From Oleispira sp. (GTDB lineage: Bacteria; Pseudomonadota; Gammaproteobacteria; Pseudomonadales; Oceanobacteraceae): 64,000 bases of DNA. The notes beneath the pieces are model-generated. The model did no database searches. It saw only the letters and a list, made by a program, of their open reading frames with translations, and was not told the DNA's origin. A program made the translations under genes and the position numbers. The stretch is taken from contig JAESQF010000053.1 of the NCBI GenBank assembly GCA_016765295.1, forward strand, positions 42,948 through 106,947, read 5' to 3'. This document shows, piece by piece, positions 1-64,000 of the stretch (the stretch's first letter is position 1; the number at the start of each line of letters is the position of its first letter).

Positions 1-696
1 GCCCGTGCAATGAAAACCATGGGATTGAAAGAGCTAGTCTTGGTCGACCCAACAGACTATCCAGCGGAGGAAGCCAGCAGTCGCGCGGCGGGAGCACTGG
101 ATGTACTAGACAATGCGACGGTCGTTGCAAGCTTGCAAGAAGCCATTTCAGACTGCACTCAAGTTTTCGCTACCAGTGCTCGCAAGCGCAATTATACCCG
201 CCCGCAAGTAACCGCCGAAGAAGCAGCCGGTTGGATAAAAGCCAATCCGAACGAAAAAATAGCCATCGTCTTTGGCCGCGAACGCATGGGATTAAGCAAC
301 GAACAGCTCGGCATGTGCCAACAATTGCTCTATATCCCAGGTAATCCTGACTACGACGTATTGAATATTGGCTCAGCTGTTCAGATAGTCAGCTACGAAT
401 TGTTCAAACAATTCGGTAATCACCGTGATGAGTTAGAAACCTCAGAGTCTTTACAGGGTAATGAAGTAGGGGAAGAATATGCCAGCCAACACGAGTATGT
501 TAATCAACAAGAGCTGGAACGCTTCTATCAGCATTTAGAATCGACACTTTCTGATACCGGTTTCTTGGTAAAGAATCATCCAGGCGAAGCCCTGCAACGC
601 CTACAACAGATGTTTGCCCGCGCTCAGCCGAATGCTAAAGAATTGCGTATGTTGCGAGGAATTCTTGGCTCTGTAGATAAGCTGACAAAGGAATAA
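1..696 (+). CDS. trmJ: tRNA (cytidine/uridine-2'-O-)-methyltransferase TrmJ-like (SPOUT family), 5' end outside window
   Basis: ORF 10..696 opens in frame from the window edge; SPOUT motifs 'IAIVFGRERMGLSNEQ' and 'IPGNPDYDVLNIGSAVQIVSYELF'. Confidence 0.88.
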   Translation, partial: ARAMKTMGLKELVLVDPTDYPAEEASSRAAGALDVLDNATVVASLQEAISDCTQVFATSARKRNYTRPQVTAEEAAGWIKANPNEKIAIVFGRERMGLSNEQLGMCQQLLYIPGNPDYDVLNIGSAVQIVSYELFKQFGNHRDELETSESLQGNEVGEEYASQHEYVNQQELERFYQHLESTLSDTGFLVKNHPGEALQRLQQMFARAQPNAKELRMLRGILGSVDKLTKE

Positions 697-720
697 ATAA
701 GACTCTCTAGCAAAAACTGA

Positions 721-1158
721 CTACGAGGAGATACTGAATAAGTAATCAGGTCGAATACCGAAACGGATACAGAGTTTCTCTATCGCTGGCTTAGTCAGTG
801 GACGTACATTATTCAATACTCGACTTACCATGGTCTTATCGCCAATTTCTGGTAAGTCATCGCGAGTTAGATTGTATTGATCCATTAATACATTCAAAGT
901 CGCAATATGAGCAGGGATACCATCAGCCTGGTTTATGAATGCCATTAAATCAGCATCCCTCTCCTCATACTTCTCGATAGCAGAAGCAATAATATCAATC
1001 AGTGGATTTAATGGAGCACCCTCTTCATCTTCACAGGCATCAATAAGCTCACCTATCAATTCTTGGGCTTTCTCATAGTCCTGTTCATTAGAGATGTTAA
1101 TCAAAGACACAAATGGGCTAATAGCCGCTTCGAATGACTTAATTTCAGATTGGTACAT
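721..1158 (-). CDS. higA: HigA-type antitoxin / HTH transcriptional regulator
   Basis: 145 aa; C-terminal HTH-like 'GDKTMVSRVLNNVRPLTKPAIEKLCIRFGI'; downstream of a HigB-like toxin gene. Confidence 0.8.
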   Translation of the reverse strand: MYQSEIKSFEAAISPFVSLINISNEQDYEKAQELIGELIDACEDEEGAPLNPLIDIIASAIEKYEERDADLMAFINQADGIPAHIATLNVLMDQYNLTRDDLPEIGDKTMVSRVLNNVRPLTKPAIEKLCIRFGIRPDYLFSISS

Positions 1159-1184
1159 TTGATTCTCCTTACAATATCTATCGA

Positions 1185-1487
1185 CTATTTTCTATGCTTC
1201 GCAGTGAACTTGTCATAGTCCGCATGAGAGCCAATAAACTTAATGTGCATAAGCTCATGAACAAACTGGACAGCGGCTACCATTCTTAAATTATTGCCAC
1301 CCACATCAATTACCCACCATTTATCTTCATGTTTGAAGTTATCTAGGCTAGGAAATACGGCTTTTAGTTCGTCAGGGGTTTTAAACTTTTGCGTATTTAA
1401 TACAGCATAAAGATGCCCTAACGCTTTGGCATCATTGGGGTATTTCTTAGCCGCATCATTAAACGGCCTTCTACTGATTATCCGCAT
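1185..1487 (-). CDS. higB: HigB-type mRNA interferase toxin (RelE superfamily)
   Basis: 100 aa; 'MRIISRRPFNDAAKKYPND...FKHEDKWWVIDVGGNNLRMVAAVQFVHELMHIKFIGSHADYDKF' matches HigB2-like toxins. Confidence 0.85.
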   Translation of the reverse strand: MRIISRRPFNDAAKKYPNDAKALGHLYAVLNTQKFKTPDELKAVFPSLDNFKHEDKWWVIDVGGNNLRMVAAVQFVHELMHIKFIGSHADYDKFTAKHRK

Positions 1488-1499
1488 TCTCTATGCCCT

Positions 1500-1544
1500 G
1501 TTGTCAATATAGCAACTATACAGGAAGTTGCCAATATGGCAACT
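1500..1544. promoter_or_regulatory. Two operator-like inverted repeats upstream of higBA
   Basis: GTTGTCAATATAGCAAC (1500-1516) and AGTTGCCAATATGGCAACT (1526-1544; perfect 7-bp arms). Confidence 0.6.
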
Positions 1545-1563
1545 CAATAGGGATGACCAAATT

Positions 1564-2694
1564 CTAATGATTAAGTATCTCCCTAGCATCAACATACTCA
1601 AGTCCCAAACTCTCCGCCACACTGCGACAAGTAACCTGCCCCCTATAAACATTCAAACCATTCAATAAGTGCGGATCATCCAAGAGCGCTGCTTTATAAC
1701 CCTTATTGGCAATACTCACGATGTACGGCAAGGTCGCGTTATTCAGCGCAACCGTAGACGTTCGCGGTACAGCTCCTGGCATATTAGCCACACAATAATG
1801 CACAACGTCATCGACCAGATAGCTAGGATCTGCATGAGTCGTCGCACGGGACGTTGCAAAACAACCACCTTGATCAATCGCGACATCCACTACTGCAGAA
1901 CCCGGCCGCATGCGCTTAATCATATCTGCCGTCACCAACTTAGGCGCCGCTGCCCCCGGCACTAACACCGCACCAATCACTAAATCTGCCGCTAATACCT
2001 GCTGTTCCAAAACATCCTTACTGGCATACAAGGTTTCTAAACTTGCACCTGCCTGACTAGAATTAAACTGATTATCTAGACGACGTAATACGGCCAGCGA
2101 ACGATCGAGAATCGTCACCTTAGCACCCATTCCCATGGCTATTTTGGCGGCATTAGAACCGACTACGCCACCGCCAATAATCACCACCTTAGCCGGACTG
2201 ACTCCTGGCACCCCGGCCAATAACAAACCACAGCCACCGTTGGATTTTTCTAAGCACTGCGCTCCGGCCTGCACTGACATTCGCCCTGCGACTTCCGACA
2301 TCGGAGCTAGCAAGGGTAAGCCTCCTTCACTCGTCACGGTTTCATAGGCAATACAGATGGCGTTACTGTTAATTAGATCTTCCGTCTGAACTCTGTCAGG
2401 CGCCAAATGCAGATAGGTAAATAATATTTGGTCTGCGCTCAGCCTTGCCCGCTCTGCAGCCAACGGCTCTTTAACCTTAACGATCAACTCTGCCTGAGAG
2501 AATACTTGCTCAGCGCTCTGGGCAATCTCGGCCCCCGTGGCAAGGTAGTCATCATCACTGAAGCCAATACCCATGCCAGCATCAGCTTCCACAATTACCC
2601 GATGACCCTGATGAACCAACTCATACACACTGGCAGGCACCAACCCGACGCGGTACTCATGGTTTTTAATCTCTTTAGGAACGCCAATCAGCAT
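1564..2694 (-). CDS. ald: Alanine dehydrogenase
   Basis: 376 aa, start 'MLIGVPKEIKNHEYRVGLVPASVYELVHQGH'; NAD-binding 'VVIIGGGVVGSNAAKIAMGMGA'. Confidence 0.95.
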   Translation of the reverse strand: MLIGVPKEIKNHEYRVGLVPASVYELVHQGHRVIVEADAGMGIGFSDDDYLATGAEIAQSAEQVFSQAELIVKVKEPLAAERARLSADQILFTYLHLAPDRVQTEDLINSNAICIAYETVTSEGGLPLLAPMSEVAGRMSVQAGAQCLEKSNGGCGLLLAGVPGVSPAKVVIIGGGVVGSNAAKIAMGMGAKVTILDRSLAVLRRLDNQFNSSQAGASLETLYASKDVLEQQVLAADLVIGAVLVPGAAAPKLVTADMIKRMRPGSAVVDVAIDQGGCFATSRATTHADPSYLVDDVVHYCVANMPGAVPRTSTVALNNATLPYIVSIANKGYKAALLDDPHLLNGLNVYRGQVTCRSVAESLGLEYVDAREILNH

Positions 2695-2702
2695 AATGAT
2701 AA

Positions 2703-3980
<1,278 letters not shown>

Positions 3981-3981
3981 A

Positions 3982-5205
3982 ATGACTACATCAATTTTAT
4001 TATGCCCTGTATGCAAGGAAAGCCTACAAGCAAACGAGAGTAATAAAAGTCTTAGCTGCGAAAATAATCACAGCTTCGACCGTGCGCGCCAAGGATATTT
4101 AAACCTGCTATTAGCGCACAAGAAAAATTCAAAAAATCCGGGAGATAGCCAAGAAATGGTTATCGCTCGCCAAGCGTTTTTGAATTCAGATTTCTATCGC
4201 CCAATCTCTGATAGCCTGAACCAAATCATTGTTGATGCAGCCCTTAAAATACAGGCCCTTAAATCAGAGAAGGCAATTCAAGTATTAGACATCGGCTGTG
4301 GCGAAGGTTATTACAGCCAGCGCATACACCACAGTTTAAGCGATCATCAGATTGAACATAACTTGTTTGGTTTAGACATCTCAAAAGATGCGGTGATTGC
4401 TGCGGCAAAACGTGCAAAAGCCGAAGCAGCTTTAGTCTCAAAATCAGTAGAAAGTGAATGGTTAGTCGCCTCTGCCATCGACATTCCTCTGCAGGCACAC
4501 AGCATCGATATCGCTACCTGCTTATTTACTCGCCTGATGCCAGATAGCTATCACAAAGTAATTAAACAAGATGGTTACTTCATCTGCGTTAATACCGGTG
4601 AAAAACACTTAATTGAATTACGTGAAAAACTTTACGACGAAATAACCAAAACCGAATTCGACCCAGTGAAAAACATGGGAGAAGATTTCGAGCTGATAGA
4701 TCATCAGCAAGTTAGCTACCAGAATACCCTCAGCAGCCAGCAACAAATTCAAGACTTGTTATTAATGACGCCGCACAACTGGCGCACCAAAGCAGATAAG
4801 AAAGAAGCGTTAACGAGCTTAGAAGAATTAACCGTAACCATTGATGCTCAGATTCACGTCTTTAAAGCAAAAGAAAAAGCGATTGTAGAAGTTGAAGTGG
4901 TTGAGGAAGTGCTTGAAACGGTTAGCTCATCAAACCCTTGGGGAAAATCGAAAGTCGCCGCTGAACCTGCGGCCTTGGTTGAAGCAGTATCCGAAGTAGC
5001 TGCGGAAGCGGCAGTTGAAGCACCTGCTGAAACTCAAACAGTAGCGCCGCAAGAAACATCTACTGAAGTAGCGCCTCAATCTAAAGCGGCCAGTTCAGCT
5101 AGCCCTTGGGGAGGTACTAAAGTAGTAGCTACTGAAGAGACCTCAACAAAAGCAGAAACACCTGCTGAATCAAAAGAAAAATCAAACCCTTGGTCAAATT
5201 CTTAA
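3982..5205 (+). CDS. rlmA: RlmA-like 23S rRNA (guanine-N1)-methyltransferase with long C-terminal Ala/Glu/Thr-rich extension
   Basis: N-terminal zinc ribbon 'CPVC...CENNHSFDRARQGYLNLL', SAM motif 'VLDIGCGEGYYSQ'; ~95-aa low-complexity tail with three NPW(G/S)-type motifs. Confidence 0.85.
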   Translation: MTTSILLCPVCKESLQANESNKSLSCENNHSFDRARQGYLNLLLAHKKNSKNPGDSQEMVIARQAFLNSDFYRPISDSLNQIIVDAALKIQALKSEKAIQVLDIGCGEGYYSQRIHHSLSDHQIEHNLFGLDISKDAVIAAAKRAKAEAALVSKSVESEWLVASAIDIPLQAHSIDIATCLFTRLMPDSYHKVIKQDGYFICVNTGEKHLIELREKLYDEITKTEFDPVKNMGEDFELIDHQQVSYQNTLSSQQQIQDLLLMTPHNWRTKADKKEALTSLEELTVTIDAQIHVFKAKEKAIVEVEVVEEVLETVSSSNPWGKSKVAAEPAALVEAVSEVAAEAAVEAPAETQTVAPQETSTEVAPQSKAASSASPWGGTKVVATEETSTKAETPAESKEKSNPWSNS

Positions 5206-5221
5206 TCCAAGAGAAAAGAGG

Positions 5222-6481
5222 CTAGAGTTTAGTTTCTGATATAAAAACATCAGTGCTGCCTACTGAGTCTTCAAAATTAATCGCGCCAGCATGATCATCA
5301 GCGTCATTATTATGAAATAAACTACGATCAATCGTTACTGTTAAACCGTTACTATTTTCAGTATGAAGGTCAATCGCACCACCACTACCAACCTCACTAT
5401 TTGAGGCCGTATTACCTTCAAACAAAGTATCTGTAATGTTTAAATTTCCAGCAATACCACTGTTATCACCTAATACAGAGATAGCGCCGCCATTGGTCGC
5501 CGTATTATTAATGAAAGAAGATTTACTGATGGTTCTGGTTAGCTCCGTACCTGATTGATCATAGATATAGATTGCGCCCCCTTCACCGTCTAAATTGTTA
5601 GAGGCTTTATTTCCTGTAAATACAGAGTCGTTAATAACAAGAGAAGACTGCTCAATATATAAGGCGCCACCTTTGCCTATGGATCTTGTTGATGAGTTAT
5701 TACTAAAAGTAGAGCCATCAATATTAACAGTACTGTTTTCTGCGTATAAAACACCACCATGATTATCGGTGCTGTTATTAGTAAATTCAGAATCAGTGAT
5801 AGTAAGTATTGCACTTTCAAATACTGCAATAACACCAGCGGAATCGCCTACATGGTTACCATCAAAAATAGAATCTTCAATGATTAAACTTCCCGAATCC
5901 ACACTAATAATACTGCCAGGGTCATCAGAAGTAATACCTTGGAATGTTGAATCGGTAATCGTCGTTGTTCCGCTAGACAAAATAGCGCCATCATCGTGGC
6001 TGTAATAATTTTGTAGCAGCACATTATCTAAATCTAACTTACCGCTTTCCAAATGCAATAATGCAGTCACTCGATAATCGTCTACTTCTGCACTACTATC
6101 ACCATCCAGAATCAAGTCTTTAAGAGTCAGCTGACCTGATTCAATAATTCTGATATTCGCTACGTGGGATTCAGCTTGAGTAGGAGATTCTGTCAGTTTA
6201 AGGGTAACGTCTGCTGCTACAGGGCCGCTAATCTCAAGCTCAATTGTATTGAGTACGATAGAATCACTTATTATTACCGAGCTACCTGAAAGGCTATCTG
6301 CCAAGCTAACAGCATAAGGATTAGCGGTACTTCCACATGCAATAATTGAGCTCAGAGCAGCATCAAGCTCAGCTTGGCTGGTGACATTAAAGTCTTGAGT
6401 ACAGGTTGTGCCATAAGCTTGAGAGCTCGCTAAAGCAATGGCGAGAACGAGTGGCTTTACGGGTGTTTGGAAGTGAGACAT
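5222..6481 (-). CDS. Right-handed parallel beta-helix / polymorphic outer membrane protein-like repeat protein
   Basis: Repeated 'F.GN.A..GGAIYI', 'F.NNTATNGGAISV', 'FEGNTAS..GSGGAIDL'; signal peptide from MSHFQTPVKPLVLAIALASSQAYG (start likely 6481 rather than 6526). Confidence 0.75.
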   Translation of the reverse strand: MSHFQTPVKPLVLAIALASSQAYGTTCTQDFNVTSQAELDAALSSIIACGSTANPYAVSLADSLSGSSVIISDSIVLNTIELEISGPVAADVTLKLTESPTQAESHVANIRIIESGQLTLKDLILDGDSSAEVDDYRVTALLHLESGKLDLDNVLLQNYYSHDDGAILSSGTTTITDSTFQGITSDDPGSIISVDSGSLIIEDSIFDGNHVGDSAGVIAVFESAILTITDSEFTNNSTDNHGGVLYAENSTVNIDGSTFSNNSSTRSIGKGGALYIEQSSLVINDSVFTGNKASNNLDGEGGAIYIYDQSGTELTRTISKSSFINNTATNGGAISVLGDNSGIAGNLNITDTLFEGNTASNSEVGSGGAIDLHTENSNGLTVTIDRSLFHNNDADDHAGAINFEDSVGSTDVFISETKL

Positions 6482-6660
6482 AGAAACAACTCTTATAATT
6501 AGTATAACTGGCTGCATTTTAACCACTATTCAAAAGAATAAGTAGTCCCTATGTAGTAATACTGGTCGTTAAATGTGCAAAAAATAAGGAAGATGCTAAT
6601 TCATAGGATTTTTTGCTATGGTGTCACCTACATTGAAACATCGCTATTAAAGGTTTTAAC

Positions 6661-7290
6661 ATGAGTATCAAGGCAGAAAACCGCTTGCACTTTGGGGTGC
6701 CTATATTCGAGGCGAGCTTGCCTGCACTAGAAAGTCGCCGAGAAGAACTTGTGACCACGTTATTACAAATGCGAGATACTGACTCACAAGGAATTGCCCG
6801 TTCGAATCAACGAGGCTGGCACAGCCAAGATGCCCTGCATAAGTCTGAAGAGCCGATTTTGAAATGGTTAACCGATCAAATATATCAATTAGGAAGTCAA
6901 TTGATTCGCCATTCAGAAGGATTACCAGCTGACTCTAGTATCCTACTCGGATCGTTATGGGCTAACGTGAATGACTTTGGCGCGTGGAACGCTCCACATG
7001 CACATTTACCCTGTGAGTGGAGTGGAGTGCTTTATATTGATGTGAATGAAGACCCGCAAGAAAAAGAAAATGGGATTGCACCAGGAGATCTTATGTTTTT
7101 TGACCCTGTGCCAGTCGGCGCTCCATATCGTAAATCGTCTACCGTGAGCTATACCCCTAAAAATGGAACGTTGTTTTTGTTCCCTGGCTACCTAATGCAT
7201 ATGGTAGCGCCCCACTATGACGATAAACCTCGTATTAGCATGGCATTTAATTTTAGATTAGGCGATGTTCTGAATTCTTTTGCCCGCTAG
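6661..7290 (+). CDS. Putative 2OG-Fe(II) oxygenase (TIGR02466-like)
   Basis: 209 aa; 'WANVNDFGAWNAPHAHLPCEWSGVLYIDVN' and 'LFLFPGYLMHMVAPHYDDKPRISMAFNFRL'. Confidence 0.7.
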   Translation: MSIKAENRLHFGVPIFEASLPALESRREELVTTLLQMRDTDSQGIARSNQRGWHSQDALHKSEEPILKWLTDQIYQLGSQLIRHSEGLPADSSILLGSLWANVNDFGAWNAPHAHLPCEWSGVLYIDVNEDPQEKENGIAPGDLMFFDPVPVGAPYRKSSTVSYTPKNGTLFLFPGYLMHMVAPHYDDKPRISMAFNFRLGDVLNSFAR

Positions 7291-7307
7291 CGAATGCATA
7301 ATATTCC

Positions 7308-8441
7308 TTAGTAAGAAGACAAAGATCCCGTCACACCTTCAACATACCAGTTTAAGCGCAACAGCTTTTCATCCGATAACACAGCACCTTCTTTCACTCG
7401 AATACGGCCACGAGTATTTTTAATCGGCCCAGCAAAAACATTCAACTTACCAGAAATAATCGCGGCTTCTTGTTCAGCAACCAAGTGTCTAACATCTGCT
7501 GGAATTGAATTATTCAAAGAAGAAAGCTGAGAAGTTTGATCTTTCATGCCCATCCACTGCGATTGCCCTTGCCACTTGTTATCCATCAAAGCCTGAACAC
7601 GCTTTACATAATAAGGACCCCAATTATGTGTAACAGAGGCTAGATGCTGTATCGGCGCAAACGAACTCATATCAGCATGAAAACCAATAACCTTCACACT
7701 ATTTGCCTCTGCAAACTCAGCGACCGTCGACGAGTCAGTATGGTTGGTTAATACATCAGCACCATTAGCGACTAACTGAGCCGCAACCAGTCTTTCTTTC
7801 TCAGGCTTATGCCATGACCCTGTCCACTGAACTTCAACTTCAGCGCTGGGATTTGCTTTGCGCACACCTAAAGTAAAGGCATTAATACTGCGAATCACTT
7901 CTGGAACACGATGAGAAGCAATATAACCAATCTTGCCAGTCTGAGTCATTTTGCCAGCAATTAAGCCCGACAAATAACGTGGTTCATACATACGGGTAGA
8001 GAAAGCTGCCAGATTTTTCCCTAAGCGAGTACCCGAGGAGTTTTCAAATTTAACCTGTGGATTACTTTTTGCCACACCTTCAGTCGAAATTCTATAACCA
8101 AATGAAGTAGCAAAAACAAGATCATTTTTTGTCGCCAGCTCTTGAATAACAGTACGAGCACCACGTCCTTCTGCCACAAGTTCGACAACAGTGGTTACAA
8201 CCTTATCTTTCATTACCTGTTCTAGATACTGTCGGCCTTGATCATGGGAGTAGCTCCAACCAACCGAGTCAGCAGGGCCAACCAATACAAAAGCAACACG
8301 AATAGGTGTATTCGCTTGGCCAGCATGAGAAAACATCATCATGCTTAGCAATAAGAAAAAGCCCGCCAGCAGCTTTGGCATTGAGAATTGATGGGAGAGC
8401 TGATTGGAAAAATGACACTTTTGAATACAAGAATATAACAC
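7308..8441 (-). CDS. BMP-family ABC transporter substrate-binding protein (paralog 1)
   Basis: 'RVAFVLVGPADSVGWSYSHDQGRQYLEQ', 'KIGYIASHRVPEVIRSINAFTLGVRKANPSAEV'; signal peptide. Confidence 0.88.
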   Translation of the reverse strand: MLYSCIQKCHFSNQLSHQFSMPKLLAGFFLLLSMMMFSHAGQANTPIRVAFVLVGPADSVGWSYSHDQGRQYLEQVMKDKVVTTVVELVAEGRGARTVIQELATKNDLVFATSFGYRISTEGVAKSNPQVKFENSSGTRLGKNLAAFSTRMYEPRYLSGLIAGKMTQTGKIGYIASHRVPEVIRSINAFTLGVRKANPSAEVEVQWTGSWHKPEKERLVAAQLVANGADVLTNHTDSSTVAEFAEANSVKVIGFHADMSSFAPIQHLASVTHNWGPYYVKRVQALMDNKWQGQSQWMGMKDQTSQLSSLNNSIPADVRHLVAEQEAAIISGKLNVFAGPIKNTRGRIRVKEGAVLSDEKLLRLNWYVEGVTGSLSSY

Positions 8442-8492
8442 TAAGAACTACCGCCTAAATACTTACTGAACAAATGATCAATTAAGGCGCGC

Positions 8493-8521
8493 ATTATCAT
8501 GATCTTAAGAATGTAGGTCAA
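8493..8521 (-). promoter_or_regulatory. Predicted sigma70 promoter for BMP paralog 1
   Basis: Minus strand TTGACC (8516-8521), 17-bp spacer, GATAAT (8493-8498). Confidence 0.6.
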
Positions 8522-8580
8522 TACGAAAGATGGCTAAAAACAGAGTTATTATGAGACACGCATAACAACTCTGCATTTTT

Positions 8581-9675
8581 TTAAAAAGATAGCAGCGATC
8601 CAGAGATACCTTCTACATACCAGTTCATCCGCAGAAGCTTTTCATCCGTTAATGCCCGGCCTGTTTTAACCCGTACGCGGCCACGGTGATTCTTAATCGG
8701 CCCAGAAAAAACCTCAACCTTGCCGGCAGTCAATTCCGCTTGTTTAGCTAATACCAGCGCCTTCACATGAGCGGGTATATTATTGCTCAATGAAACCAGC
8801 AATGAAGTCTGCTCAGCCATACCTGACCACTCACTACCCGATACCCAAGTATTATCTAATAACGCTTGAATTCTTTGCTCGTAATAAGGGCCCCAGTTAT
8901 GAATAACCGATGCCAAATGATAGTTCGGGGCAAACTCACTCATATCAGAGTGGTAACCAATAACCTGAACTTGTTTCTGTTCTGCCAGCTCAGCTACCGC
9001 AGAAGAATCGGTATGATGAGTTAAAATATCGGCACCAGAGACAATGAGTTTCTCCGCCAAGTTTCTTTCTTTTTCTGGGTTATACCAAGATTTACTCCAC
9101 TCAATTTCAACCACAGCATTCGGGTTGGCCTCACGCACGCCAAGAGTAAAGGCATTGATACCGCGTATGACTTCCGGAATTGGATGGGCTGCCACATAAC
9201 CAATTTTATTTGTTTTGGTCATACTACCGGCGATCAACCCTGCCAAGTATCTTGGCTGATAGGCACGGGTAGCATACGTTGCTAAATTATCTCCGTGGCG
9301 AGTACCGGTTGCATGTTCAAACATGACCTCTGGATTTTCTTTAGCAATACCCTCTGTTGGCACCATATATCCAATAGACGTAGAGAATACAATATCGTTT
9401 CGACTCGCAAGCTCTTGTAATACCTTACGCGAAGCACGGCCTTCCGCTACAAACTCAACATATTCAGTTTCAATTTTTGCACCAAATTTTTGCTCTAGGT
9501 ATTTTCGCCCTTGGTCGTGAGAATAACTCCAACCTACATAATTAGCCGGGCCTACCAGCACAAAAGCGGCCTTAATCGGCGCCGCTTGGGTAGATAATGA
9601 AGTGAGCGATGACAAGATAAGGCTAAGACAAGCCAATACTTTCATAGAATAATTGCTTAATTGGGTATTTAACAC
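8581..9675 (-). CDS. BMP-family ABC transporter substrate-binding protein (paralog 2)
   Basis: Closely related along its whole length to 7308-8441. Confidence 0.88.
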   Translation of the reverse strand: MLNTQLSNYSMKVLACLSLILSSLTSLSTQAAPIKAAFVLVGPANYVGWSYSHDQGRKYLEQKFGAKIETEYVEFVAEGRASRKVLQELASRNDIVFSTSIGYMVPTEGIAKENPEVMFEHATGTRHGDNLATYATRAYQPRYLAGLIAGSMTKTNKIGYVAAHPIPEVIRGINAFTLGVREANPNAVVEIEWSKSWYNPEKERNLAEKLIVSGADILTHHTDSSAVAELAEQKQVQVIGYHSDMSEFAPNYHLASVIHNWGPYYEQRIQALLDNTWVSGSEWSGMAEQTSLLVSLSNNIPAHVKALVLAKQAELTAGKVEVFSGPIKNHRGRVRVKTGRALTDEKLLRMNWYVEGISGSLLSF

Positions 9676-9731
9676 GGATACGACCTAGTGGAGCTTACTT
9701 GATAATTTCTGACCATTTAGTCAGGTGGCGC

Positions 9732-9760
9732 ATTATCAATATCTTAGACAACTAGGTCAA
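9732..9760 (-). promoter_or_regulatory. Predicted sigma70 promoter for BMP paralog 2
   Basis: Minus strand TTGACC (9755-9760), 17-bp spacer, GATAAT (9732-9737). Confidence 0.6.
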
Positions 9761-9811
9761 TATCAAAACAGAAGGAATGCTAAGAGATTATGAGACGCAT
9801 ATATCAATTAG

Positions 9812-9850
9812 AGGATTTAGAGAACCGTTATAGGATTTAGAGAACCGTTA
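9812..9850. repeat. Tandem 20-bp duplication at the 3' end of the glycosyltransferase gene
   Basis: AGGATTTAGAGAACCGTTA at 9812-9830 and 9832-9850; spans the stop codon of the 9837-10520 CDS. Confidence 0.85.
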
Positions 9851-10520
9851 GCTTTCGAAAGCGCTCAACATCTGCAGATTCGTCAACATCCCAGACTTTT
9901 GGCAAATACTTTGCCATGATATCTAAGCGTTCAATATCGGCCTTAGTCGATTCAAATACCGTATCAGTACTCCAAGCCTTGTTCACAAAAAGTTCAGCAT
10001 AAAACTGCTTCATCCCCAATAAGCCATAACCGCCATCTTCGGCCGGGCTAATCACTAGATCATGGTTTCTTAACTGCTGAAGGCAATTCAACAGATAAGT
10101 CTCATCCAAATCTGGCACATCAACACCGATTAATACTGGGATATAGCCACGAGACAAAGAAGATTGCACCGCTAAAGCCATTCTCTCGCCCAAGTCCGCT
10201 TTTCCTTTATCTGCATCTTTGTCTACACCGGTATCTGTACCGCTAGGCTGCTGATAAAAAGTAACCTGCTCAGCCAATGCTAACCAAGGCTTAAAGGCCT
10301 CATGTTCCGCATCACCGGCAATCCACAGCGCAATCCTAGAGGGCATGACACCAGATCCACTACTCACAGTAACCTGCTTTAAACTTCCTAGTAAACGCGC
10401 CAGCAATTGTTCATAGACAGCGCAAGCAGCTTGCTCACCTAATGCCGGAATCAAGCGGGTTTTCACTAAACCGGGCACGGGGGCTTTGGTTAAAACAATC
10501 CATTCAACTTTATTCTCCAT
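9837..10520 (-). CDS. DUF2064 / TIGR04282-type (arsenosugar-associated) glycosyltransferase
   Basis: 'VLTKAPVPGLVKTRLIPALGEQAACAVYEQLL', 'VLIGVDVPDLDETYLLNCLQQLRNHDLVISPAEDGGYGLLGMK'. Confidence 0.85.
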   Translation of the reverse strand: MENKVEWIVLTKAPVPGLVKTRLIPALGEQAACAVYEQLLARLLGSLKQVTVSSGSGVMPSRIALWIAGDAEHEAFKPWLALAEQVTFYQQPSGTDTGVDKDADKGKADLGERMALAVQSSLSRGYIPVLIGVDVPDLDETYLLNCLQQLRNHDLVISPAEDGGYGLLGMKQFYAELFVNKAWSTDTVFESTKADIERLDIMAKYLPKVWDVDESADVERFRKLTVL

Positions 10521-11262
10521 AATATTTTTTTACTAAGAGAGCGGGCGAAACCCCAAGCCAATACATCAACCTTAATTTCCACATTAATAAAACCGTTCTC
10601 AGGCAGCCATTTTTCTGCCAACGACGCGCACTGGTTTTTAATACTGGCCCATCACAATCTGCTTTCCCCAGCTTGCGTAAACGCTTCGATATTTCTATAT
10701 CTTCCATTAAGGGAATTTCTGCATAACCTTTTAATTGCTGAAAGACATCGCTACGAATAAAAATACCCTGATCACCGGTCATTACCTGAGAAAGACGAGA
10801 GCGAAGATTCATTAATTTTGGAATAATAGAAAGAGAAAAAGTATCGGCACTAATATCTAGCTCAGGGGTAAATTGCACATCAAATCGCCCCCACTTCGTA
10901 TCAGGATTCAATCGAGATAAATAGCGTAAATGCACAGATGACAAACCACTATCACTATGCAAAAACCACAGCAGACTCGGCTCGGCATTCGTTACTGTAT
11001 GAGTTACTGCATTAGTTTCTGAATAGGATAATAAAAACTCCGCACCGGCATTCATTTGCAAGGCGCGCCCTTTATCTGATTTTAGATAGAAAACCCGATC
11101 TTGCTGGAAAAGAGCATGAGTAGAAAAACCCTCTATTACTGGAGTATTACTCGCATCAACCACCACAAGCCGATCACCATCACTTAAATAACTGACGACT
11201 TGCTGCAACCAAGACAAAACAGATTCATCTTCGTTATAAATAGGAACGACTATGTTAATCAC
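10510..11262 (-). CDS. TIGR04283-type (arsenosugar-associated) glycosyltransferase family 2
   Basis: 'INIVVPIYNEDESVLSWLQQV', 'GDQGIFIRSDVFQQLKGYAEIPLMEDIEISKRLRKLGK'. Confidence 0.85.
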   Translation of the reverse strand: MINIVVPIYNEDESVLSWLQQVVSYLSDGDRLVVVDASNTPVIEGFSTHALFQQDRVFYLKSDKGRALQMNAGAEFLLSYSETNAVTHTVTNAEPSLLWFLHSDSGLSSVHLRYLSRLNPDTKWGRFDVQFTPELDISADTFSLSIIPKLMNLRSRLSQVMTGDQGIFIRSDVFQQLKGYAEIPLMEDIEISKRLRKLGKADCDGPVLKTSARRWQKNGCLRTVLLMWKLRLMYWLGVSPALLVKKYYGE

Positions 11263-11277
11263 GAATCAAACTTTCCA

Positions 11278-12231
11278 TTAATCAAGAGCTCCACCACAGC
11301 TACTGCCTTGGCCCGCAGTACAGCCATAACAATGGTCGGCAACTTTAATCGGTAAACCATTAATATCAGCACTTAATAAATCACTTAAGTGACGAGTAGT
11401 GCCCGCAAGCGGCATCTCTAACATCTGATTAAAATCACAATCATAAAGATTACCCAGCCAATCAACACTCACCGTATTCAAACACATCACCCCGGCTAAA
11501 TTTTCCGGCGAGTAACTGTCTTTGAGTAAATTAATATAATCGTAAAACTCACCCTGCGCTAACAGCACCGCACCAAAACGCGAGATAGGCATATTAGTGA
11601 TGGTGAACAGATTATTAAACTGAATATCATACTCCGCCCCAAGCTGCTCTTTATAAGTCGCCTCTAACTCAACCTGACCTGGGGGTAAAAAAGCCCCACC
11701 TGGGTTATAGACAAGGTTTAAAGGTAAAGAGGAATCATCTAAGCCATAACCAAGCGCATTAAGCTTCTGCAAACCTTCAATGCTTGATTCGAAAACACCC
11801 TTACCACGCTGAGAATCAACATTCTCTTCGCTATAACAAGGTAACGAAGCAACGACCTCTACTTTATAATCGGCTAAAAATTGAGCAAGATCTTCTTGGC
11901 CTGGCTCATTCAGAATCGTCAGATTACAACGATCAATCACCGTCACCCCAAGTGCACGGGCCGCTTTCACCAGATAACGAAAATGCGGCATTAACTCAGG
12001 GGCACCGCCGGTTAAATCTAATGTCTGTACGTTATGCTGCTTCAGAATATCGATAACCAAATCAATATTCGCCTTATCCATCTGCTCAGTACGCTTAGGC
12101 CCTGCATTCACATGGCAATGGGTACAGCTAAGATTGCAGGTATAACCTAGGTTAACCTGCAAAATTTCTAGTTTAGATCGTGTTAATGCAGGGAAGTTAG
12201 ACACCATCAATAAAGGCTTTGTATCTCTCAT
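11278..12231 (-). CDS. arsS: Arsenosugar biosynthesis radical SAM protein ArsS-like
   Basis: 'LEILQVNLGYTCNLSCTHCHVNAGPKRTEQM' CxxxCxxC; 'TLDLTGGAPELMPHF'; C-terminal 'CYGCTAGQGSSCGG'. Confidence 0.88.
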   Translation of the reverse strand: MRDTKPLLMVSNFPALTRSKLEILQVNLGYTCNLSCTHCHVNAGPKRTEQMDKANIDLVIDILKQHNVQTLDLTGGAPELMPHFRYLVKAARALGVTVIDRCNLTILNEPGQEDLAQFLADYKVEVVASLPCYSEENVDSQRGKGVFESSIEGLQKLNALGYGLDDSSLPLNLVYNPGGAFLPPGQVELEATYKEQLGAEYDIQFNNLFTITNMPISRFGAVLLAQGEFYDYINLLKDSYSPENLAGVMCLNTVSVDWLGNLYDCDFNQMLEMPLAGTTRHLSDLLSADINGLPIKVADHCYGCTAGQGSSCGGALD

Positions 12232-12319
12232 GAAACTTGCAAACCATTAAAATAATTATTATTGAATAAAGATAACGTAATTTGAGGGGCGAAGCGCGAA
12301 TAAGTTCACCCTAATTAGG

Positions 12320-12349
12320 TTGTCATAAGACCCTTGAAAGTAATAGAAT
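12320..12349 (+). promoter_or_regulatory. Predicted sigma70 promoter for tRNA-Arg
   Basis: TTGTCA (12320-12325), 18-bp spacer, TAGAAT (12344-12349), GC-rich discriminator, 16 bp before tRNA. Confidence 0.6.
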
Positions 12350-12365
12350 GGCCCGCTGAATATGT

Positions 12366-12441
12366 CTCCTCATAGTTTAACTGGATAAAACTGCCGCCTC
12401 CTAAGCGGCTGCTCTGGGTTCGAGTCCCGGTGGGGAGACCA
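12366..12441 (+). tRNA. tRNA-Arg (anticodon CCT)
   Basis: Cloverleaf: acceptor CTCCTCA/TGGGGAG, anticodon stem GCCGC/GCGGC with loop CTCCTAA, T arm CTGGG-TTCGAGT-CCCGG, encoded CCA. Confidence 0.93.
12427..12441 (+). repeat. attL core repeat
   Basis: CCGGTGGGGAGACCA, 3' end of tRNA-Arg, identical to 48675-48689. Confidence 0.88.
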
Positions 12442-12574
12442 ATTCTACATTTCAGAACATCCTGCACAATCCAAGAACATCCATTTATCATATCTAAAAC
12501 CCTACATACATAGCATATTTCGTCCACCAGCGTTTTTTATCGTTTAAAGATCGTTATGGACAGCCGATACTTTT

Positions 12575-12613
12575 TGGGGGTACAGTTGGGGGTACAGAAT
12601 TCCTGTACCCCCA
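12575..12613. repeat. Arm-type integrase-site-like repeats at left end
   Basis: TGGGGGTACAG at 12575-12585 and 12587-12597, inverse CTGTACCCCCA at 12603-12613. Confidence 0.8.
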
Positions 12614-12648
12614 GATGCTGGGCTGGGGGCTAAATTGATACTAAAGAA

Positions 12649-13848
12649 TTGATAATGCCTTTAACAGATACAAAGATTAAAACAGCAAAATCCAAAGATA
12701 AAAGTTACAAGCTAGCCGATGGCGAAGGTCTGTATTTATTGGTAAGAAGTTCCGGCACAAAGAGCTGGCAAATGAAGTACCGATTCCTCAACAAAGAAAA
12801 AACGTTAACGCTAGGCAAGTACCCTGAAATCAATATAAAGGGAGCCCGCCGATTAAAGTTTGAAGCTAAATCTCTACTTTCAGAAAACATCGATCCCAAT
12901 CAAAATAAAAAAGACAAAATACAATCCTTCAAAAAAGACCATGAAAATGAGTTCATAGAAGTTGCTGAGAGATGGTATAAAAACCAACTTCCACGATTGT
13001 CTCAAAAATACGCAATCAAAACCCACCGCCTTCTTTCCGGCTGGGTTTACCCGATAATCGGTAAACTAAGCATTAAAAAGATATCAACTCGCGATATTCT
13101 TGATGTGCTTAGAGCAATGGAAAAAAAAGGGATAGGAGAAACCACTCGTAAAACCAAAGGGTTAATCGAGCAGGTTTTTACATTTGCCCTTGCTGAAGGT
13201 CTAGTGGATAACAATCCTGCCACTGGTGTTGAAAAGGCGCTTAAAGCTTTACCTCCTGTACAGCACCAAAGACACCTGCCCTTTAAACGCCTCGGTGAAC
13301 TTGTTATAAAAATTAAGCAAGATAGCGGCAGTACTGTTTCCCAATTAAGTTTTTTATTGCTTATCCATACAATGGTTAGAACAAATGAAGTCCGCTGGAT
13401 GGAATGGACAGACATCGATTTTGAGAAAAAGCTTTGGAATATTTCTGCTGAAAAAATGAAGATGCGCAAAGGCCACATTGTCCCGCTCAGTAAACAAGCC
13501 TTAGTTATTTTAGAACAACTTAAGATGATTAATGGAAGATCGCGCTACGTCATGAATAGTACGGTAAAAGCTGACCAGCCTATGAGTGAGAATGTATTTC
13601 TAGACTTACTAAAGCGTATCGATATGACCTCAGCGACAACGACTCATGGTTTAAGAGGAACAGCATCATCTTACCTGCACGATTTAGGTGAAAACACACT
13701 TGCTATTGAAAAGTGCTTAGCTCACTCAGATAAAAATAAAGTTAGGGATGCATATAACCATACTGATTATTTAGACGAAAGAGTGATTCTCATGCAAAAA
13801 TGGTCAGATATTATTGATCAGAAGAATGTAGTTCGAATAGCCTCATGA
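12649..13848 (+). CDS. int: Tyrosine-type site-specific integrase (P4-like, DUF4102 N-terminal domain)
   Basis: 'PLTDTKIKTAKSKDKSYKLADGEGLYLLVRSSGTKSWQMKYRF...LGKYPEI'; C-terminal 'THGLRGTASSYLHDLGE...CLAHSDKNKVRDAYNHTDYLDER'. Confidence 0.95.
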   Translation: MIMPLTDTKIKTAKSKDKSYKLADGEGLYLLVRSSGTKSWQMKYRFLNKEKTLTLGKYPEINIKGARRLKFEAKSLLSENIDPNQNKKDKIQSFKKDHENEFIEVAERWYKNQLPRLSQKYAIKTHRLLSGWVYPIIGKLSIKKISTRDILDVLRAMEKKGIGETTRKTKGLIEQVFTFALAEGLVDNNPATGVEKALKALPPVQHQRHLPFKRLGELVIKIKQDSGSTVSQLSFLLLIHTMVRTNEVRWMEWTDIDFEKKLWNISAEKMKMRKGHIVPLSKQALVILEQLKMINGRSRYVMNSTVKADQPMSENVFLDLLKRIDMTSATTTHGLRGTASSYLHDLGENTLAIEKCLAHSDKNKVRDAYNHTDYLDERVILMQKWSDIIDQKNVVRIAS

Positions 13849-13862
13849 AATTTTACTTCCTG

Positions 13863-13889
13863 TTAATGGGATGTTAATCATCCCATTAA
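13863..13889. terminator. Hairpin between convergent integrase and 13890-14078 ORF
   Basis: Perfect 11-bp stem TTAATGGGATG/CATCCCATTAA, 5-nt loop. Confidence 0.65.
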
Positions 13890-14078
13890 TTACTCTTTGT
13901 TTGATTCTCCAACTTCATAATGCACCAGAAGCTTGTCATCACGCAACTTGGGAGCCGTTCCACTTCTGGCTAACTTAAAATCTACGTTACTGTCGCCGAC
14001 GACGGCACTATTAACTTTCTTCTGCTCAGTATTCTCATCAAATATTGATGCCTTACTTTTCTCTAGTTCTTTTTTCAT
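13890..14078 (-). CDS. Small hypothetical protein
   Basis: 62 aa; overlaps the stop of the upstream 14075-14320 ORF by 4 nt. Confidence 0.45.
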   Translation of the reverse strand: MKKELEKSKASIFDENTEQKKVNSAVVGDSNVDFKLARSGTAPKLRDDKLLVHYEVGESNKE

Positions 14079-14320
14079 TTGAGTAATTCCTTTGGTGATC
14101 GATCTTTGTGAAATAGAAGATACAAGCCCTGACCGTCATCACAAATTATTGAAAGTGTTAGCTTGTAGTCTTTTCCTATTGATTCTTCCCATTCAACATT
14201 GTCAGAAGCATGAGTTAAGAGGTTACGAGTTGTTTCGTCTTCTGGTTCATGATCGTCGGAACATAGAAACCACAGCTGACAGCTATGACCATAGGCTTTC
14301 TGCTTGCTGTTCAGTTTCAA
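14075..14320 (-). CDS. Small hypothetical protein
   Basis: 81 aa; translationally coupled to 13890-14078. Confidence 0.45.
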   Translation of the reverse strand: MKLNSKQKAYGHSCQLWFLCSDDHEPEDETTRNLLTHASDNVEWEESIGKDYKLTLSIICDDGQGLYLLFHKDRSPKELLK

Positions 14321-14450
14321 ATGGCTCGAGTAGGTATGATTTTATTTGGATGATCAATTGAGGAGGTAAAGGTAAGGAGCCGAGTCCGGACCATTTAGTT
14401 ATTTTCTGCATGTAGTAATTCCCGAATGATTAAAATCAAGCAATTAATAT

Positions 14451-15902
14451 ATGTTTGGAAATTGGTTATTCACGGTTGTATTGAATTGTCTTAAATACCT
14501 GTTAACATTGTTCTATAATTACAATTATCAAGGAATGAATGTCGTCGTGAAACTATTACAATTCTTGGCCCTAGCCATACTTCCAATTTGTTCAAGTGCC
14601 GAAGTAAAAGTTTATGAAAGAGAATACACTTATAAAGCCAGTGAATCTGACAGTAAACTCAGCTCAAGAAATATGGCCGTTCAAGAAATAAAACTTGAAT
14701 TACTTAATGAGCTTGGCACACATATTTATTCAGAATTAAGTTTAGTTAATAACGAAAATGGAAGCTCTAGTGCAAGACAAGAATTACTAGCAGTTTCATC
14801 TGGAATAATTAAACTCAATATAATTGAAGATTCTTGGAACGGAGTTGAATATTATTTGAAAGCAAGACTGAAAGCCGACTCCACTAAAGTATCTGCTGAG
14901 ATATCGAAACTTGAAGGGCTCTTTAACAAAAACAGGCTACTCCAAAAGAAGCTCGATGATATTAAGTCAACACCGCAAGACGCATCTAAAGCAAATGAAA
15001 CCTATTCTAGCGCGTTAAAATATCAATTTGGACTTGAAGAGCACGAGTTAGACCTAGAAAAAGCCTTTCGTCTACACAAGAACGCAGCCAATGCAGGGCA
15101 CGTTGGAGCCCAGCGTAATTTAGGCCATTTATATGAACATGGTAAAGGGGTAAGAAAGGATCTCGAGCTTGCCATTCATTGGTACTCTAAAGCGGCTATG
15201 GCTGGTGACCAGGATGGACAGGTTTACTTAGGTGGACATTATTATTTGCAAGGGAACCCAAAAGCCATATATTGGTTAGAAATGGCTGCAAATAATGGTA
15301 GCTGGCAAGCACAATTCATGCTGGGTGAAGCATATAAAGAAGGAAAAATAATTCCTGTCGATATTAAAGCGTCCATTAAGTGGTATGAAAAATCAGCTGA
15401 TAAAGTAATAGACTCACAATATCTGCTTGGTCAAATATATTCAATGCCTCAATTAGGGAATATAGATGTAAGCAAAGCTATTCACTGGTATACAAAGGCA
15501 GCCAGCAGTGGCTACAGCTCTGCGCAGCTCGAACTTGGTTATTTGTATTGGTATGGATCATTTATGAATGACGGTTCTACACAGGTCAATCCAGATCCAT
15601 ATCGATCAATAATGTGGTTTGATAAAGCAGCAACAGGTGGTGAGGTTGATGCTATGGCTATGCTAGGATCCATTTATATGAATGGTAATGGAGATATAGA
15701 AACAGATTATAGTAAAGCATTAAAGTGGTTAACTCAGGCAGTGTCGTTTGATGATGAACGTGCTCAGCTTATGTTAGGGATGATGTATTTCCTTGGAATC
15801 GGAATAGAGAAAAATACTAATATTGGCACCTCTTGGCTGGTGAAGGCAAGAGATCAGGGTGACCCAAGGGTGGTTGCATCAGTAAATGCTCTAATACCCT
15901 AA
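14451..15902 (+). CDS. Sel1-repeat (TPR-like) protein, probably secreted or membrane-anchored
   Basis: Repeats 'AGHVGAQRNLGHLYEHGKGVRKDLELAIHWYSKAAMAGDQDGQ', 'AIHWYTKAASSGYSSAQLELGYLYWYG'; hydrophobic N terminus ending 'LPICSSAE'. Confidence 0.85.
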   Translation: MFGNWLFTVVLNCLKYLLTLFYNYNYQGMNVVVKLLQFLALAILPICSSAEVKVYEREYTYKASESDSKLSSRNMAVQEIKLELLNELGTHIYSELSLVNNENGSSSARQELLAVSSGIIKLNIIEDSWNGVEYYLKARLKADSTKVSAEISKLEGLFNKNRLLQKKLDDIKSTPQDASKANETYSSALKYQFGLEEHELDLEKAFRLHKNAANAGHVGAQRNLGHLYEHGKGVRKDLELAIHWYSKAAMAGDQDGQVYLGGHYYLQGNPKAIYWLEMAANNGSWQAQFMLGEAYKEGKIIPVDIKASIKWYEKSADKVIDSQYLLGQIYSMPQLGNIDVSKAIHWYTKAASSGYSSAQLELGYLYWYGSFMNDGSTQVNPDPYRSIMWFDKAATGGEVDAMAMLGSIYMNGNGDIETDYSKALKWLTQAVSFDDERAQLMLGMMYFLGIGIEKNTNIGTSWLVKARDQGDPRVVASVNALIP

Positions 15903-15948
15903 TGAACTTACAATTAGCATAATTTATTTGCAAGGATGATGGTAACAA

Positions 15949-16464
15949 ATGAAAACCAAAGAGATAAATAGATTTCTTGAAATGTTACATAGTAAAAGTA
16001 AAGATATTGGAATTAAAAAGCTATTCAATAGCGTAGCAAGTCATTATAAATCTATAGATAATAAAGACATCAGTTACGTTACATTTTCTAGTAAATTAAA
16101 TCCAAATATAGAAACGCATAAACTAAATATTGAAGATGTAATTTTTGTTATTTTAGAATTGAAAAAAAGTAATGATCATGGTGTTGTTTTAAAAGAGCTA
16201 ATGTCGATTTTCGAAATGCACATTGAATACGTCATACCAGACGTACAAATTAAAAAACATAATTATGTATCATTTATGAACACTTGGATGAAATTCAATA
16301 AAGAACATAGCGATATTCAAATAGCTTTAAATTCTGCTTTAGATGATTACAAAATATCTAGAAACGAATTGAAAAGTATCAAGACAGAGATTGAAGAGCA
16401 GATAGAAGCTTTATCCAATTTAAGAATTGCGTTAGATGATGTATGTGGAAGACAGTTAGCTTAA
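15949..16464 (+). CDS. Phage CII-like regulatory protein, divergent paralog of 33835-34347
   Basis: 'VTFSSKLNPNIETHKLNIEDVIFVILEL' and 'ISRNELKSIKTEIEEQIEALSNLRIAL' align by eye with the CII-like protein at 33835. Confidence 0.5.
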   Translation: MKTKEINRFLEMLHSKSKDIGIKKLFNSVASHYKSIDNKDISYVTFSSKLNPNIETHKLNIEDVIFVILELKKSNDHGVVLKELMSIFEMHIEYVIPDVQIKKHNYVSFMNTWMKFNKEHSDIQIALNSALDDYKISRNELKSIKTEIEEQIEALSNLRIALDDVCGRQLA

Positions 16465-16496
16465 TTGAACTAACAAGCTAACTGTTCCCATAGATA

Positions 16497-16823
16497 CTAA
16501 TCAAATAACTTACTTATCCCCCATCCGACTAGTCCTATGACAGCTATGGGGGCAGCTGCGGTCATTACTGCTCCAGCAGCCATACCACCACCAACGGTTG
16601 CGCCAACTGTTGCCATTCCTGAAGATATAGCCGCGGCCCCTGCTGTACCGGCAGCTCCAGCAGTTCCGGCAAGTGCTGCCCCAGTCGTCCCTGCTGTTGC
16701 TGACATTATTGTTGCCGCTGACGCTCCACTTACTGCGGAAGCAGTCGTGGCGCCTTGAGCAAGAGTTGCCGCTGCTGATAAGGTGGCTACTTTATTTGAT
16801 ACCTTGTTTTCCATATTTATCAT
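16497..16823 (-). CDS. Small Gly/Ala-rich glycine-zipper hydrophobic protein
   Basis: 108 aa, 'AGTTGAALAGTAGAAGTAGAAAISSGMATVGATVGGGMAAGAVMTAAAPIAVIGLVGWGISKLFD'. Confidence 0.6.
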   Translation of the reverse strand: MINMENKVSNKVATLSAAATLAQGATTASAVSGASAATIMSATAGTTGAALAGTAGAAGTAGAAAISSGMATVGATVGGGMAAGAVMTAAAPIAVIGLVGWGISKLFD

Positions 16824-16839
16824 CCACTTTAAATCAGAT

Positions 16840-17076
16840 TTAACTGAATCTACTCATAAGGAAAGAAACAGTAGCAGCAGCCGCTGCGAGAGGTACAACC
16901 ACAGGAGCCGCAGCTACTGAAGTGACAATAAGTACCCCTGAGACTACCGCCCCTCCTAGTCCACCCGCCACTGTAGCAACTGCAGTTCTTTCTGTACTAA
17001 CTTCATCAGAGCCAGTTATTTTTTTAGATATTTCATTTCCTACGCCACCTATACTAACCGCTTGTATAATAGTCAT
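16840..17076 (-). CDS. Small hydrophobic Gly/Ala/Val-rich protein
   Basis: 78 aa, 'VATVAGGLGGAVVSGVLIVTSVAAAPVVVPLAAAAATVSFLMSRFS'; 16 bp upstream of 16823. Confidence 0.5.
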   Translation of the reverse strand: MTIIQAVSIGGVGNEISKKITGSDEVSTERTAVATVAGGLGGAVVSGVLIVTSVAAAPVVVPLAAAAATVSFLMSRFS

Positions 17077-17559
17077 ATTGACCTCGTCTTTATTAGTTAC
17101 TTCACATGAAGTATTTAAAGACTAATCTTTCACTTAAATAAATACATCGAGAAAAACTCTTAAGATTCTCATTAAATTCATAACTATAGGTAAATTCACC
17201 TATCACTACCTAGGATCCACTCAATCTGGTGACGACGGCGACAAGGGCTTCTCAGTTTCTCACCCATCTAATATCAAATCCTTTAGCTAAGTTATTTCAC
17301 CGGCATTCTAAAAGCAGGATTTAATTTTAATTAGACCTCTACTGTATGAATATTGAACATTGCCAATACTTATCTATTAAACCTTTAACAAACCAATCCC
17401 TTATCTTCTTCAAAAGACTAATTTAATAGAAAAAAGTTAAAGTGGCAGATTTAACGGATGGGCAGTGTTTAGGTGATTCTGTTGTCGCCATTGTCGTAAA
17501 ATTAGTAGGAGTGACGCGCAGTAAGTAGCTATATTGAGATGAGTTGGAATTACAGGCAC

Positions 17560-17597
17560 AAAAAAGGACGCTAATTGTGTTTAAAACAAAGCGTCCT
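17560..17597 (-). terminator. Rho-independent terminator downstream of degenerate tRNA
   Basis: AGGACGCT/AGCGTCCT (17565-17572 / 17590-17597), followed on the minus strand by a T run (17565-17560). Confidence 0.65.
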
Positions 17598-17611
17598 AAA
17601 TTGAGTAAAAA

Positions 17612-17688
17612 TGGTGGGCCTTCGCAGACTTGAACACCGGACCTGTCGATTATGAGTCGGATGCTCTAACCAGCAGAGTTACGGGCAT
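17612..17688 (-). pseudogene. Degenerate tRNA-Met-like (CAT) sequence
   Basis: D loop 'TGGTTAGAGC', anticodon loop CTCATAA, 'GTTCAAGT' T loop and ACCA end recognisable, but acceptor, anticodon and T stems each have several mismatches. Confidence 0.65.
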
Positions 17689-17857
17689 TCACCTATTAAA
17701 ACAATGACTTACAGTTAACATCCAGCCTCACACCACCAAAAATCTGGAAGCTCCAGTCCTACACCGGTCCATCACCCTTATAATTTATATATCTACCACC
17801 GCCGACACCATTTCCGGTTAACTAAAGTGTCCGCTTGTATTTGACAAGACAATACAG

Positions 17858-18271
17858 CTAGGTTGATATTACCGCGCACTCTAATATCTTAACTTCGAGT
17901 TCTGCATCCTCTAATACATAAGAGAACAACCCGCCTTCACCATCATCGAGTTGGTGGGTATTTGAAAATGTAGCATTTGCCGCATTACTCGCAGACATCA
18001 TAATCGCCGACGCGAGGGCAGCATGGTCGGGAATTGAGGGGGCGATGATGCCCCCTTCAAAATCGTCTTCGTAATCAAAACCATTGGCAATCAGCAAGCG
18101 TTTGACCCGATACCAATAAGGACCGTAATTTCGATAGTTACGCGGGGACTTTTCAATAATAGTATTAAGGTTAGTTATTACCTTCTTTATCCAGTCACCA
18201 TAAGGGGCATCTACTCCCTCAGCTGCCAGTGCCTCTTCAATAGTTTCAACATTCGGCTGTTTGAATCTCAT
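17858..18271 (-). CDS. Hypothetical protein
   Basis: 137 aa ORF, 'NYRNYGPYWYRVKRLLIANGFDYEDDFEGG'. Confidence 0.5.
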   Translation of the reverse strand: MRFKQPNVETIEEALAAEGVDAPYGDWIKKVITNLNTIIEKSPRNYRNYGPYWYRVKRLLIANGFDYEDDFEGGIIAPSIPDHAALASAIMMSASNAANATFSNTHQLDDGEGGLFSYVLEDAELEVKILECAVIST

Positions 18272-18695
18272 TTCCCTTCCTCCAAGACTAATTTTAAATA
18301 CTCTAAGACATATCCCCCATTAATTAGACGATCTATCCAATACTGAATATCTCAAACACACATCCACTAGTAGAAAACATATCTCGTATTTATGGTAGGC
18401 ATCAAGGTAAATGAATTTAGCCACACATTTAATCCAGATTTAATAAATGACTGGTCGCTTATCGTACAATAGACCTCATCAATAATTAATTCCCTTTTTC
18501 GAAAAGCAGAATTAATGAGTATTTGCTGCACATAAATAACAATTAACAGAATAAATCACCCCAAAATTAACAATAAATAGCGCTATACACCCAATCAAAA
18601 CACATATCCCGCAGTAGAAACGATTGCTATTTCAACTGATATGCTCTCCATCCAAGGTTTGCCACTAACGGCCTACCGGACAATGGAGAGACTAT

Positions 18696-18923
18696 ATGTC
18701 TTCAGTAGCACAACTAGATTGCCTAATAAAACTACCTATCGTAATTGATCAGGTAGGCATTAGCCGATCACAAATCTATAACTTGATTTCAATGAAACGC
18801 TTCCCTGCGCCTCTAAAAATTGGCGGTTCAAAAGAAGGAATCGGATCACGTTCCGCTCGATGGTCACAAAACCAAATTCAAGACTGGATTCGTCAACATG
18901 TTGAACAAGGAAAAGCGGGGTAA
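18696..18923 (+). CDS. alpA: AlpA-family transcriptional regulator
   Basis: 75 aa; 'LPIVIDQVGISRSQIYNLISMKRFPAPLKIGGS...RSARWSQNQIQDWIRQH'. Confidence 0.88.
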   Translation: MSSVAQLDCLIKLPIVIDQVGISRSQIYNLISMKRFPAPLKIGGSKEGIGSRSARWSQNQIQDWIRQHVEQGKAG

Positions 18924-19137
18924 CCCCGCTATTTTTTCCAATATGATCTTATTACGAACAATAACTTTCTCTAATAGAAAGATGAACAAACGGGTCTACA
19001 GGGCCGATGAACACTACATTTATGATAGAGGAATGAGTGGCTATGAAAACGGTAAATAATATTAACTCTTCACTGTGTTTATCAAACACAGGGAACAAGC
19101 TTTTAAAATCTAACGGTTCAAGTTCGGGAATAAACAA

Positions 19138-19866
19138 ATGAAAAATGTTAAGACGTCTAAAAATATAAACGCTAAGGATCGGACAATGAAATCTACCAAG
19201 GCGAATACAACCACTACAAGCCAGGTCAGCTATCTAATTCCTGAAAAGGTACAGAAATCAATAAATCGCTATAAACGCCAGAGTAAAGATATTACCTACG
19301 ATGAATCAGTTAACTTTGATGGGACAAACCTGCCTATCCTTAATTCAGAAGAGTTTGGTGCTTATCGCTCGATCCTAAAGACTATCCATACACAACTTTC
19401 AAATATGCTAACTTCTTACTGTAAAGTATTTACTATAAGGTTTGACCTTCACTTTAATCCTGATGATTTCGATGAAGCTAAAATCAGTGATCTTTTAAAG
19501 AGAATCAAAAAGGAATATAGAAAAACTGGAAAAGTCATGCATACATGGGCAAGAGAGATTGATAAATCAGAAACGCCACACTATCACTGTGTAATAGCCT
19601 TCAACGGTAATAAAATACAAAACCCTATCAAGGTATTCAATTCCATCGTAGACATCTGGAATGGTACGCTTAAACAGCCAAGACCTCATCTATGCAAAGA
19701 GGGTAACTACATGATTAGTAATACTCATGACAATATATTCATAGATGCTTTTAAACGACATTCTTATTTAGCCAAAATCAGAACTAAAGATAGGCAGCCA
19801 CCCAAGAAGAGGAACTATGGCGCGAGTCAGATAAAACCTGCTATACGAATAAAAAGGCTAGCTTGA
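19138..19866 (+). CDS. YagK/YfjJ / inovirus Gp2-like replication-associated protein
   Basis: 'TIRFDLHFNP', 'KVMHTWAREIDKSETPHYHCVIAFNGNK' (HxH-type motif), 'SYLAKIRTK'. Confidence 0.75.
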   Translation: MKNVKTSKNINAKDRTMKSTKANTTTTSQVSYLIPEKVQKSINRYKRQSKDITYDESVNFDGTNLPILNSEEFGAYRSILKTIHTQLSNMLTSYCKVFTIRFDLHFNPDDFDEAKISDLLKRIKKEYRKTGKVMHTWAREIDKSETPHYHCVIAFNGNKIQNPIKVFNSIVDIWNGTLKQPRPHLCKEGNYMISNTHDNIFIDAFKRHSYLAKIRTKDRQPPKKRNYGASQIKPAIRIKRLA

Positions 19867-19877
19867 TAAAAGACTGC

Positions 19878-19982
19878 CATGGAAAGTGCTCAAAATTATA
19901 GAAAGTGCGAATTTAAAGCACTTGACTTTGAGCTCCATGGGTTTGTTTCGCAGTCGCACTTTTTCTGCAAAAATCGCACTTT
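19878..19982. repeat. Cluster of AAAGTGC/GCACTTT repeats, candidate replication or regulatory site
   Basis: AAAGTGC at 19883 and 19902; AAGCACTT at 19916; TCGCACTTT at 19954 and 19974; plus an interrupted CCATGG..GCTCAAA / TTTGAGC..CCATGG inverted repeat. Confidence 0.6.
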
Positions 19983-20153
19983 ATTCGCAATAGCTATGCA
20001 AACTACTTTTCTTTTAAAATCAATAAATTAACCAGTATCAGAGACTACTCTGGATCTTATTTTCGAGCTTTTGCGAAAATCGCAGTTATGCGCCTTAATT
20101 ATTGATTCTTAAAAAAGAAGTTGGATCTCCCTGAATAGGTTGAATAAAGAAAC

Positions 20154-20747
20154 TTAATTAAGTATTTCATTAATTAGCATGTCATCTGGAAACCCCAGTA
20201 TTCTAATACTCTCATTATCTTCAATAATAATTTCAACCTGATTAATATTCTCAGGCTGCCCAGCCTCTCTCGAATTATCAGGATATAAAACTGACTGATT
20301 ATCAGAGCCAATCCATTGCTGATTAGTATTTCTGCTATCTTCTTGATACCTCCCAAGCGTAACAATATCGCAAAATTCAAGGATATTTGAAAAATTATTT
20401 TGAGACTCTAACTCTTCTTGCTCATAACCCGTAAATAGGAAAATCGTTAAGTCAGAGTGTTCTCTGATTTTTCGAATTAACCACCAGAGATTGCTAGACT
20501 GATGTAATGGCTCGCCACCGAGAAAAGTTACACCTTGAATGTTTGAAGTATTCAAAATACGATCAAGCAGCTGCTCTCTTTGCACCAACAACTTATCTTT
20601 GAATGACCACATTTCTTTATTCCAGCAGCCATTACACGCAAGTGCGCAACCTTGAAACCAAACCACGAAACGCTTACCTGGTCCGTATATATGGCTCGAA
20701 GACTCCACATGTGAGAGATTAAAGTAATCTCCATACTGTTTTTCCAT
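20154..20747 (-). CDS. Small radical SAM 4Fe-4S protein (NrdG-like activase family)
   Basis: 'GPGKRFVVWFQGCALACNGCWNKEMWSF' with CxxxCxxC; 'GVTFLGGEPLHQ'. Confidence 0.85.
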   Translation of the reverse strand: MEKQYGDYFNLSHVESSSHIYGPGKRFVVWFQGCALACNGCWNKEMWSFKDKLLVQREQLLDRILNTSNIQGVTFLGGEPLHQSSNLWWLIRKIREHSDLTIFLFTGYEQEELESQNNFSNILEFCDIVTLGRYQEDSRNTNQQWIGSDNQSVLYPDNSREAGQPENINQVEIIIEDNESIRILGFPDDMLINEILN

Positions 20748-20749
20748 GA

Positions 20750-21259
20750 CTATACCGTGCGCGTTAGGACTAATTGTATCTGCCCCAAAGTATTTCGCCC
20801 TTCTTTTACCGAATACCCCTGAGCTTTTGCTTTTTCAATAGCCTGTTTCCGTGTGGCTTCAACTCGGGCCTTGCGCTCCTCTACAAGACGGAGACGTTCT
20901 TGCTCCGCTAGGGTCTCTAAATGCTGATTATAGGCGGCATCGTAAGCTAAGCTCAGCTCAGAAAGAAATCGGCTTATCGGAGTATAACGACGGTCTGCCA
21001 GCCCACCAACAATTCGAGTTGAGTATTCATCACTATCATGCAAAAAAACCCAGCGCTCTCCTTGCCTTCTGAAAAATTGGCGTCCGTTATAATCACTGCG
21101 ATTAGTCAAGATATCACCTGCCTGCACTTGATTTCGCTGTGAAATACCATGTAATATCGCACTGCTTACTAGTTTAGGTTCTGCACCAACTCTTTCTAAC
21201 GCATCAAATAAAACAGTTTCAATTACAAACGGTGTTGTGGTTTTAATCACTGCACTCAT
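20750..21259 (-). CDS. DUF1257 / Ycf35-like protein
   Basis: 169 aa; N-terminal conserved region, helical middle, C-terminal 'RKQAIEKAKAQGYSVKEGRNTLGQIQLVLTR'. Confidence 0.7.
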   Translation of the reverse strand: MSAVIKTTTPFVIETVLFDALERVGAEPKLVSSAILHGISQRNQVQAGDILTNRSDYNGRQFFRRQGERWVFLHDSDEYSTRIVGGLADRRYTPISRFLSELSLAYDAAYNQHLETLAEQERLRLVEERKARVEATRKQAIEKAKAQGYSVKEGRNTLGQIQLVLTRTV

Positions 21260-21261
21260 GT

Positions 21262-21468
21262 TTACGTCCTTTTTATTTTCTGCACACGCACTTGCTGAAC
21301 CGACTGTTGTTGTCGATACTCATCGGTTTTCTTAACATTACTCACCACCCCCTCCAGCTCCAGTAACTCCTCTAGGGCTTCTAAACAACTTTCACCTTTA
21401 AAACCACTAGTCTTTGCAGTAATAGCACCTTCATCATCAATAGTGATTACAATTTGTTGCTCAGGCAT
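21262..21468 (-). CDS. DUF2997-like protein
   Basis: 68 aa; 'QQIVITIDDEGAITAKTSGFKGESCLEALEELLELEG'. Confidence 0.7.
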   Translation of the reverse strand: MPEQQIVITIDDEGAITAKTSGFKGESCLEALEELLELEGVVSNVKKTDEYRQQQSVQQVRVQKIKRT

Positions 21469-23746
21469 TCACTCTCTCCTTATCGCAGACAATCTTAGCG
21501 CTTAAGCGTGCAGCATCTTTCTTTGCATGTTCCAACTGTTCTGTATCCTTAATAATAAGAAACCTTTGCTTATTAAGACTACGTAGCTCTGTACATTCAG
21601 CTGGTAATTCTTGATCTGGCCATGTGAAAGATCCTGATTGGAGAGCTTTTTCTTTTAACCCCAATTGCTTCTCAAATGCCTTGCTATCTTTATTTGGCTG
21701 ATAAATAAACCGTTCGCCATGAGTACTTAACATACTCTGAGCAAGATATAGATCTGACTGACATCCATTAACAGCGACATCTGCATTTTGAATTTCACGT
21801 TCGATTTTTTTCAAGGAAAGATGATGATCCTCCAGTGCCTTACTAAAAGTAGAATAATGTTTTTTCCAAATTTTACTATTGAATATGCCTTTCCACTGTT
21901 CAGCTTGCTCAACCATCATACTGTTAAGTGCTTCACGTTTTTTGCGCATACACTCTAACTTGGCTGATTCTAAAAGTACTGCACGCTCTTCTTCCTTTTC
22001 TGGCAATACATCAGGTAAGAACTGCTCTGGCTCTAAGTCTTTGACCTTAGTCTCCTCCAACCTTCCATTAGAAAGAGACTTCACAGACTCTTTCCAAGCA
22101 ACACAAAAAGCAGCATCTACTAGTAGTTTCCCTTCACCTTCTTTGCTTATTAGTAAATTCTGCTCTTCCTTCCGAGCGCTAACTATATCCATTTTTTCAT
22201 TCAATGATTTCAGTAATTCTGCTCGCTTCCCCTCCCAACTATGGTTTTGCTGTGCTTCATCTAGTTTTTCCTCTGTATCATTACCACGCTGCCGAATACT
22301 GACTTGCAAATCCTCATAGCGTTTATTCTTTTCTATCCGTCCTGCAGGCGTTGCTTTTGTAACAGACCAAGATTGTAGTGTATCCAACTCCTGATTTAAT
22401 TGTTTCACGGCTTGATCTTGACCCAGCAGGAACCCTTTCAGAAAACCCTTCAAACGATCAGCAAACCCAGCCTGCTTATCATCAATATTCTTCTGCTGAT
22501 ATTTGAGGGATGTGAGCTTATCTTGCCAATTTTCTTCAGCATTTTCCCAATCGTTATAAAGCGAATCTTTTTTAGCTTCGGGTGGGCAATAAGGAGGATG
22601 AATAGCTACATGGTAATCAATTTCATGAGCCATATAATCATGCTGATAATTAGTAAATTTTGATGCCAGAGATTTAGCACTATCATTTAAAAAAATATCG
22701 ATAGTATCAGTATTGATGTCCTTCAATCTTTTAGTTCTATTATCCTCAACAGACTGTATCAAACCTGGTTGATTGGAAAAACGTACTGATTGCTTATTAG
22801 GCAAGTCTCCCATAGTAACTTCTGATTTATATTGCCAAGCGGCGTCCTCGACTGCTTGATCATAGAGGGATCCTAACATCTCACTCTGCACACTCGATAA
22901 TCTCAGGCACCAGTTAACAATATCGAAATTCGGTGAGTTTGGTAGTAGCCAATTCCCAGATTCCGACAGTAGCAATGTGGGAATTATGTTATCGGTTAAT
23001 GACACCCCTTTCCGAGCGACCTTCGCTATATTTTTAGCACTCGTATTTAGTAATAACTGAAATGAATGCCCTGGATCATCAACAGTAAACTCACTCACTC
23101 TAGATAAACTTTGAAGCGTTTCATTTAGACAATCTTTAAGAGTTCCGAAAAGCTGGCGAGAATGATTAGTAACAACCTCCCCATCAGGGTGATTAACTTT
23201 GTTCTGCCGTTGATTTTGCTGCAGGTATTCATTTTCTGAATTTTCCCAAAACAATTTGCAAAAGCTACGGAAGCTATCATCAATCTGTTGCGACTCTAGA
23301 TGTATACTCCAAGCTTTATCATCAGATGTTATTAATACCTTCTGATCCATCAGCAACAAACCTTGGGATTTAGTAGTAGCATGATCTACTAAAATTAACG
23401 CACCTGCTTGTGATACACCACTTCTAACCAGGCATCGACCTGACAAAGTATCAATCGCCATTTGGTTTGATTTGTCATCACCGAGTAAAAGGTATATTCG
23501 TACACCGCTGTCTGCTTTTTGCTTTAATGCCTCTATCAACTTAATTTCTTTAAGCTGGTCGCATGCAATCAACAGGGTCTGTCGAGCATTATTAATAGCA
23601 GAAATTAGTTCACTTCCACTAACAAGGCCAAGTACAGCAGATGAATCGAAATCACAATCTGAAGGCTGTTGGCTAAACAATGCGGCTAGACGCTCATTTT
23701 TATAATCAATTTTAAAGTTATCTTGTCTAAGCTGTATCTGAGCCAT
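21461..23746 (-). CDS. PLD-like domain / coiled-coil protein
   Basis: N-terminal 'ELISAINNARQTLLIACDQL...GVRIYLLLGDD...ALILVDHATTKSQGLLLMDQKVLITSDDKAW...FCKLFW' resembles a degenerate PLD fold; long charged helical C-terminal part. Confidence 0.6.
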   Translation of the reverse strand: MAQIQLRQDNFKIDYKNERLAALFSQQPSDCDFDSSAVLGLVSGSELISAINNARQTLLIACDQLKEIKLIEALKQKADSGVRIYLLLGDDKSNQMAIDTLSGRCLVRSGVSQAGALILVDHATTKSQGLLLMDQKVLITSDDKAWSIHLESQQIDDSFRSFCKLFWENSENEYLQQNQRQNKVNHPDGEVVTNHSRQLFGTLKDCLNETLQSLSRVSEFTVDDPGHSFQLLLNTSAKNIAKVARKGVSLTDNIIPTLLLSESGNWLLPNSPNFDIVNWCLRLSSVQSEMLGSLYDQAVEDAAWQYKSEVTMGDLPNKQSVRFSNQPGLIQSVEDNRTKRLKDINTDTIDIFLNDSAKSLASKFTNYQHDYMAHEIDYHVAIHPPYCPPEAKKDSLYNDWENAEENWQDKLTSLKYQQKNIDDKQAGFADRLKGFLKGFLLGQDQAVKQLNQELDTLQSWSVTKATPAGRIEKNKRYEDLQVSIRQRGNDTEEKLDEAQQNHSWEGKRAELLKSLNEKMDIVSARKEEQNLLISKEGEGKLLVDAAFCVAWKESVKSLSNGRLEETKVKDLEPEQFLPDVLPEKEEERAVLLESAKLECMRKKREALNSMMVEQAEQWKGIFNSKIWKKHYSTFSKALEDHHLSLKKIEREIQNADVAVNGCQSDLYLAQSMLSTHGERFIYQPNKDSKAFEKQLGLKEKALQSGSFTWPDQELPAECTELRSLNKQRFLIIKDTEQLEHAKKDAARLSAKIVCDKERVNA

Positions 23747-25362
23747 TACACTACCTCCATTAATTTAACTGCTTGAATAGAATCTTGCAAATAACGTGGC
23801 AACTCATCCTCTTCTTTTGGAGTAAAGCCTGGCGTTCCATCAACGACCAACCCTGCCTCCATATCTCGTATGAAATCTAAGCCACTACTGCATTCCCAGC
23901 AATAGGTATATGTAGAGCCAATAAATATCCAATACCGGCCATGATTATCGTTCTGTTTTTGTAGTGCGACTCGCACCCAATTATCAGGAAGGATCGCCTC
24001 ATTCCCTCTCTGTGATTCTAGAGTTAACAGTAACCCCTCCGCATCACTCACACAGGTCGCAACTGCTGCCAGGTTGCGACGTTGTCTTGGTGTATGTACA
24101 TAGCGATCAGAGTAAATAACTTTTTCAACAAGCTCTCCACCTGTAAGCTGACAAATCAGTTGCTCAAGAGACAACGAGTCCCCATTAACCAAGCTGATCG
24201 GTAATCTCAACTTCTTACTTTTCGATGGTGTTAGGTCAGACATCGCTGCCGCATGCCAAAAAGCTTTTGAATGATGTCCACTGTTCAAGCTATCGAATAG
24301 ATTCGCGCCACTCTTTAGAGGTAATTCAAATTTATTTAAAGCCGGATTATCAATCCATTGAGCTTGTTGCTGTCGTGCTGCCTTAGATATTTGATAAGAT
24401 TTATTGTAGAAATTCTCAAGCCATTGATTATGCCATTGCTCTGCATCTAACTGCTCTGTTGGTTTAATTGGAATATGTCGAGTCTCTACGGAATCAAATT
24501 CCCCACAATTTGTTTGTAAGTACTTTAGATTATGACGGCCAATTCTGAAGTTTTCTGTAGCACTCGGATACTGCTGTATATGCTCAAGATCTATAGCCAT
24601 ACGGCTATCCGCATTATCCCAACGGCCTTCAAGCCGTTCAGTAATGTTATCCATAATCAAATGGAATTTATCAGCGCATTCCTCAATAGACATATCTATA
24701 GTTACTGGCCTATGAGATGTTTTTTTCTGGCTAAAGTCCAATAAATCCAATTGCCCTTTAAGGACGAATATTGAACTAGATTGACCTAAGCTCCAGTTCA
24801 GTTCCAACGTTGCACTTTTTTCTGAAGAGCAAATAACTTCTGGTATAATGCTAACCAACGACAAAGTTTTTTTATTTTGGCTGTTTTTTCGGCCATCATA
24901 TATTTCTTCGACCATAACAACCTGCCGCTCTACATCAACGCGATAATCTGATCGTGCCGCATCAACCCCCTTCAACCATCCTTTAGTATTCGGTTCAAAA
25001 AAAGCAGTATCTCGCTGTATTAATATTGGGCGTGTTCCTAGCAGTGGGTCGTTATTGATATACCATATATGGTAGAGACCACGCTCAGTAGCTGAATACA
25101 AACCCGAAGACTTAACAGCCTGACCTTTATCTGTTAATGAACTAGTTTCTGCATCCCATAATTTTTCGTTCTTTAAATAAGCCTTAAGCCTAGCAGGCAT
25201 ACTTACAGCATTGTTTTCCATCGATTTCAGCAATGAAACAAGATCAGGTCGTTCTCGCTTAAAAGTTACTTTAGCAATAATAGGAAAACGTTGTATTTTT
25301 ATATTACGAGTAAGCTGTAACGCCAATACGTTTTTATTCGCTTGGTTTTTAATGTTACTCAT
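23746..25362 (-). CDS. Uncharacterised 538-aa protein of candidate defence operon
   Basis: Complete ORF, 1-nt overlap with downstream gene, 1-nt gap after helicase gene. Confidence 0.6.
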   Translation of the reverse strand: MSNIKNQANKNVLALQLTRNIKIQRFPIIAKVTFKRERPDLVSLLKSMENNAVSMPARLKAYLKNEKLWDAETSSLTDKGQAVKSSGLYSATERGLYHIWYINNDPLLGTRPILIQRDTAFFEPNTKGWLKGVDAARSDYRVDVERQVVMVEEIYDGRKNSQNKKTLSLVSIIPEVICSSEKSATLELNWSLGQSSSIFVLKGQLDLLDFSQKKTSHRPVTIDMSIEECADKFHLIMDNITERLEGRWDNADSRMAIDLEHIQQYPSATENFRIGRHNLKYLQTNCGEFDSVETRHIPIKPTEQLDAEQWHNQWLENFYNKSYQISKAARQQQAQWIDNPALNKFELPLKSGANLFDSLNSGHHSKAFWHAAAMSDLTPSKSKKLRLPISLVNGDSLSLEQLICQLTGGELVEKVIYSDRYVHTPRQRRNLAAVATCVSDAEGLLLTLESQRGNEAILPDNWVRVALQKQNDNHGRYWIFIGSTYTYCWECSSGLDFIRDMEAGLVVDGTPGFTPKEEDELPRYLQDSIQAVKLMEVV

Positions 25363-25363
25363 T

Positions 25364-28300
25364 TCATTTAACTCCTTGTGAACTGGCTAGATTACGCAGT
25401 TCTTCAGTGCGAGATTCTTTATTGAAATATTTATAATGGCCCACAATTATAAGCTGATAGCGCGCCCTAGTAATAGATACATTTAGTCGATTTGGAGAGT
25501 CCATAAATCCATCTCGATTAGTATTTACCATAGAAAGAAATACCACATCAGCTTCCTGGCCTTGAAAATAGTCCACTGTCGCTAATTTAATTGAAATCCC
25601 CTTATAATTAAATCGTGCACGTCGCCCACTATTTCCGGGTAATTTTGCTAACTCCTCACTTAAGGCTTTTTCTTGCCCTTTGTAAAAGGTCAATACAGCT
25701 ACGTCGTAAGCCTCTCCACCGTTATTCTTTTTCTTACCTTCAGCCCATTCACAAAATACTTTTAACTCATTAATTATTTTCTGAACTTCTTTTACGTTAA
25801 CATTTTTGAAAGTTTTCCCTTCAACATCTATCCAGATACTTCGTACATCATAACGTTTATACCGCCACTCACGATCTGAAGCTGTCTGACAGCCATCTTT
25901 CAGTACTCCTGGCGGATAAAATTGTTTTCTTGGAAAAGCAGATATATCAGGATGCATACGGTGCTGATAGGTCAGTGTTGTATGTCGGTGATGCTTTTCT
26001 TTATGTGTAAAGCCTTGGTTCAATGTGGTCGGGTTGTCTTTCTTATATTTAGCTAGTCCATCCCCCGATAAAGCTTCAAGAATAGAGGGGAAAGCTATAT
26101 TCTTTAGTACATGGATACGCCCATTTGCATCAACCGACTTAGGAAAAAGCCGTTCCAAAATATCCGTTAAGTAACCCGTTTTTTGCTTATGATTTGCCGA
26201 TAATCGTAACCAATACTCTCTCTCTAAACGCCAGCATATTTCCTCTGACCACTTAGTATTCTCCATGCGATCTAGCAGCTCTTTTTGAATTTCAAACGTA
26301 TCAGTGTAATTCTTACGCTTAATCTTAAATGCTTTAACTGTTGTACCTAATTCTTTATGGAGCATAGCTTGGTGCGTGAGATGCCAACCCTCATGCAAAA
26401 TCAACATATCATTAGGAATTAGTGGCTGGATCACACTCAAGATTGATTCATCGATAAAACAAAGGTTAGCACTATAAAGATGCCATGGTTTTTGCTGAAT
26501 ACTGGCCGAACTTTGCACCCACTCAATCGTTTTATCATTTCTATTTATTTTTTTTATAAGTAGAATTTTATCCAAATCTCTGCTCAATATTTTATCTTGT
26601 TTACGCACATTCAACTCTTGCTGTAACGCTTGAAGTACGCCATGTGATACTGGTACAAGCATAGGTTGTGCATATGGACGCAGCTCTTCTAACCAAAGAC
26701 AAGCCTCCTGAATAGCTGGCGACAACGTCACTACTGGCGCTTTACCTCTAGGAGGAACAAGCATCAAGTCATCAAGATTAGCAACAATTTGCTCACGGTC
26801 GGTAAAAGGAGACAACTGACGCACATCACCCACAAGAACCCAGCGCTTAGCAAAACGAGCAGGTACCAAAAACTCCTGAAAAGTAGTCTTACTGCACTCA
26901 TCAATAATCATCACATCAAATGGAGGCTCACCATTATCGATAGAAATATTTTTATCGTTAAACAAACGAAGAATACCGATGGTAGTTCCACAGACTAGGT
27001 TGGATGAATCCACCATTAATTGCGTACTTATATTTCCACGCCCTACTGACTTTTCTAAAATAGCGAGCTGATTATCAAAATGATACTCCTCAACACCTAT
27101 CGCGTTACTCTCATAACCAATGCGCAATGGAAAAATATGCTGAGCTAAATTCGGATTCTCCTTAATACGTTCAAGTACATTATTAATCGCAGCATGGGTT
27201 GATGCCGACAGTAATACACGCTTACCGTCCAATACAAGCTGAATTATCAATTCAAGAATAGTGGTCGTCTTACCTGTACCTGGAGGACCATCAAGAATCG
27301 AAAAGTCTTCCGCAGCCAACGCTTTTCCAACAAACTCCCTTTGACGATCACAACCATCAAAATCAAGATTATTTAGGACGATCCAATCCTCTTCTTCAAT
27401 TGAAACAGGTTGAATATTCTGCCAATGTTTTTTATCACGACCTTGCAGTAAATGTATTAATGGCCAATGCCCACCTTGTGGTCGACTCATTAACTGATTT
27501 ATAGCCTCTTTCTGTCTCTTTAATTGGCTGGTATTTACACTAACCCGTATCTCCTGCTTTTTACCCAGTGCTGAAGGATATTCGCTATTCCAGTTCTTTT
27601 TACTTTTTAAGTTTCTGGACAACAGAATTTGTCGCTCTTCAGGGCGTGATTTTAAAATTCTAAAGCCATCATCATTTTTACGTTGAGTTGAATCTAGTAT
27701 TTTAACATTTTGATTATCACCAAAAAAATAATCCAATTCTGATTTACCTGTATCATCTCCTGAATTGTTATTTTCAATTAACTGAATCCATTTCTCTTCG
27801 GCCTTACGTGACTCAATTATAAAGCCAAGTTCTGGAAAATTTGAACAAGTAATCGCAGATTTTTCTTGTAACTGAGATGTACCACGAGCTTCTAGAATGA
27901 AATATTCTTTATCGATAGTGAGCGTCCACTCCTCATCATTCAATGCTAGCCCATTAGATTCTAAGTGAGCTAGGCTTAATTCGGATAGGCTTTTTTTTGT
28001 AACATCTGTAATTTTATGTGGAGGCAAACTAGGCTTTTCTTGAGTAAATATCAACCAACCATTAGCATTGCGTTGAGTCACAAGGTGACTAATAATTGAC
28101 TCATCTATAGAGCGAATTAAACTAAAATCTGCACGCTGACCATCAATGGAAAGGCTCGCGTTTGTAGCAACGATACCTTCCAACGTAAGACGACTATCAT
28201 CCTTGTTAATGACTCTGCAAGGATGACCATCAATATGCACCGTTTCCAGATGATCCAGACATACAGAAAGCGGACGAATAGATAGCTGGTAGCCACTCCA

Positions 28301-28741
28301 CTGAATCAACGAGTGGTCGCTGAGATTAGGCAGGCGTATTTCGAAACGATTATCCCCCCCCCGAAATTGACTTTCATTCAAAGAAAAACTTTGAAGCTTA
28401 GAACCTTTACCAGCAGTAACAGGGTGCTCTAAGTCAGGTAAGAACTCCTCATCCAGCAACGTCCCATCTGATTCAGACAAAATTTCAAACCAGTCTTGCT
28501 CATTATTTAACACTTCTATTTCACTGACTGGCGCCAAGCTCCAAATGCGCTCTTTCGGCTTCAGTCGATAGCAGGTATTCGCAATCGGTTGCCACTCACA
28601 GCTTACTTCCTTACTCTCCAAGGCCTTAATGCTGTTATCCAGATAATGCCTAAAAGGCATCAAGACATCGTTGGTTTGCTTGGACAATGTTGATGCATCA
28701 AAGCCATTGCCTTCTAAGGCAGTAAAAAAAGGATTATCCAT
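25364..28741 (-). CDS. UPF1/Dna2-like SF1 helicase
   Basis: 'ILDGPPGTGKTTTILELIIQLV', 'DVMIIDECSKTTFQEFLVPA', 'VLVGDVRQLSPF', 'TLTYQHRMHPDISAFPRKQFY', 'ATVDYFQGQEADVVFLSMVNTN', 'LNVSITRARYQLIIVG'. Confidence 0.92.
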   Translation of the reverse strand: MDNPFFTALEGNGFDASTLSKQTNDVLMPFRHYLDNSIKALESKEVSCEWQPIANTCYRLKPKERIWSLAPVSEIEVLNNEQDWFEILSESDGTLLDEEFLPDLEHPVTAGKGSKLQSFSLNESQFRGGDNRFEIRLPNLSDHSLIQWSGYQLSIRPLSVCLDHLETVHIDGHPCRVINKDDSRLTLEGIVATNASLSIDGQRADFSLIRSIDESIISHLVTQRNANGWLIFTQEKPSLPPHKITDVTKKSLSELSLAHLESNGLALNDEEWTLTIDKEYFILEARGTSQLQEKSAITCSNFPELGFIIESRKAEEKWIQLIENNNSGDDTGKSELDYFFGDNQNVKILDSTQRKNDDGFRILKSRPEERQILLSRNLKSKKNWNSEYPSALGKKQEIRVSVNTSQLKRQKEAINQLMSRPQGGHWPLIHLLQGRDKKHWQNIQPVSIEEEDWIVLNNLDFDGCDRQREFVGKALAAEDFSILDGPPGTGKTTTILELIIQLVLDGKRVLLSASTHAAINNVLERIKENPNLAQHIFPLRIGYESNAIGVEEYHFDNQLAILEKSVGRGNISTQLMVDSSNLVCGTTIGILRLFNDKNISIDNGEPPFDVMIIDECSKTTFQEFLVPARFAKRWVLVGDVRQLSPFTDREQIVANLDDLMLVPPRGKAPVVTLSPAIQEACLWLEELRPYAQPMLVPVSHGVLQALQQELNVRKQDKILSRDLDKILLIKKINRNDKTIEWVQSSASIQQKPWHLYSANLCFIDESILSVIQPLIPNDMLILHEGWHLTHQAMLHKELGTTVKAFKIKRKNYTDTFEIQKELLDRMENTKWSEEICWRLEREYWLRLSANHKQKTGYLTDILERLFPKSVDANGRIHVLKNIAFPSILEALSGDGLAKYKKDNPTTLNQGFTHKEKHHRHTTLTYQHRMHPDISAFPRKQFYPPGVLKDGCQTASDREWRYKRYDVRSIWIDVEGKTFKNVNVKEVQKIINELKVFCEWAEGKKKNNGGEAYDVAVLTFYKGQEKALSEELAKLPGNSGRRARFNYKGISIKLATVDYFQGQEADVVFLSMVNTNRDGFMDSPNRLNVSITRARYQLIIVGHYKYFNKESRTEELRNLASSQGVK

Positions 28742-28755
28742 TCACTTCAACTCAA

Positions 28756-30348
28756 TTAAATAAAAGGGTTTTCGCCTTCTTGTTTAAGACGTGGCTTTTT
28801 GCCGTTGAGTACTTCTATTGCTTCTGGCTCTGCAGTACTTGCCGCCACAGCTCGACCTTTAGCCCATTCACGGGTACTACTGATCATCTCACCCATAGTT
28901 TGCGATAATGGTGCTGTTGCCTTAATGGCCTTAAATACATCACCCTTACCAAGTTGATGGCCTTCGTCGAAAGCTAAAAACATGGCTTCTTTAACGGCTT
29001 CCTCTAACTCGGCTCCAGTAAAGCCTTTACTGATTTCAGCCAGTTCATCAAGATCAGTTTCTGAAAAATCATCTATCCTATTTCGGCGCTTAAGATGAAT
29101 AGAAAGAATCTCTTTACGATCTATTTGAACAGGTAAATCAACAAAGAAAATCTCATCAACACGGCCTTTACGCAGCAATTCAGGAGGTAACTGAGCAATC
29201 TGATTTGCAGTCGCCACTACGAAAACTGGTTTTTCCTTTTCTTGCATCCACGTTAAGAAAGTACCAAGTACACGTGAAGTGGTCCCTCCATCAGTCGATC
29301 CAGAACTTTGCATTCCAGAAAGGCCTTTTTCAATTTCATCTACCCACAAAATACTCGGGGCAAGTGCTTCGGCTGTTTGCAGCGCTGAGCGAATATTAGC
29401 CTCAGATTGCCCAACAATTCCTCCATAAATTTTACCCATATCGAGACGCAATAGTGGTAACTGCCATGCATTCGCTACTGCTTTGGCCGCAAGACTTTTA
29501 CCTGTACCAGGTAAGCCCAATAATAAAATACCGCGGGGTGTTTCGAGTCCAAATTTACGAGCGTCTTCTGTAAAGGATTGACGGCGCCGTTTCAACCAAG
29601 ACTTAAGGTTATCAAGACCACCAATGTCATCTAGAGAAGCTTTTGGGTGATAGTATTCTAGATGTCCACTTTTGCGAATCACCTGTTCTTTTTCACTAAC
29701 GATGAAAGATATTTCAGACTCAGTCAGTCGCTTGAATTCGCACGCTGCTTTAGAAAATGCCAGCTGAGCCTCACTCGTCGAAAGCCCCAATGCAGCTTCT
29801 AACAAAGCAGGTGACTCGTTATAATCACGCTCATCAATGTCATACCGATCCCTTGCTTGCCTTAGTAGTCTTTTAAGATCTTCGGTATCAGGTAAAGACA
29901 TCTCCATCACTTGTACTTCTTTTTCAAGCTCCGCAGGAAGTAAAGCTACTGGCTGAGATAAAACAACTGAACAACCAGAAATTTCACGACTGGCTACTGC
30001 AATCGAAAATGCGCGTAATCGACTGATTAGTGCATGATCAGCACTTGTTAGAAAATGGTGGAAATCTTCAAGTAACAACAAAAAATCAGGGCGGTCTTTT
30101 TCACTGTATTCTTGCAACCATTCAAGAATTTCGTGAGGCTGATCACCATCATCACAATTTTTCCAAGTATTCTCTTCACAATCATACTTTCTAAGCCCTT
30201 GCGGCCCATTCCAAACAAATAAGTCTCGATCAAGGTCCGATACAGCCTGAATACAACAAGCACGAATGCGAAGGGTTTCATGACTGACAATCTGAATCAG
30301 TGCAGCAGAAGACTGAATATTAGTTTTAAATGTTTTCAAAAAATCCAT
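28756..30348 (-). CDS. Ycf46-like AAA+ ATPase
   Basis: 'PRGILLLGLPGTGKSLAAKAVANAWQLPLLRLDMGKIYGGIVGQSEANIRSALQTAEALAPSILWVDEIEKGL'; N-terminal layout of Ycf46. Confidence 0.85.
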   Translation of the reverse strand: MDFLKTFKTNIQSSAALIQIVSHETLRIRACCIQAVSDLDRDLFVWNGPQGLRKYDCEENTWKNCDDGDQPHEILEWLQEYSEKDRPDFLLLLEDFHHFLTSADHALISRLRAFSIAVASREISGCSVVLSQPVALLPAELEKEVQVMEMSLPDTEDLKRLLRQARDRYDIDERDYNESPALLEAALGLSTSEAQLAFSKAACEFKRLTESEISFIVSEKEQVIRKSGHLEYYHPKASLDDIGGLDNLKSWLKRRRQSFTEDARKFGLETPRGILLLGLPGTGKSLAAKAVANAWQLPLLRLDMGKIYGGIVGQSEANIRSALQTAEALAPSILWVDEIEKGLSGMQSSGSTDGGTTSRVLGTFLTWMQEKEKPVFVVATANQIAQLPPELLRKGRVDEIFFVDLPVQIDRKEILSIHLKRRNRIDDFSETDLDELAEISKGFTGAELEEAVKEAMFLAFDEGHQLGKGDVFKAIKATAPLSQTMGEMISSTREWAKGRAVAASTAEPEAIEVLNGKKPRLKQEGENPFI

Positions 30349-30457
30349 TTATTACTCCTTAAATGTAAAGCTTACTAATCCAGCTGCCTTATCACACAAT
30401 AATTAGTGAATAGATATTTAGCATTAATGATGCAAAACCATATGACCAATACCCGCT

Positions 30458-32842
30458 TCAAGCACCCAATACTTCTTGCTTCCTGACATCATGGGTATTC
30501 GATGGTTTGGCATGTTGTGTCATAATAAATTCATTCACAACTTTCATTGAGGGCGACAATAAAATAAGTTGATCATCCGCCGTTAATTGATAGATATTCT
30601 CTGCAGGACTAATAGGGTTAGTGATTATTTGACGAACCAGATCATATTTTTCCAAGTGTTGTTTGATTGTTTTATTATCAATTATAATTTTCCCATCATC
30701 ACCACGAACGATAGATTTAATACTGGTAAGCAAAATTTTGTGACGTCTTAGTATTGGTAGTATTTGGTCGAAATTCATACCCGATAAAGACGGCACCTCG
30801 CTTGCGTCAATCACGTAAAACTCATTGAATTCATTATAAGCAACCATATTACTGATCGCAGTAGAAACACCATGATTGAACATAGATTGAACAACTAAAC
30901 TTTCTCCGATATCAGAAACATTAACCACTTCATTTACATCGGCATTCAAAATCGTATTCCGCAGTTCCTCATGATTAACCTCCGCTATCATATAAATATT
31001 ATCAACACTATGGTCACTGCACTTTTCACGGCAATAGCGTGAAATAGATAGTGCACTTAACAAGGTACGCTCATCCGCATCCAATGTACGATCTTCAGCA
31101 ACCAAGATAACCGTTTTGGCCTTATCAACATTGGCCTTCGCTAAAACATGCGGATCTCTAGCCTTACCAGCGATATATTCAACTTCACGGCGTTTATGTA
31201 ATCTCTGCATATCCTCATCATGATTAAGAACATCACCAAATTCTTCAGCGATTACGACTATGTTCGACTTTTTTCCTAATAGATAATTATCTTGGGCATT
31301 CATAGCCTTCATTATTAAAGTCGGAACACGATCATTCCATCCACAAATCACAATATGATTCTCATTTTTCACGTCAGAAACTCCTTGTCTTCTTCGTCTA
31401 TCTCTAAAATTAAATACAAACTCACCAACAATCGCGCCAACAGCTCCCAAAGGCACCAGAAATGCTGAAATTGTCACTAGCATCTGCCCTGAAAAAGTCT
31501 GAGGAAATAACACGCCGTTATATCCCGTTAAACTAAAAACAAATAACCAGATATGAACATCAAAAATATTAACCTCTTCAAATGAATTATTTAAACCGGA
31601 AGTAATTGCTAACTGATGTTCGGCATGAACAATTGAAAACGTTAAAATGAAATATGCTGCGATAACAGAAACAATTGAATAAGCAATATGCTGATAACGG
31701 TTCCATGCAATTAGAAAATCAAAAATCCCATGAACAAAACGACGATAGGCTAAAGCAAAGAATATGAGTACGGTTGCCAAAATCACATAGCCGATAATTG
31801 ACTGCTGATTATCTGCGAACAAGTCCAACAACTCCGAGCTCAAACTTAAACCACGAAAAAACTCTTGATAGCCAGACCCAGTATTAACGACTAAATGATG
31901 ATCTTCGGCATTAAAAGTAAATGCTTTAGCGTCACCATATGTTTGAGAAAGAACGCTGCCTTTTTTTATCGATCCAGAGCTAAGCCTTTTTAAAATAACC
32001 TCGGCAATACCTGCATTGATCTTTTTATCGGTACTCGATTGCCCTGCCAATAAAGCCCAAGTCCCTATGCTTTGAATTTTCTTATTAGCATTATCAAATG
32101 GGTATTGATTAGAATCTAAATCTAATGAGCTCATTCCTTGTACATGAGACATTATGTGAGCAATCTCAGACTTTTCCATACTAAGGATAGCAACAGCAGG
32201 GTCGCTTATAGTTTTAAAGGTATTCGCAGGATAAGCAGCAACATGTGCTATAGAATCTACGCGGCCTAGCTTAAAATCCTCAAGGCCTTTAGATATGCTG
32301 TGTTCACGAAAAAAATCAGATGGGGTAGAAATTCCAAATATTGAAAAGACAGTCCTGATTAGAGTATTAGTCGCACTATCTTTAGGTCCAATACTCATCG
32401 ACTGAACTTTACCAGATTTTATCAACTCAGATAGCTCAGTAAAATTGAATCGTTTATGATCTCCTGCCACTAATACTTGCAGAGCTTCAGGAAATAAAGG
32501 GAGCAGTATCTCAAAATTAGTATAAGGCTCACTCGCATTAAAATAGGCGTTTAATGCAATATCCTGCTGCACTATAATATAATCAGCTAACCCAGATTTA
32601 AGACGCTCGACATTCTCAACAGAACCACTACTCTCACTAATAAATACCTGAGTATCAGGAACGGTACTTTCTAATATATCCCGTATTTCTTTAGACACTT
32701 CATAGTACGGAGTGCCTTTCTCACCAGCAGACAATATAAAATATTGCTCTTCGGAATGAGAATAGGTGGAAAAGAAGAGGGAAATAAAGCAAAGAAACGG
32801 CAGAAAGCGTAGCATGAACAATCCATTGTCTGAAATTAGCAC
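30458..32842 (-). CDS. TAXI/NMT1-like periplasmic sensor - transmembrane K+ channel-like pore - RCK (TrkA-N) fusion
   Basis: Signal peptide; TAXI-like 'EEQYFILSAGEKGTPYYEVSKEIRDILE'; pore-like 'FSLTGYNGVLFPQTFSGQMLVTISAFL'; RCK 'ENHIVICGWNDRVPTLIMKAM...IVVIAEE...GKARDPHVLAKANVDKAKTVILVAED'. Confidence 0.8.
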   Translation of the reverse strand: MLISDNGLFMLRFLPFLCFISLFFSTYSHSEEQYFILSAGEKGTPYYEVSKEIRDILESTVPDTQVFISESSGSVENVERLKSGLADYIIVQQDIALNAYFNASEPYTNFEILLPLFPEALQVLVAGDHKRFNFTELSELIKSGKVQSMSIGPKDSATNTLIRTVFSIFGISTPSDFFREHSISKGLEDFKLGRVDSIAHVAAYPANTFKTISDPAVAILSMEKSEIAHIMSHVQGMSSLDLDSNQYPFDNANKKIQSIGTWALLAGQSSTDKKINAGIAEVILKRLSSGSIKKGSVLSQTYGDAKAFTFNAEDHHLVVNTGSGYQEFFRGLSLSSELLDLFADNQQSIIGYVILATVLIFFALAYRRFVHGIFDFLIAWNRYQHIAYSIVSVIAAYFILTFSIVHAEHQLAITSGLNNSFEEVNIFDVHIWLFVFSLTGYNGVLFPQTFSGQMLVTISAFLVPLGAVGAIVGEFVFNFRDRRRRQGVSDVKNENHIVICGWNDRVPTLIMKAMNAQDNYLLGKKSNIVVIAEEFGDVLNHDEDMQRLHKRREVEYIAGKARDPHVLAKANVDKAKTVILVAEDRTLDADERTLLSALSISRYCREKCSDHSVDNIYMIAEVNHEELRNTILNADVNEVVNVSDIGESLVVQSMFNHGVSTAISNMVAYNEFNEFYVIDASEVPSLSGMNFDQILPILRRHKILLTSIKSIVRGDDGKIIIDNKTIKQHLEKYDLVRQIITNPISPAENIYQLTADDQLILLSPSMKVVNEFIMTQHAKPSNTHDVRKQEVLGA

Positions 32843-33014
32843 TATTGCACTAACTGTGCAGGGTAAACGATACTAATCACTATTACGTAATTAGTAAACA
32901 GCTGTGTAATAATGCAGTTTCTTATATTTAAAACGGGCAGTACACAGCTTGTTTTACAGCTTCATGCTCTTTCCTACCCGAATTTTATACTTTTGCCTAA
33001 CATTCACCATATCG

Positions 33015-33686
33015 CTAGTCAAAAAATGAACTGATGGCTTTATACGCTAGATAGCACCCACCTCCTACCACTAGCCCTGTCAGAAGTGCTGGCCCCGCTG
33101 CAGCTCCCGCCATAAATCCAGAAACCCCCACTCCCCCAGTACTTACAGCTGTATACCCAGCCATTCCTCCCGTACTAGCAGCCATAGTGCTCCCTAAAGT
33201 TGAGCTTCCGGTTGTAACGACAGTCCTAACTATTGGTGGAGCCATTACTGAACCAACCCTAGCCGCATTGGCTATTTGTGCAGCCTTTACAGTAATCGCC
33301 GCTGCTGATAAAACCTGAGAGCTTAAAGGTATCCCTTGAATGCACCATAAAACAAAACTTTCACAGTTATTTGTCAGAAGATTATACTCATTCTCTCCCA
33401 GTCTGCTATTAGCCCTCTCAATGCTTTCATACTTCCCATAAACTCTTATTAAATGTGACTTTACGGTGACGTCATTACCAGCAGCAAACTCTCTTACTGT
33501 TGTCCTTTCTACACAGTCCTTGCTGAAACCCGACGACATTCCTGCGTAGTGAATCACCTGACCACCACCAATATAAATACCATGATGTGAATAAACGCCG
33601 CGTGATGAAACTAAGTGATCCCCTTCTATTAGAGTATTCCCTTCGGAGTCTTCAAAATCAGTCACTAATTTTTTGTTATAAAGCAT
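33015..33686 (-). CDS. LRAT/NC-domain protein with C-terminal Gly-rich hydrophobic module
   Basis: 'EGDHLVSSRGVYSHHGIYIGGGQVIHYAG', 'YNLLTNNCESFVLWCIQG'; C terminus 'GFMAGAAAGPALLTGLVVGGGCYLAYKAISSFFD'. Confidence 0.8.
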   Translation of the reverse strand: MLYNKKLVTDFEDSEGNTLIEGDHLVSSRGVYSHHGIYIGGGQVIHYAGMSSGFSKDCVERTTVREFAAGNDVTVKSHLIRVYGKYESIERANSRLGENEYNLLTNNCESFVLWCIQGIPLSSQVLSAAAITVKAAQIANAARVGSVMAPPIVRTVVTTGSSTLGSTMAASTGGMAGYTAVSTGGVGVSGFMAGAAAGPALLTGLVVGGGCYLAYKAISSFFD

Positions 33687-33834
33687 ATTTTTGTTCCTAT
33701 AAATTACTGAATAAAGTTCTCGTAATCTTTCTTATTCGCTAAGTGATTCCGATAGAAGCTATATTAATGATGTGATTTTTTAGAACATCGGGAAGAGATA
33801 AGGGTAAATCCCGCACTCACTCCCAAAAGGGGCC

Positions 33835-34347
33835 TTATGTAAGGTATATTTTCTTTTCTGCCAAGTACCGCAGTAAATCACGCAAGTTTGAAGTAGCATT
33901 TATATCGTCAATTAATTCTTTATGAAGCGCTTCATACTCATTTGCACTAATCCTTCCATCTTCTAGTGCTTCGTATAATTTCTCATAAGCATCACCTCGC
34001 TTACGGTTCCAGTCCATTGACGCATTCAGTACACCACGTGTAGAAATATCAAAATCACCATCGTCCCTCGATATAGGAATACAATGATGATCAAACTCAG
34101 CCGCTATGGCCTGCAAGATATCACTGTACCCGCCATGCCCTGTTTCATGCATAACCGTCAACATCTGAAACAAGTCACTTAAATTGAGCTGGTGACTAGG
34201 CTGGTCTTTATTACATTTATTTGAAAATGTTTTTGGTTTTAATCGACTACCTTCAGACACCTTTTTATTAATGCTATCAGCCAGCCCAACACGCCCACCA
34301 GGAAAATCGCGGGTTACATCATGAATAGTTTTAAGAATTAGCTCCAT
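33835..34347 (-). CDS. Phage regulatory CII-like protein
   Basis: 'LADSINKKVSEGSRLKPKTFSNKCNKDQPSHQLNLSDLFQMLTVMHETGHGGYSDILQAIAAEF' pattern of the Phage_CP76/CII family. Confidence 0.65.
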   Translation of the reverse strand: MELILKTIHDVTRDFPGGRVGLADSINKKVSEGSRLKPKTFSNKCNKDQPSHQLNLSDLFQMLTVMHETGHGGYSDILQAIAAEFDHHCIPISRDDGDFDISTRGVLNASMDWNRKRGDAYEKLYEALEDGRISANEYEALHKELIDDINATSNLRDLLRYLAEKKIYLT

Positions 34348-34478
34348 GCTTTTACCTATATCAATTATATAAAATATGCATCATTACAAAACGAGAGGAA
34401 GAACAACATTACTACCTTTATAAAGCCATGAAATTATCCTTAAAGATGAGCAAATCATAAAAGTCATATTATGGATTG

Positions 34479-35843
34479 CTACGCCTCTATATCAGGCTTC
34501 TCATATGCGAGTAGATTAGAATACAACAACTCGCCCTTCATCAAATCAAACGGCACCACAAACAGCTCAAAACCACCTTCATAGATAAACACCGGCAATT
34601 GCTCCTCGAAGTTCTCATTCATAGGGTAAATAAGCATCAGCTTCTTATCACCCGTTAAATACTTATGCCCATACGCATACAGCTGATACATATCACTCTG
34701 AGAGATACCGTAGTTCTTAGCTCTACTATTTCCGTTAATCAGCTTCCACTTGGTATCCATTACCCATTCTGGATCACCAGTATTAGTCGCCATAAGGTCT
34801 GGGCGTAAACGGAACATCGATTTACCATTATGATCATTAACTAACGCTTCACCACGCACCTGAGTTTTAAGTCTGGCATCTGCGCCCAACGACTCTGGCA
34901 TATTTTTATGCAAACAATGAGCAACATAGTCTTCGAATATACGCTCCATAGGATAAAGCAAAGACAAGGTATTAAACGTCCCTGCAGAAGCAGTAGGCCC
35001 CAAGCCAGACAGTAGCAATTTCGTCCAAGCCAATACTTCTTGGTAATGCTGCATGCCCCTATCAATCTTTACTTTTTGAAAGTCACCAGCAACATCATGA
35101 CTTTTCGGTACTTCTTCGAAAACAAAGCTAAGCTCTCGTGCCAAGCGCTGATTGCGGTTAGATCTAGCGAGCTTAGCGACCTTCATTAATGCTGTTTTAA
35201 TTAATCGATTCGCAGGTCGGTTAACTTGATACTCTGTATGCTCTATATAGAAGCGTTCGCTATGGATACTATTCTTACGGATTTGCTGACTAACTAATAA
35301 CCGCCCCTTTAAGAATTTTGAATTCTTTTGCACCTGTACATAGTCCGATCGAATACCACGTTTAACCAAGTGATTCGTCAGGGCCAAAAATTGACTAATA
35401 TACACCTCAAGCAGCGGCATCTTTGCATCACGTATATCGGCTCTGCCTGAGTTTTTAAAAGGGCTATCTCTCAGCGTACGCAGCATCTTTAGCAGAATTT
35501 CACGGCAGTGCTCGTCGCTACTAACGTCACTATTAGCGCTAGAAGGATTATATAGCTTAGGCAGTACCTCTATTTGAGTGCCGCAAGCCGTTTGCAGCAC
35601 CCCAACATAATTACGTACCTGCAAGGCTGGCTTGCGTCGATAGGTGGCAGGTTTTAAAAAGGGTTGTATATCGGCATCACGCGTACTCTCGCTATATTGC
35701 AGTGCCATCAAACTTTCATACGCCTTATTAGGTAGCACTACCACATTAGGTGCAAGTACTTGAGAAGAAGAGTCGTCAGTGAAGCCTTGAGCTTCACTAA
35801 CTAAGAACCCAAACTCACGTATGCAGTACGACTTAATGTTCAT
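34479..35843 (-). CDS. mcrC: McrC-like component of McrBC-type restriction system
   Basis: 'NYVGVLQTACGTQIEVLPKLY', 'FRLRPDLMATNTGDPEWVMDTKWKLI' (PD-(D/E)xK-like). Confidence 0.88.
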   Translation of the reverse strand: MNIKSYCIREFGFLVSEAQGFTDDSSSQVLAPNVVVLPNKAYESLMALQYSESTRDADIQPFLKPATYRRKPALQVRNYVGVLQTACGTQIEVLPKLYNPSSANSDVSSDEHCREILLKMLRTLRDSPFKNSGRADIRDAKMPLLEVYISQFLALTNHLVKRGIRSDYVQVQKNSKFLKGRLLVSQQIRKNSIHSERFYIEHTEYQVNRPANRLIKTALMKVAKLARSNRNQRLARELSFVFEEVPKSHDVAGDFQKVKIDRGMQHYQEVLAWTKLLLSGLGPTASAGTFNTLSLLYPMERIFEDYVAHCLHKNMPESLGADARLKTQVRGEALVNDHNGKSMFRLRPDLMATNTGDPEWVMDTKWKLINGNSRAKNYGISQSDMYQLYAYGHKYLTGDKKLMLIYPMNENFEEQLPVFIYEGGFELFVVPFDLMKGELLYSNLLAYEKPDIEA

Positions 35844-38184
35844 AAATCGCTATATACGACTTTTCGCTTTCTAATGCCGAGTCATTGCGATGATAGGTAA
35901 TAATCTCATCTAAGCCTAAATTCTCTGCCTCTTCATTACTACCAAACAATACATCAATAGCATTGATCTTATCCATTGAGATAAAGGCCAATTTTTTATC
36001 TTTCTTTTGGTTATCACCCAATACCAAACGGATTTTTTCCCAGTCTTCGAAAAAGTACTCTTCCAATAAGGGCAATATTTTATTCTTAAATATACCTTGC
36101 AGCATATCAAAGCGCTTATCCTTAGCCGCTTCTTTTAAAGGAATAAAAAAAGCGTGGCCTAACGTATGTTCGCGGTCGTATAGAACCTCGATACGCTGAT
36201 TCATTTTTTCTAGCATTTTAGGAATATCAATCCCGTTAACTTCAACATCCTTCAACACTTCTAAATCTGGCATCATTTCAATAAAATCAAAACGGCGGCG
36301 TAATGCAGTATCCATTAACGCTAACGATCTATCAGCGGTATTCATTGTGCCGATAATATGAAGGTTACTGGGTACAGAAAAAGACTCTTTAGAATAGGGA
36401 AGCTCTACTGAAAGCGCTTCTTCTTGGCCTGCTCTTTTACTAGACTCAATCAAGGTAATTAAATCACCGAATATACTCGATATATTGCCACGGTTGATTT
36501 CATCAATGATAAGAACATAGTTATTAGTAACCTTCGAAACGTTTGCAAGCTCACTATTCTTTCTTTTTAAAATCCCTCGCTCATACATAAATTCCAGTAT
36601 TGGAAATGTATATGCTGGCATAGGCACATCAGCTCTCTTCGAATAATCACCAGAGAAAGCCTTTTTCAATGAAGCAATACCTACGCCAGTATCATTCTCA
36701 CTTCGCTCTAAGAGATCGATCTTAAATCCTCCACCTGAAGAATCTACAACTTTAAATTTAAGCTCCGTCATTGTCTTTAATATGATATCTTCTCGCTGAA
36801 CAATCTGCTTTAGCTGTATTACAGCTTCTTCAATAGATTCCGTACCTGCTTCTAATTTTGAACTCCCAGAGCTTTTTGCATCAGAACATACTTCTCTAAA
36901 AATACCCTCTTGAACATCGTAACTTATAGAACCATTCACCGTTTCTGCTTTAATCCCTTCAACAAAGTCTTCATAAGAATAACTTTGGTGAAAAGTAACA
37001 AATCGGATTCTTTTTTCTTGAACCAAAGTATCATAGCGTTTCTTTAAAGCTATGCGATCATCGAAATTTTTAAAATCAGGTTCAACTGCCTTTACAGCAT
37101 GTTTGATAGTAGAGTATGTCTTCCCTGTTCCTGGGGGACCATAGAGAATAGTGTTTAATGGCTGACTAGAGCTTCCATTGTATTCGTTTCCATTTTTCAC
37201 ATCATTAGCTCCCAGCGCCTTACCAAAGGCATTTTCTACCTCACCCAGCAGGTGCTCTTTTAAAATGTAGATAAAGGTATTTAGAAGATAAATATCTTCT
37301 TCCTCAAAACCTCGAAGTTTAATCGCCTTAACTACTCGGCTATTTAATTCAGCCCAATTTCCTCCGGGATCAATATTCGGACCGAGCTCACTTTTATTCC
37401 AGTGACCAACGAAATCCCTTAACTGATCATGATTGAGAATTGTGCAGTAATTTGACGGAGAGCAAGCGCAAAAATAGCGATTTATTACACCATGTTTGAT
37501 TGTATTAAACTTACCTTCTTTTTTAGCAATAGAAGCCCAACTTTTTACATCATCATACTCATCTGAAGTTGGTAAACTATGAATACCCCTACTTATTTTT
37601 GGTAATTCTGCTTTTAAAGCAAGGTACTCTTCATCACTTAAAAACCCAGGTTTAACGCTACTAATTTCATTTTGCTGAGAGCGCCAGTAATTTTCTAAAA
37701 AATAATCAGAAGAAAAATCAAATTCATCAACATTGATAGATTCTAAATATTCACATTGACTCCTATAGCCATCAATCCATTCTTTTGCAGGATTATTTTT
37801 ATAAAATTTTAAATACTTAGATAACGTGCTATCTGCATCTGCAAGTATTTTAATAGCTAGATCATTCTCTCTAGCCCAAAGCACAAATCCATCTATATTG
37901 CCAATACCCCACTGATTCCATACAAAGAATGTCACTCCATCAGAATCCTCAACTGGCTTATTAATGAAGAATCTATTTTTAAAATCAAGGTTTGTATTTA
38001 GTTTTTCTTCATAATCTGAGTTTTTAATTATCACATTGTCATTGAAGCCCTTTGGCTCAAGAGATGCTTTGAGACTTTCGAAGGTTTTACCTTCTGTTAG
38101 GACTAGGTGTTTGATAACGGCTAGTACCAAAGGCCCTTTACCAAGTTTTTCACCATTAAATTCGTATAGAGTTTTGTCAGGCAC
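35833..38184 (-). CDS. mcrB: McrB-like AAA+ GTPase subunit
   Basis: 'NTILYGPPGTGKTYSTIKHAVKAV', 'FVTFHQSYSYEDFVEGIKAE', 'YVLIIDEINRGNISSIFGDLITLIE', 'IIGTMNTADRSLALMDTALRRRFDF'. Confidence 0.92.
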   Translation of the reverse strand: MPDKTLYEFNGEKLGKGPLVLAVIKHLVLTEGKTFESLKASLEPKGFNDNVIIKNSDYEEKLNTNLDFKNRFFINKPVEDSDGVTFFVWNQWGIGNIDGFVLWARENDLAIKILADADSTLSKYLKFYKNNPAKEWIDGYRSQCEYLESINVDEFDFSSDYFLENYWRSQQNEISSVKPGFLSDEEYLALKAELPKISRGIHSLPTSDEYDDVKSWASIAKKEGKFNTIKHGVINRYFCACSPSNYCTILNHDQLRDFVGHWNKSELGPNIDPGGNWAELNSRVVKAIKLRGFEEEDIYLLNTFIYILKEHLLGEVENAFGKALGANDVKNGNEYNGSSSQPLNTILYGPPGTGKTYSTIKHAVKAVEPDFKNFDDRIALKKRYDTLVQEKRIRFVTFHQSYSYEDFVEGIKAETVNGSISYDVQEGIFREVCSDAKSSGSSKLEAGTESIEEAVIQLKQIVQREDIILKTMTELKFKVVDSSGGGFKIDLLERSENDTGVGIASLKKAFSGDYSKRADVPMPAYTFPILEFMYERGILKRKNSELANVSKVTNNYVLIIDEINRGNISSIFGDLITLIESSKRAGQEEALSVELPYSKESFSVPSNLHIIGTMNTADRSLALMDTALRRRFDFIEMMPDLEVLKDVEVNGIDIPKMLEKMNQRIEVLYDREHTLGHAFFIPLKEAAKDKRFDMLQGIFKNKILPLLEEYFFEDWEKIRLVLGDNQKKDKKLAFISMDKINAIDVLFGSNEEAENLGLDEIITYHRNDSALESEKSYIAIYEH

Positions 38185-38222
38185 GCAGTAATATCCTTAT
38201 TTTATGACACACTAATTATTTA

Positions 38223-38993
38223 TTATCCGTCGTAGCCAATAGCGATCAGTTGCTGTTCAGCAGCTTCTCCCAAGTAATCCCGTATCGCAGAAAAGAAGCG
38301 CGGCCATTGACCTTGATTATTTTTCTTTAATAGCCCTTTAGCTAACTTATTCCTGGCATCTTCAATGGTCACCCCCCCTTCGAGTAGAGCCTTAATAGAG
38401 TCATTTACTTGCTCTAGGGTCGGCTTTCTTAAAGTTCGTAGCCGTTGACTATCAAGCCGCAATTTATCAATAGTTGCTTGCGCCTTAATTTTATCCACAC
38501 CTGCTTGATCGCAATTATCGTTATCGATCGAAATGGCGCCATCGGTTCGATTAAAGGCAAACAGAATAGGTGAGTGTGGAATATGTAACGGATTTAAAAC
38601 CACGTCATCCCAGTTTTCACTCCCTTTCGGTACATCACATGAATGATCTGGACTACTATGGCGGTCGCTAGCATTAACAACTCCGGGCTCACTACCGCCA
38701 TGACAGCAACCTAAAAGATTTTGCCAATCTAAATGCCAGTTATGATCAGTCGAATCGTCTGATTTAGGGTGAAAATGCTCAACTCGGAAATCTGCTTTTC
38801 TCTCGCCGTCAGTATCTTTTAAATTAATTTCACAGTAAGCACAAAGTCCGCCTTGATCATTTTTAATAAACTGTTGGATTTCTACCCTTCGCTTCGCTTT
38901 CCTTGCACATTTTGTCCAGGTGCCGCTTGGGCTTAATCCACGATACCTTTCTAACTTAGGCGGTTCTGCTCCCTTATTAACCTTCTTCATCAA
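38223..38993 (-). CDS. ptuB: PtuB-like HNH endonuclease (TIGR02646-type; Septu)
   Basis: 'GLCAYCEINLKD...RVEHFHPKSD...HLDWQNLLGCCHGG'; overlaps a PtuA-like ATPase gene. Confidence 0.85.
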   Translation of the reverse strand: MMKKVNKGAEPPKLERYRGLSPSGTWTKCARKAKRRVEIQQFIKNDQGGLCAYCEINLKDTDGERKADFRVEHFHPKSDDSTDHNWHLDWQNLLGCCHGGSEPGVVNASDRHSSPDHSCDVPKGSENWDDVVLNPLHIPHSPILFAFNRTDGAISIDNDNCDQAGVDKIKAQATIDKLRLDSQRLRTLRKPTLEQVNDSIKALLEGGVTIEDARNKLAKGLLKKNNQGQWPRFFSAIRDYLGEAAEQQLIAIGYDG

Positions 38994-40284
38994 GACGATC
39001 CATTTCTTTCAAACGAATATCAATATCCAAGCGAGCCAATTCAGGTTCATATTCCGCTCCCCAATCATCAAGTTTCTTTCGCAAACCTAGTGCTTCTTGT
39101 GAGTCCCATAAGTCTTTAGAAACCAATTGCTGGTAATGAGTTAGATCTTTTACAATTTCAAGTTCTTTTACGCGTGGAGATTCAAGCCCTAAAATTTCCA
39201 TTAATACTTGCTGCGATTCAGCTCCTTCAGAGAACGAAACTGATTTAATACTTGGCTTTTCATCTATCCAATCAATCACCCTCAAGCACTTAGGCTTAAC
39301 AGATGAAACGACCTGCGGACTATGTGTTGAAACAATAAACTGAAGATTCGGAAACGTTCGCATTAAATCTAATAATATTGTTTGCTGCCACCCAGGGTGT
39401 AGATGCAAATCCACCTCATCGATCAAAACAATACCCGAAGCTAATAAAGGATCATCCATCTCAGGATTGGCTTCAGCCATACGGCCCGCGATATCCATCA
39501 CCATTGCTAAGGTAGTTCGATAACCGTCACTGAGTTGTTCAATACGTAGTTTTTTAGTCTGCTCACCAACCTTCCAATCAACTTCAATACCAGCAGGCTT
39601 AGCGCCTTTGGGGTTTGAAAAATCAGGAAGCATAGCCGTGATGGCTTTACGAATTGCACGAAGCTCTGGTATTTCTATATCGAATGAACGCGCTTCTTGC
39701 TGACGGTCACTTTCTGTTTTTTCTAAGGAATAAAAATATTCAACAAAGCTCTTAAAATTTGCTCTACTTTCTAGTCCTCCAGTAAACGCATCGAAACGTC
39801 TAAATATTTTATTAAATCCTTTTGTACGTTGCGGCACTTCAAACACACCACGGCCAGTACCATAATAAATAAAGATAGGCAGCTCGTAAGTTTCACCGTC
39901 GTTATCTGCATCAATAAATTGATCCACATAATTATTTAAATCTTTAATACCCTTCCCTTCAGGTATTGCAGCCGCTGTTTTTTTTGTTTGATCACGTTTT
40001 TCTGTTCGATCCCACTTAATACCTTCAAATGTTTCGCACGCTATGCGCATATAAGGAGGTTTCTTACCATTAGGTAATATTTGAAAATCGGTTTCCTTTG
40101 GGTTTATTCCCGCTACCTGAGGAACACGGGTTAAAAATGAACCTAGCAATGTCGCGACGGCATCTAAAATACTCGATTTACCCGCCCCGTTTCTTGCTAC
40201 TAAAACCGTTAGTTGCTCATCGAAATCAATATCGAGCTCTGAAAATCGGCGAAAATGATTGAGTTTTAATTGTTTAATTTTCAT
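38977..40284 (-). CDS. ptuA: PtuA-like AAA/SMC-type ATPase (Septu)
   Basis: 'MKIKQLKLNHFRRFSELDIDFDEQLTVLVARNGAGKSSILDAVATLLG', 'LLASGIVLIDEVDLHLHPGWQQTILLDLMRTFPNLQFIVSTHSPQVVSSV'. Confidence 0.85.
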   Translation of the reverse strand: MKIKQLKLNHFRRFSELDIDFDEQLTVLVARNGAGKSSILDAVATLLGSFLTRVPQVAGINPKETDFQILPNGKKPPYMRIACETFEGIKWDRTEKRDQTKKTAAAIPEGKGIKDLNNYVDQFIDADNDGETYELPIFIYYGTGRGVFEVPQRTKGFNKIFRRFDAFTGGLESRANFKSFVEYFYSLEKTESDRQQEARSFDIEIPELRAIRKAITAMLPDFSNPKGAKPAGIEVDWKVGEQTKKLRIEQLSDGYRTTLAMVMDIAGRMAEANPEMDDPLLASGIVLIDEVDLHLHPGWQQTILLDLMRTFPNLQFIVSTHSPQVVSSVKPKCLRVIDWIDEKPSIKSVSFSEGAESQQVLMEILGLESPRVKELEIVKDLTHYQQLVSKDLWDSQEALGLRKKLDDWGAEYEPELARLDIDIRLKEMDRLDEEG

Positions 40285-41879
40285 TAGTTAGCCACCTTCT
40301 TTTTAGTCGTTCTAGGCTTTTTCTTTATTACCAGTTTATCACGCTCTTCTTTAATCTTAGCCAGCAAAGCCTCAGCGCTATTTTCGCCTGAGATTAAATC
40401 AGGATTATCAGCGCGCCACTGGGTGGTGAGTTCTCCACGGAAGGCTTTTGCCAGTATGGATTGGCTGAGGCTGTTCACACGCCCTTGTGCATTTTTCACT
40501 TGCTGTTCGATTTGATCGGCGAAGACGAAAAGCTCTTCTACTCGGCTGACGATTTTGGTTTGTTCTTCAATAGGTGGAATAGGGATGGATGCTTTTCTAA
40601 TTTGTCCCATTGAAAGGGATGGCTGCGCTCCACCTTTAGAAAAACTTAATAGCACACCCTTTCCACTTAGGCTCTTTAAATACAAATCCAAATAATTTGG
40701 TAGATATAAATTTGACTCTTGCTTTACAACAGCTACATTTGGCCCAAGAAAATATTTTTTATCATCAGGTGAGATCCCAACCTGCCCGACTCCTGCGCCT
40801 ACGAAAACAACAAGAATTTCACGCCCGAATAATTCAGACCGCGTTAGCATCTCAACTTCTGCACTCTTAACATATGAATAAGATTTGTGCCTATAGCCGT
40901 TAACACCTACATTTTCTGCTTTAATAACAGGTAAATCACCATTATCAGTATAATTAACATGCTTCGTAAACTCGAAACCTGCTAGTTTTGTTACCTTAGA
41001 AACCGCATCGATAGTACTCCAGCACCACTTTTCTGGAATAGTCCATATTTTCTCAGGCTCAATCAACTCAGGAAGCTTGTATTTATCCTTCCAAAGTTCA
41101 TTTTTTTGCTTTTTTCCCTTCAAAGAGAATTCTGCTATTTTTTTATCGCACCAGTTTGAAAAGCGCGTATTTAAAATTTCGTCTTTAGTAATTTCACACT
41201 CATTCTCCCCCCGCCATTCTTCAGTGAGCTTGCCACTCACGGCGGCGGCTAATACGCTTTGGCGGAAGGTTTTTAGGATCTTAGGAATGGCGTCGAGGCG
41301 GGCTTTGATGCTATCCACTTGCGCCAGTAGGGTGTCCAGGGTTTGGGCGATGGCGGTTTGTTCTGCTAGAGGGGGGAGCAGGACTCTGATCGGATATAAT
41401 TTACCTCCCGAAATAACTGGTTGTGCTGACCCACTATCATTTTGGCGTAAATCTGTTGATACTAATAATCTATAGAGAAAATTTTGGGAGATGTTTTTCT
41501 TTGAGTATTTTGTAATAAAAGCATTATCAGTTACCCATGCATTAACTGGTGTTACATGCACTGAGCCACAATAAAATCCGACACGTCCAATGACTATCGT
41601 TTTTTCGTCTATATTTGGCACATTATGCCAGCCTGTCACACCGTTGCCACCATAGACAGGTATGCTGCCTTCAATCATTTTTGATTTTGTTAAACCTTTA
41701 CCTGAAGAGACTGAGATAATATCTCCCAACTCTGACCTTACCCACCCTTCCGGCACACCATTATTTCCACCTGCATTAACAATCCCTTTAGCAGTTCCAT
41801 TCAAAGCTGCTATAACCTGTTCCGTTTTCTCTACGCTTTCCGTCAGTGCCTTTTCTGTTTTTTGAATCTGGCCAGCCAT
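40284..41879 (-). CDS. hsdS: Type I restriction-modification specificity subunit
   Basis: Two target recognition regions with 'LPPLAEQTAIAQTLDTLLAQVDSIKARL' and 'IPPIEEQTKIVSRVEELFVFADQIEQQV' helices. Confidence 0.95.
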   Translation of the reverse strand: MAGQIQKTEKALTESVEKTEQVIAALNGTAKGIVNAGGNNGVPEGWVRSELGDIISVSSGKGLTKSKMIEGSIPVYGGNGVTGWHNVPNIDEKTIVIGRVGFYCGSVHVTPVNAWVTDNAFITKYSKKNISQNFLYRLLVSTDLRQNDSGSAQPVISGGKLYPIRVLLPPLAEQTAIAQTLDTLLAQVDSIKARLDAIPKILKTFRQSVLAAAVSGKLTEEWRGENECEITKDEILNTRFSNWCDKKIAEFSLKGKKQKNELWKDKYKLPELIEPEKIWTIPEKWCWSTIDAVSKVTKLAGFEFTKHVNYTDNGDLPVIKAENVGVNGYRHKSYSYVKSAEVEMLTRSELFGREILVVFVGAGVGQVGISPDDKKYFLGPNVAVVKQESNLYLPNYLDLYLKSLSGKGVLLSFSKGGAQPSLSMGQIRKASIPIPPIEEQTKIVSRVEELFVFADQIEQQVKNAQGRVNSLSQSILAKAFRGELTTQWRADNPDLISGENSAEALLAKIKEERDKLVIKKKPRTTKKKVAN

Positions 41880-43516
41880 TATTGTGTACCTGCTTCTGGC
41901 TTTTCTAATCCAAGAGCATCGGCCAATAAATCTTTTTGCACTTTAGCCTGATCATCAGCGCCCAATGCTTGCATCAAACCATCCAGTTCGCGCAGGGCTT
42001 CGGTCAGCTCAGTCATGGCTTCAGCGGCTAACACATCTGGTTCAGGCAGGTCGGCGGCGTCAATGCTGTCTTTGTCTTTTAGCCAGCTAATGTCTAGGGA
42101 ATCGGATTTGGTATCGCGGATGTATTCGCGGGTGAAGCATTTCCAGCGAGTGTTGTCGGCATTCTTTTCTACAAGACGCTCAGGGCTGTTCTCTTTGCTA
42201 TCTTCGGTGAAACTCCACTCTTCCTCTGTACGCTTACTGGTGCCATCGGCTTTTTTGCCAAATACATTTTCAAACGGTTTTAAATGGCTTTCACCAAACG
42301 GGGTGCGTTTGCCAAAACTTGGCATATTGGTTCGTAAGTCATATATCCACGTTTTAGTGGTACAGTTTTCTTCTTGCTTAGGTTTTTTAACCGTGCCCTT
42401 GGTAAAAAACAATACGTTGGTTTTTACACCCGCCGCGTAAAAGATACCTGTAGGTAAACGCAATATTGTATGCAAATTGCACTTATCCATGAGATCGCGG
42501 CGTATGTCAGTGCCGATGCCTGCTTCAAACAATACGTTGTCGGGTAAGACTACGGCAGCACGGCCACCGGGTTTTAGGTTGCGGTAGATGTGCTGTAAAA
42601 ATGCCAACTGTTTGTTATTAGTATCAAACGTTAAATCGTCACGGGTGATGGAGGCTTCGCCACCTTTGGAGGTTCCAAACGGTGGGTTGGCTAATATGAT
42701 GTCGGCACGGGGTAAGCTTTTACCTGCATCGCCTAGCGAGTTACCTAAATGGATAACCCCTTCCGATTCATCAGTACTGTCGCCTTCCATTCCATGTAAT
42801 AGGCAGTTCATAAGTGATAATCGACGTGTACTTGGGACTAATTCAACACCTACAAATGCATGATTCTTTTGAAAGTTTTGTTCTTTATCAGAAAGATCAA
42901 AGTGATCATCGGTTTGCTTTTTAATGTAGGTATCAGCAGCGATTAAAAATCCTGCTGTTCCTGCCGCAGGGTCTTGTATTGTTTCACCGACTTGTGGTTT
43001 TACGCAGCGTACAATACTGTCGATGAGTGCGCGCGGGGTGAAGTATTGCCCTGCGCCTGATTTTGTTTCGGTGGCGTTCTTTTCTAATAGCCCTTCGTAT
43101 AAATCCCCTAGGCCATCGGCTTCGATATTAAACCAATCGATTTGGTCGAGGCTTTTGATCATTTGTTTTAAATGACGCGGTTCACGTAAGCGAGTTTGAG
43201 CATCAGCATAAATAGCTTGTATAAGCTTATCTTCGTGGATAGTTTTACCTTCGGCATCGCTGCCCGTCGATAGGCTTAATAGAATACGCTTGTAATCGTT
43301 TAATAGGTTGATGCCATCTTTGTCGTTGATATCAACCCAACGGCAACCTTCTGGTAACGGGTGCTTGTTGAACAGACCTGCTTCGGTTTTTTCGTGGACC
43401 ATTTTTAAAAACAGCAGCAATACCAGTTCGGTTACGTAGTCACTGTAGTTGATGCCGTCGTCACGTAATACGTCACACAGGTTCCAGAGTTTTTGTACGA
43501 TGTTGTTATTTGTCAT
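41879..43516 (-). CDS. hsdM: Type I restriction-modification methyltransferase subunit
   Basis: 'GAGQYFTPRALIDSIVRCVKPQVGETIQDPAAGTAGFLIAAD', 'ADIILANPPFGTS'. Confidence 0.96.
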   Translation of the reverse strand: MTNNNIVQKLWNLCDVLRDDGINYSDYVTELVLLLFLKMVHEKTEAGLFNKHPLPEGCRWVDINDKDGINLLNDYKRILLSLSTGSDAEGKTIHEDKLIQAIYADAQTRLREPRHLKQMIKSLDQIDWFNIEADGLGDLYEGLLEKNATETKSGAGQYFTPRALIDSIVRCVKPQVGETIQDPAAGTAGFLIAADTYIKKQTDDHFDLSDKEQNFQKNHAFVGVELVPSTRRLSLMNCLLHGMEGDSTDESEGVIHLGNSLGDAGKSLPRADIILANPPFGTSKGGEASITRDDLTFDTNNKQLAFLQHIYRNLKPGGRAAVVLPDNVLFEAGIGTDIRRDLMDKCNLHTILRLPTGIFYAAGVKTNVLFFTKGTVKKPKQEENCTTKTWIYDLRTNMPSFGKRTPFGESHLKPFENVFGKKADGTSKRTEEEWSFTEDSKENSPERLVEKNADNTRWKCFTREYIRDTKSDSLDISWLKDKDSIDAADLPEPDVLAAEAMTELTEALRELDGLMQALGADDQAKVQKDLLADALGLEKPEAGTQ

Positions 43517-43557
43517 GGTGCTCTTCTTAAAAAATTACGTCTTAAAAAATTATTGGG

Positions 43558-44631
43558 TTAACCGTGTTGCATTAATAAGGTACACAAGGGGTCGTTAATG
43601 TAGTAATTCCCGCGACCCACTTTTTGCTTCGTTAGGAAGCCATGCTCCACTAACTGATCTAGATACTTGGCAGCGGTCATTCTTGTTACGTCCAAATCAT
43701 CCATTACAAAATCAATCTTGGTATATGGATGATTAAACAGGTTATTTAATAGCTCTTGCCTGTATATCTTAGGTAGGGCTTCACGCATCCTATGTTTCAC
43801 ACTGGCCATTAAGTCCTTCATCTCGGTGATTAAGGATATTGTGTTTTTAGCAGTATCAATTACGCCTTCCAGCATGTAGATCAACCAAGGTTCCCACTCT
43901 CCGGTATCCCTCACTCGTTGTAGCTGAGCGTAGTAATCAGCCTTATTGTGAACAATAAAGCGACTTAAATAGAGCACTGGAAGGTTTAGTAAACCTTTGG
44001 CTACTAGGTAGAGAATATTTAAAATTCGGCCGGTACGGCCATTACCATCGTAGAATGGGTGAATGCTTTCAAACTGGTGATGAATGATCGCCATTTTCAC
44101 TAATGGGTCAGCTTCACAAAGCTGATCATCGTTAATGTATTGCACTAGGTTATCCATCAATTCGACAATATCATCTGGATGTTGAGGTGGGGTGTATACA
44201 ACTTCGCCTGTGCGCGCATTTTTTAAGTCTGTGCCCGGTAACTTTCTCAAACCCGCTTTGTTTCGTTCTAAATACTCTTGTACAGTCAGAATATCCGCTA
44301 GCCGAATTATTTGATTCTCTCGGACAACCATGAAACCTTGCTTCAAGGCATAGGCATAATCTTGAACCTCTTTTGTAGCAGGGCTCACAGTGGCCTCTTC
44401 AAATACATTGGCCTTATATAGCTCGTCATGAGTTGTAACGATATTCTCGACTTCTGAGCTATCCTTCGCCTCTTGCAAAGACAATGTATTTATCAAGATA
44501 CTTTCATTAGGAATACTGGCTGCCACGCCTTTTAGTTCGGCTAAATAACGATGAGCCTCTGCTGTCTTTTTAAGAACAGCTCTGGTTTCCCATTGTTCAA
44601 TATTGGGGAGTGGTAAAGATTGAGGGGTCAT
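43558..44631 (-). CDS. Fic-family protein (predicted AMPylase) with N-terminal inhibitory motif
   Basis: 'HPFYDGNGRTGRILNILYL' Fic motif; 'SSEVEN' fits (S/T)xxxE(G/N); C-terminal winged helix-like region. Confidence 0.92.
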   Translation of the reverse strand: MTPQSLPLPNIEQWETRAVLKKTAEAHRYLAELKGVAASIPNESILINTLSLQEAKDSSEVENIVTTHDELYKANVFEEATVSPATKEVQDYAYALKQGFMVVRENQIIRLADILTVQEYLERNKAGLRKLPGTDLKNARTGEVVYTPPQHPDDIVELMDNLVQYINDDQLCEADPLVKMAIIHHQFESIHPFYDGNGRTGRILNILYLVAKGLLNLPVLYLSRFIVHNKADYYAQLQRVRDTGEWEPWLIYMLEGVIDTAKNTISLITEMKDLMASVKHRMREALPKIYRQELLNNLFNHPYTKIDFVMDDLDVTRMTAAKYLDQLVEHGFLTKQKVGRGNYYINDPLCTLLMQHG

Positions 44632-44666
44632 ATATAGAATTGCCTGTTTTTTATATCCTAGAGGCT

Positions 44667-44717
44667 ATTATGCATAATAAATGTATTTATTTATACATAT
44701 AAAATTGAATATGCATA
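44667..44717. promoter_or_regulatory. Palindrome cluster upstream of fic-hsdMS
   Basis: ATTATGCATAAT (44667-44678), ATGTAT-N6-ATACAT (44681-44698), TATGCATA (44710-44717). Confidence 0.5.
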
Positions 44718-44835
44718 AATTTTTCCATTTTCTATACCTATTACATCAATATAACGCATCATATGTCGAAGAAATGAAGAAATTTAGACACATGGGAATA
44801 ACATGTCTAAAAAGAGAGCCTTTTTATACATGTGG

Positions 44836-47800
44836 CTATACCGCATCCCATAGGTGTTCTCTTAGTTCTTCGAGTACGTCATCCAGTTGGTTGTTGAGTA
44901 CTTTGTTGAAGCGTGTGATTCCGCCCTTATCTGCGAAGCGGTTGTTGATGAACTGGCTATCGACAATCACTTCATGCACCAACTGTTTGGCTAGGCGGTC
45001 TAGCCATTGCTTTTGCACCTTGCTCCAAGTTTGCTGCTGATAGATGCCTTCCATTGCGTGCTGTACTCGCTGCTCGAAGGGGATGAGCGCTTCACCCAAG
45101 GCAGCACGGCGGATATGGCCGACGATGCTGGCGGCGATTTCTTGGTTGGTTTGCTTGCGCCAAGCGGTATTAAGTTTGGTTTCGCTATAGCCTTGGCTAT
45201 CGAGCAAGAGGCGAATTTCTTTTAGCTGTGCACGGGTTAGCTCTTTGGGCTTTGAACAAACTACTTTTAGCGCTGCGTGGCTGTTCATTTGATGTTTTAC
45301 AAACTCATCAAAGCTGTCGAGAAAATCAGCGGGTTTTTCGGCGACGCCATAACCTTGCGTTACGTCTAGCAGCTTATCTTCGCCTTCGTAAAATATAGGG
45401 CGATTACTGCTGCCGATATGGGCCTTCACTTCTTCTAATTGGTTTAATAGATTGCTGTGTTGGCTTAAAAACTGTTTGGCTTGTTGTGGACCAAGCTCGT
45501 GCAAGTGCTTGTGCAGCTTGGCGGGTTCTACCCCCCAAAGTTCTTCGAGCTCGTCTAACTTCACTTTTAGCGCTTTGTTTTTCTCTGGCTCTGTTTCTGC
45601 TTTGTTGCTGGCTTTACGCAATATACGCATGACTTTTTGTGAAAGCTGGTCGAGCACATCGTGAGCATGACTGGTATCTTCTTGACTGCCAGGCGCATCA
45701 AAACTGGCTGGGTTCTGCATTTCATCGAGCAACTGATCGAGAGTAATATTCGGATCTTTCACCAAGGGTTTCATGGTGTTCACTTCTTGCAGGGTTTTGT
45801 ATAAACCTACTGCGTCGTGAATGTAGAAAGCCGTTTTACCGATGTCGTCACAACGCCTTGTTGCACGACCAATCATTTGTTCATAAAGAATTCGAGATTT
45901 CACGCGGCGTAAAAATAACAAATGACAAATTGTCGGTACATCGATGCCTGTGGTTAATAGATCTACGGTAATGGCAACGGATGGATAGCGTTCGTTTTTA
46001 TAACGCGAGATAGCATCTTTTACGCGGTCGGTTTTTCCCGTGATAATTTGCACAGCGTTGGTATTGTATTCTTCTTGCCAGAGTTCTTTGAATGCTATTT
46101 CTAGGGTGTTTTTAAACAGTTCTGCATGTTCTTGGTTTACGCAGAAGACCATCGCTTTTTCGTCACCCGTTGGATCGAATTCTTGGGCAAAAGCTTCGGC
46201 GATAACGCGGTTGAAATCTGGAGTGATGACGTTACGGTTGAACGATTCAACTTCGAACAATACTTCGTCTTCCAGGGTAGCTAAGTCGATCTGCCCTGTC
46301 GCACGATCAATAACACTGACTTCTTCGCCTTCCGCTATTTTGATGCCATTTTGGTTCAGCTGAGTTTCATAGGTTAATGGTGGTTCGTGATCAACTAGCC
46401 AATCATCGGCCACGGCTTCGCGATAACTATAGGTATAAACGGGCAGACCAAATATGTCGCTTGTATGTGCAGCAGGTGTGGCGGTTAAACCTACTTTAAA
46501 AGCATCGAAGTAATCTAATACACGGCGGTAGCTGGATAGGAATTGGTTACTATCACGAACCTGCATTTCGCCTTCGCCCATATCTTGATCTAGGGCGTAA
46601 CCACGGTGGGCTTCGTCAACTATGATGCAGTCGTATTCATCGATGGAAATAGGGTTATCGTTATCGAATACTCGTTTCACCATCGCCTGAACCGTAGCGA
46701 CGTGTACTCGCGTTTCTGCTTCGGCGCGCATGTCGCCTAAATCGGCAATATTATAGATTTGAGTAAGCGACTGGTTTTGCTCTAGCTTGGCTTCGGTAAA
46801 TGAATCGAATGCTTGATCACCCAATGCGGTGCGATCAACCAAAAATAGAATACGATTAAAGCGTTCTGTTTTTAAAAATCGATACATCAAGCCAATAATA
46901 GTTCGGGTTTTACCTGTACCCGTCGCCATGGCTAATAGTGCGTGTGGCTGGTTATTCTCTAAAGCATTTTCTACGGCGGTAATTGCTTTTTGCTGATATT
47001 CACGCAGGCCTAAATAACCAAAGCCTTCTTGTTTCAGCTTTGCTTCTGCTTCGCTTTTACTGCGTGTGAGTTTGTCGAGTAATCCCCTTGGACTATGAAA
47101 CGACGGTAAGGCTTTTGCGATATTGCCAGGGTGGCGAACATCTCGTATCCAAGTGCCGGATTTTTCCGCGTATTGTTTTACGAAGGGTCGGCCATTGCAA
47201 GAGTAGACAAAAGGAATCTGATAGTGACTTCCCTTACCGTCATCATTCTCGCTGGAAGAAGCCCATGCAATGGTACGGCCTTCTTCTATCCAGGCTGGGA
47301 TAAATTGTGTTTGTTGCTTAAAACCTAATGAGTAACGCTGGGCCTGAGGAATTTTAGCGGATACGTCTTGGTTTTCTTTTTTAGCTTCGACAACCGCAAT
47401 GGGGATTAACCCGGCAAATAGAATGTAATCAGCGCGGCCTGCTTTTCCACCGACCTCTACCGCTGATGTAGGCCATTCGGCAATCGCTTTATTAGTGCCT
47501 TTTTCAGGACGGCAACCGTTTTTATAGGTGAGTGCTTCGGTATCGGCTAGCCAACCTGCATCTTGTAATTGCTTATCGATTAATACGCGAGTTTCGGCTT
47601 CGCTAAGTTCTACTTTTGCCGAGGCTTTGCGGGTATTTTCTTTAATGCCCTGCAGACTTTCTTTTTCACGCTTTAGGCGTTCGGTTTCTTCCGTTAATGC
47701 TTTGATCTTTGCATTGAACGCCGCCTTACTGGTATTTAACTCGTCTTCTTGTTGGTAATAGAGTTCTTCGAAGGTTTCTGCATCTTCATCGCGCTGCGCT

Positions 47801-48414
47801 GCGAGTTCTTTTGCTTGCTGGGCTTCTTGTTTAATCAGCTCAAGAAAATCAGTATTTTCATCGACGGATTGTGACGATTCTTCTAGCTGGGTTTTAAGCT
47901 TTGAAATTTCAGTTTGCAGCTGGCGTAAATTGGCGCTGGGGTCTTCTGGCAAGACAAAAGCACCGGGCTTGAATGCATCACCCTTTTTACCAAATGAACG
48001 GTGATACCAAACGGCCAATTCACGAGCGACTTTTATACCATCCATTGCATCTTTGTAGCTGGTAACAAACTCATGGTTTGCATGATTGCCTGATGTGCGT
48101 AGTAGATGAAATAGGTCTTGTACTGTGCGGTCTAGATCAAGTCTGGAGCGAAGTTTGTTGAGCAGGTCTAACTGAGTTTCACGCTCGGTGCGCATTAAGC
48201 CCACCTGAGTCGCTAGATCTTGCGCTAAAGCTTCGCCAAACTGGCGCAACTTCATTAAACAGGCATTAGGGTCGATGGCAAAAATGCGTTCGGCATTATT
48301 GGTTAGCTGAAAGAAAACAGGGTCGTGTTCTTTTAAAAACTCGAAGTTGCTCGTTTCCTTAATGGAAGCTGTCTTGGAAGTAATCTTTGGAGAATTGGTG
48401 CCCTGCAAAGCCAT
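44836..48414 (-). CDS. hsdR: Type I restriction endonuclease subunit HsdR (EcoKI-like, with N-terminal DUF4145-like region)
   Basis: 'HALLAMATGTGKTRTIIGLMYRFL', 'DCIIVDEAHRGY', 'VGLTATPAAHT', 'VDLLTTGIDVPTICHLLFLRRVKSRILYEQMIGRATRR'. Confidence 0.96.
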   Translation of the reverse strand: MALQGTNSPKITSKTASIKETSNFEFLKEHDPVFFQLTNNAERIFAIDPNACLMKLRQFGEALAQDLATQVGLMRTERETQLDLLNKLRSRLDLDRTVQDLFHLLRTSGNHANHEFVTSYKDAMDGIKVARELAVWYHRSFGKKGDAFKPGAFVLPEDPSANLRQLQTEISKLKTQLEESSQSVDENTDFLELIKQEAQQAKELAAQRDEDAETFEELYYQQEDELNTSKAAFNAKIKALTEETERLKREKESLQGIKENTRKASAKVELSEAETRVLIDKQLQDAGWLADTEALTYKNGCRPEKGTNKAIAEWPTSAVEVGGKAGRADYILFAGLIPIAVVEAKKENQDVSAKIPQAQRYSLGFKQQTQFIPAWIEEGRTIAWASSSENDDGKGSHYQIPFVYSCNGRPFVKQYAEKSGTWIRDVRHPGNIAKALPSFHSPRGLLDKLTRSKSEAEAKLKQEGFGYLGLREYQQKAITAVENALENNQPHALLAMATGTGKTRTIIGLMYRFLKTERFNRILFLVDRTALGDQAFDSFTEAKLEQNQSLTQIYNIADLGDMRAEAETRVHVATVQAMVKRVFDNDNPISIDEYDCIIVDEAHRGYALDQDMGEGEMQVRDSNQFLSSYRRVLDYFDAFKVGLTATPAAHTSDIFGLPVYTYSYREAVADDWLVDHEPPLTYETQLNQNGIKIAEGEEVSVIDRATGQIDLATLEDEVLFEVESFNRNVITPDFNRVIAEAFAQEFDPTGDEKAMVFCVNQEHAELFKNTLEIAFKELWQEEYNTNAVQIITGKTDRVKDAISRYKNERYPSVAITVDLLTTGIDVPTICHLLFLRRVKSRILYEQMIGRATRRCDDIGKTAFYIHDAVGLYKTLQEVNTMKPLVKDPNITLDQLLDEMQNPASFDAPGSQEDTSHAHDVLDQLSQKVMRILRKASNKAETEPEKNKALKVKLDELEELWGVEPAKLHKHLHELGPQQAKQFLSQHSNLLNQLEEVKAHIGSSNRPIFYEGEDKLLDVTQGYGVAEKPADFLDSFDEFVKHQMNSHAALKVVCSKPKELTRAQLKEIRLLLDSQGYSETKLNTAWRKQTNQEIAASIVGHIRRAALGEALIPFEQRVQHAMEGIYQQQTWSKVQKQWLDRLAKQLVHEVIVDSQFINNRFADKGGITRFNKVLNNQLDDVLEELREHLWDAV

Positions 48415-48590
48415 CTTTCGTTAAATCCTTCTAACCAGTGCAAATAACATACAATTAGTAAATATTATGACCTGAATGTCATTCCTTAATTCTTGTTATA
48501 TTTATACCTGATATACAGTTTTTTAACCATATTAATAATAATGGAATTAATAAGCTTATTTGACCTAAAAGAATAAGGCTTTAATTCTAA

Positions 48591-48613
48591 TGGGGGTACA
48601 GATGGGGGTACAG
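48591..48613. repeat. Arm-type integrase-site-like repeats at right end
   Basis: TGGGGGTACAG at 48591-48601 and 48603-48613, same 12-bp period as at 12575. Confidence 0.8.
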
Positions 48614-48674
48614 CGACAATCCGAACTAGGCAAAACCCTTTAAGTACGTGGCCTGTAGAGCATTAATTCGGGCT

Positions 48675-48689
48675 CCGGTGGGGAGACCA
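48675..48689 (+). repeat. attR core repeat
   Basis: CCGGTGGGGAGACCA identical to tRNA-Arg 3' end 12427-12441. Confidence 0.88.
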
Positions 48690-48745
48690 TTCACGAAGTT
48701 CAGTACTTCAAGTCTGGTCTCTGCGCACAGCTTGATCGAAGATAA

Positions 48746-49795
48746 TTAATCAACACACGCTAATAAATCATCTTGCCATTGTGTTTCTCGCTGGTAAGCA
48801 ATTATTTCTAAACGGCTTTCCAAAGTTTCATCCAGTTCAATTTCCGTCAGGGCATCTCGTGTTAAGTTATAACCAAAGATTCCCTGCTCGGTAATAAACA
48901 CCGCTTTCATTCGCTCTGCATTCAAGCCCGTTAAAAACACATGGAGTTTCTTACGGTTAAATACCTTATTTGAATCAAAACGCCAGCCAATGCTAGAAAA
49001 ACCTTCACCTTCGTTTTCTGCTTTTATATAGCCAGCTGCTGGAATGTCCATGCTATTTAGATCAAGAGGATTAAGGTCTAGGGTATTAAGGTCTACTTCA
49101 TTTGACGAAGAGTGATGATGATGCGCATAACGAGCAATTGCTGCGGTTTCACCTTGCAACCATTGAGGGTCGATCCGTCCTTGCTCGGTAAAGCTGATGG
49201 TTATATTCGAATCAACAATATTTTTAACATAACTCTCTAATAATGCTGGCTCACCCCCCTGATATAAATCCTGCTTATTCCCTACTACGATATCCGCTAT
49301 TGAAATTTGCTGATTAAACGTATCGTGTTCAGTGTAGCGACGATCGGTTAGGTTACGCGCATCCACTAAAGTTAGAATTTTCTCTACCTGCAGTATTTGC
49401 TGGTAAAACTTATCGGATAGAATTTGTAATACTTCAACCGGATGACCTAAGCCAGTAGGTTCGATGAGTAATCTATCAGGTTTTGCTTTCGTCAGCAGTT
49501 GATTAAGTGCAACCTGCATAGGCAAGCCTCCAGCACAGCACATGCATCCCCCTGGTACTTCACGAATAAATACCCCAGAGTTTTCTGAGTACTGGCCTTT
49601 CAACAAACTACCATCAATGCCAATTTCGCCGAATTCATTGACCAATACTGCCCAGCGTTCATTTTCAGGTTTATTCTTCAGTAAGTGCAATATTGCAGAA
49701 GTTTTTCCTACCCCTAAAAAACCAGTGATAATATTGGTTGGGATTTTTTGTATCTTAGAGGCCATATCAATTCTCTCCACCAGAGTGGTAGGCAC
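48746..49795 (-). CDS. COG0523/CobW-family GTP-binding metallochaperone
   Basis: 'PTNIITGFLGVGKTSAILHLL', 'VPGGCMCCAGGLPMQVAL' (CxCC), 'YAHHHHSSS'. Confidence 0.9.
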   Translation of the reverse strand: MPTTLVERIDMASKIQKIPTNIITGFLGVGKTSAILHLLKNKPENERWAVLVNEFGEIGIDGSLLKGQYSENSGVFIREVPGGCMCCAGGLPMQVALNQLLTKAKPDRLLIEPTGLGHPVEVLQILSDKFYQQILQVEKILTLVDARNLTDRRYTEHDTFNQQISIADIVVGNKQDLYQGGEPALLESYVKNIVDSNITISFTEQGRIDPQWLQGETAAIARYAHHHHSSSNEVDLNTLDLNPLDLNSMDIPAAGYIKAENEGEGFSSIGWRFDSNKVFNRKKLHVFLTGLNAERMKAVFITEQGIFGYNLTRDALTEIELDETLESRLEIIAYQRETQWQDDLLACVD

Positions 49796-50201
49796 TGACT
49801 TCGTTATGACAACAGCAGTTTTCTTCTGGCTGGCAATTTTTGTAATTAAGGTAATGTGAATAGCAAATCAATCCACTGCCCAATAGGGTTAATAATTTTT
49901 CTCCTAACTCTCCTACCAAATCGTGCCCACTCATGACGGCGATAGATAATATGATTAAACCTAAAACCCCCATCACCAGTACTTTACTGTTCTTGTGGTT
50001 TTTGAATCCCATTAGTAAAGCAAAACTGCTTATCGGCAGTACCATCATTAGCATAAGAAAATGAAATCCTTCATCTTCTAAAGACAATGAAGATACCGTC
50101 GGTAATAGAAATGAGAATAAGGGCAATGCTAAGCAATGAAGCGTGCACAACAACGATAAGCCCATTGCGGCCTTATCATAATAGATATTGTTTATAGACA
50201 A
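49767..50201 (-). CDS. MerC-domain membrane protein
   Basis: 'AAMGLSLLCTLHCLALPLF'; four hydrophobic segments; C-terminal 'NCCCHNE'; overlaps the COG0523 gene. Confidence 0.8.
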   Translation of the reverse strand: MSINNIYYDKAAMGLSLLCTLHCLALPLFSFLLPTVSSLSLEDEGFHFLMLMMVLPISSFALLMGFKNHKNSKVLVMGVLGLIILSIAVMSGHDLVGELGEKLLTLLGSGLICYSHYLNYKNCQPEENCCCHNEVSAYHSGGEN

Positions 50202-50233
50202 AGCTCACTCCTTAAGTGGTTCTGGTCTTTATG

Positions 50234-50247
50234 TATGTTATAACATA
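50234..50247. promoter_or_regulatory. Zur-like palindromic operator upstream of merC-COG0523
   Basis: TATGTTATAACATA, perfect palindrome 33 bp from the 50201 start. Confidence 0.6.
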
Positions 50248-50442
50248 ACAACCATCTACTCTCATAAGTTCAATAATATTTTCAAACCTTTCAATCCTTT
50301 CGAACAAAGTTTCCAAACCTACCTTGCAAACAAACTTAAGCTGAACTTTACATTTCCTGACATGTCTACACCCCTCATGCGCAGTACGGCATACGTTAAT
50401 TCTCAAAAAATATAATATTAAAAATGGAATAGAAGGTTACTC

Positions 50443-51333
50443 ATGAGCATTATTTCAACTTCACCTAGCCATAATAATAATTTACCCACACCCGGTCATA
50501 ACCCATCTCTTAAGCAAGTGCTTAAAGTGGCATCGTTGATATCTTTCGCGGCAATTTCTCAATCAGCATTAGCCGGAGCCTGGACTGCAGCCGAAGGCGG
50601 TGGTTATAACAAGCTTGCAGTTAGCGGCTATCAGGCAACTGATTTTTATGGTGATAGCGAAGGCTTCGATGAATTTAAAGGGGATAACTACTCTCTTTAT
50701 TTTGAACACGGTCTACGTGATGACATCACTTTATTCGGTACCTTGCTCTATCAAGATCTTGAGCAAACAAGTTCAGCAGGACTGACCACCACGAATGATG
50801 GTTTCAGTGATATCGAAGTAGGACTGCGCAAGCGTTTGCTTGATGGCCCTACCATTGTATCTACGTCATTTTTAGTAAAGGTTCCTTATTTATACGATAA
50901 GAATGATGAGTTGCCATTGGGTAATGGCCAAACCGATTATGAAGCACGAATTTTAGTAGGCCGCAGCTTATATCCTTTTGGCTACATTGGTCTTGAAGCC
51001 GGTTATCGCGTGCGTACTGATGACCCTTCCGATGAATACCGTTATTTACTTGAGTATGGTATTTCCGCTGGCGATAACTTGTATTTCCGCACAAAACTGG
51101 ATGGTACTGAAAGCGCTAAAAACGGTGAACGAATCTCTACCGATGGCATTAACTTGTCTGCTACCAATGAATTTAATCTTGGAAAATTTGAGTTCACGGT
51201 TGGTTGGGCATTCGATAAAAGCAATGGCGCTAAAAGTAAGTGGGGTTTAGAAGCAACGTATAACCAAGATGTTTATGGTGACAATGCCTTGAATGGTGGC
51301 GGCTATCAGATTGGCCTAACGAGAGAGTACTAA
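50443..51333 (+). CDS. Predicted outer-membrane beta-barrel protein
   Basis: Signal-like N terminus '..LISFAAISQSALAGAW'; alternating strands, terminal aromatic '..GGGYQIGLTREY'. Confidence 0.65.
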   Translation: MSIISTSPSHNNNLPTPGHNPSLKQVLKVASLISFAAISQSALAGAWTAAEGGGYNKLAVSGYQATDFYGDSEGFDEFKGDNYSLYFEHGLRDDITLFGTLLYQDLEQTSSAGLTTTNDGFSDIEVGLRKRLLDGPTIVSTSFLVKVPYLYDKNDELPLGNGQTDYEARILVGRSLYPFGYIGLEAGYRVRTDDPSDEYRYLLEYGISAGDNLYFRTKLDGTESAKNGERISTDGINLSATNEFNLGKFEFTVGWAFDKSNGAKSKWGLEATYNQDVYGDNALNGGGYQIGLTREY

Positions 51334-51336
51334 TTC

Positions 51337-52815
51337 ATGGCTTGGTTTGATATCGCAATATTAGCGCTGCATTTTGGATTACTTTCGGTGTTGTGCCTAT
51401 TTGGCTTGCATCGATTATCTATGGTATTTCGGTGGTTTTTCTATCGTAATAACCGAGTTGAAATCGAGCAGGAATTTGCTGACTTACCGTATATTACGGT
51501 GCAGATTCCTATTTATAACGAGCAATATGTCGCGCAACGAATTATTGATGCTGTTGCAGCATTGAATTACCCAGCGGATAAATTGCAGTTACAAATTGTC
51601 GATGATTCAACAGACGATACTCGAAATGTAATCGCTCAACGTATTGCCTATCATAACCAACGTGGCATCTCGATGGAGCATATTCATCGTACCAATCGCA
51701 TCGGCTTTAAAGCCGGTGCGTTGAAAGAAGCGATGGAGATTTCTACTGGCGAGTTCATTGCTATTTTCGATGCCGACTTCATTCCAGAACCCGACATTCT
51801 TATTAATACCATTCACTACTTCAGCAATAAAAAAGTGGGAATGTTGCAACTGCGCTGGGAACACTTAAACCGTAATAACAACAAATTAACTGAGTTGCAG
51901 TCGATTATGCTGGATGCACATTTTGGTTTAGAACAGCACATTCGCTCGGCCAGTAATTTGTTTCTTAATTTTAATGGTACCGCCGGAATTTGGCGTAAAG
52001 AAACTATTTATGACGCCGGTAATTGGAGTGCAGACACACTCACTGAAGATCTAGACCTGAGCTATCGCGCGCAGTTGAAGGGTTGGAAGATGCAGTATGT
52101 TAATCACATCAGCTGCCCCGCTGAAGTGCCTTCAGATATGAACGCTTTTAAAAGTCAGCAACATCGCTGGGCCAAAGGTGGCACCGAGGTGATGTTAAAG
52201 ATGCTGGGGACGATTTGGCGTTCACCTGCGAGCATCCGACATAAAATCGAATCAACTTTTCACCTATCCAATAACCTAGCTTATTTATTACTATTAATTG
52301 ATACCATATTTTTATTAATTCCTAGCATTCTTATTCGTGAACATTATCAAATCGAATATATGTGGTGGCTGGACTTACCCTTTTTAATCGCCTCGTCTTG
52401 TGGCCACATCGTTTATTTGGTATTTGGCCAATATGCTTTGAATCGGCCGATGAAGAAGGCCTTTCTTAATATACCAGGATTATTATTACTGGGGATTCAA
52501 ATATCCTTCAATAATGCCAGAGCAGGTATCGAAGCGTTATTAGGGCATAAAACAGAATTTGTACGTACGCCTAAAAGTGGTGAATTGAATTCAGTCGATA
52601 ACAAACCAAGCTCTACAAAAATACCTCGTTATAAAGCAGTTGCCCCTCGTGGTGCGATTTTTGAATTTATCTTATCGGGTGTTTTTCTTGGACTATTGAT
52701 CTGGTGTGTAGATAAAGAAATTTGGTTTATGTTGCCTTTCATGATGTTTTTAATGTTTGGTTATGCGTCAACATCTATCAGTAGTTTTATTAACTATCAG
52801 AGGTTAAAAAACTAA
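51337..52815 (+). CDS. Cellulose synthase-like family 2 glycosyltransferase
   Basis: 'YITVQIPIYNEQYVAQRIIDAVAALNYP', 'IVDDSTDDT', 'FDADFIP', 'TEDLDLSYRAQLKGW', 'QQHRWAKG'. Confidence 0.9.
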   Translation: MAWFDIAILALHFGLLSVLCLFGLHRLSMVFRWFFYRNNRVEIEQEFADLPYITVQIPIYNEQYVAQRIIDAVAALNYPADKLQLQIVDDSTDDTRNVIAQRIAYHNQRGISMEHIHRTNRIGFKAGALKEAMEISTGEFIAIFDADFIPEPDILINTIHYFSNKKVGMLQLRWEHLNRNNNKLTELQSIMLDAHFGLEQHIRSASNLFLNFNGTAGIWRKETIYDAGNWSADTLTEDLDLSYRAQLKGWKMQYVNHISCPAEVPSDMNAFKSQQHRWAKGGTEVMLKMLGTIWRSPASIRHKIESTFHLSNNLAYLLLLIDTIFLLIPSILIREHYQIEYMWWLDLPFLIASSCGHIVYLVFGQYALNRPMKKAFLNIPGLLLLGIQISFNNARAGIEALLGHKTEFVRTPKSGELNSVDNKPSSTKIPRYKAVAPRGAIFEFILSGVFLGLLIWCVDKEIWFMLPFMMFLMFGYASTSISSFINYQRLKN

Positions 52816-54233
52816 TGCAGGCTAATACCAAGGTCTCCATATTCTATATCAGCATGCTAGGATTCGCTCTCAGTATTCTAGCCAGCTTTTGGATTGAGCA
52901 TTCACTATCCAGTGATGCTCTCACCTCAACAGTAGGCACGGCAACCATAGTGCAATATTTGTTTGCCGGGGCATTCATGCTACTGGCGTGGCGAACCTTT
53001 CCAGAAAATCACAACTCTCGTCGAAATAGCTCTCGCCAAAAGAATATCTTTTGGCAGGTTATGGTACTTGGCATTGTATTGCGTTTATTATTAATCCCCA
53101 TCGATAGCTATACCAGCAGTGATACCACACGCTATTTATTTGATGGGAAATTGGCTTACGAGGGCATAGATCCTTATCAAACCGCCCATGACGCACCAGA
53201 ACTGCAATCACTGAAAGAACAGTGGGCACCACCAGAAGAGCATGCAAAGTACGCAACACTTTATCCTCCGTTAGCATTGTCATTGTTTGCCATCAGCGCC
53301 AGTGCTGGTATTGAATATGCGCCTTTAGTATGGAAACTGATCGTTACTTTTTTTAGTATTCTGACCTTATTACTCGCCGCTCGTTTATTAAAAAAAATGC
53401 AGCGTGAACACTACTTACCCCTAATTGCGCTGTCGCCATTATTAATACTCGAAACTGGAGTAGGGGCTCATTTAGATACCATCAGTGCTTTTTCGATTCT
53501 GCTTATTATCGACAGTTTGTGGAAAAAGAAACCTATTATATTAGGTATCTGCATTGCTATCGGTACCGCTATTAAATTATTACCCCTCGCGCTATTAATG
53601 CCGATATTTGTATTAGCCATTTTCAGACGACAAATCGCTTTTGCCTTTACCACGGCCTTTAGCACGCTGTTTGGTCTAATCGTTATTTACGGGACTACCT
53701 TTGCCATAGGTTTCAAGCCTATTGGCAGTATTGGTGTATTTTTTCAAAACTGGCGCTTTGGTTCTCCCCTATTCACCTATCTTGAAAATAATTCAACCAG
53801 CCAAGTATTAATTATTTCCCTGATTGCTCTGTTTATTTTTGGGTTAGCGGCTATTAGTGCTTATCTTTATTTTTCTAAGGCTAATCCTCGTGACAAGATT
53901 ATCTCTGCCATGCAGTACGTTGTTGCGCTGCCCCTTGTTTTAAGCCCTGTGATTTTCCCTTGGTATTTAATGTTGCTTGCGGTTTTGGTTGCACTGCGCC
54001 CTAAACCCTGGTTACTCGCATGGATTTTATTAGCGCCATTGAGCTACGAAGTTTTAAATCAATTTTTATGTTGTACGGTTTGGCAGCCGGAATTATGGCC
54101 CTTAGTTATCCTCGCTTTTTCAGTTACGTCAATCTTACTGCTGTCAGTTAACTCATTTATTTTATCTGACAAACAACTCCCTGTGGCATTTACCAATATT
54201 ATGCCGAAGATTATAAAGAGGTCATTCTCATGA
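52815..54233 (+). CDS. Polytopic membrane glycosyltransferase (GT-C / GT87-like)
   Basis: ~12 hydrophobic segments; 'SSDTTRYLFDGKLAYEGIDPYQTAHDAPEL'. Confidence 0.65.
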   Translation: MQANTKVSIFYISMLGFALSILASFWIEHSLSSDALTSTVGTATIVQYLFAGAFMLLAWRTFPENHNSRRNSSRQKNIFWQVMVLGIVLRLLLIPIDSYTSSDTTRYLFDGKLAYEGIDPYQTAHDAPELQSLKEQWAPPEEHAKYATLYPPLALSLFAISASAGIEYAPLVWKLIVTFFSILTLLLAARLLKKMQREHYLPLIALSPLLILETGVGAHLDTISAFSILLIIDSLWKKKPIILGICIAIGTAIKLLPLALLMPIFVLAIFRRQIAFAFTTAFSTLFGLIVIYGTTFAIGFKPIGSIGVFFQNWRFGSPLFTYLENNSTSQVLIISLIALFIFGLAAISAYLYFSKANPRDKIISAMQYVVALPLVLSPVIFPWYLMLLAVLVALRPKPWLLAWILLAPLSYEVLNQFLCCTVWQPELWPLVILAFSVTSILLLSVNSFILSDKQLPVAFTNIMPKIIKRSFS

Positions 54234-56563
54234 TACTTAAACGCTACATGCATTGGCTGCATGGTCAATGGCCATCCGGACAAGTTGAAAAAATGCCACT
54301 GGTCAATGGTGATGGTACAACAAACCTCACAGGGGTTTATGTTGTCGGTGATTTAACCGGAGTTCCACTATTAAAATTTGCCGCCGATAGTGGCGCTAAG
54401 GCCATTCGCCATTTAATAGCCACGGATGATTTCTCTAGCCGTAAACAAGCCGATGATGTGGTTGATGTTGCTATTATCGGTGCGGGTGTTAGTGGTTACT
54501 CGGCGGTATTAGAAGCACAAAAAAAAGGCCTAAAGGCAGTATTAATTGAATCAAACAGTCCGTTTTCGACCATTGAGAATTTTCCCGCGGGCAAGCCTAT
54601 TTATACCTACCCTGCGAATATGGATCATGCGGGTGAAATTTCTTTATCGGAAGACATAGCCGATAAAGAGTCATTATTAGCCTCGTTAAAAAATGACATT
54701 GCAGAACAAGAGATTGAAACCCTTACCGCGAAAGCATCGCATATAGAACGTAAAAAAAATCTATTGCATGTTATTACCGAAGATAAAGAGATCATTCGCG
54801 CCCACAAAGTTGTGGTTGCTATTGGCCGCTCAGGAAATTTTCGTCAACTAGAGGCTGAAGGTCAACAAGCTGAAAAAGTTGTCAATCGCTTACACGACCC
54901 TAAAGTTTATGCCCAGCAAGATGTTCTTGTGGTGGGTGGTGGTGATAGCGCCTTAGAAGCGGCCATTGCGATCGCTGAGAAAGGTGGCAAGGTTAGCCTT
55001 TCGTATCGTAAAGCCAATTTCTCTCGCCCTAAGTCAGACAATTTAGCCCGCTTAACTCAGTTGCAAGATGCTGGGGAAATTGATCTGTATATGCAGAGTA
55101 AGGTTGAACGCATTAACGAGACTGAAGTTGTTCTTACTCAAGCGGATGGACAGCAGAAAACGATTCAGAATGATGCTGTGCTTTCTATGATTGGTCGTGA
55201 AGCACCGTTAGATTTTTTCCGTCGCAGTAAGATGGATATTGCTGGGGAAAGTACCCTTAGTGGTTGGGCTGCACTTGCCGCTTTTATGGTGTTTGCGATT
55301 GCATTATACGATTGGAAAAACTTTGGTTTCTTTAACAGTGTTTGGGGCAGTGTCGATTTCCCTAACAATATGCCCAGTGTTATTTCTGGCTTTGGCCAAT
55401 GGTGGCAAGCTCAGGTTGAAGATAGAGGCACACTAATCGGTACTATTGCGGTATCGATGAAAAGCCGCTCATTTTATTACACGATATTATATACCAGTTG
55501 TATTGGTTTCTTTGGTTGGCAACGAGTTCAGCGTAGAAAGACACCCTATGTAAAAGTACAAACATTAAGTCTGTTTTTCATTCAGTTTATTCCTCTGTTT
55601 ATTTTACCCGAAGTGATTTTACCTTGGGCGGGCTATTTAGGTGCCTTTGATGCGGGCAATATGAAAACTATCGCCGATAGTTTATTCCCCAGCTATATTT
55701 CTGCCGAAGCCTTGGCCAATCACCAGTGGCCAGAGTGGGGACATCCCCGTGCATATTGGCACGCCTATGGATTTATTTTAGCTTGGCCACTAAATGTTTA
55801 TAACGTATTTACACCAACGCCTATGGTGGGTTGGTTGATCATCAGTTTTATTCAGACCTTTATTATCATCCCCGCTTTAATTTATCGTTTTGGTAAAGGC
55901 GCTTATTGTGGCTGGATTTGTTCTTGTGGTGCATTAGCAGAAACCCTGGGGGATACCCAGCGCCATAAAATGCCCCATGGACCTATTTGGAATAAGTTGA
56001 ATATGATTGGGCAGGTTATTTTATTCGCCGCGGTCGCGCTCTTAGTTGTCCGAATATTGGGCTGGGCTTTTCCTGAAAGCTGGATGAATCTATCTTTTGA
56101 TCTGTTATTAAAAGGCGAGAATGCTGAGCATCAGTTAGTAAACCCGGTTAGCTGGAAATGGTTTGTCGATGTGTTGTTAGGTGGTGTTTTAGGTGTCGGT
56201 TTATATTTCAAATATTCCGGACGAGTCTGGTGCCGCTTCGCTTGTCCACTGGCAGCTTTGATGCATATTTATGGTCGCTTTAGTCGTTTTAGAATTCTTT
56301 CGGAGAAGAGTAAATGCATTAGCTGTAATGCTTGTACCAGCGTTTGCCATCAAGGCATTGATGTTATGAGTTTTGCTAACAAAGGCCTGCCGATGGAAGA
56401 CCCAGAATGTGTGCGTTGCTCGGCCTGCGTGAGTACTTGCCCCACTGGCACACTGCAGTTTGGTGAAGTCGATAAAGATAATAACATCATCGCTACCGAT
56501 CGCCTGGCTGCCAGTCCGGTGCACATAGTAGAGAGCAAAAAAGTGGAGGCGCGCAATGTATAA
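54230..56563 (+). CDS. FAD/NAD(P)-dependent oxidoreductase fused to NosR-like membrane domain and 2x[4Fe-4S] ferredoxin
   Basis: 'VAIIGAGVSGYSAVLEAQKKGLKAVLIE', 'VLVVGGGDSALEAAIAIAEKGG'; membrane region; 'CISCNACTSVCHQ...CVRCSACVSTCPTG'. Confidence 0.85.
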   Translation: MILKRYMHWLHGQWPSGQVEKMPLVNGDGTTNLTGVYVVGDLTGVPLLKFAADSGAKAIRHLIATDDFSSRKQADDVVDVAIIGAGVSGYSAVLEAQKKGLKAVLIESNSPFSTIENFPAGKPIYTYPANMDHAGEISLSEDIADKESLLASLKNDIAEQEIETLTAKASHIERKKNLLHVITEDKEIIRAHKVVVAIGRSGNFRQLEAEGQQAEKVVNRLHDPKVYAQQDVLVVGGGDSALEAAIAIAEKGGKVSLSYRKANFSRPKSDNLARLTQLQDAGEIDLYMQSKVERINETEVVLTQADGQQKTIQNDAVLSMIGREAPLDFFRRSKMDIAGESTLSGWAALAAFMVFAIALYDWKNFGFFNSVWGSVDFPNNMPSVISGFGQWWQAQVEDRGTLIGTIAVSMKSRSFYYTILYTSCIGFFGWQRVQRRKTPYVKVQTLSLFFIQFIPLFILPEVILPWAGYLGAFDAGNMKTIADSLFPSYISAEALANHQWPEWGHPRAYWHAYGFILAWPLNVYNVFTPTPMVGWLIISFIQTFIIIPALIYRFGKGAYCGWICSCGALAETLGDTQRHKMPHGPIWNKLNMIGQVILFAAVALLVVRILGWAFPESWMNLSFDLLLKGENAEHQLVNPVSWKWFVDVLLGGVLGVGLYFKYSGRVWCRFACPLAALMHIYGRFSRFRILSEKSKCISCNACTSVCHQGIDVMSFANKGLPMEDPECVRCSACVSTCPTGTLQFGEVDKDNNIIATDRLAASPVHIVESKKVEARNV

Positions 56564-57311
56564 ATCGCATTTCACCAGCGTCATCATCCCTGCTCTTAAT
56601 GAAGAGCAGGCTATCGGCAAGGTTATTCGATCGTTGCTAGAGCTTAAAAATGATGACGACAGCTGCATTATCGATCAGATTATTGTCTGTGATAACGGCT
56701 CAACCGATCGAACTTCAAACATTGCATTAGAAGAAGGGGCTGAGGTTGTTTATCAACCTAGCCCAGGTTATGGCATCGCCTGCCTTACCGCTATTAGAAT
56801 GTTATCTGTAAAAAGCGATATCGTATTATTCATCGATGCTGATGACTCTTGTTATCCCCAACAAGGTTTGGCTTTATTGGAAGACATACATCAAGGATTT
56901 GATTTAGCCATAGGATCACGAGTTTTGGGCCATATAGAAGCCAATGCGTTAACTTCGGTTCAACGTTTTGGTAATGCCTTGGCCAGCTTATTGATTTTTG
57001 CGCTATGGAAAAAGAAGGTCACTGACTTGGGGCCATTTCGCGCGATACGCACATCGAGCTTACACGCTATCGACATGCAAGATCAAACCTTTGGCTGGAC
57101 CATTGAGATGCAAATCAAATGTATTCGACACGGTTTTTCTAGCAGTGGGCAAGCGGTGGATTCCAAACAACGCATCGGAGTTTCTAAGATCAGCGGCACC
57201 ATTAAAGGCAGTATCGGTGCAGGCATAGGGATTTTATCTATGATTGCTAGGTTATGGCTACGGCAGTTAAAAGACCGCCAAGGTCTGATGGGTTTAAAGA
57301 AAAGATCCTAA
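56556..57311 (+). CDS. Family 2 glycosyltransferase (dolichyl-phosphate mannosyltransferase-like)
   Basis: 'TSVIIPALNEEQAIGKVI', 'VCDNGSTDRTSNIALEEGAEVV', 'LFIDADDS'. Confidence 0.88.
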   Translation: MYKSHFTSVIIPALNEEQAIGKVIRSLLELKNDDDSCIIDQIIVCDNGSTDRTSNIALEEGAEVVYQPSPGYGIACLTAIRMLSVKSDIVLFIDADDSCYPQQGLALLEDIHQGFDLAIGSRVLGHIEANALTSVQRFGNALASLLIFALWKKKVTDLGPFRAIRTSSLHAIDMQDQTFGWTIEMQIKCIRHGFSSSGQAVDSKQRIGVSKISGTIKGSIGAGIGILSMIARLWLRQLKDRQGLMGLKKRS

Positions 57312-57341
57312 CCTTAGTGGATAATCGTTCGTTAGAGGAAT

Positions 57342-57372
57342 GGACGGCGCAGTTAGGATTTCTGCGCCATCC
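57342..57372. terminator. Hairpin between convergent genes
   Basis: GGACGGCGCAG/CTGCGCCATCC (one non-Watson-Crick position), 9-nt loop. Confidence 0.5.
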
Positions 57373-57383
57373 TAAACGTTACC

Positions 57384-58652
57384 TTACTGCTCAAACATGG
57401 CTAGATGAATACTGATACCCGTGCTCGCAGATACCGAAGTAGCCACAAACATTTTATTACCGTCCACAACTAAGCTACCCGATGTATAGCTCCCAGAGCG
57501 CTCACTGTCGTTTTTACCCAGCTGCTTACCTTGGCTATCCAGTAGAACGCTATGACCCGCACCCGTAATAACAATATTGCCATTCGCTAACTTACCAAGA
57601 TCTCGAATGGGTCCCTGCTGTTCGCTAAAGGTCCATTGCGTATTACCCTGGTTTGATACTCGCCCTACTTTCGTTTGGCTGCCATTGGATACCGCAAACC
57701 AAATAGAATCGTCTTCTACTATCAATGCTGGAATGCCGGCAATGTTTTGATCCGCTGTCAGGTTAATACTCTGATTCCAGTTCAACTCACCCTGGGTAGA
57801 ATAGCTTTGTAATTGAAAGCGACTGTTCGCATCCGCTTGCAACAATACAAGGCTATCATTGCTTTCATCCAGTTCGATATTGACCCGATAACTTAGCTCG
57901 GTCGAGCTGTGTTTTACTTGCCAGCCTAGGTCTCCCTCAGCATTGTATTGCTCAACTGCATGCTTAGAAGCAACGTATATATTGCCGAGGGCATCTACTT
58001 CAACATCCCATGCGCGATCATCATGATTAATCACCAACTCGACTTCACCTGCCAGAGATAATCTCTGAGTCGCATAACCGGTGACATAGATTGAGTTATT
58101 CGCAATCTCTAAATCAAAGGCATCATGGCTATCGCTTATCTTAGTTGCCCAGAGGTAATTACCATCTTGATCAACCTTCATAACGAAGGAAGACTTTGCG
58201 CTGGTACCCTCTATTTTTTCGATACGCTGACCGACGGAATAAATTGATCCATCAAGATCAATAACCGATTCAATCAGTTTTTCGTCAGAGGATGTGCTTT
58301 CTATTGTGCTAGCAGGAAGATCATACTTAGTCGCCCAGATCAGGTTACCTTGCTGATCGTATTTCGCTAATAATGCATCTTCGTTCCGATCTGCACCGGT
58401 TGTAATATTGCTGCCTGTTAATAACAGGTCATTGAAATTGTCTAACGTTAAATCATTCAACCATTCGATATTATTGTTATTATCCGAGGTCGAAAAGTAC
58501 GTTTGCCAAATTGGATTAACCTGTTGAACACATGCGGTTAAGGCAATGATTGGTAAACTCAATAAAGTTATTTGCGTACGATTCGCCATGCTATTTTTAC
58601 TCCATGTAATGATTAGCTGCCATAAAATTTTGGCGCGCTGATAATAAAACAA
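57384..58652 (-). CDS. Beta-propeller (PQQ-like repeat) lipoprotein
   Basis: Repeats 'GNLIWATKYD', 'GNYLWATKISD', 'GDLGWQVKHSS', 'GNTQWTFSEQQ'; lipobox 'LSLPIIALTACVQQ'. Confidence 0.75.
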   Translation of the reverse strand: MFYYQRAKILWQLIITWSKNSMANRTQITLLSLPIIALTACVQQVNPIWQTYFSTSDNNNNIEWLNDLTLDNFNDLLLTGSNITTGADRNEDALLAKYDQQGNLIWATKYDLPASTIESTSSDEKLIESVIDLDGSIYSVGQRIEKIEGTSAKSSFVMKVDQDGNYLWATKISDSHDAFDLEIANNSIYVTGYATQRLSLAGEVELVINHDDRAWDVEVDALGNIYVASKHAVEQYNAEGDLGWQVKHSSTELSYRVNIELDESNDSLVLLQADANSRFQLQSYSTQGELNWNQSINLTADQNIAGIPALIVEDDSIWFAVSNGSQTKVGRVSNQGNTQWTFSEQQGPIRDLGKLANGNIVITGAGHSVLLDSQGKQLGKNDSERSGSYTSGSLVVDGNKMFVATSVSASTGISIHLAMFEQ

Positions 58653-58841
58653 ACTTTATTATCTCTGAAGTAATAAAAAGCAAAATTATGACATTTTATA
58701 TATTTGTCTTAAATAGTAAAAACAATCTGATGATTTGTTATTAATACTGGCCAATAACGTCAGGTTTTCGAGTCCTTTTTAAGAACTCATTTTAAATTAG
58801 TACGGGTGTATTAAAAATGGATTATGAATTAATATCTCTAT

Positions 58842-59918
58842 TTATAAACCACTAAATAATCCTGGCAATTGAAATTGATCGAGTTCAGATCGGGCTGTTT
58901 TAATCTGCTGAACCTTTAAACTAAGTTCATTCAGAAGCTGGCTTTCGACATCCGATAATCGTTTACGCTTCAACGCAAATAGAGCCGTGGCGATATCTTC
59001 TAACTCTGGCAACTGATCTTTAGCTAGATTTTGTCGACAGTTTAATAGCCGCTGAGGATCTGAGACATCCTGCAGTGAATTAAATTTGTCTTTATAGTAT
59101 TGTGAAACTTCTGCGATTAAATAATCGAGATTTACATTATATTCTTCAAATAACACCAGGCGCACTGCAATTAAGCGAATCAGATATTCACAGGCGGGAT
59201 CTTCGTCATCCAGGTTATAGTTATCTTTCATATACTCTAATAATTTTATTACCAGCAAGCGACCCGAAATTCGACTTCTAGCTTCACGCAGTGTCACCCC
59301 CATAACCCAAGCATCCCAAAAGCCGGTAACCGGAGCTGCAATTAAAGATGAGTAAGCACGAAAGCCAGTACGCGCGAGTAATTTTCGCACTAATAACTTA
59401 GCCAGAAAACTGGTCGCAAAGGTTTTCATCTTATACAAGATCAGCATAAGATAATGAGATTTTCGCCTGTCTTTATAAGGATCTAAACCTAAGCGATGAA
59501 TGCCCGGCTCAGGTATTTCTAAAATAGCTCGAGAGAGGGATAGCTTTAATTCAGGTTGATGAGCGTCGAGCCCAGAATGCTTAATATAAACAGCGACACT
59601 ATAAAAGCCGATTATAAATAATAGATAAAACTCTAATCCCACTAATACGATATTTGCCAGAATAAAAATGGCTAATCCCGTTAAATTATTCAGAGCATCG
59701 GTCATATCGGGAAAATAGAATATTTCGACGAGGACTAAAGCCACAGTTAATAGGAAACCGATAACAAAGCTGGCTAATAGACTCAGTCGCGTACTGGTTT
59801 TTAAGGATAAGGTAGATTTGTTATTTTCTAGGTAAGCAAGGACTTGCTGCTCCCCCCAAGTTTCAAGACGACCTGGTTTGTGCTCGCTCATAGCGTAACG
59901 ATCCATGTTGTTTAACAT
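58842..59918 (-). CDS. Hypothetical membrane protein
   Basis: 358 aa with N-terminal transmembrane segments. Confidence 0.6.
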   Translation of the reverse strand: MLNNMDRYAMSEHKPGRLETWGEQQVLAYLENNKSTLSLKTSTRLSLLASFVIGFLLTVALVLVEIFYFPDMTDALNNLTGLAIFILANIVLVGLEFYLLFIIGFYSVAVYIKHSGLDAHQPELKLSLSRAILEIPEPGIHRLGLDPYKDRRKSHYLMLILYKMKTFATSFLAKLLVRKLLARTGFRAYSSLIAAPVTGFWDAWVMGVTLREARSRISGRLLVIKLLEYMKDNYNLDDEDPACEYLIRLIAVRLVLFEEYNVNLDYLIAEVSQYYKDKFNSLQDVSDPQRLLNCRQNLAKDQLPELEDIATALFALKRKRLSDVESQLLNELSLKVQQIKTARSELDQFQLPGLFSGL

Positions 59919-60064
59919 CAGAGCGCATTTTGCTTGATAATATAGTCAATGTTAAGCATTAATTATGCATTAAGCAGTGGTAGACGAAGACTTGGCCTGA
60001 GAGTTTGAGCATACCTTCCTCTTCTTTCTGGTAGACTGATGTCATAAAGACTACCTCACTTATT

Positions 60065-60979
60065 TTGGACATTGTTATGACTGCAATCAATCTTGAATTT
60101 CACCAAGCCCCGGGCATCGCTGGCGCTATGGCTAAAGCCCTTTTCTTACGTCGTAAAGGCTTTAAAGCTGAAAATGGTATGCCAGAGATCAATGCCAGCT
60201 GGTATGGCGCTCGGGCTGACCAAGGTGCTTTGAAAGATTATTGCGCGACGTTAGATATCGAATTTGGTGAAACTTTGCCGGTATTGTATCCACACGTAAT
60301 GGCTGGCGGCATGCACATGCAGATGCTGACCCACAAGATTTTTCCTTTTGGTCTACTGGGTGCTGTGCATCTTAAAAATACAATTACTCAGCATAAAGCC
60401 ATCGCCATTGCTGAAAAAATGGACATCCATGCGCAAATGGGTGGCTTTCGTTTAACCGCTAAAGGGGTTGAGTTTGACTTCAGCACTCAGGTTAAAGTGG
60501 CTGATGAAGTTGTTTGGGAAGAGCTAAGTATTTACTTCATGGCCGGTAAGTTTGGCGGTAAAGAGAATCCTTCGACAGAGACCAGTTTTGAATTGGCGAG
60601 CTTAGATCAAATGTCGGATGTGGCTTCTTGGGCCGTACCGAAAAATCGCGGTAAGAAGTACGCCAGCATCAGTGGTGATTACAACCCAATTCATACCTCT
60701 AAATATCTTGCTAAGCTGTTTGGCTTTAAGCGCGATATCGCTCATGGTTTTGGAATTTTAGCGCAAGCGGTTAATCAATCTGAATTAGCGAGCAAAACAA
60801 ACATCTCTGCCGGTAAGTGTCAGGTAGATGTGATTTTTAAAGGTCCGTTGTATTTAGAAAGTGATGCTAGCTTGAAGCAAGCGGCTGATGCCGAAAATAG
60901 CAGCCAGACTCAACGTTTTGATTTATTTTCTGGGTCAAATCCTAAGCCGAGTATTTGTGCGAGTTTGAAGAGCTTATAA
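60065..60979 (+). CDS. MaoC-like (hot-dog) dehydratase domain protein
   Basis: 'RKYASISGDYNPIHTSKYLAKLFGFKRDIAHGFGILAQAV' context; actual sequence 'NRGKKYASISGDYNPIH..AHGFG'. Confidence 0.85.
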   Translation: MDIVMTAINLEFHQAPGIAGAMAKALFLRRKGFKAENGMPEINASWYGARADQGALKDYCATLDIEFGETLPVLYPHVMAGGMHMQMLTHKIFPFGLLGAVHLKNTITQHKAIAIAEKMDIHAQMGGFRLTAKGVEFDFSTQVKVADEVVWEELSIYFMAGKFGGKENPSTETSFELASLDQMSDVASWAVPKNRGKKYASISGDYNPIHTSKYLAKLFGFKRDIAHGFGILAQAVNQSELASKTNISAGKCQVDVIFKGPLYLESDASLKQAADAENSSQTQRFDLFSGSNPKPSICASLKSL

Positions 60980-61001
60980 TTTAACTGCACTTTATTTATT
61001 C

Positions 61002-61032
61002 AAGCAAAAATACATACCCTGTATTTTTGCTT
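61002..61032 (+). terminator. Hairpin terminator downstream of MaoC-like gene
   Basis: Perfect 13-bp stem AAGCAAAAATACA/TGTATTTTTGCTT, 5-nt loop, T-rich downstream. Confidence 0.7.
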
Positions 61033-61216
61033 CTTACTTTTCTTTCTTACTTTTTCTTCTAAGTAATTTATTAATAATAACAAATGGTCTGAAAAAGTAC
61101 CTTTAAAGCTCTATTTTTGTGAGGCTATCTACACACCTGTCTAACCTCCATGGCCTGAACATTGAATCCACATATAATGCTACATTCTATTAGTCGATCA
61201 ATGTAGAGTGTAATTT

Positions 61217-62062
61217 ATGCCCCGCCGCTTACTCCCAATTGTAATTTTTTCTTGCTTACTTGCAGGCTGCTTCGCTAGTGATGACAACGACAGTGCCGGT
61301 GATAGCACCCTAACGCTCTCCCTCACCGATGGCGCTATTGATTTTGCCGACCAGGTCAACCTAGAGATTAGTGGTGTTGAACTAAAATCCAATAGTGAAG
61401 TTCATACTTTTGACTTCGATACCCGCACAATTAATCTACTGGATTTACAAGGCAGCCAATCTGAAGCTTTATTTACCGATGAGGTGCTACCTGCAGGTGA
61501 CTATCAATGGGTACGTTTAAAGGTGGAAAGCGCTTCAATTGTATTATCCGTTAATGGTGGCGAGATTCCTTTAACGATTCCTAGTGCCGATCAATCAGGC
61601 TTTAAACTCGTCAGTGGTTTTACCCTACCGGCGAATGCAAGTGCCGACTTCACCCTAGAACTCGATGTGCGTAAATCAATAGCAGTGACGGGCCAGATGG
61701 ATAATTTAAGCTATACACTACGCCCAACCATGCGCTTAGTGAATAATATTAAAATCGGTCATTTAGCAGGTTCTGTCGAGGGTACTTTATGTGATGCCGA
61801 GGCGAGCATGGCCGTTTATGCTTATGACGACCATGACGCGACGGTTGGTCAAGAAGCCTCTGACAATCCTCCCGTTGCTAGCAGTCTTGTTTCCGCCGCA
61901 TTGGATTATGAAATTGGCTATCTAGTGACAGGGAATTACACCATCACGGTTGCTTGTATTGACGATATGGATACGGTGGATGTGAGTGATGAAGACGTTA
62001 GCTTTATCGGCACCCAAAATGCCACAGTAAACGCCAATCAAACAGGTAGCTACTCGTTTTAA
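61217..62062 (+). CDS. DUF4382-domain lipoprotein
   Basis: Lipobox 'FSCLLAGCFAS'; 'LTLSLTDGAIDFADQVNLEISGVELKS'. Confidence 0.8.
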   Translation: MPRRLLPIVIFSCLLAGCFASDDNDSAGDSTLTLSLTDGAIDFADQVNLEISGVELKSNSEVHTFDFDTRTINLLDLQGSQSEALFTDEVLPAGDYQWVRLKVESASIVLSVNGGEIPLTIPSADQSGFKLVSGFTLPANASADFTLELDVRKSIAVTGQMDNLSYTLRPTMRLVNNIKIGHLAGSVEGTLCDAEASMAVYAYDDHDATVGQEASDNPPVASSLVSAALDYEIGYLVTGNYTITVACIDDMDTVDVSDEDVSFIGTQNATVNANQTGSYSF

Positions 62063-62068
62063 TACATA

Positions 62069-63538
62069 TTAATCACTGAGTGAATTTAGTTCATAAGTCA
62101 TTTCACCTAAGCGCGCGATTGCTTGTTTCACGTCTTCGCCCCAAGGGGTCGCGCAATTCAAACGTATATAGTTTTTAAACTGATCGCTATTGGAAAAAAT
62201 ATCCCCCGGAATAATCGAAATTGATTCTGCTTGCGCTCGATGTAATAACTCTATTGAACTAACCTTTTCTGGTAAGCATATCCATAAAATAAATCCTCCA
62301 GCAGGAATTGATAAACGGGTATCTTTAGGAAAATACAACTGCACGGTTTGGGAAAATAATTTAATATTCTCGGTCACTTTCTGGCGTAAGCTACGCAAAT
62401 GTTTATCGTAATGACCATTTTTAAGATACGAAGCCATCGTCAGTTGTGGCAGGCTGCTGGTTGCCATCGTACTGAACCTTTGCGCTTGTATTACCGCCTT
62501 TTTATTACGCCCCGGAATACACCAGCCAATACGCAATCCTGGGCCAACGGTTTTAGAATACGACGAGCAATACATCACTCGATCATCGCTATCATGTGTT
62601 TTTATCACGGTATTGATCGGATCTCTGCCTCCTTTAATTCCCATACTATTATCGAGTGGCATTTCTCCATAAATATCATCTTCGATAATTTGGCAATCAA
62701 ATTGCTTTGCCAATTCCACCAGTTTTTTTTGTTTTTCGCTGCTAAGACTGCCGCCAGTAGGATTGCTATAGCGGCTGGTTACCATTATCGCTTTAATCGG
62801 CCACTGCTCTAGAGCCAACTTTAATGCGTCGGTGCTGATACCGTGGGTCGGGTCGGTAGGAATTTCAATAACTTTAAGCCCTCGCAGTTTTGCCATTTGT
62901 AAAAAGCCATAATAACAAGGGGACTCGACCGCAATAATATCGCCACGTTGAGTCGCGCTGCTTAAACACAGGTGCAAGGCTTCCGAACAGCCTTGAGTAA
63001 TCACGATATCATCGGCATGACAGCGCAAGCCAACATCACGCATGCGTAATGCAATTTGAATACGTAAACTTTCTAAGCCTGGAGAGAACTGATAGTTAAA
63101 TACTTCCTCCATATTAAAGCGTGTGACTTTTTGCATGTGGGTTTGTAACGAGCGATACGGCAAGAAAGAATAATTGGGAATCGCACAGCCTAGATCGACG
63201 TTACTTTTTTTATTCACATTTTCTAGAACATGATTAATCAGTTCTGTTTTAGTGACCGCTTTTGGCTGCCCACCTTGGGATACTGGCGGCGGTACAGGTT
63301 CATCATTAGCGCCCTTGCGGACAAAATAACCCGCTTGAGGTTTAGCTCGAATCAGGCCTTGATCTTCTAACAAGGCGTAGGCTTGATTAATGGTGGAGAT
63401 ACTCACTTGCAACTGCTTGCTCAGCTTGCGTACGCTTGGAATTTTCTGTTCCGCCAAATAAACCCCTTGCTCAATATCACTCGCCAGATCTGCGGCGACC
63501 TGACGATATAGAGTCCTATTGCTGGGTGAGTTGCTCAT
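62069..63538 (-). CDS. MocR-family (GntR HTH + aminotransferase fold) regulator
   Basis: 'LYRQVAADLASDIEQGVYLAEQKIPSVRKLSKQLQVSISTINQAYALLEDQGLI' and PLP fold 'YCSSYSKTVGPGLRIGW'. Confidence 0.93.
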   Translation of the reverse strand: MSNSPSNRTLYRQVAADLASDIEQGVYLAEQKIPSVRKLSKQLQVSISTINQAYALLEDQGLIRAKPQAGYFVRKGANDEPVPPPVSQGGQPKAVTKTELINHVLENVNKKSNVDLGCAIPNYSFLPYRSLQTHMQKVTRFNMEEVFNYQFSPGLESLRIQIALRMRDVGLRCHADDIVITQGCSEALHLCLSSATQRGDIIAVESPCYYGFLQMAKLRGLKVIEIPTDPTHGISTDALKLALEQWPIKAIMVTSRYSNPTGGSLSSEKQKKLVELAKQFDCQIIEDDIYGEMPLDNSMGIKGGRDPINTVIKTHDSDDRVMYCSSYSKTVGPGLRIGWCIPGRNKKAVIQAQRFSTMATSSLPQLTMASYLKNGHYDKHLRSLRQKVTENIKLFSQTVQLYFPKDTRLSIPAGGFILWICLPEKVSSIELLHRAQAESISIIPGDIFSNSDQFKNYIRLNCATPWGEDVKQAIARLGEMTYELNSLSD

Positions 63539-63597
63539 AGCGGCGGCCTATATTAGGTTGATTAACTAAACTTTAATAACAGTATGCTACCAGCTCA

Positions 63598-63700
63598 ACT
63601 GTACTGCAATACAGTACAGTTACTTAACTTAAAGCCAGTACAGTTCTAAAAATAAAGAAACTGTACTGCTTTCTAAACACATCCTTGCCTCTCTGTACTT
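63598..63700. promoter_or_regulatory. MocR-operator-like repeat array
   Basis: ACTGTACTG 63598-63606, CAGTACAGT 63612-63620, CAGTACAGT 63636-63644, ACTGTACTG 63660-63668, CTGTACTT 63693-63700. Confidence 0.75.
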
Positions 63701-63770
63701 GTTACGCTTTCACGCACAATGACCCTCTGTTTACCAATACCTTTTATTACAACCCTTGAGCGTGAATGCT

Positions 63771-64000
63771 ATGACTACCGCTAATTATGAACTAGAGCCC
63801 ACTTCATCAAATATCACACCCAGCCAGACTTTGAACTTGTCTGGTGCAGCGAAAGGTTTATTTGCCGTCGTATTATTCGCTATGACTGTGCCGATGACGA
63901 AGCTGGCATTGCCATTTTTTAGCCCTGAGCTGATCGCCAGTTCACGCGCCTTTATTGCCGGACTATTGGCCTTGATCGTCATCAACCTTAATGGCTGGTC
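63771..64000 (+). CDS. EamA/DMT-family transporter, 3'-truncated by window edge
   Basis: Not in ORF track because no stop is present; reads MTTANYELEPTSSNITPSQTLNLSGAAKGLFAVVLFAMTVPMTKLALPFFSPELIASSRAFIAGLLALIVINLNGW. Confidence 0.8.
   Translation, partial: MTTANYELEPTSSNITPSQTLNLSGAAKGLFAVVLFAMTVPMTKLALPFFSPELIASSRAFIAGLLALIVINLNGW

What the first reader, a model, noticed from the sequence alone, without database searches (positions are those of the whole stretch)
20154..30348. Candidate undescribed defence system: seven-gene Ycf46-AAA / UPF1-helicase / unknown / PLD-coiled-coil / DUF2997 / DUF1257 / radical-SAM operon
Seen: seven minus-strand ORFs packed with 14-nt, 1-nt, 1-nt-overlap, 8-nt-overlap, 2-nt and 2-nt junctions, implying one translationally coupled unit, inside an island full of R-M, Septu and McrBC genes. 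Established: UPF1-like helicase plus PLD nuclease combinations occur in antiphage systems such as Mokosh, but I know of no named system combining these with Ycf46-, Ycf35- (DUF1257) and DUF2997-like proteins and a radical SAM activase. Inference: the AAA+ and helicase form a nucleic-acid sensing/remodelling core, the PLD-like protein is the effector or a scaffold, and the radical SAM/DUF1257/DUF2997 block is an accessory modification module.
Basis: partly seen in the sequence, partly recalled or inferred. Interest (0 to 1): 0.93.

Follow-up and report, generated by a model that had tools for sequence, protein, structure and literature searches.

The report
Seven-gene helicase and radical-SAM defence operon
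A tight block of seven genes, passed between marine bacteria in the same order, looks like an undescribed anti-virus system that joins a nucleic-acid helicase and two nuclease-shaped proteins to a radical-chemistry enzyme and a small cysteine-bearing protein; it has not been tested against phages.

Summary
Seven minus-strand ORFs at 20154-30348 have exactly the junctions listed. The same seven genes, in the same order, recur in every complete homologous locus found: Parathalassolituus, Shewanella, Photobacterium, Vibrio, Amphritea and MAGs, plus a diverged, slightly rearranged version in another class. Distribution is patchy (5 of 194 relatives) and transfer is clear. The window copy sits on a tRNA-Arg element with type I RM, Septu and McrB-like genes.

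Corrections: 'unknown' gene E is a winged-helix protein with a PLD-like C-terminal fold and invariant HxR(Y/F). PLD-coiled-coil protein D has lost its catalytic HxK. DUF1257 is not supported for B. A four-gene sister system (helicase, E-like, active tandem PLD, CARF-AAA-HTH), beside CRISPR or Dnd genes on two plasmids, ties the F-E-D core to the helicase/wHTH/effector class (CoCoNuT CnuH-CnuE, Mokosh). DUF2997, AAA+ and radical SAM genes also cluster without the core. The radical-SAM gene's last two-thirds is swapped between otherwise similar operons.

Verdict: probable undescribed defence system, new variant of the UPF1-helicase class with a new radical-SAM/AAA/DUF2997 module. Function untested; PADLOC 2023 names no matching system.

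The parts
28756..30348 (-). G: Ycf46/CDC48-like AAA+ ATPase, 530 aa; DEIEK and most of GLPGTGKS invariant
   Evidence: Pfam AAA 105 bits, lid 36 bits; 75-81% identical in all complete loci; motifs
25364..28741 (-). F: UPF1-like SF1 helicase, 1125 aa, with a ~460-aa N-terminal region of its own
   Evidence: Pfam AAA_11/AAA_12; best PADLOC model MkoA 264.6 bits; GPPGTGKTT, DECSK, QHRMHP, QGQEAD invariant
23746..25362 (-).
   Evidence: AlphaFold2 pLDDT 78.9; Foldseek MITD1, SauUSI, NgoAVII at prob 0.95-1.00 though E-values are 5e-3 to 0.12; homologous to the sister-system 369-aa protein
25009..25248 (-). E residues 39-118: winged-helix topology (three helices then a two-strand wing)
   Evidence: DSSP of the model; inference from topology, not a database match
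23752..24168 (-). E residues ~399-537: C-terminal region holding the PLD-like fold (approximate limits)
   Evidence: limits inferred
23932..23943 (-). E residues 474-477: HGR(Y/F), invariant H and R, candidate degenerate active site
   Evidence: present in 11 of 11 orthologues and as HQRY in the diverged copy L045
21461..23746 (-). D: PLD-fold N-terminus with lost HxK residues, then long coiled coil, 761 aa
   Evidence: Foldseek prob 1.00 to FAM83B, NucT, TrmBL2 on a poor model, pLDDT 58; hhalign 95.6% to the active sister PLD; motif scan
21262..21468 (-). C: DUF2997 small protein, 68 aa, invariant Cys28 (codon at 21385-21387)
   Evidence: PF11211 37.8 bits; Cys28 invariant also in DUF2997 proteins outside the system
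20750..21259 (-). B: 169-aa protein, helical middle and C-terminal motif GYSVKE....GQIQLVL
   Evidence: 74% mean column identity over 11 loci; DUF1257 membership not supported
20154..20747 (-). A: short radical SAM enzyme of the activase (NrdG/PflA) type, 197 aa, CxxxCxxC at residues 34-41
   Evidence: Fer4_12 119 bits; TIGR02491 NrdG 119.1 bits, under its cut-off 126.1; PFL-activating enzyme 3c8f E 4e-12; cysteines invariant
20157..20597 (-). A residues 51-197: region exchanged between otherwise ~83% identical operons
   Evidence: residues 1-50 84-90% identical, residues 101-197 31-42%, in close pairs; identity pattern uncorrelated with all other genes
12366..12441 (+). tRNA-Arg(CCT), left end of the integrative element carrying the operon
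   Evidence: ARAGORN; left flank conserved up to the tRNA end in same-genus genomes
12428..12442 (.). attL candidate CCGGTGGGGAGACCA at the tRNA 3' end
   Evidence: exact 15-nt direct repeat with 48676-48690
12649..13848 (+). tyrosine integrase of the element
   Evidence: Pfam Phage_integrase, Arm-DNA-bind_3
48676..48690 (.). attR candidate, copy of the tRNA 3' end
   Evidence: no clean empty site was found in relatives

Best explanation
An undescribed, horizontally transferred seven-gene system against phages or other invading elements. Shown: the seven genes form one conserved unit; F, E and D co-vary tightly; they are homologous to three genes of a four-gene sister system found beside CRISPR or Dnd genes. 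Inferred: helicase F translocates on invading RNA or single-stranded DNA; E binds F and nucleic acid through its winged helix and carries the PLD-like domain (H474xR476) that cleaves or otherwise marks the target; D, a PLD pseudo-enzyme with a coiled coil, is the scaffold. G, a Ycf46-type AAA+ ring, with C and B gates or remodels that core. A, a radical SAM activase, modifies a partner, most probably C at or near its invariant Cys28 or conserved glycines, to make the complex competent. Because A's C-terminal part is exchanged between operons, it is probably under arms-race or specificity selection. The defence function is likely; the order of steps and the substrate of A are guesses.
For: Invariant seven-gene order across bacterial orders and all seven genes again in a diverged copy from another class. 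Patchy: 5 of 194 relatives; 1 further hit among 398 genomes of the phylum. Transfer: Shewanella and G023, of different families, share AAA at 95% and radical SAM at 92%. Islands: type I RM, Septu and McrB-like genes here; DndF/G/H directly downstream in G016; Druantia DruE and a GajB-like gene in Amphritea; a cytosine methylase in a gamma MAG. Sister system: helicase, E-like, tandem PLD with two intact HxKxxxxD, CARF-AAA-HTH (693 bits), next to cas1/cas2 or dndBCD on two plasmids, also in a chromosome of the window's order. E and D homology to it: hhalign 90% and 95.6%, HMM 5.6e-9 and 5e-8. Published precedent: UPF1-like helicases are typically followed by wHTH-effector proteins (PMC11090510). 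Mirror-tree r 0.94-0.97 for D, E, F and 0.86 for G with C. DUF2997 occurs with AAA+ and radical SAM outside the system.
Against: No phage or plasmid assay exists. None of the seven proteins has a canonical intact nuclease motif: D lacks HxK and E has HxR, so the effector activity is unproven. In five of ten loci (Shewanella, Photobacterium, G007, G023, Oceanospirillaceae MAG) no named defence gene was identified within about 10 kb, although not every neighbour was scanned singly, and Vibrio gave only a weak mad3 hit. No matched random-locus control was run for the neighbourhood scan. A shows no co-variation with C or any other gene, which argues against a tightly fitted A-C pair. The mirror-tree uses 28 non-independent pairs from 8 loci.
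Confidence: 0.62

Rival explanations
1. It is a divergent Mokosh type I system: a COG1112 helicase and a PLD protein degrade phage transcripts, and the other five genes are accessories.
For: F scores best against MkoA (264.6 bits) and D weakly against MkoB (18.9 bits) in PADLOC.
Against: F matches MkoA in three pieces, the best in the helicase motor; D matches MkoB over about 130 of 610 positions and has no HxK motif. The sister helicase, with a different gene set, scores MkoA equally well (274 bits), so the score is not specific. PADLOC's own cut-offs are not shown.
Confidence: 0.1
2. A stress or RNA/protein quality-control operon with no direct defence role, carried on islands because it is mobile: the helicase and AAA+ ring rescue stalled or damaged nucleoprotein complexes and the radical SAM enzyme matures an iron-sulfur or redox protein.
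For: DUF2997 sits beside ycf35 and a ferredoxin gene in cyanobacteria (PMC4284462); Hsp70, radical SAM, Ycf46, DUF1257 and DUF2997 cluster in a gammaproteobacterium without the core; five loci showed no named defence neighbour.
Against: Rarity, transfer across orders, element-borne location and repeated RM, Septu, Dnd and Druantia neighbours fit defence better; the sister core is next to CRISPR or Dnd genes.
Confidence: 0.15
3. Viperin-like logic: radical SAM enzyme A makes a modified nucleotide or other small inhibitor, and the remaining genes sense infection and control A.
For: A is small, weakly matches prokaryotic viperin models (16.9 bits) and QueE-type models, and is the only gene whose sequence is so strongly swapped between operons.
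Against: Its nearest relatives by score are protein-modifying activases (NrdG 119 bits, PflA 64 bits, PFL-AE in the PDB); the viperin hit covers only the radical SAM core; the sister system lacks A.
Confidence: 0.08

Closest known systems
Four-gene sister system: SF1 helicase / wHTH-type protein / tandem PLD / CARF-AAA-HTH (RtcR_PspF1), here on Vibrio aerogenes and V. rumoiensis plasmids, a Pontibrevibacter conjugative plasmid and a chromosome of the window's order
   Same: Helicase, E-like and PLD-like genes in the same order and homologous
   Different: PLD is catalytically intact there; the E-like protein lacks the PLD-like C-terminus; a CARF transcription activator stands in place of the AAA+/B/C/A module
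CoCoNuT type II/III (CnuH helicase and CnuE wHTH-effector; PMC11090510)
   Same: UPF1-like helicase followed by a wHTH protein with an effector domain; PLD effectors in type III-C
   Different: No McrB GTPase/McrC pair in the operon; extra AAA+, DUF2997, B and radical SAM genes; HxR instead of HxK
Mokosh type I (MkoA/MkoB)
   Same: UPF1-like helicase plus PLD-fold protein
   Different: Degenerate PLD, seven genes, MkoB barely matched
DUF2997-ycf35-ferredoxin clusters of cyanobacteria and the Hsp70/radical SAM/Ycf46/DUF1257/DUF2997 cluster in L029
   Same: DUF2997 with the invariant Cys; in L029 also a Ycf46-type AAA+ and a radical SAM gene
   Different: No helicase, no PLD-like proteins; true DUF1257 instead of B
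Prokaryotic viperins
   Same: Radical SAM enzyme in an antiviral context
   Different: A is an activase-type enzyme of 197 aa and only its core matches

Membership tests
Mokosh type I | MkoA-type helicase | tested here: inconclusive
   264.6 bits, in three pieces; the sister helicase from a different gene set scores the same
Mokosh type I | MkoB PLD protein with intact HKD active site | tested here: not met
   D 18.9 bits to MkoB; no HxK at the homologous position in 11 orthologues
CoCoNuT | McrB-type GTPase and McrC partner in the operon | tested here: not met
   Absent from the seven-gene unit in all loci; the McrB-like gene at 35833-38184 lies apart from it
CoCoNuT | UPF1-like helicase followed by wHTH-effector protein | tested here: met
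   F then E; winged-helix topology and PLD-like end of E; no CnuE sequence was compared directly
DUF1257/Ycf35 (gene B) | Match to PF06868 | tested here: not met
   hhalign probability below 1%
DUF2997 (gene C) | Match to PF11211 above its cut-off | tested here: met
   37.8 bits, cut-off 24.1
Radical SAM (gene A) | CxxxCxxC cluster motif and radical SAM fold | tested here: met
   C34, C38, C41 invariant in 11 loci; Fer4_12 119 bits
NrdG, class III RNR activase | TIGR02491 above cut-off and an nrdD partner | tested here: not met
   119.1 bits against 126.1; no nrdD in the operon
PLD nuclease superfamily, catalytic (gene D) | HxKxxxxD | tested here: not met
PLD nuclease superfamily, catalytic (gene E) | HxKxxxxD at the fold's active site | tested here: not met
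   H-x-R-Y/F in every orthologue; activity with Arg cannot be judged from sequence
Antiphage defence system | Reduces phage infection | not testable with these tools
   needs experiment

The most novel reading that the evidence does not exclude
An immune complex licensed by radical chemistry on protein: activase A installs a radical-derived modification (glycyl radical, thioether or oxidised cysteine) on the 68-aa protein C, which then gates a helicase-PLD machine, and the exchangeable C-terminal part of A sets its specificity. To my knowledge no antiphage system uses a radical-SAM-modified protein subunit.
Probability: 0.2. Interest if true: 0.92.

Novelty: new variant of a known kind. Interest (0 to 1): 0.76.

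Why it matters
It would add a seven-gene system to the class in which UPF1-like helicases drive winged-helix effectors. It would link that class to a module (Ycf46 AAA+, DUF2997, radical SAM) known mainly from cyanobacteria and plastids, where its function is open, and give a tractable way to find out what DUF2997 and its invariant cysteine do. It also raises a testable question: why a radical SAM gene is the one exchanged between otherwise conserved operons.

Tried and rejected
DUF1257 identity of B: rejected on Pfam and hhalign. D as nuclease: rejected on motif loss. The gene at 30458-32842 as part of the unit: rejected, no homologue in related loci. E in plasmids, phages or E. coli: nothing found. 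F in phages or viral contigs: nothing; the viral hit to G is a phage Ycf46 with a radical SAM gene and DUF1257 but no helicase core. Solved-structure sequence search for E, D, B, C: no useful relative. Structure of D: poor (pLDDT 58), only the N-terminal PLD fold is usable. Viral fold library for E: nothing. Other, weaker hits of the AAA+ profile: no other system gene in the loci read, though part of that output was cut. Clean empty integration site in relatives: not found; only the left flank is conserved. MIT_C Pfam match for E, expected from the MITD1 fold hit: not found.
Full report
Observation. The window holds seven minus-strand ORFs at the stated places with the stated junctions. They are called here G (AAA+, 530 aa), F (UPF1-like helicase, 1125), E (538), D (761), C (68), B (169) and A (radical SAM, 197), in order of transcription.

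Is it one unit? Yes. A search with E alone found it in 5 of 194 genomes of relatives, the window's own genome included. The other four carry all seven genes in the same order. A scan of GTDB genomes gave eight loci: Parathalassolituus penaei and an Oceanospirillaceae MAG (both already in the set), Shewanella decolorationis S12, Photobacterium, Vibrio, Amphritea, and two MAG contigs cut inside F. All show the same order with near-abutting or overlapping genes. A homologue of the upstream gene 30458-32842 accompanies it nowhere else. An independent search with the AAA+ profile found a diverged copy in another class of the phylum. There all seven genes are present with DUF2997 moved behind the radical SAM gene, but the AAA+ gene is cut by the contig end and interrupted by a stop. 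E and D there are recognisable mainly by profile comparison (96% and 68% probability). F orthologues at this strength are rare: one more among 398 genomes of the phylum.

Mobility. The operons of Shewanella and of G023 (same family as the window) share AAA+ at 95% and radical SAM at 92% identity, more than the window shares with its own family members (76-81% and 46-52%). In the window the operon lies on a likely integrative element: tRNA-Arg at 12366-12441, tyrosine integrase at 12649-13848, and an exact 15-nt copy of the tRNA end at 48676-48690. The left flank is conserved up to the tRNA in same-genus genomes, but no clean empty site was found.

Neighbours. Within the element: a McrB-like gene, Septu PtuA, HsdS, HsdM, a Fic gene and HsdR. 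In G016 DndH, with DndF and DndG hits, lies directly downstream of the operon. In Amphritea it follows a Druantia-type DruE and a GajB-like gene, with a WYL gene downstream. A gamma MAG has a cytosine methylase nearby. In five of the ten loci no named system was identified, though only selected neighbours were scanned one by one, and no random-locus control was run. PADLOC names no matching system for the seven genes.

What the proteins are. F has all helicase motifs. G is a Ycf46/CDC48-like AAA+. E, which has no Pfam family, was predicted at pLDDT 78.9 with a winged-helix topology at residues 39-118 and a mixed C-terminal domain. Foldseek places part of it with the PLD folds of MITD1, SauUSI and NgoAVII at probability 0.95-1.00, though E-values are only 5e-3 to 0.12. 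All orthologues keep H-G-R-Y/F, and the diverged one H-Q-R-Y, instead of HxK. D starts with a PLD fold but lacks the HxK residues that its sister-system homologue has twice, so it is best read as a pseudo-enzyme scaffold with a coiled coil. C is DUF2997; its Cys28 is invariant even in members outside the system. B is not DUF1257 by any test made here. A is an activase-type radical SAM enzyme nearest to NrdG and PflA, but below the NrdG cut-off and without nrdD.

Sister system. Plasmids of Vibrio aerogenes, V. rumoiensis and Pontibrevibacter carry helicase, E-like, PLD and CARF-AAA-HTH genes, next to cas1/cas2 in the first and dndBCD in the third. A chromosome of the window's order has the same four in order, and there the E and D profiles of the window system match directly (5.6e-9 and 5e-8). 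The published CoCoNuT study states that UPF1-like helicases of this family are typically followed by a winged-helix protein fused to an effector, thought to couple helicase to nuclease (PMC11090510). The F-E-D part therefore belongs to a known theme; the G-C-B-A part is the new element. DUF2997 with Ycf46 and a radical SAM gene occurs without the core in a gammaproteobacterium, a large phage has radical SAM, Ycf46 and DUF1257, and cyanobacteria have DUF2997, ycf35 and ferredoxin (PMC4284462). This looks like the joining of two pre-existing modules.

Evolution inside the operon. Pairwise identities of D, E and F across loci correlate at 0.94-0.97, G with C at 0.86, B more weakly, and A with nothing (-0.17 to 0.21). 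In close pairs with about 83% nucleotide identity over 10 kb, A keeps 84-90% identity in residues 1-50 and then falls to 31-57%, while G023 and Shewanella share A throughout. The C-terminal two-thirds of A is thus exchanged between operons. This speaks for recombination at the 3' end and possibly for diversifying selection on A; it also weakens the case for a tightly co-evolving A-C pair.

Mechanism and status. Most likely the operon makes an anti-invader complex in which F drives E (effector candidate) with D as scaffold, while the AAA+ ring G and C regulate it and A modifies C or another partner. The conserved unit, mobility, domain content, motif losses and homology to the sister system are shown; defence is inferred from context; the chemistry of A, the role of B and the target nucleic acid are conjecture. 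Literature search was limited to open papers and PADLOC to 2023, so a later naming of this system cannot be excluded.

Noticed in passing
window 30458-32842 (-): Predicted secreted/membrane protein fusing a TAXI/NMT1-type solute-binding domain to a channel-like segment and an RCK/Castor-Pollux-like domain: looks like a ligand-gated ion channel with a TRAP-type sensor. Not conserved with the operon.
   Followed up: partly
L050, L051, L052, L082: Four-gene system helicase / wHTH-like / tandem PLD / CARF-AAA-HTH on plasmids and a chromosome, twice beside CRISPR or Dnd genes; itself possibly undescribed.
   Followed up: partly
L068 7937-12389 (IMG/VR contig of 197 kb): A large phage encodes a radical SAM protein, a Ycf46-like AAA+ and a DUF1257-like protein close together: the plastid-type module in a virus.
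   Followed up: no
L028 8586-10117: DUF1257, an FGE/sulfatase-modifying-type protein (by eye) and DUF2997 in a row; with the invariant Cys of DUF2997 this hints at cysteine modification.
   Followed up: no
window 12366-48690: 36-kb integrative element at tRNA-Arg(CCT) with integrase, 15-nt att repeats and RM, Septu and McrB-like genes.
   Followed up: partly
window 15949-16464 (+) and 33835-34347 (-): Two CII-like (Phage_CP76) regulators in one element, on either side of the AlpA/YagK genes and the operon.
   Followed up: no
window 16497-17076 (-) and 33015-33686 (-): Small Ala/Gly-rich hydrophobic proteins resembling the C-terminal tail of an LRAT-domain protein elsewhere in the element; possible membrane-active pair.
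   Followed up: no
L045 8603-8604: The AAA+ gene of the diverged copy is split by a stop codon (TAG): pseudogene or assembly error.
   Followed up: no
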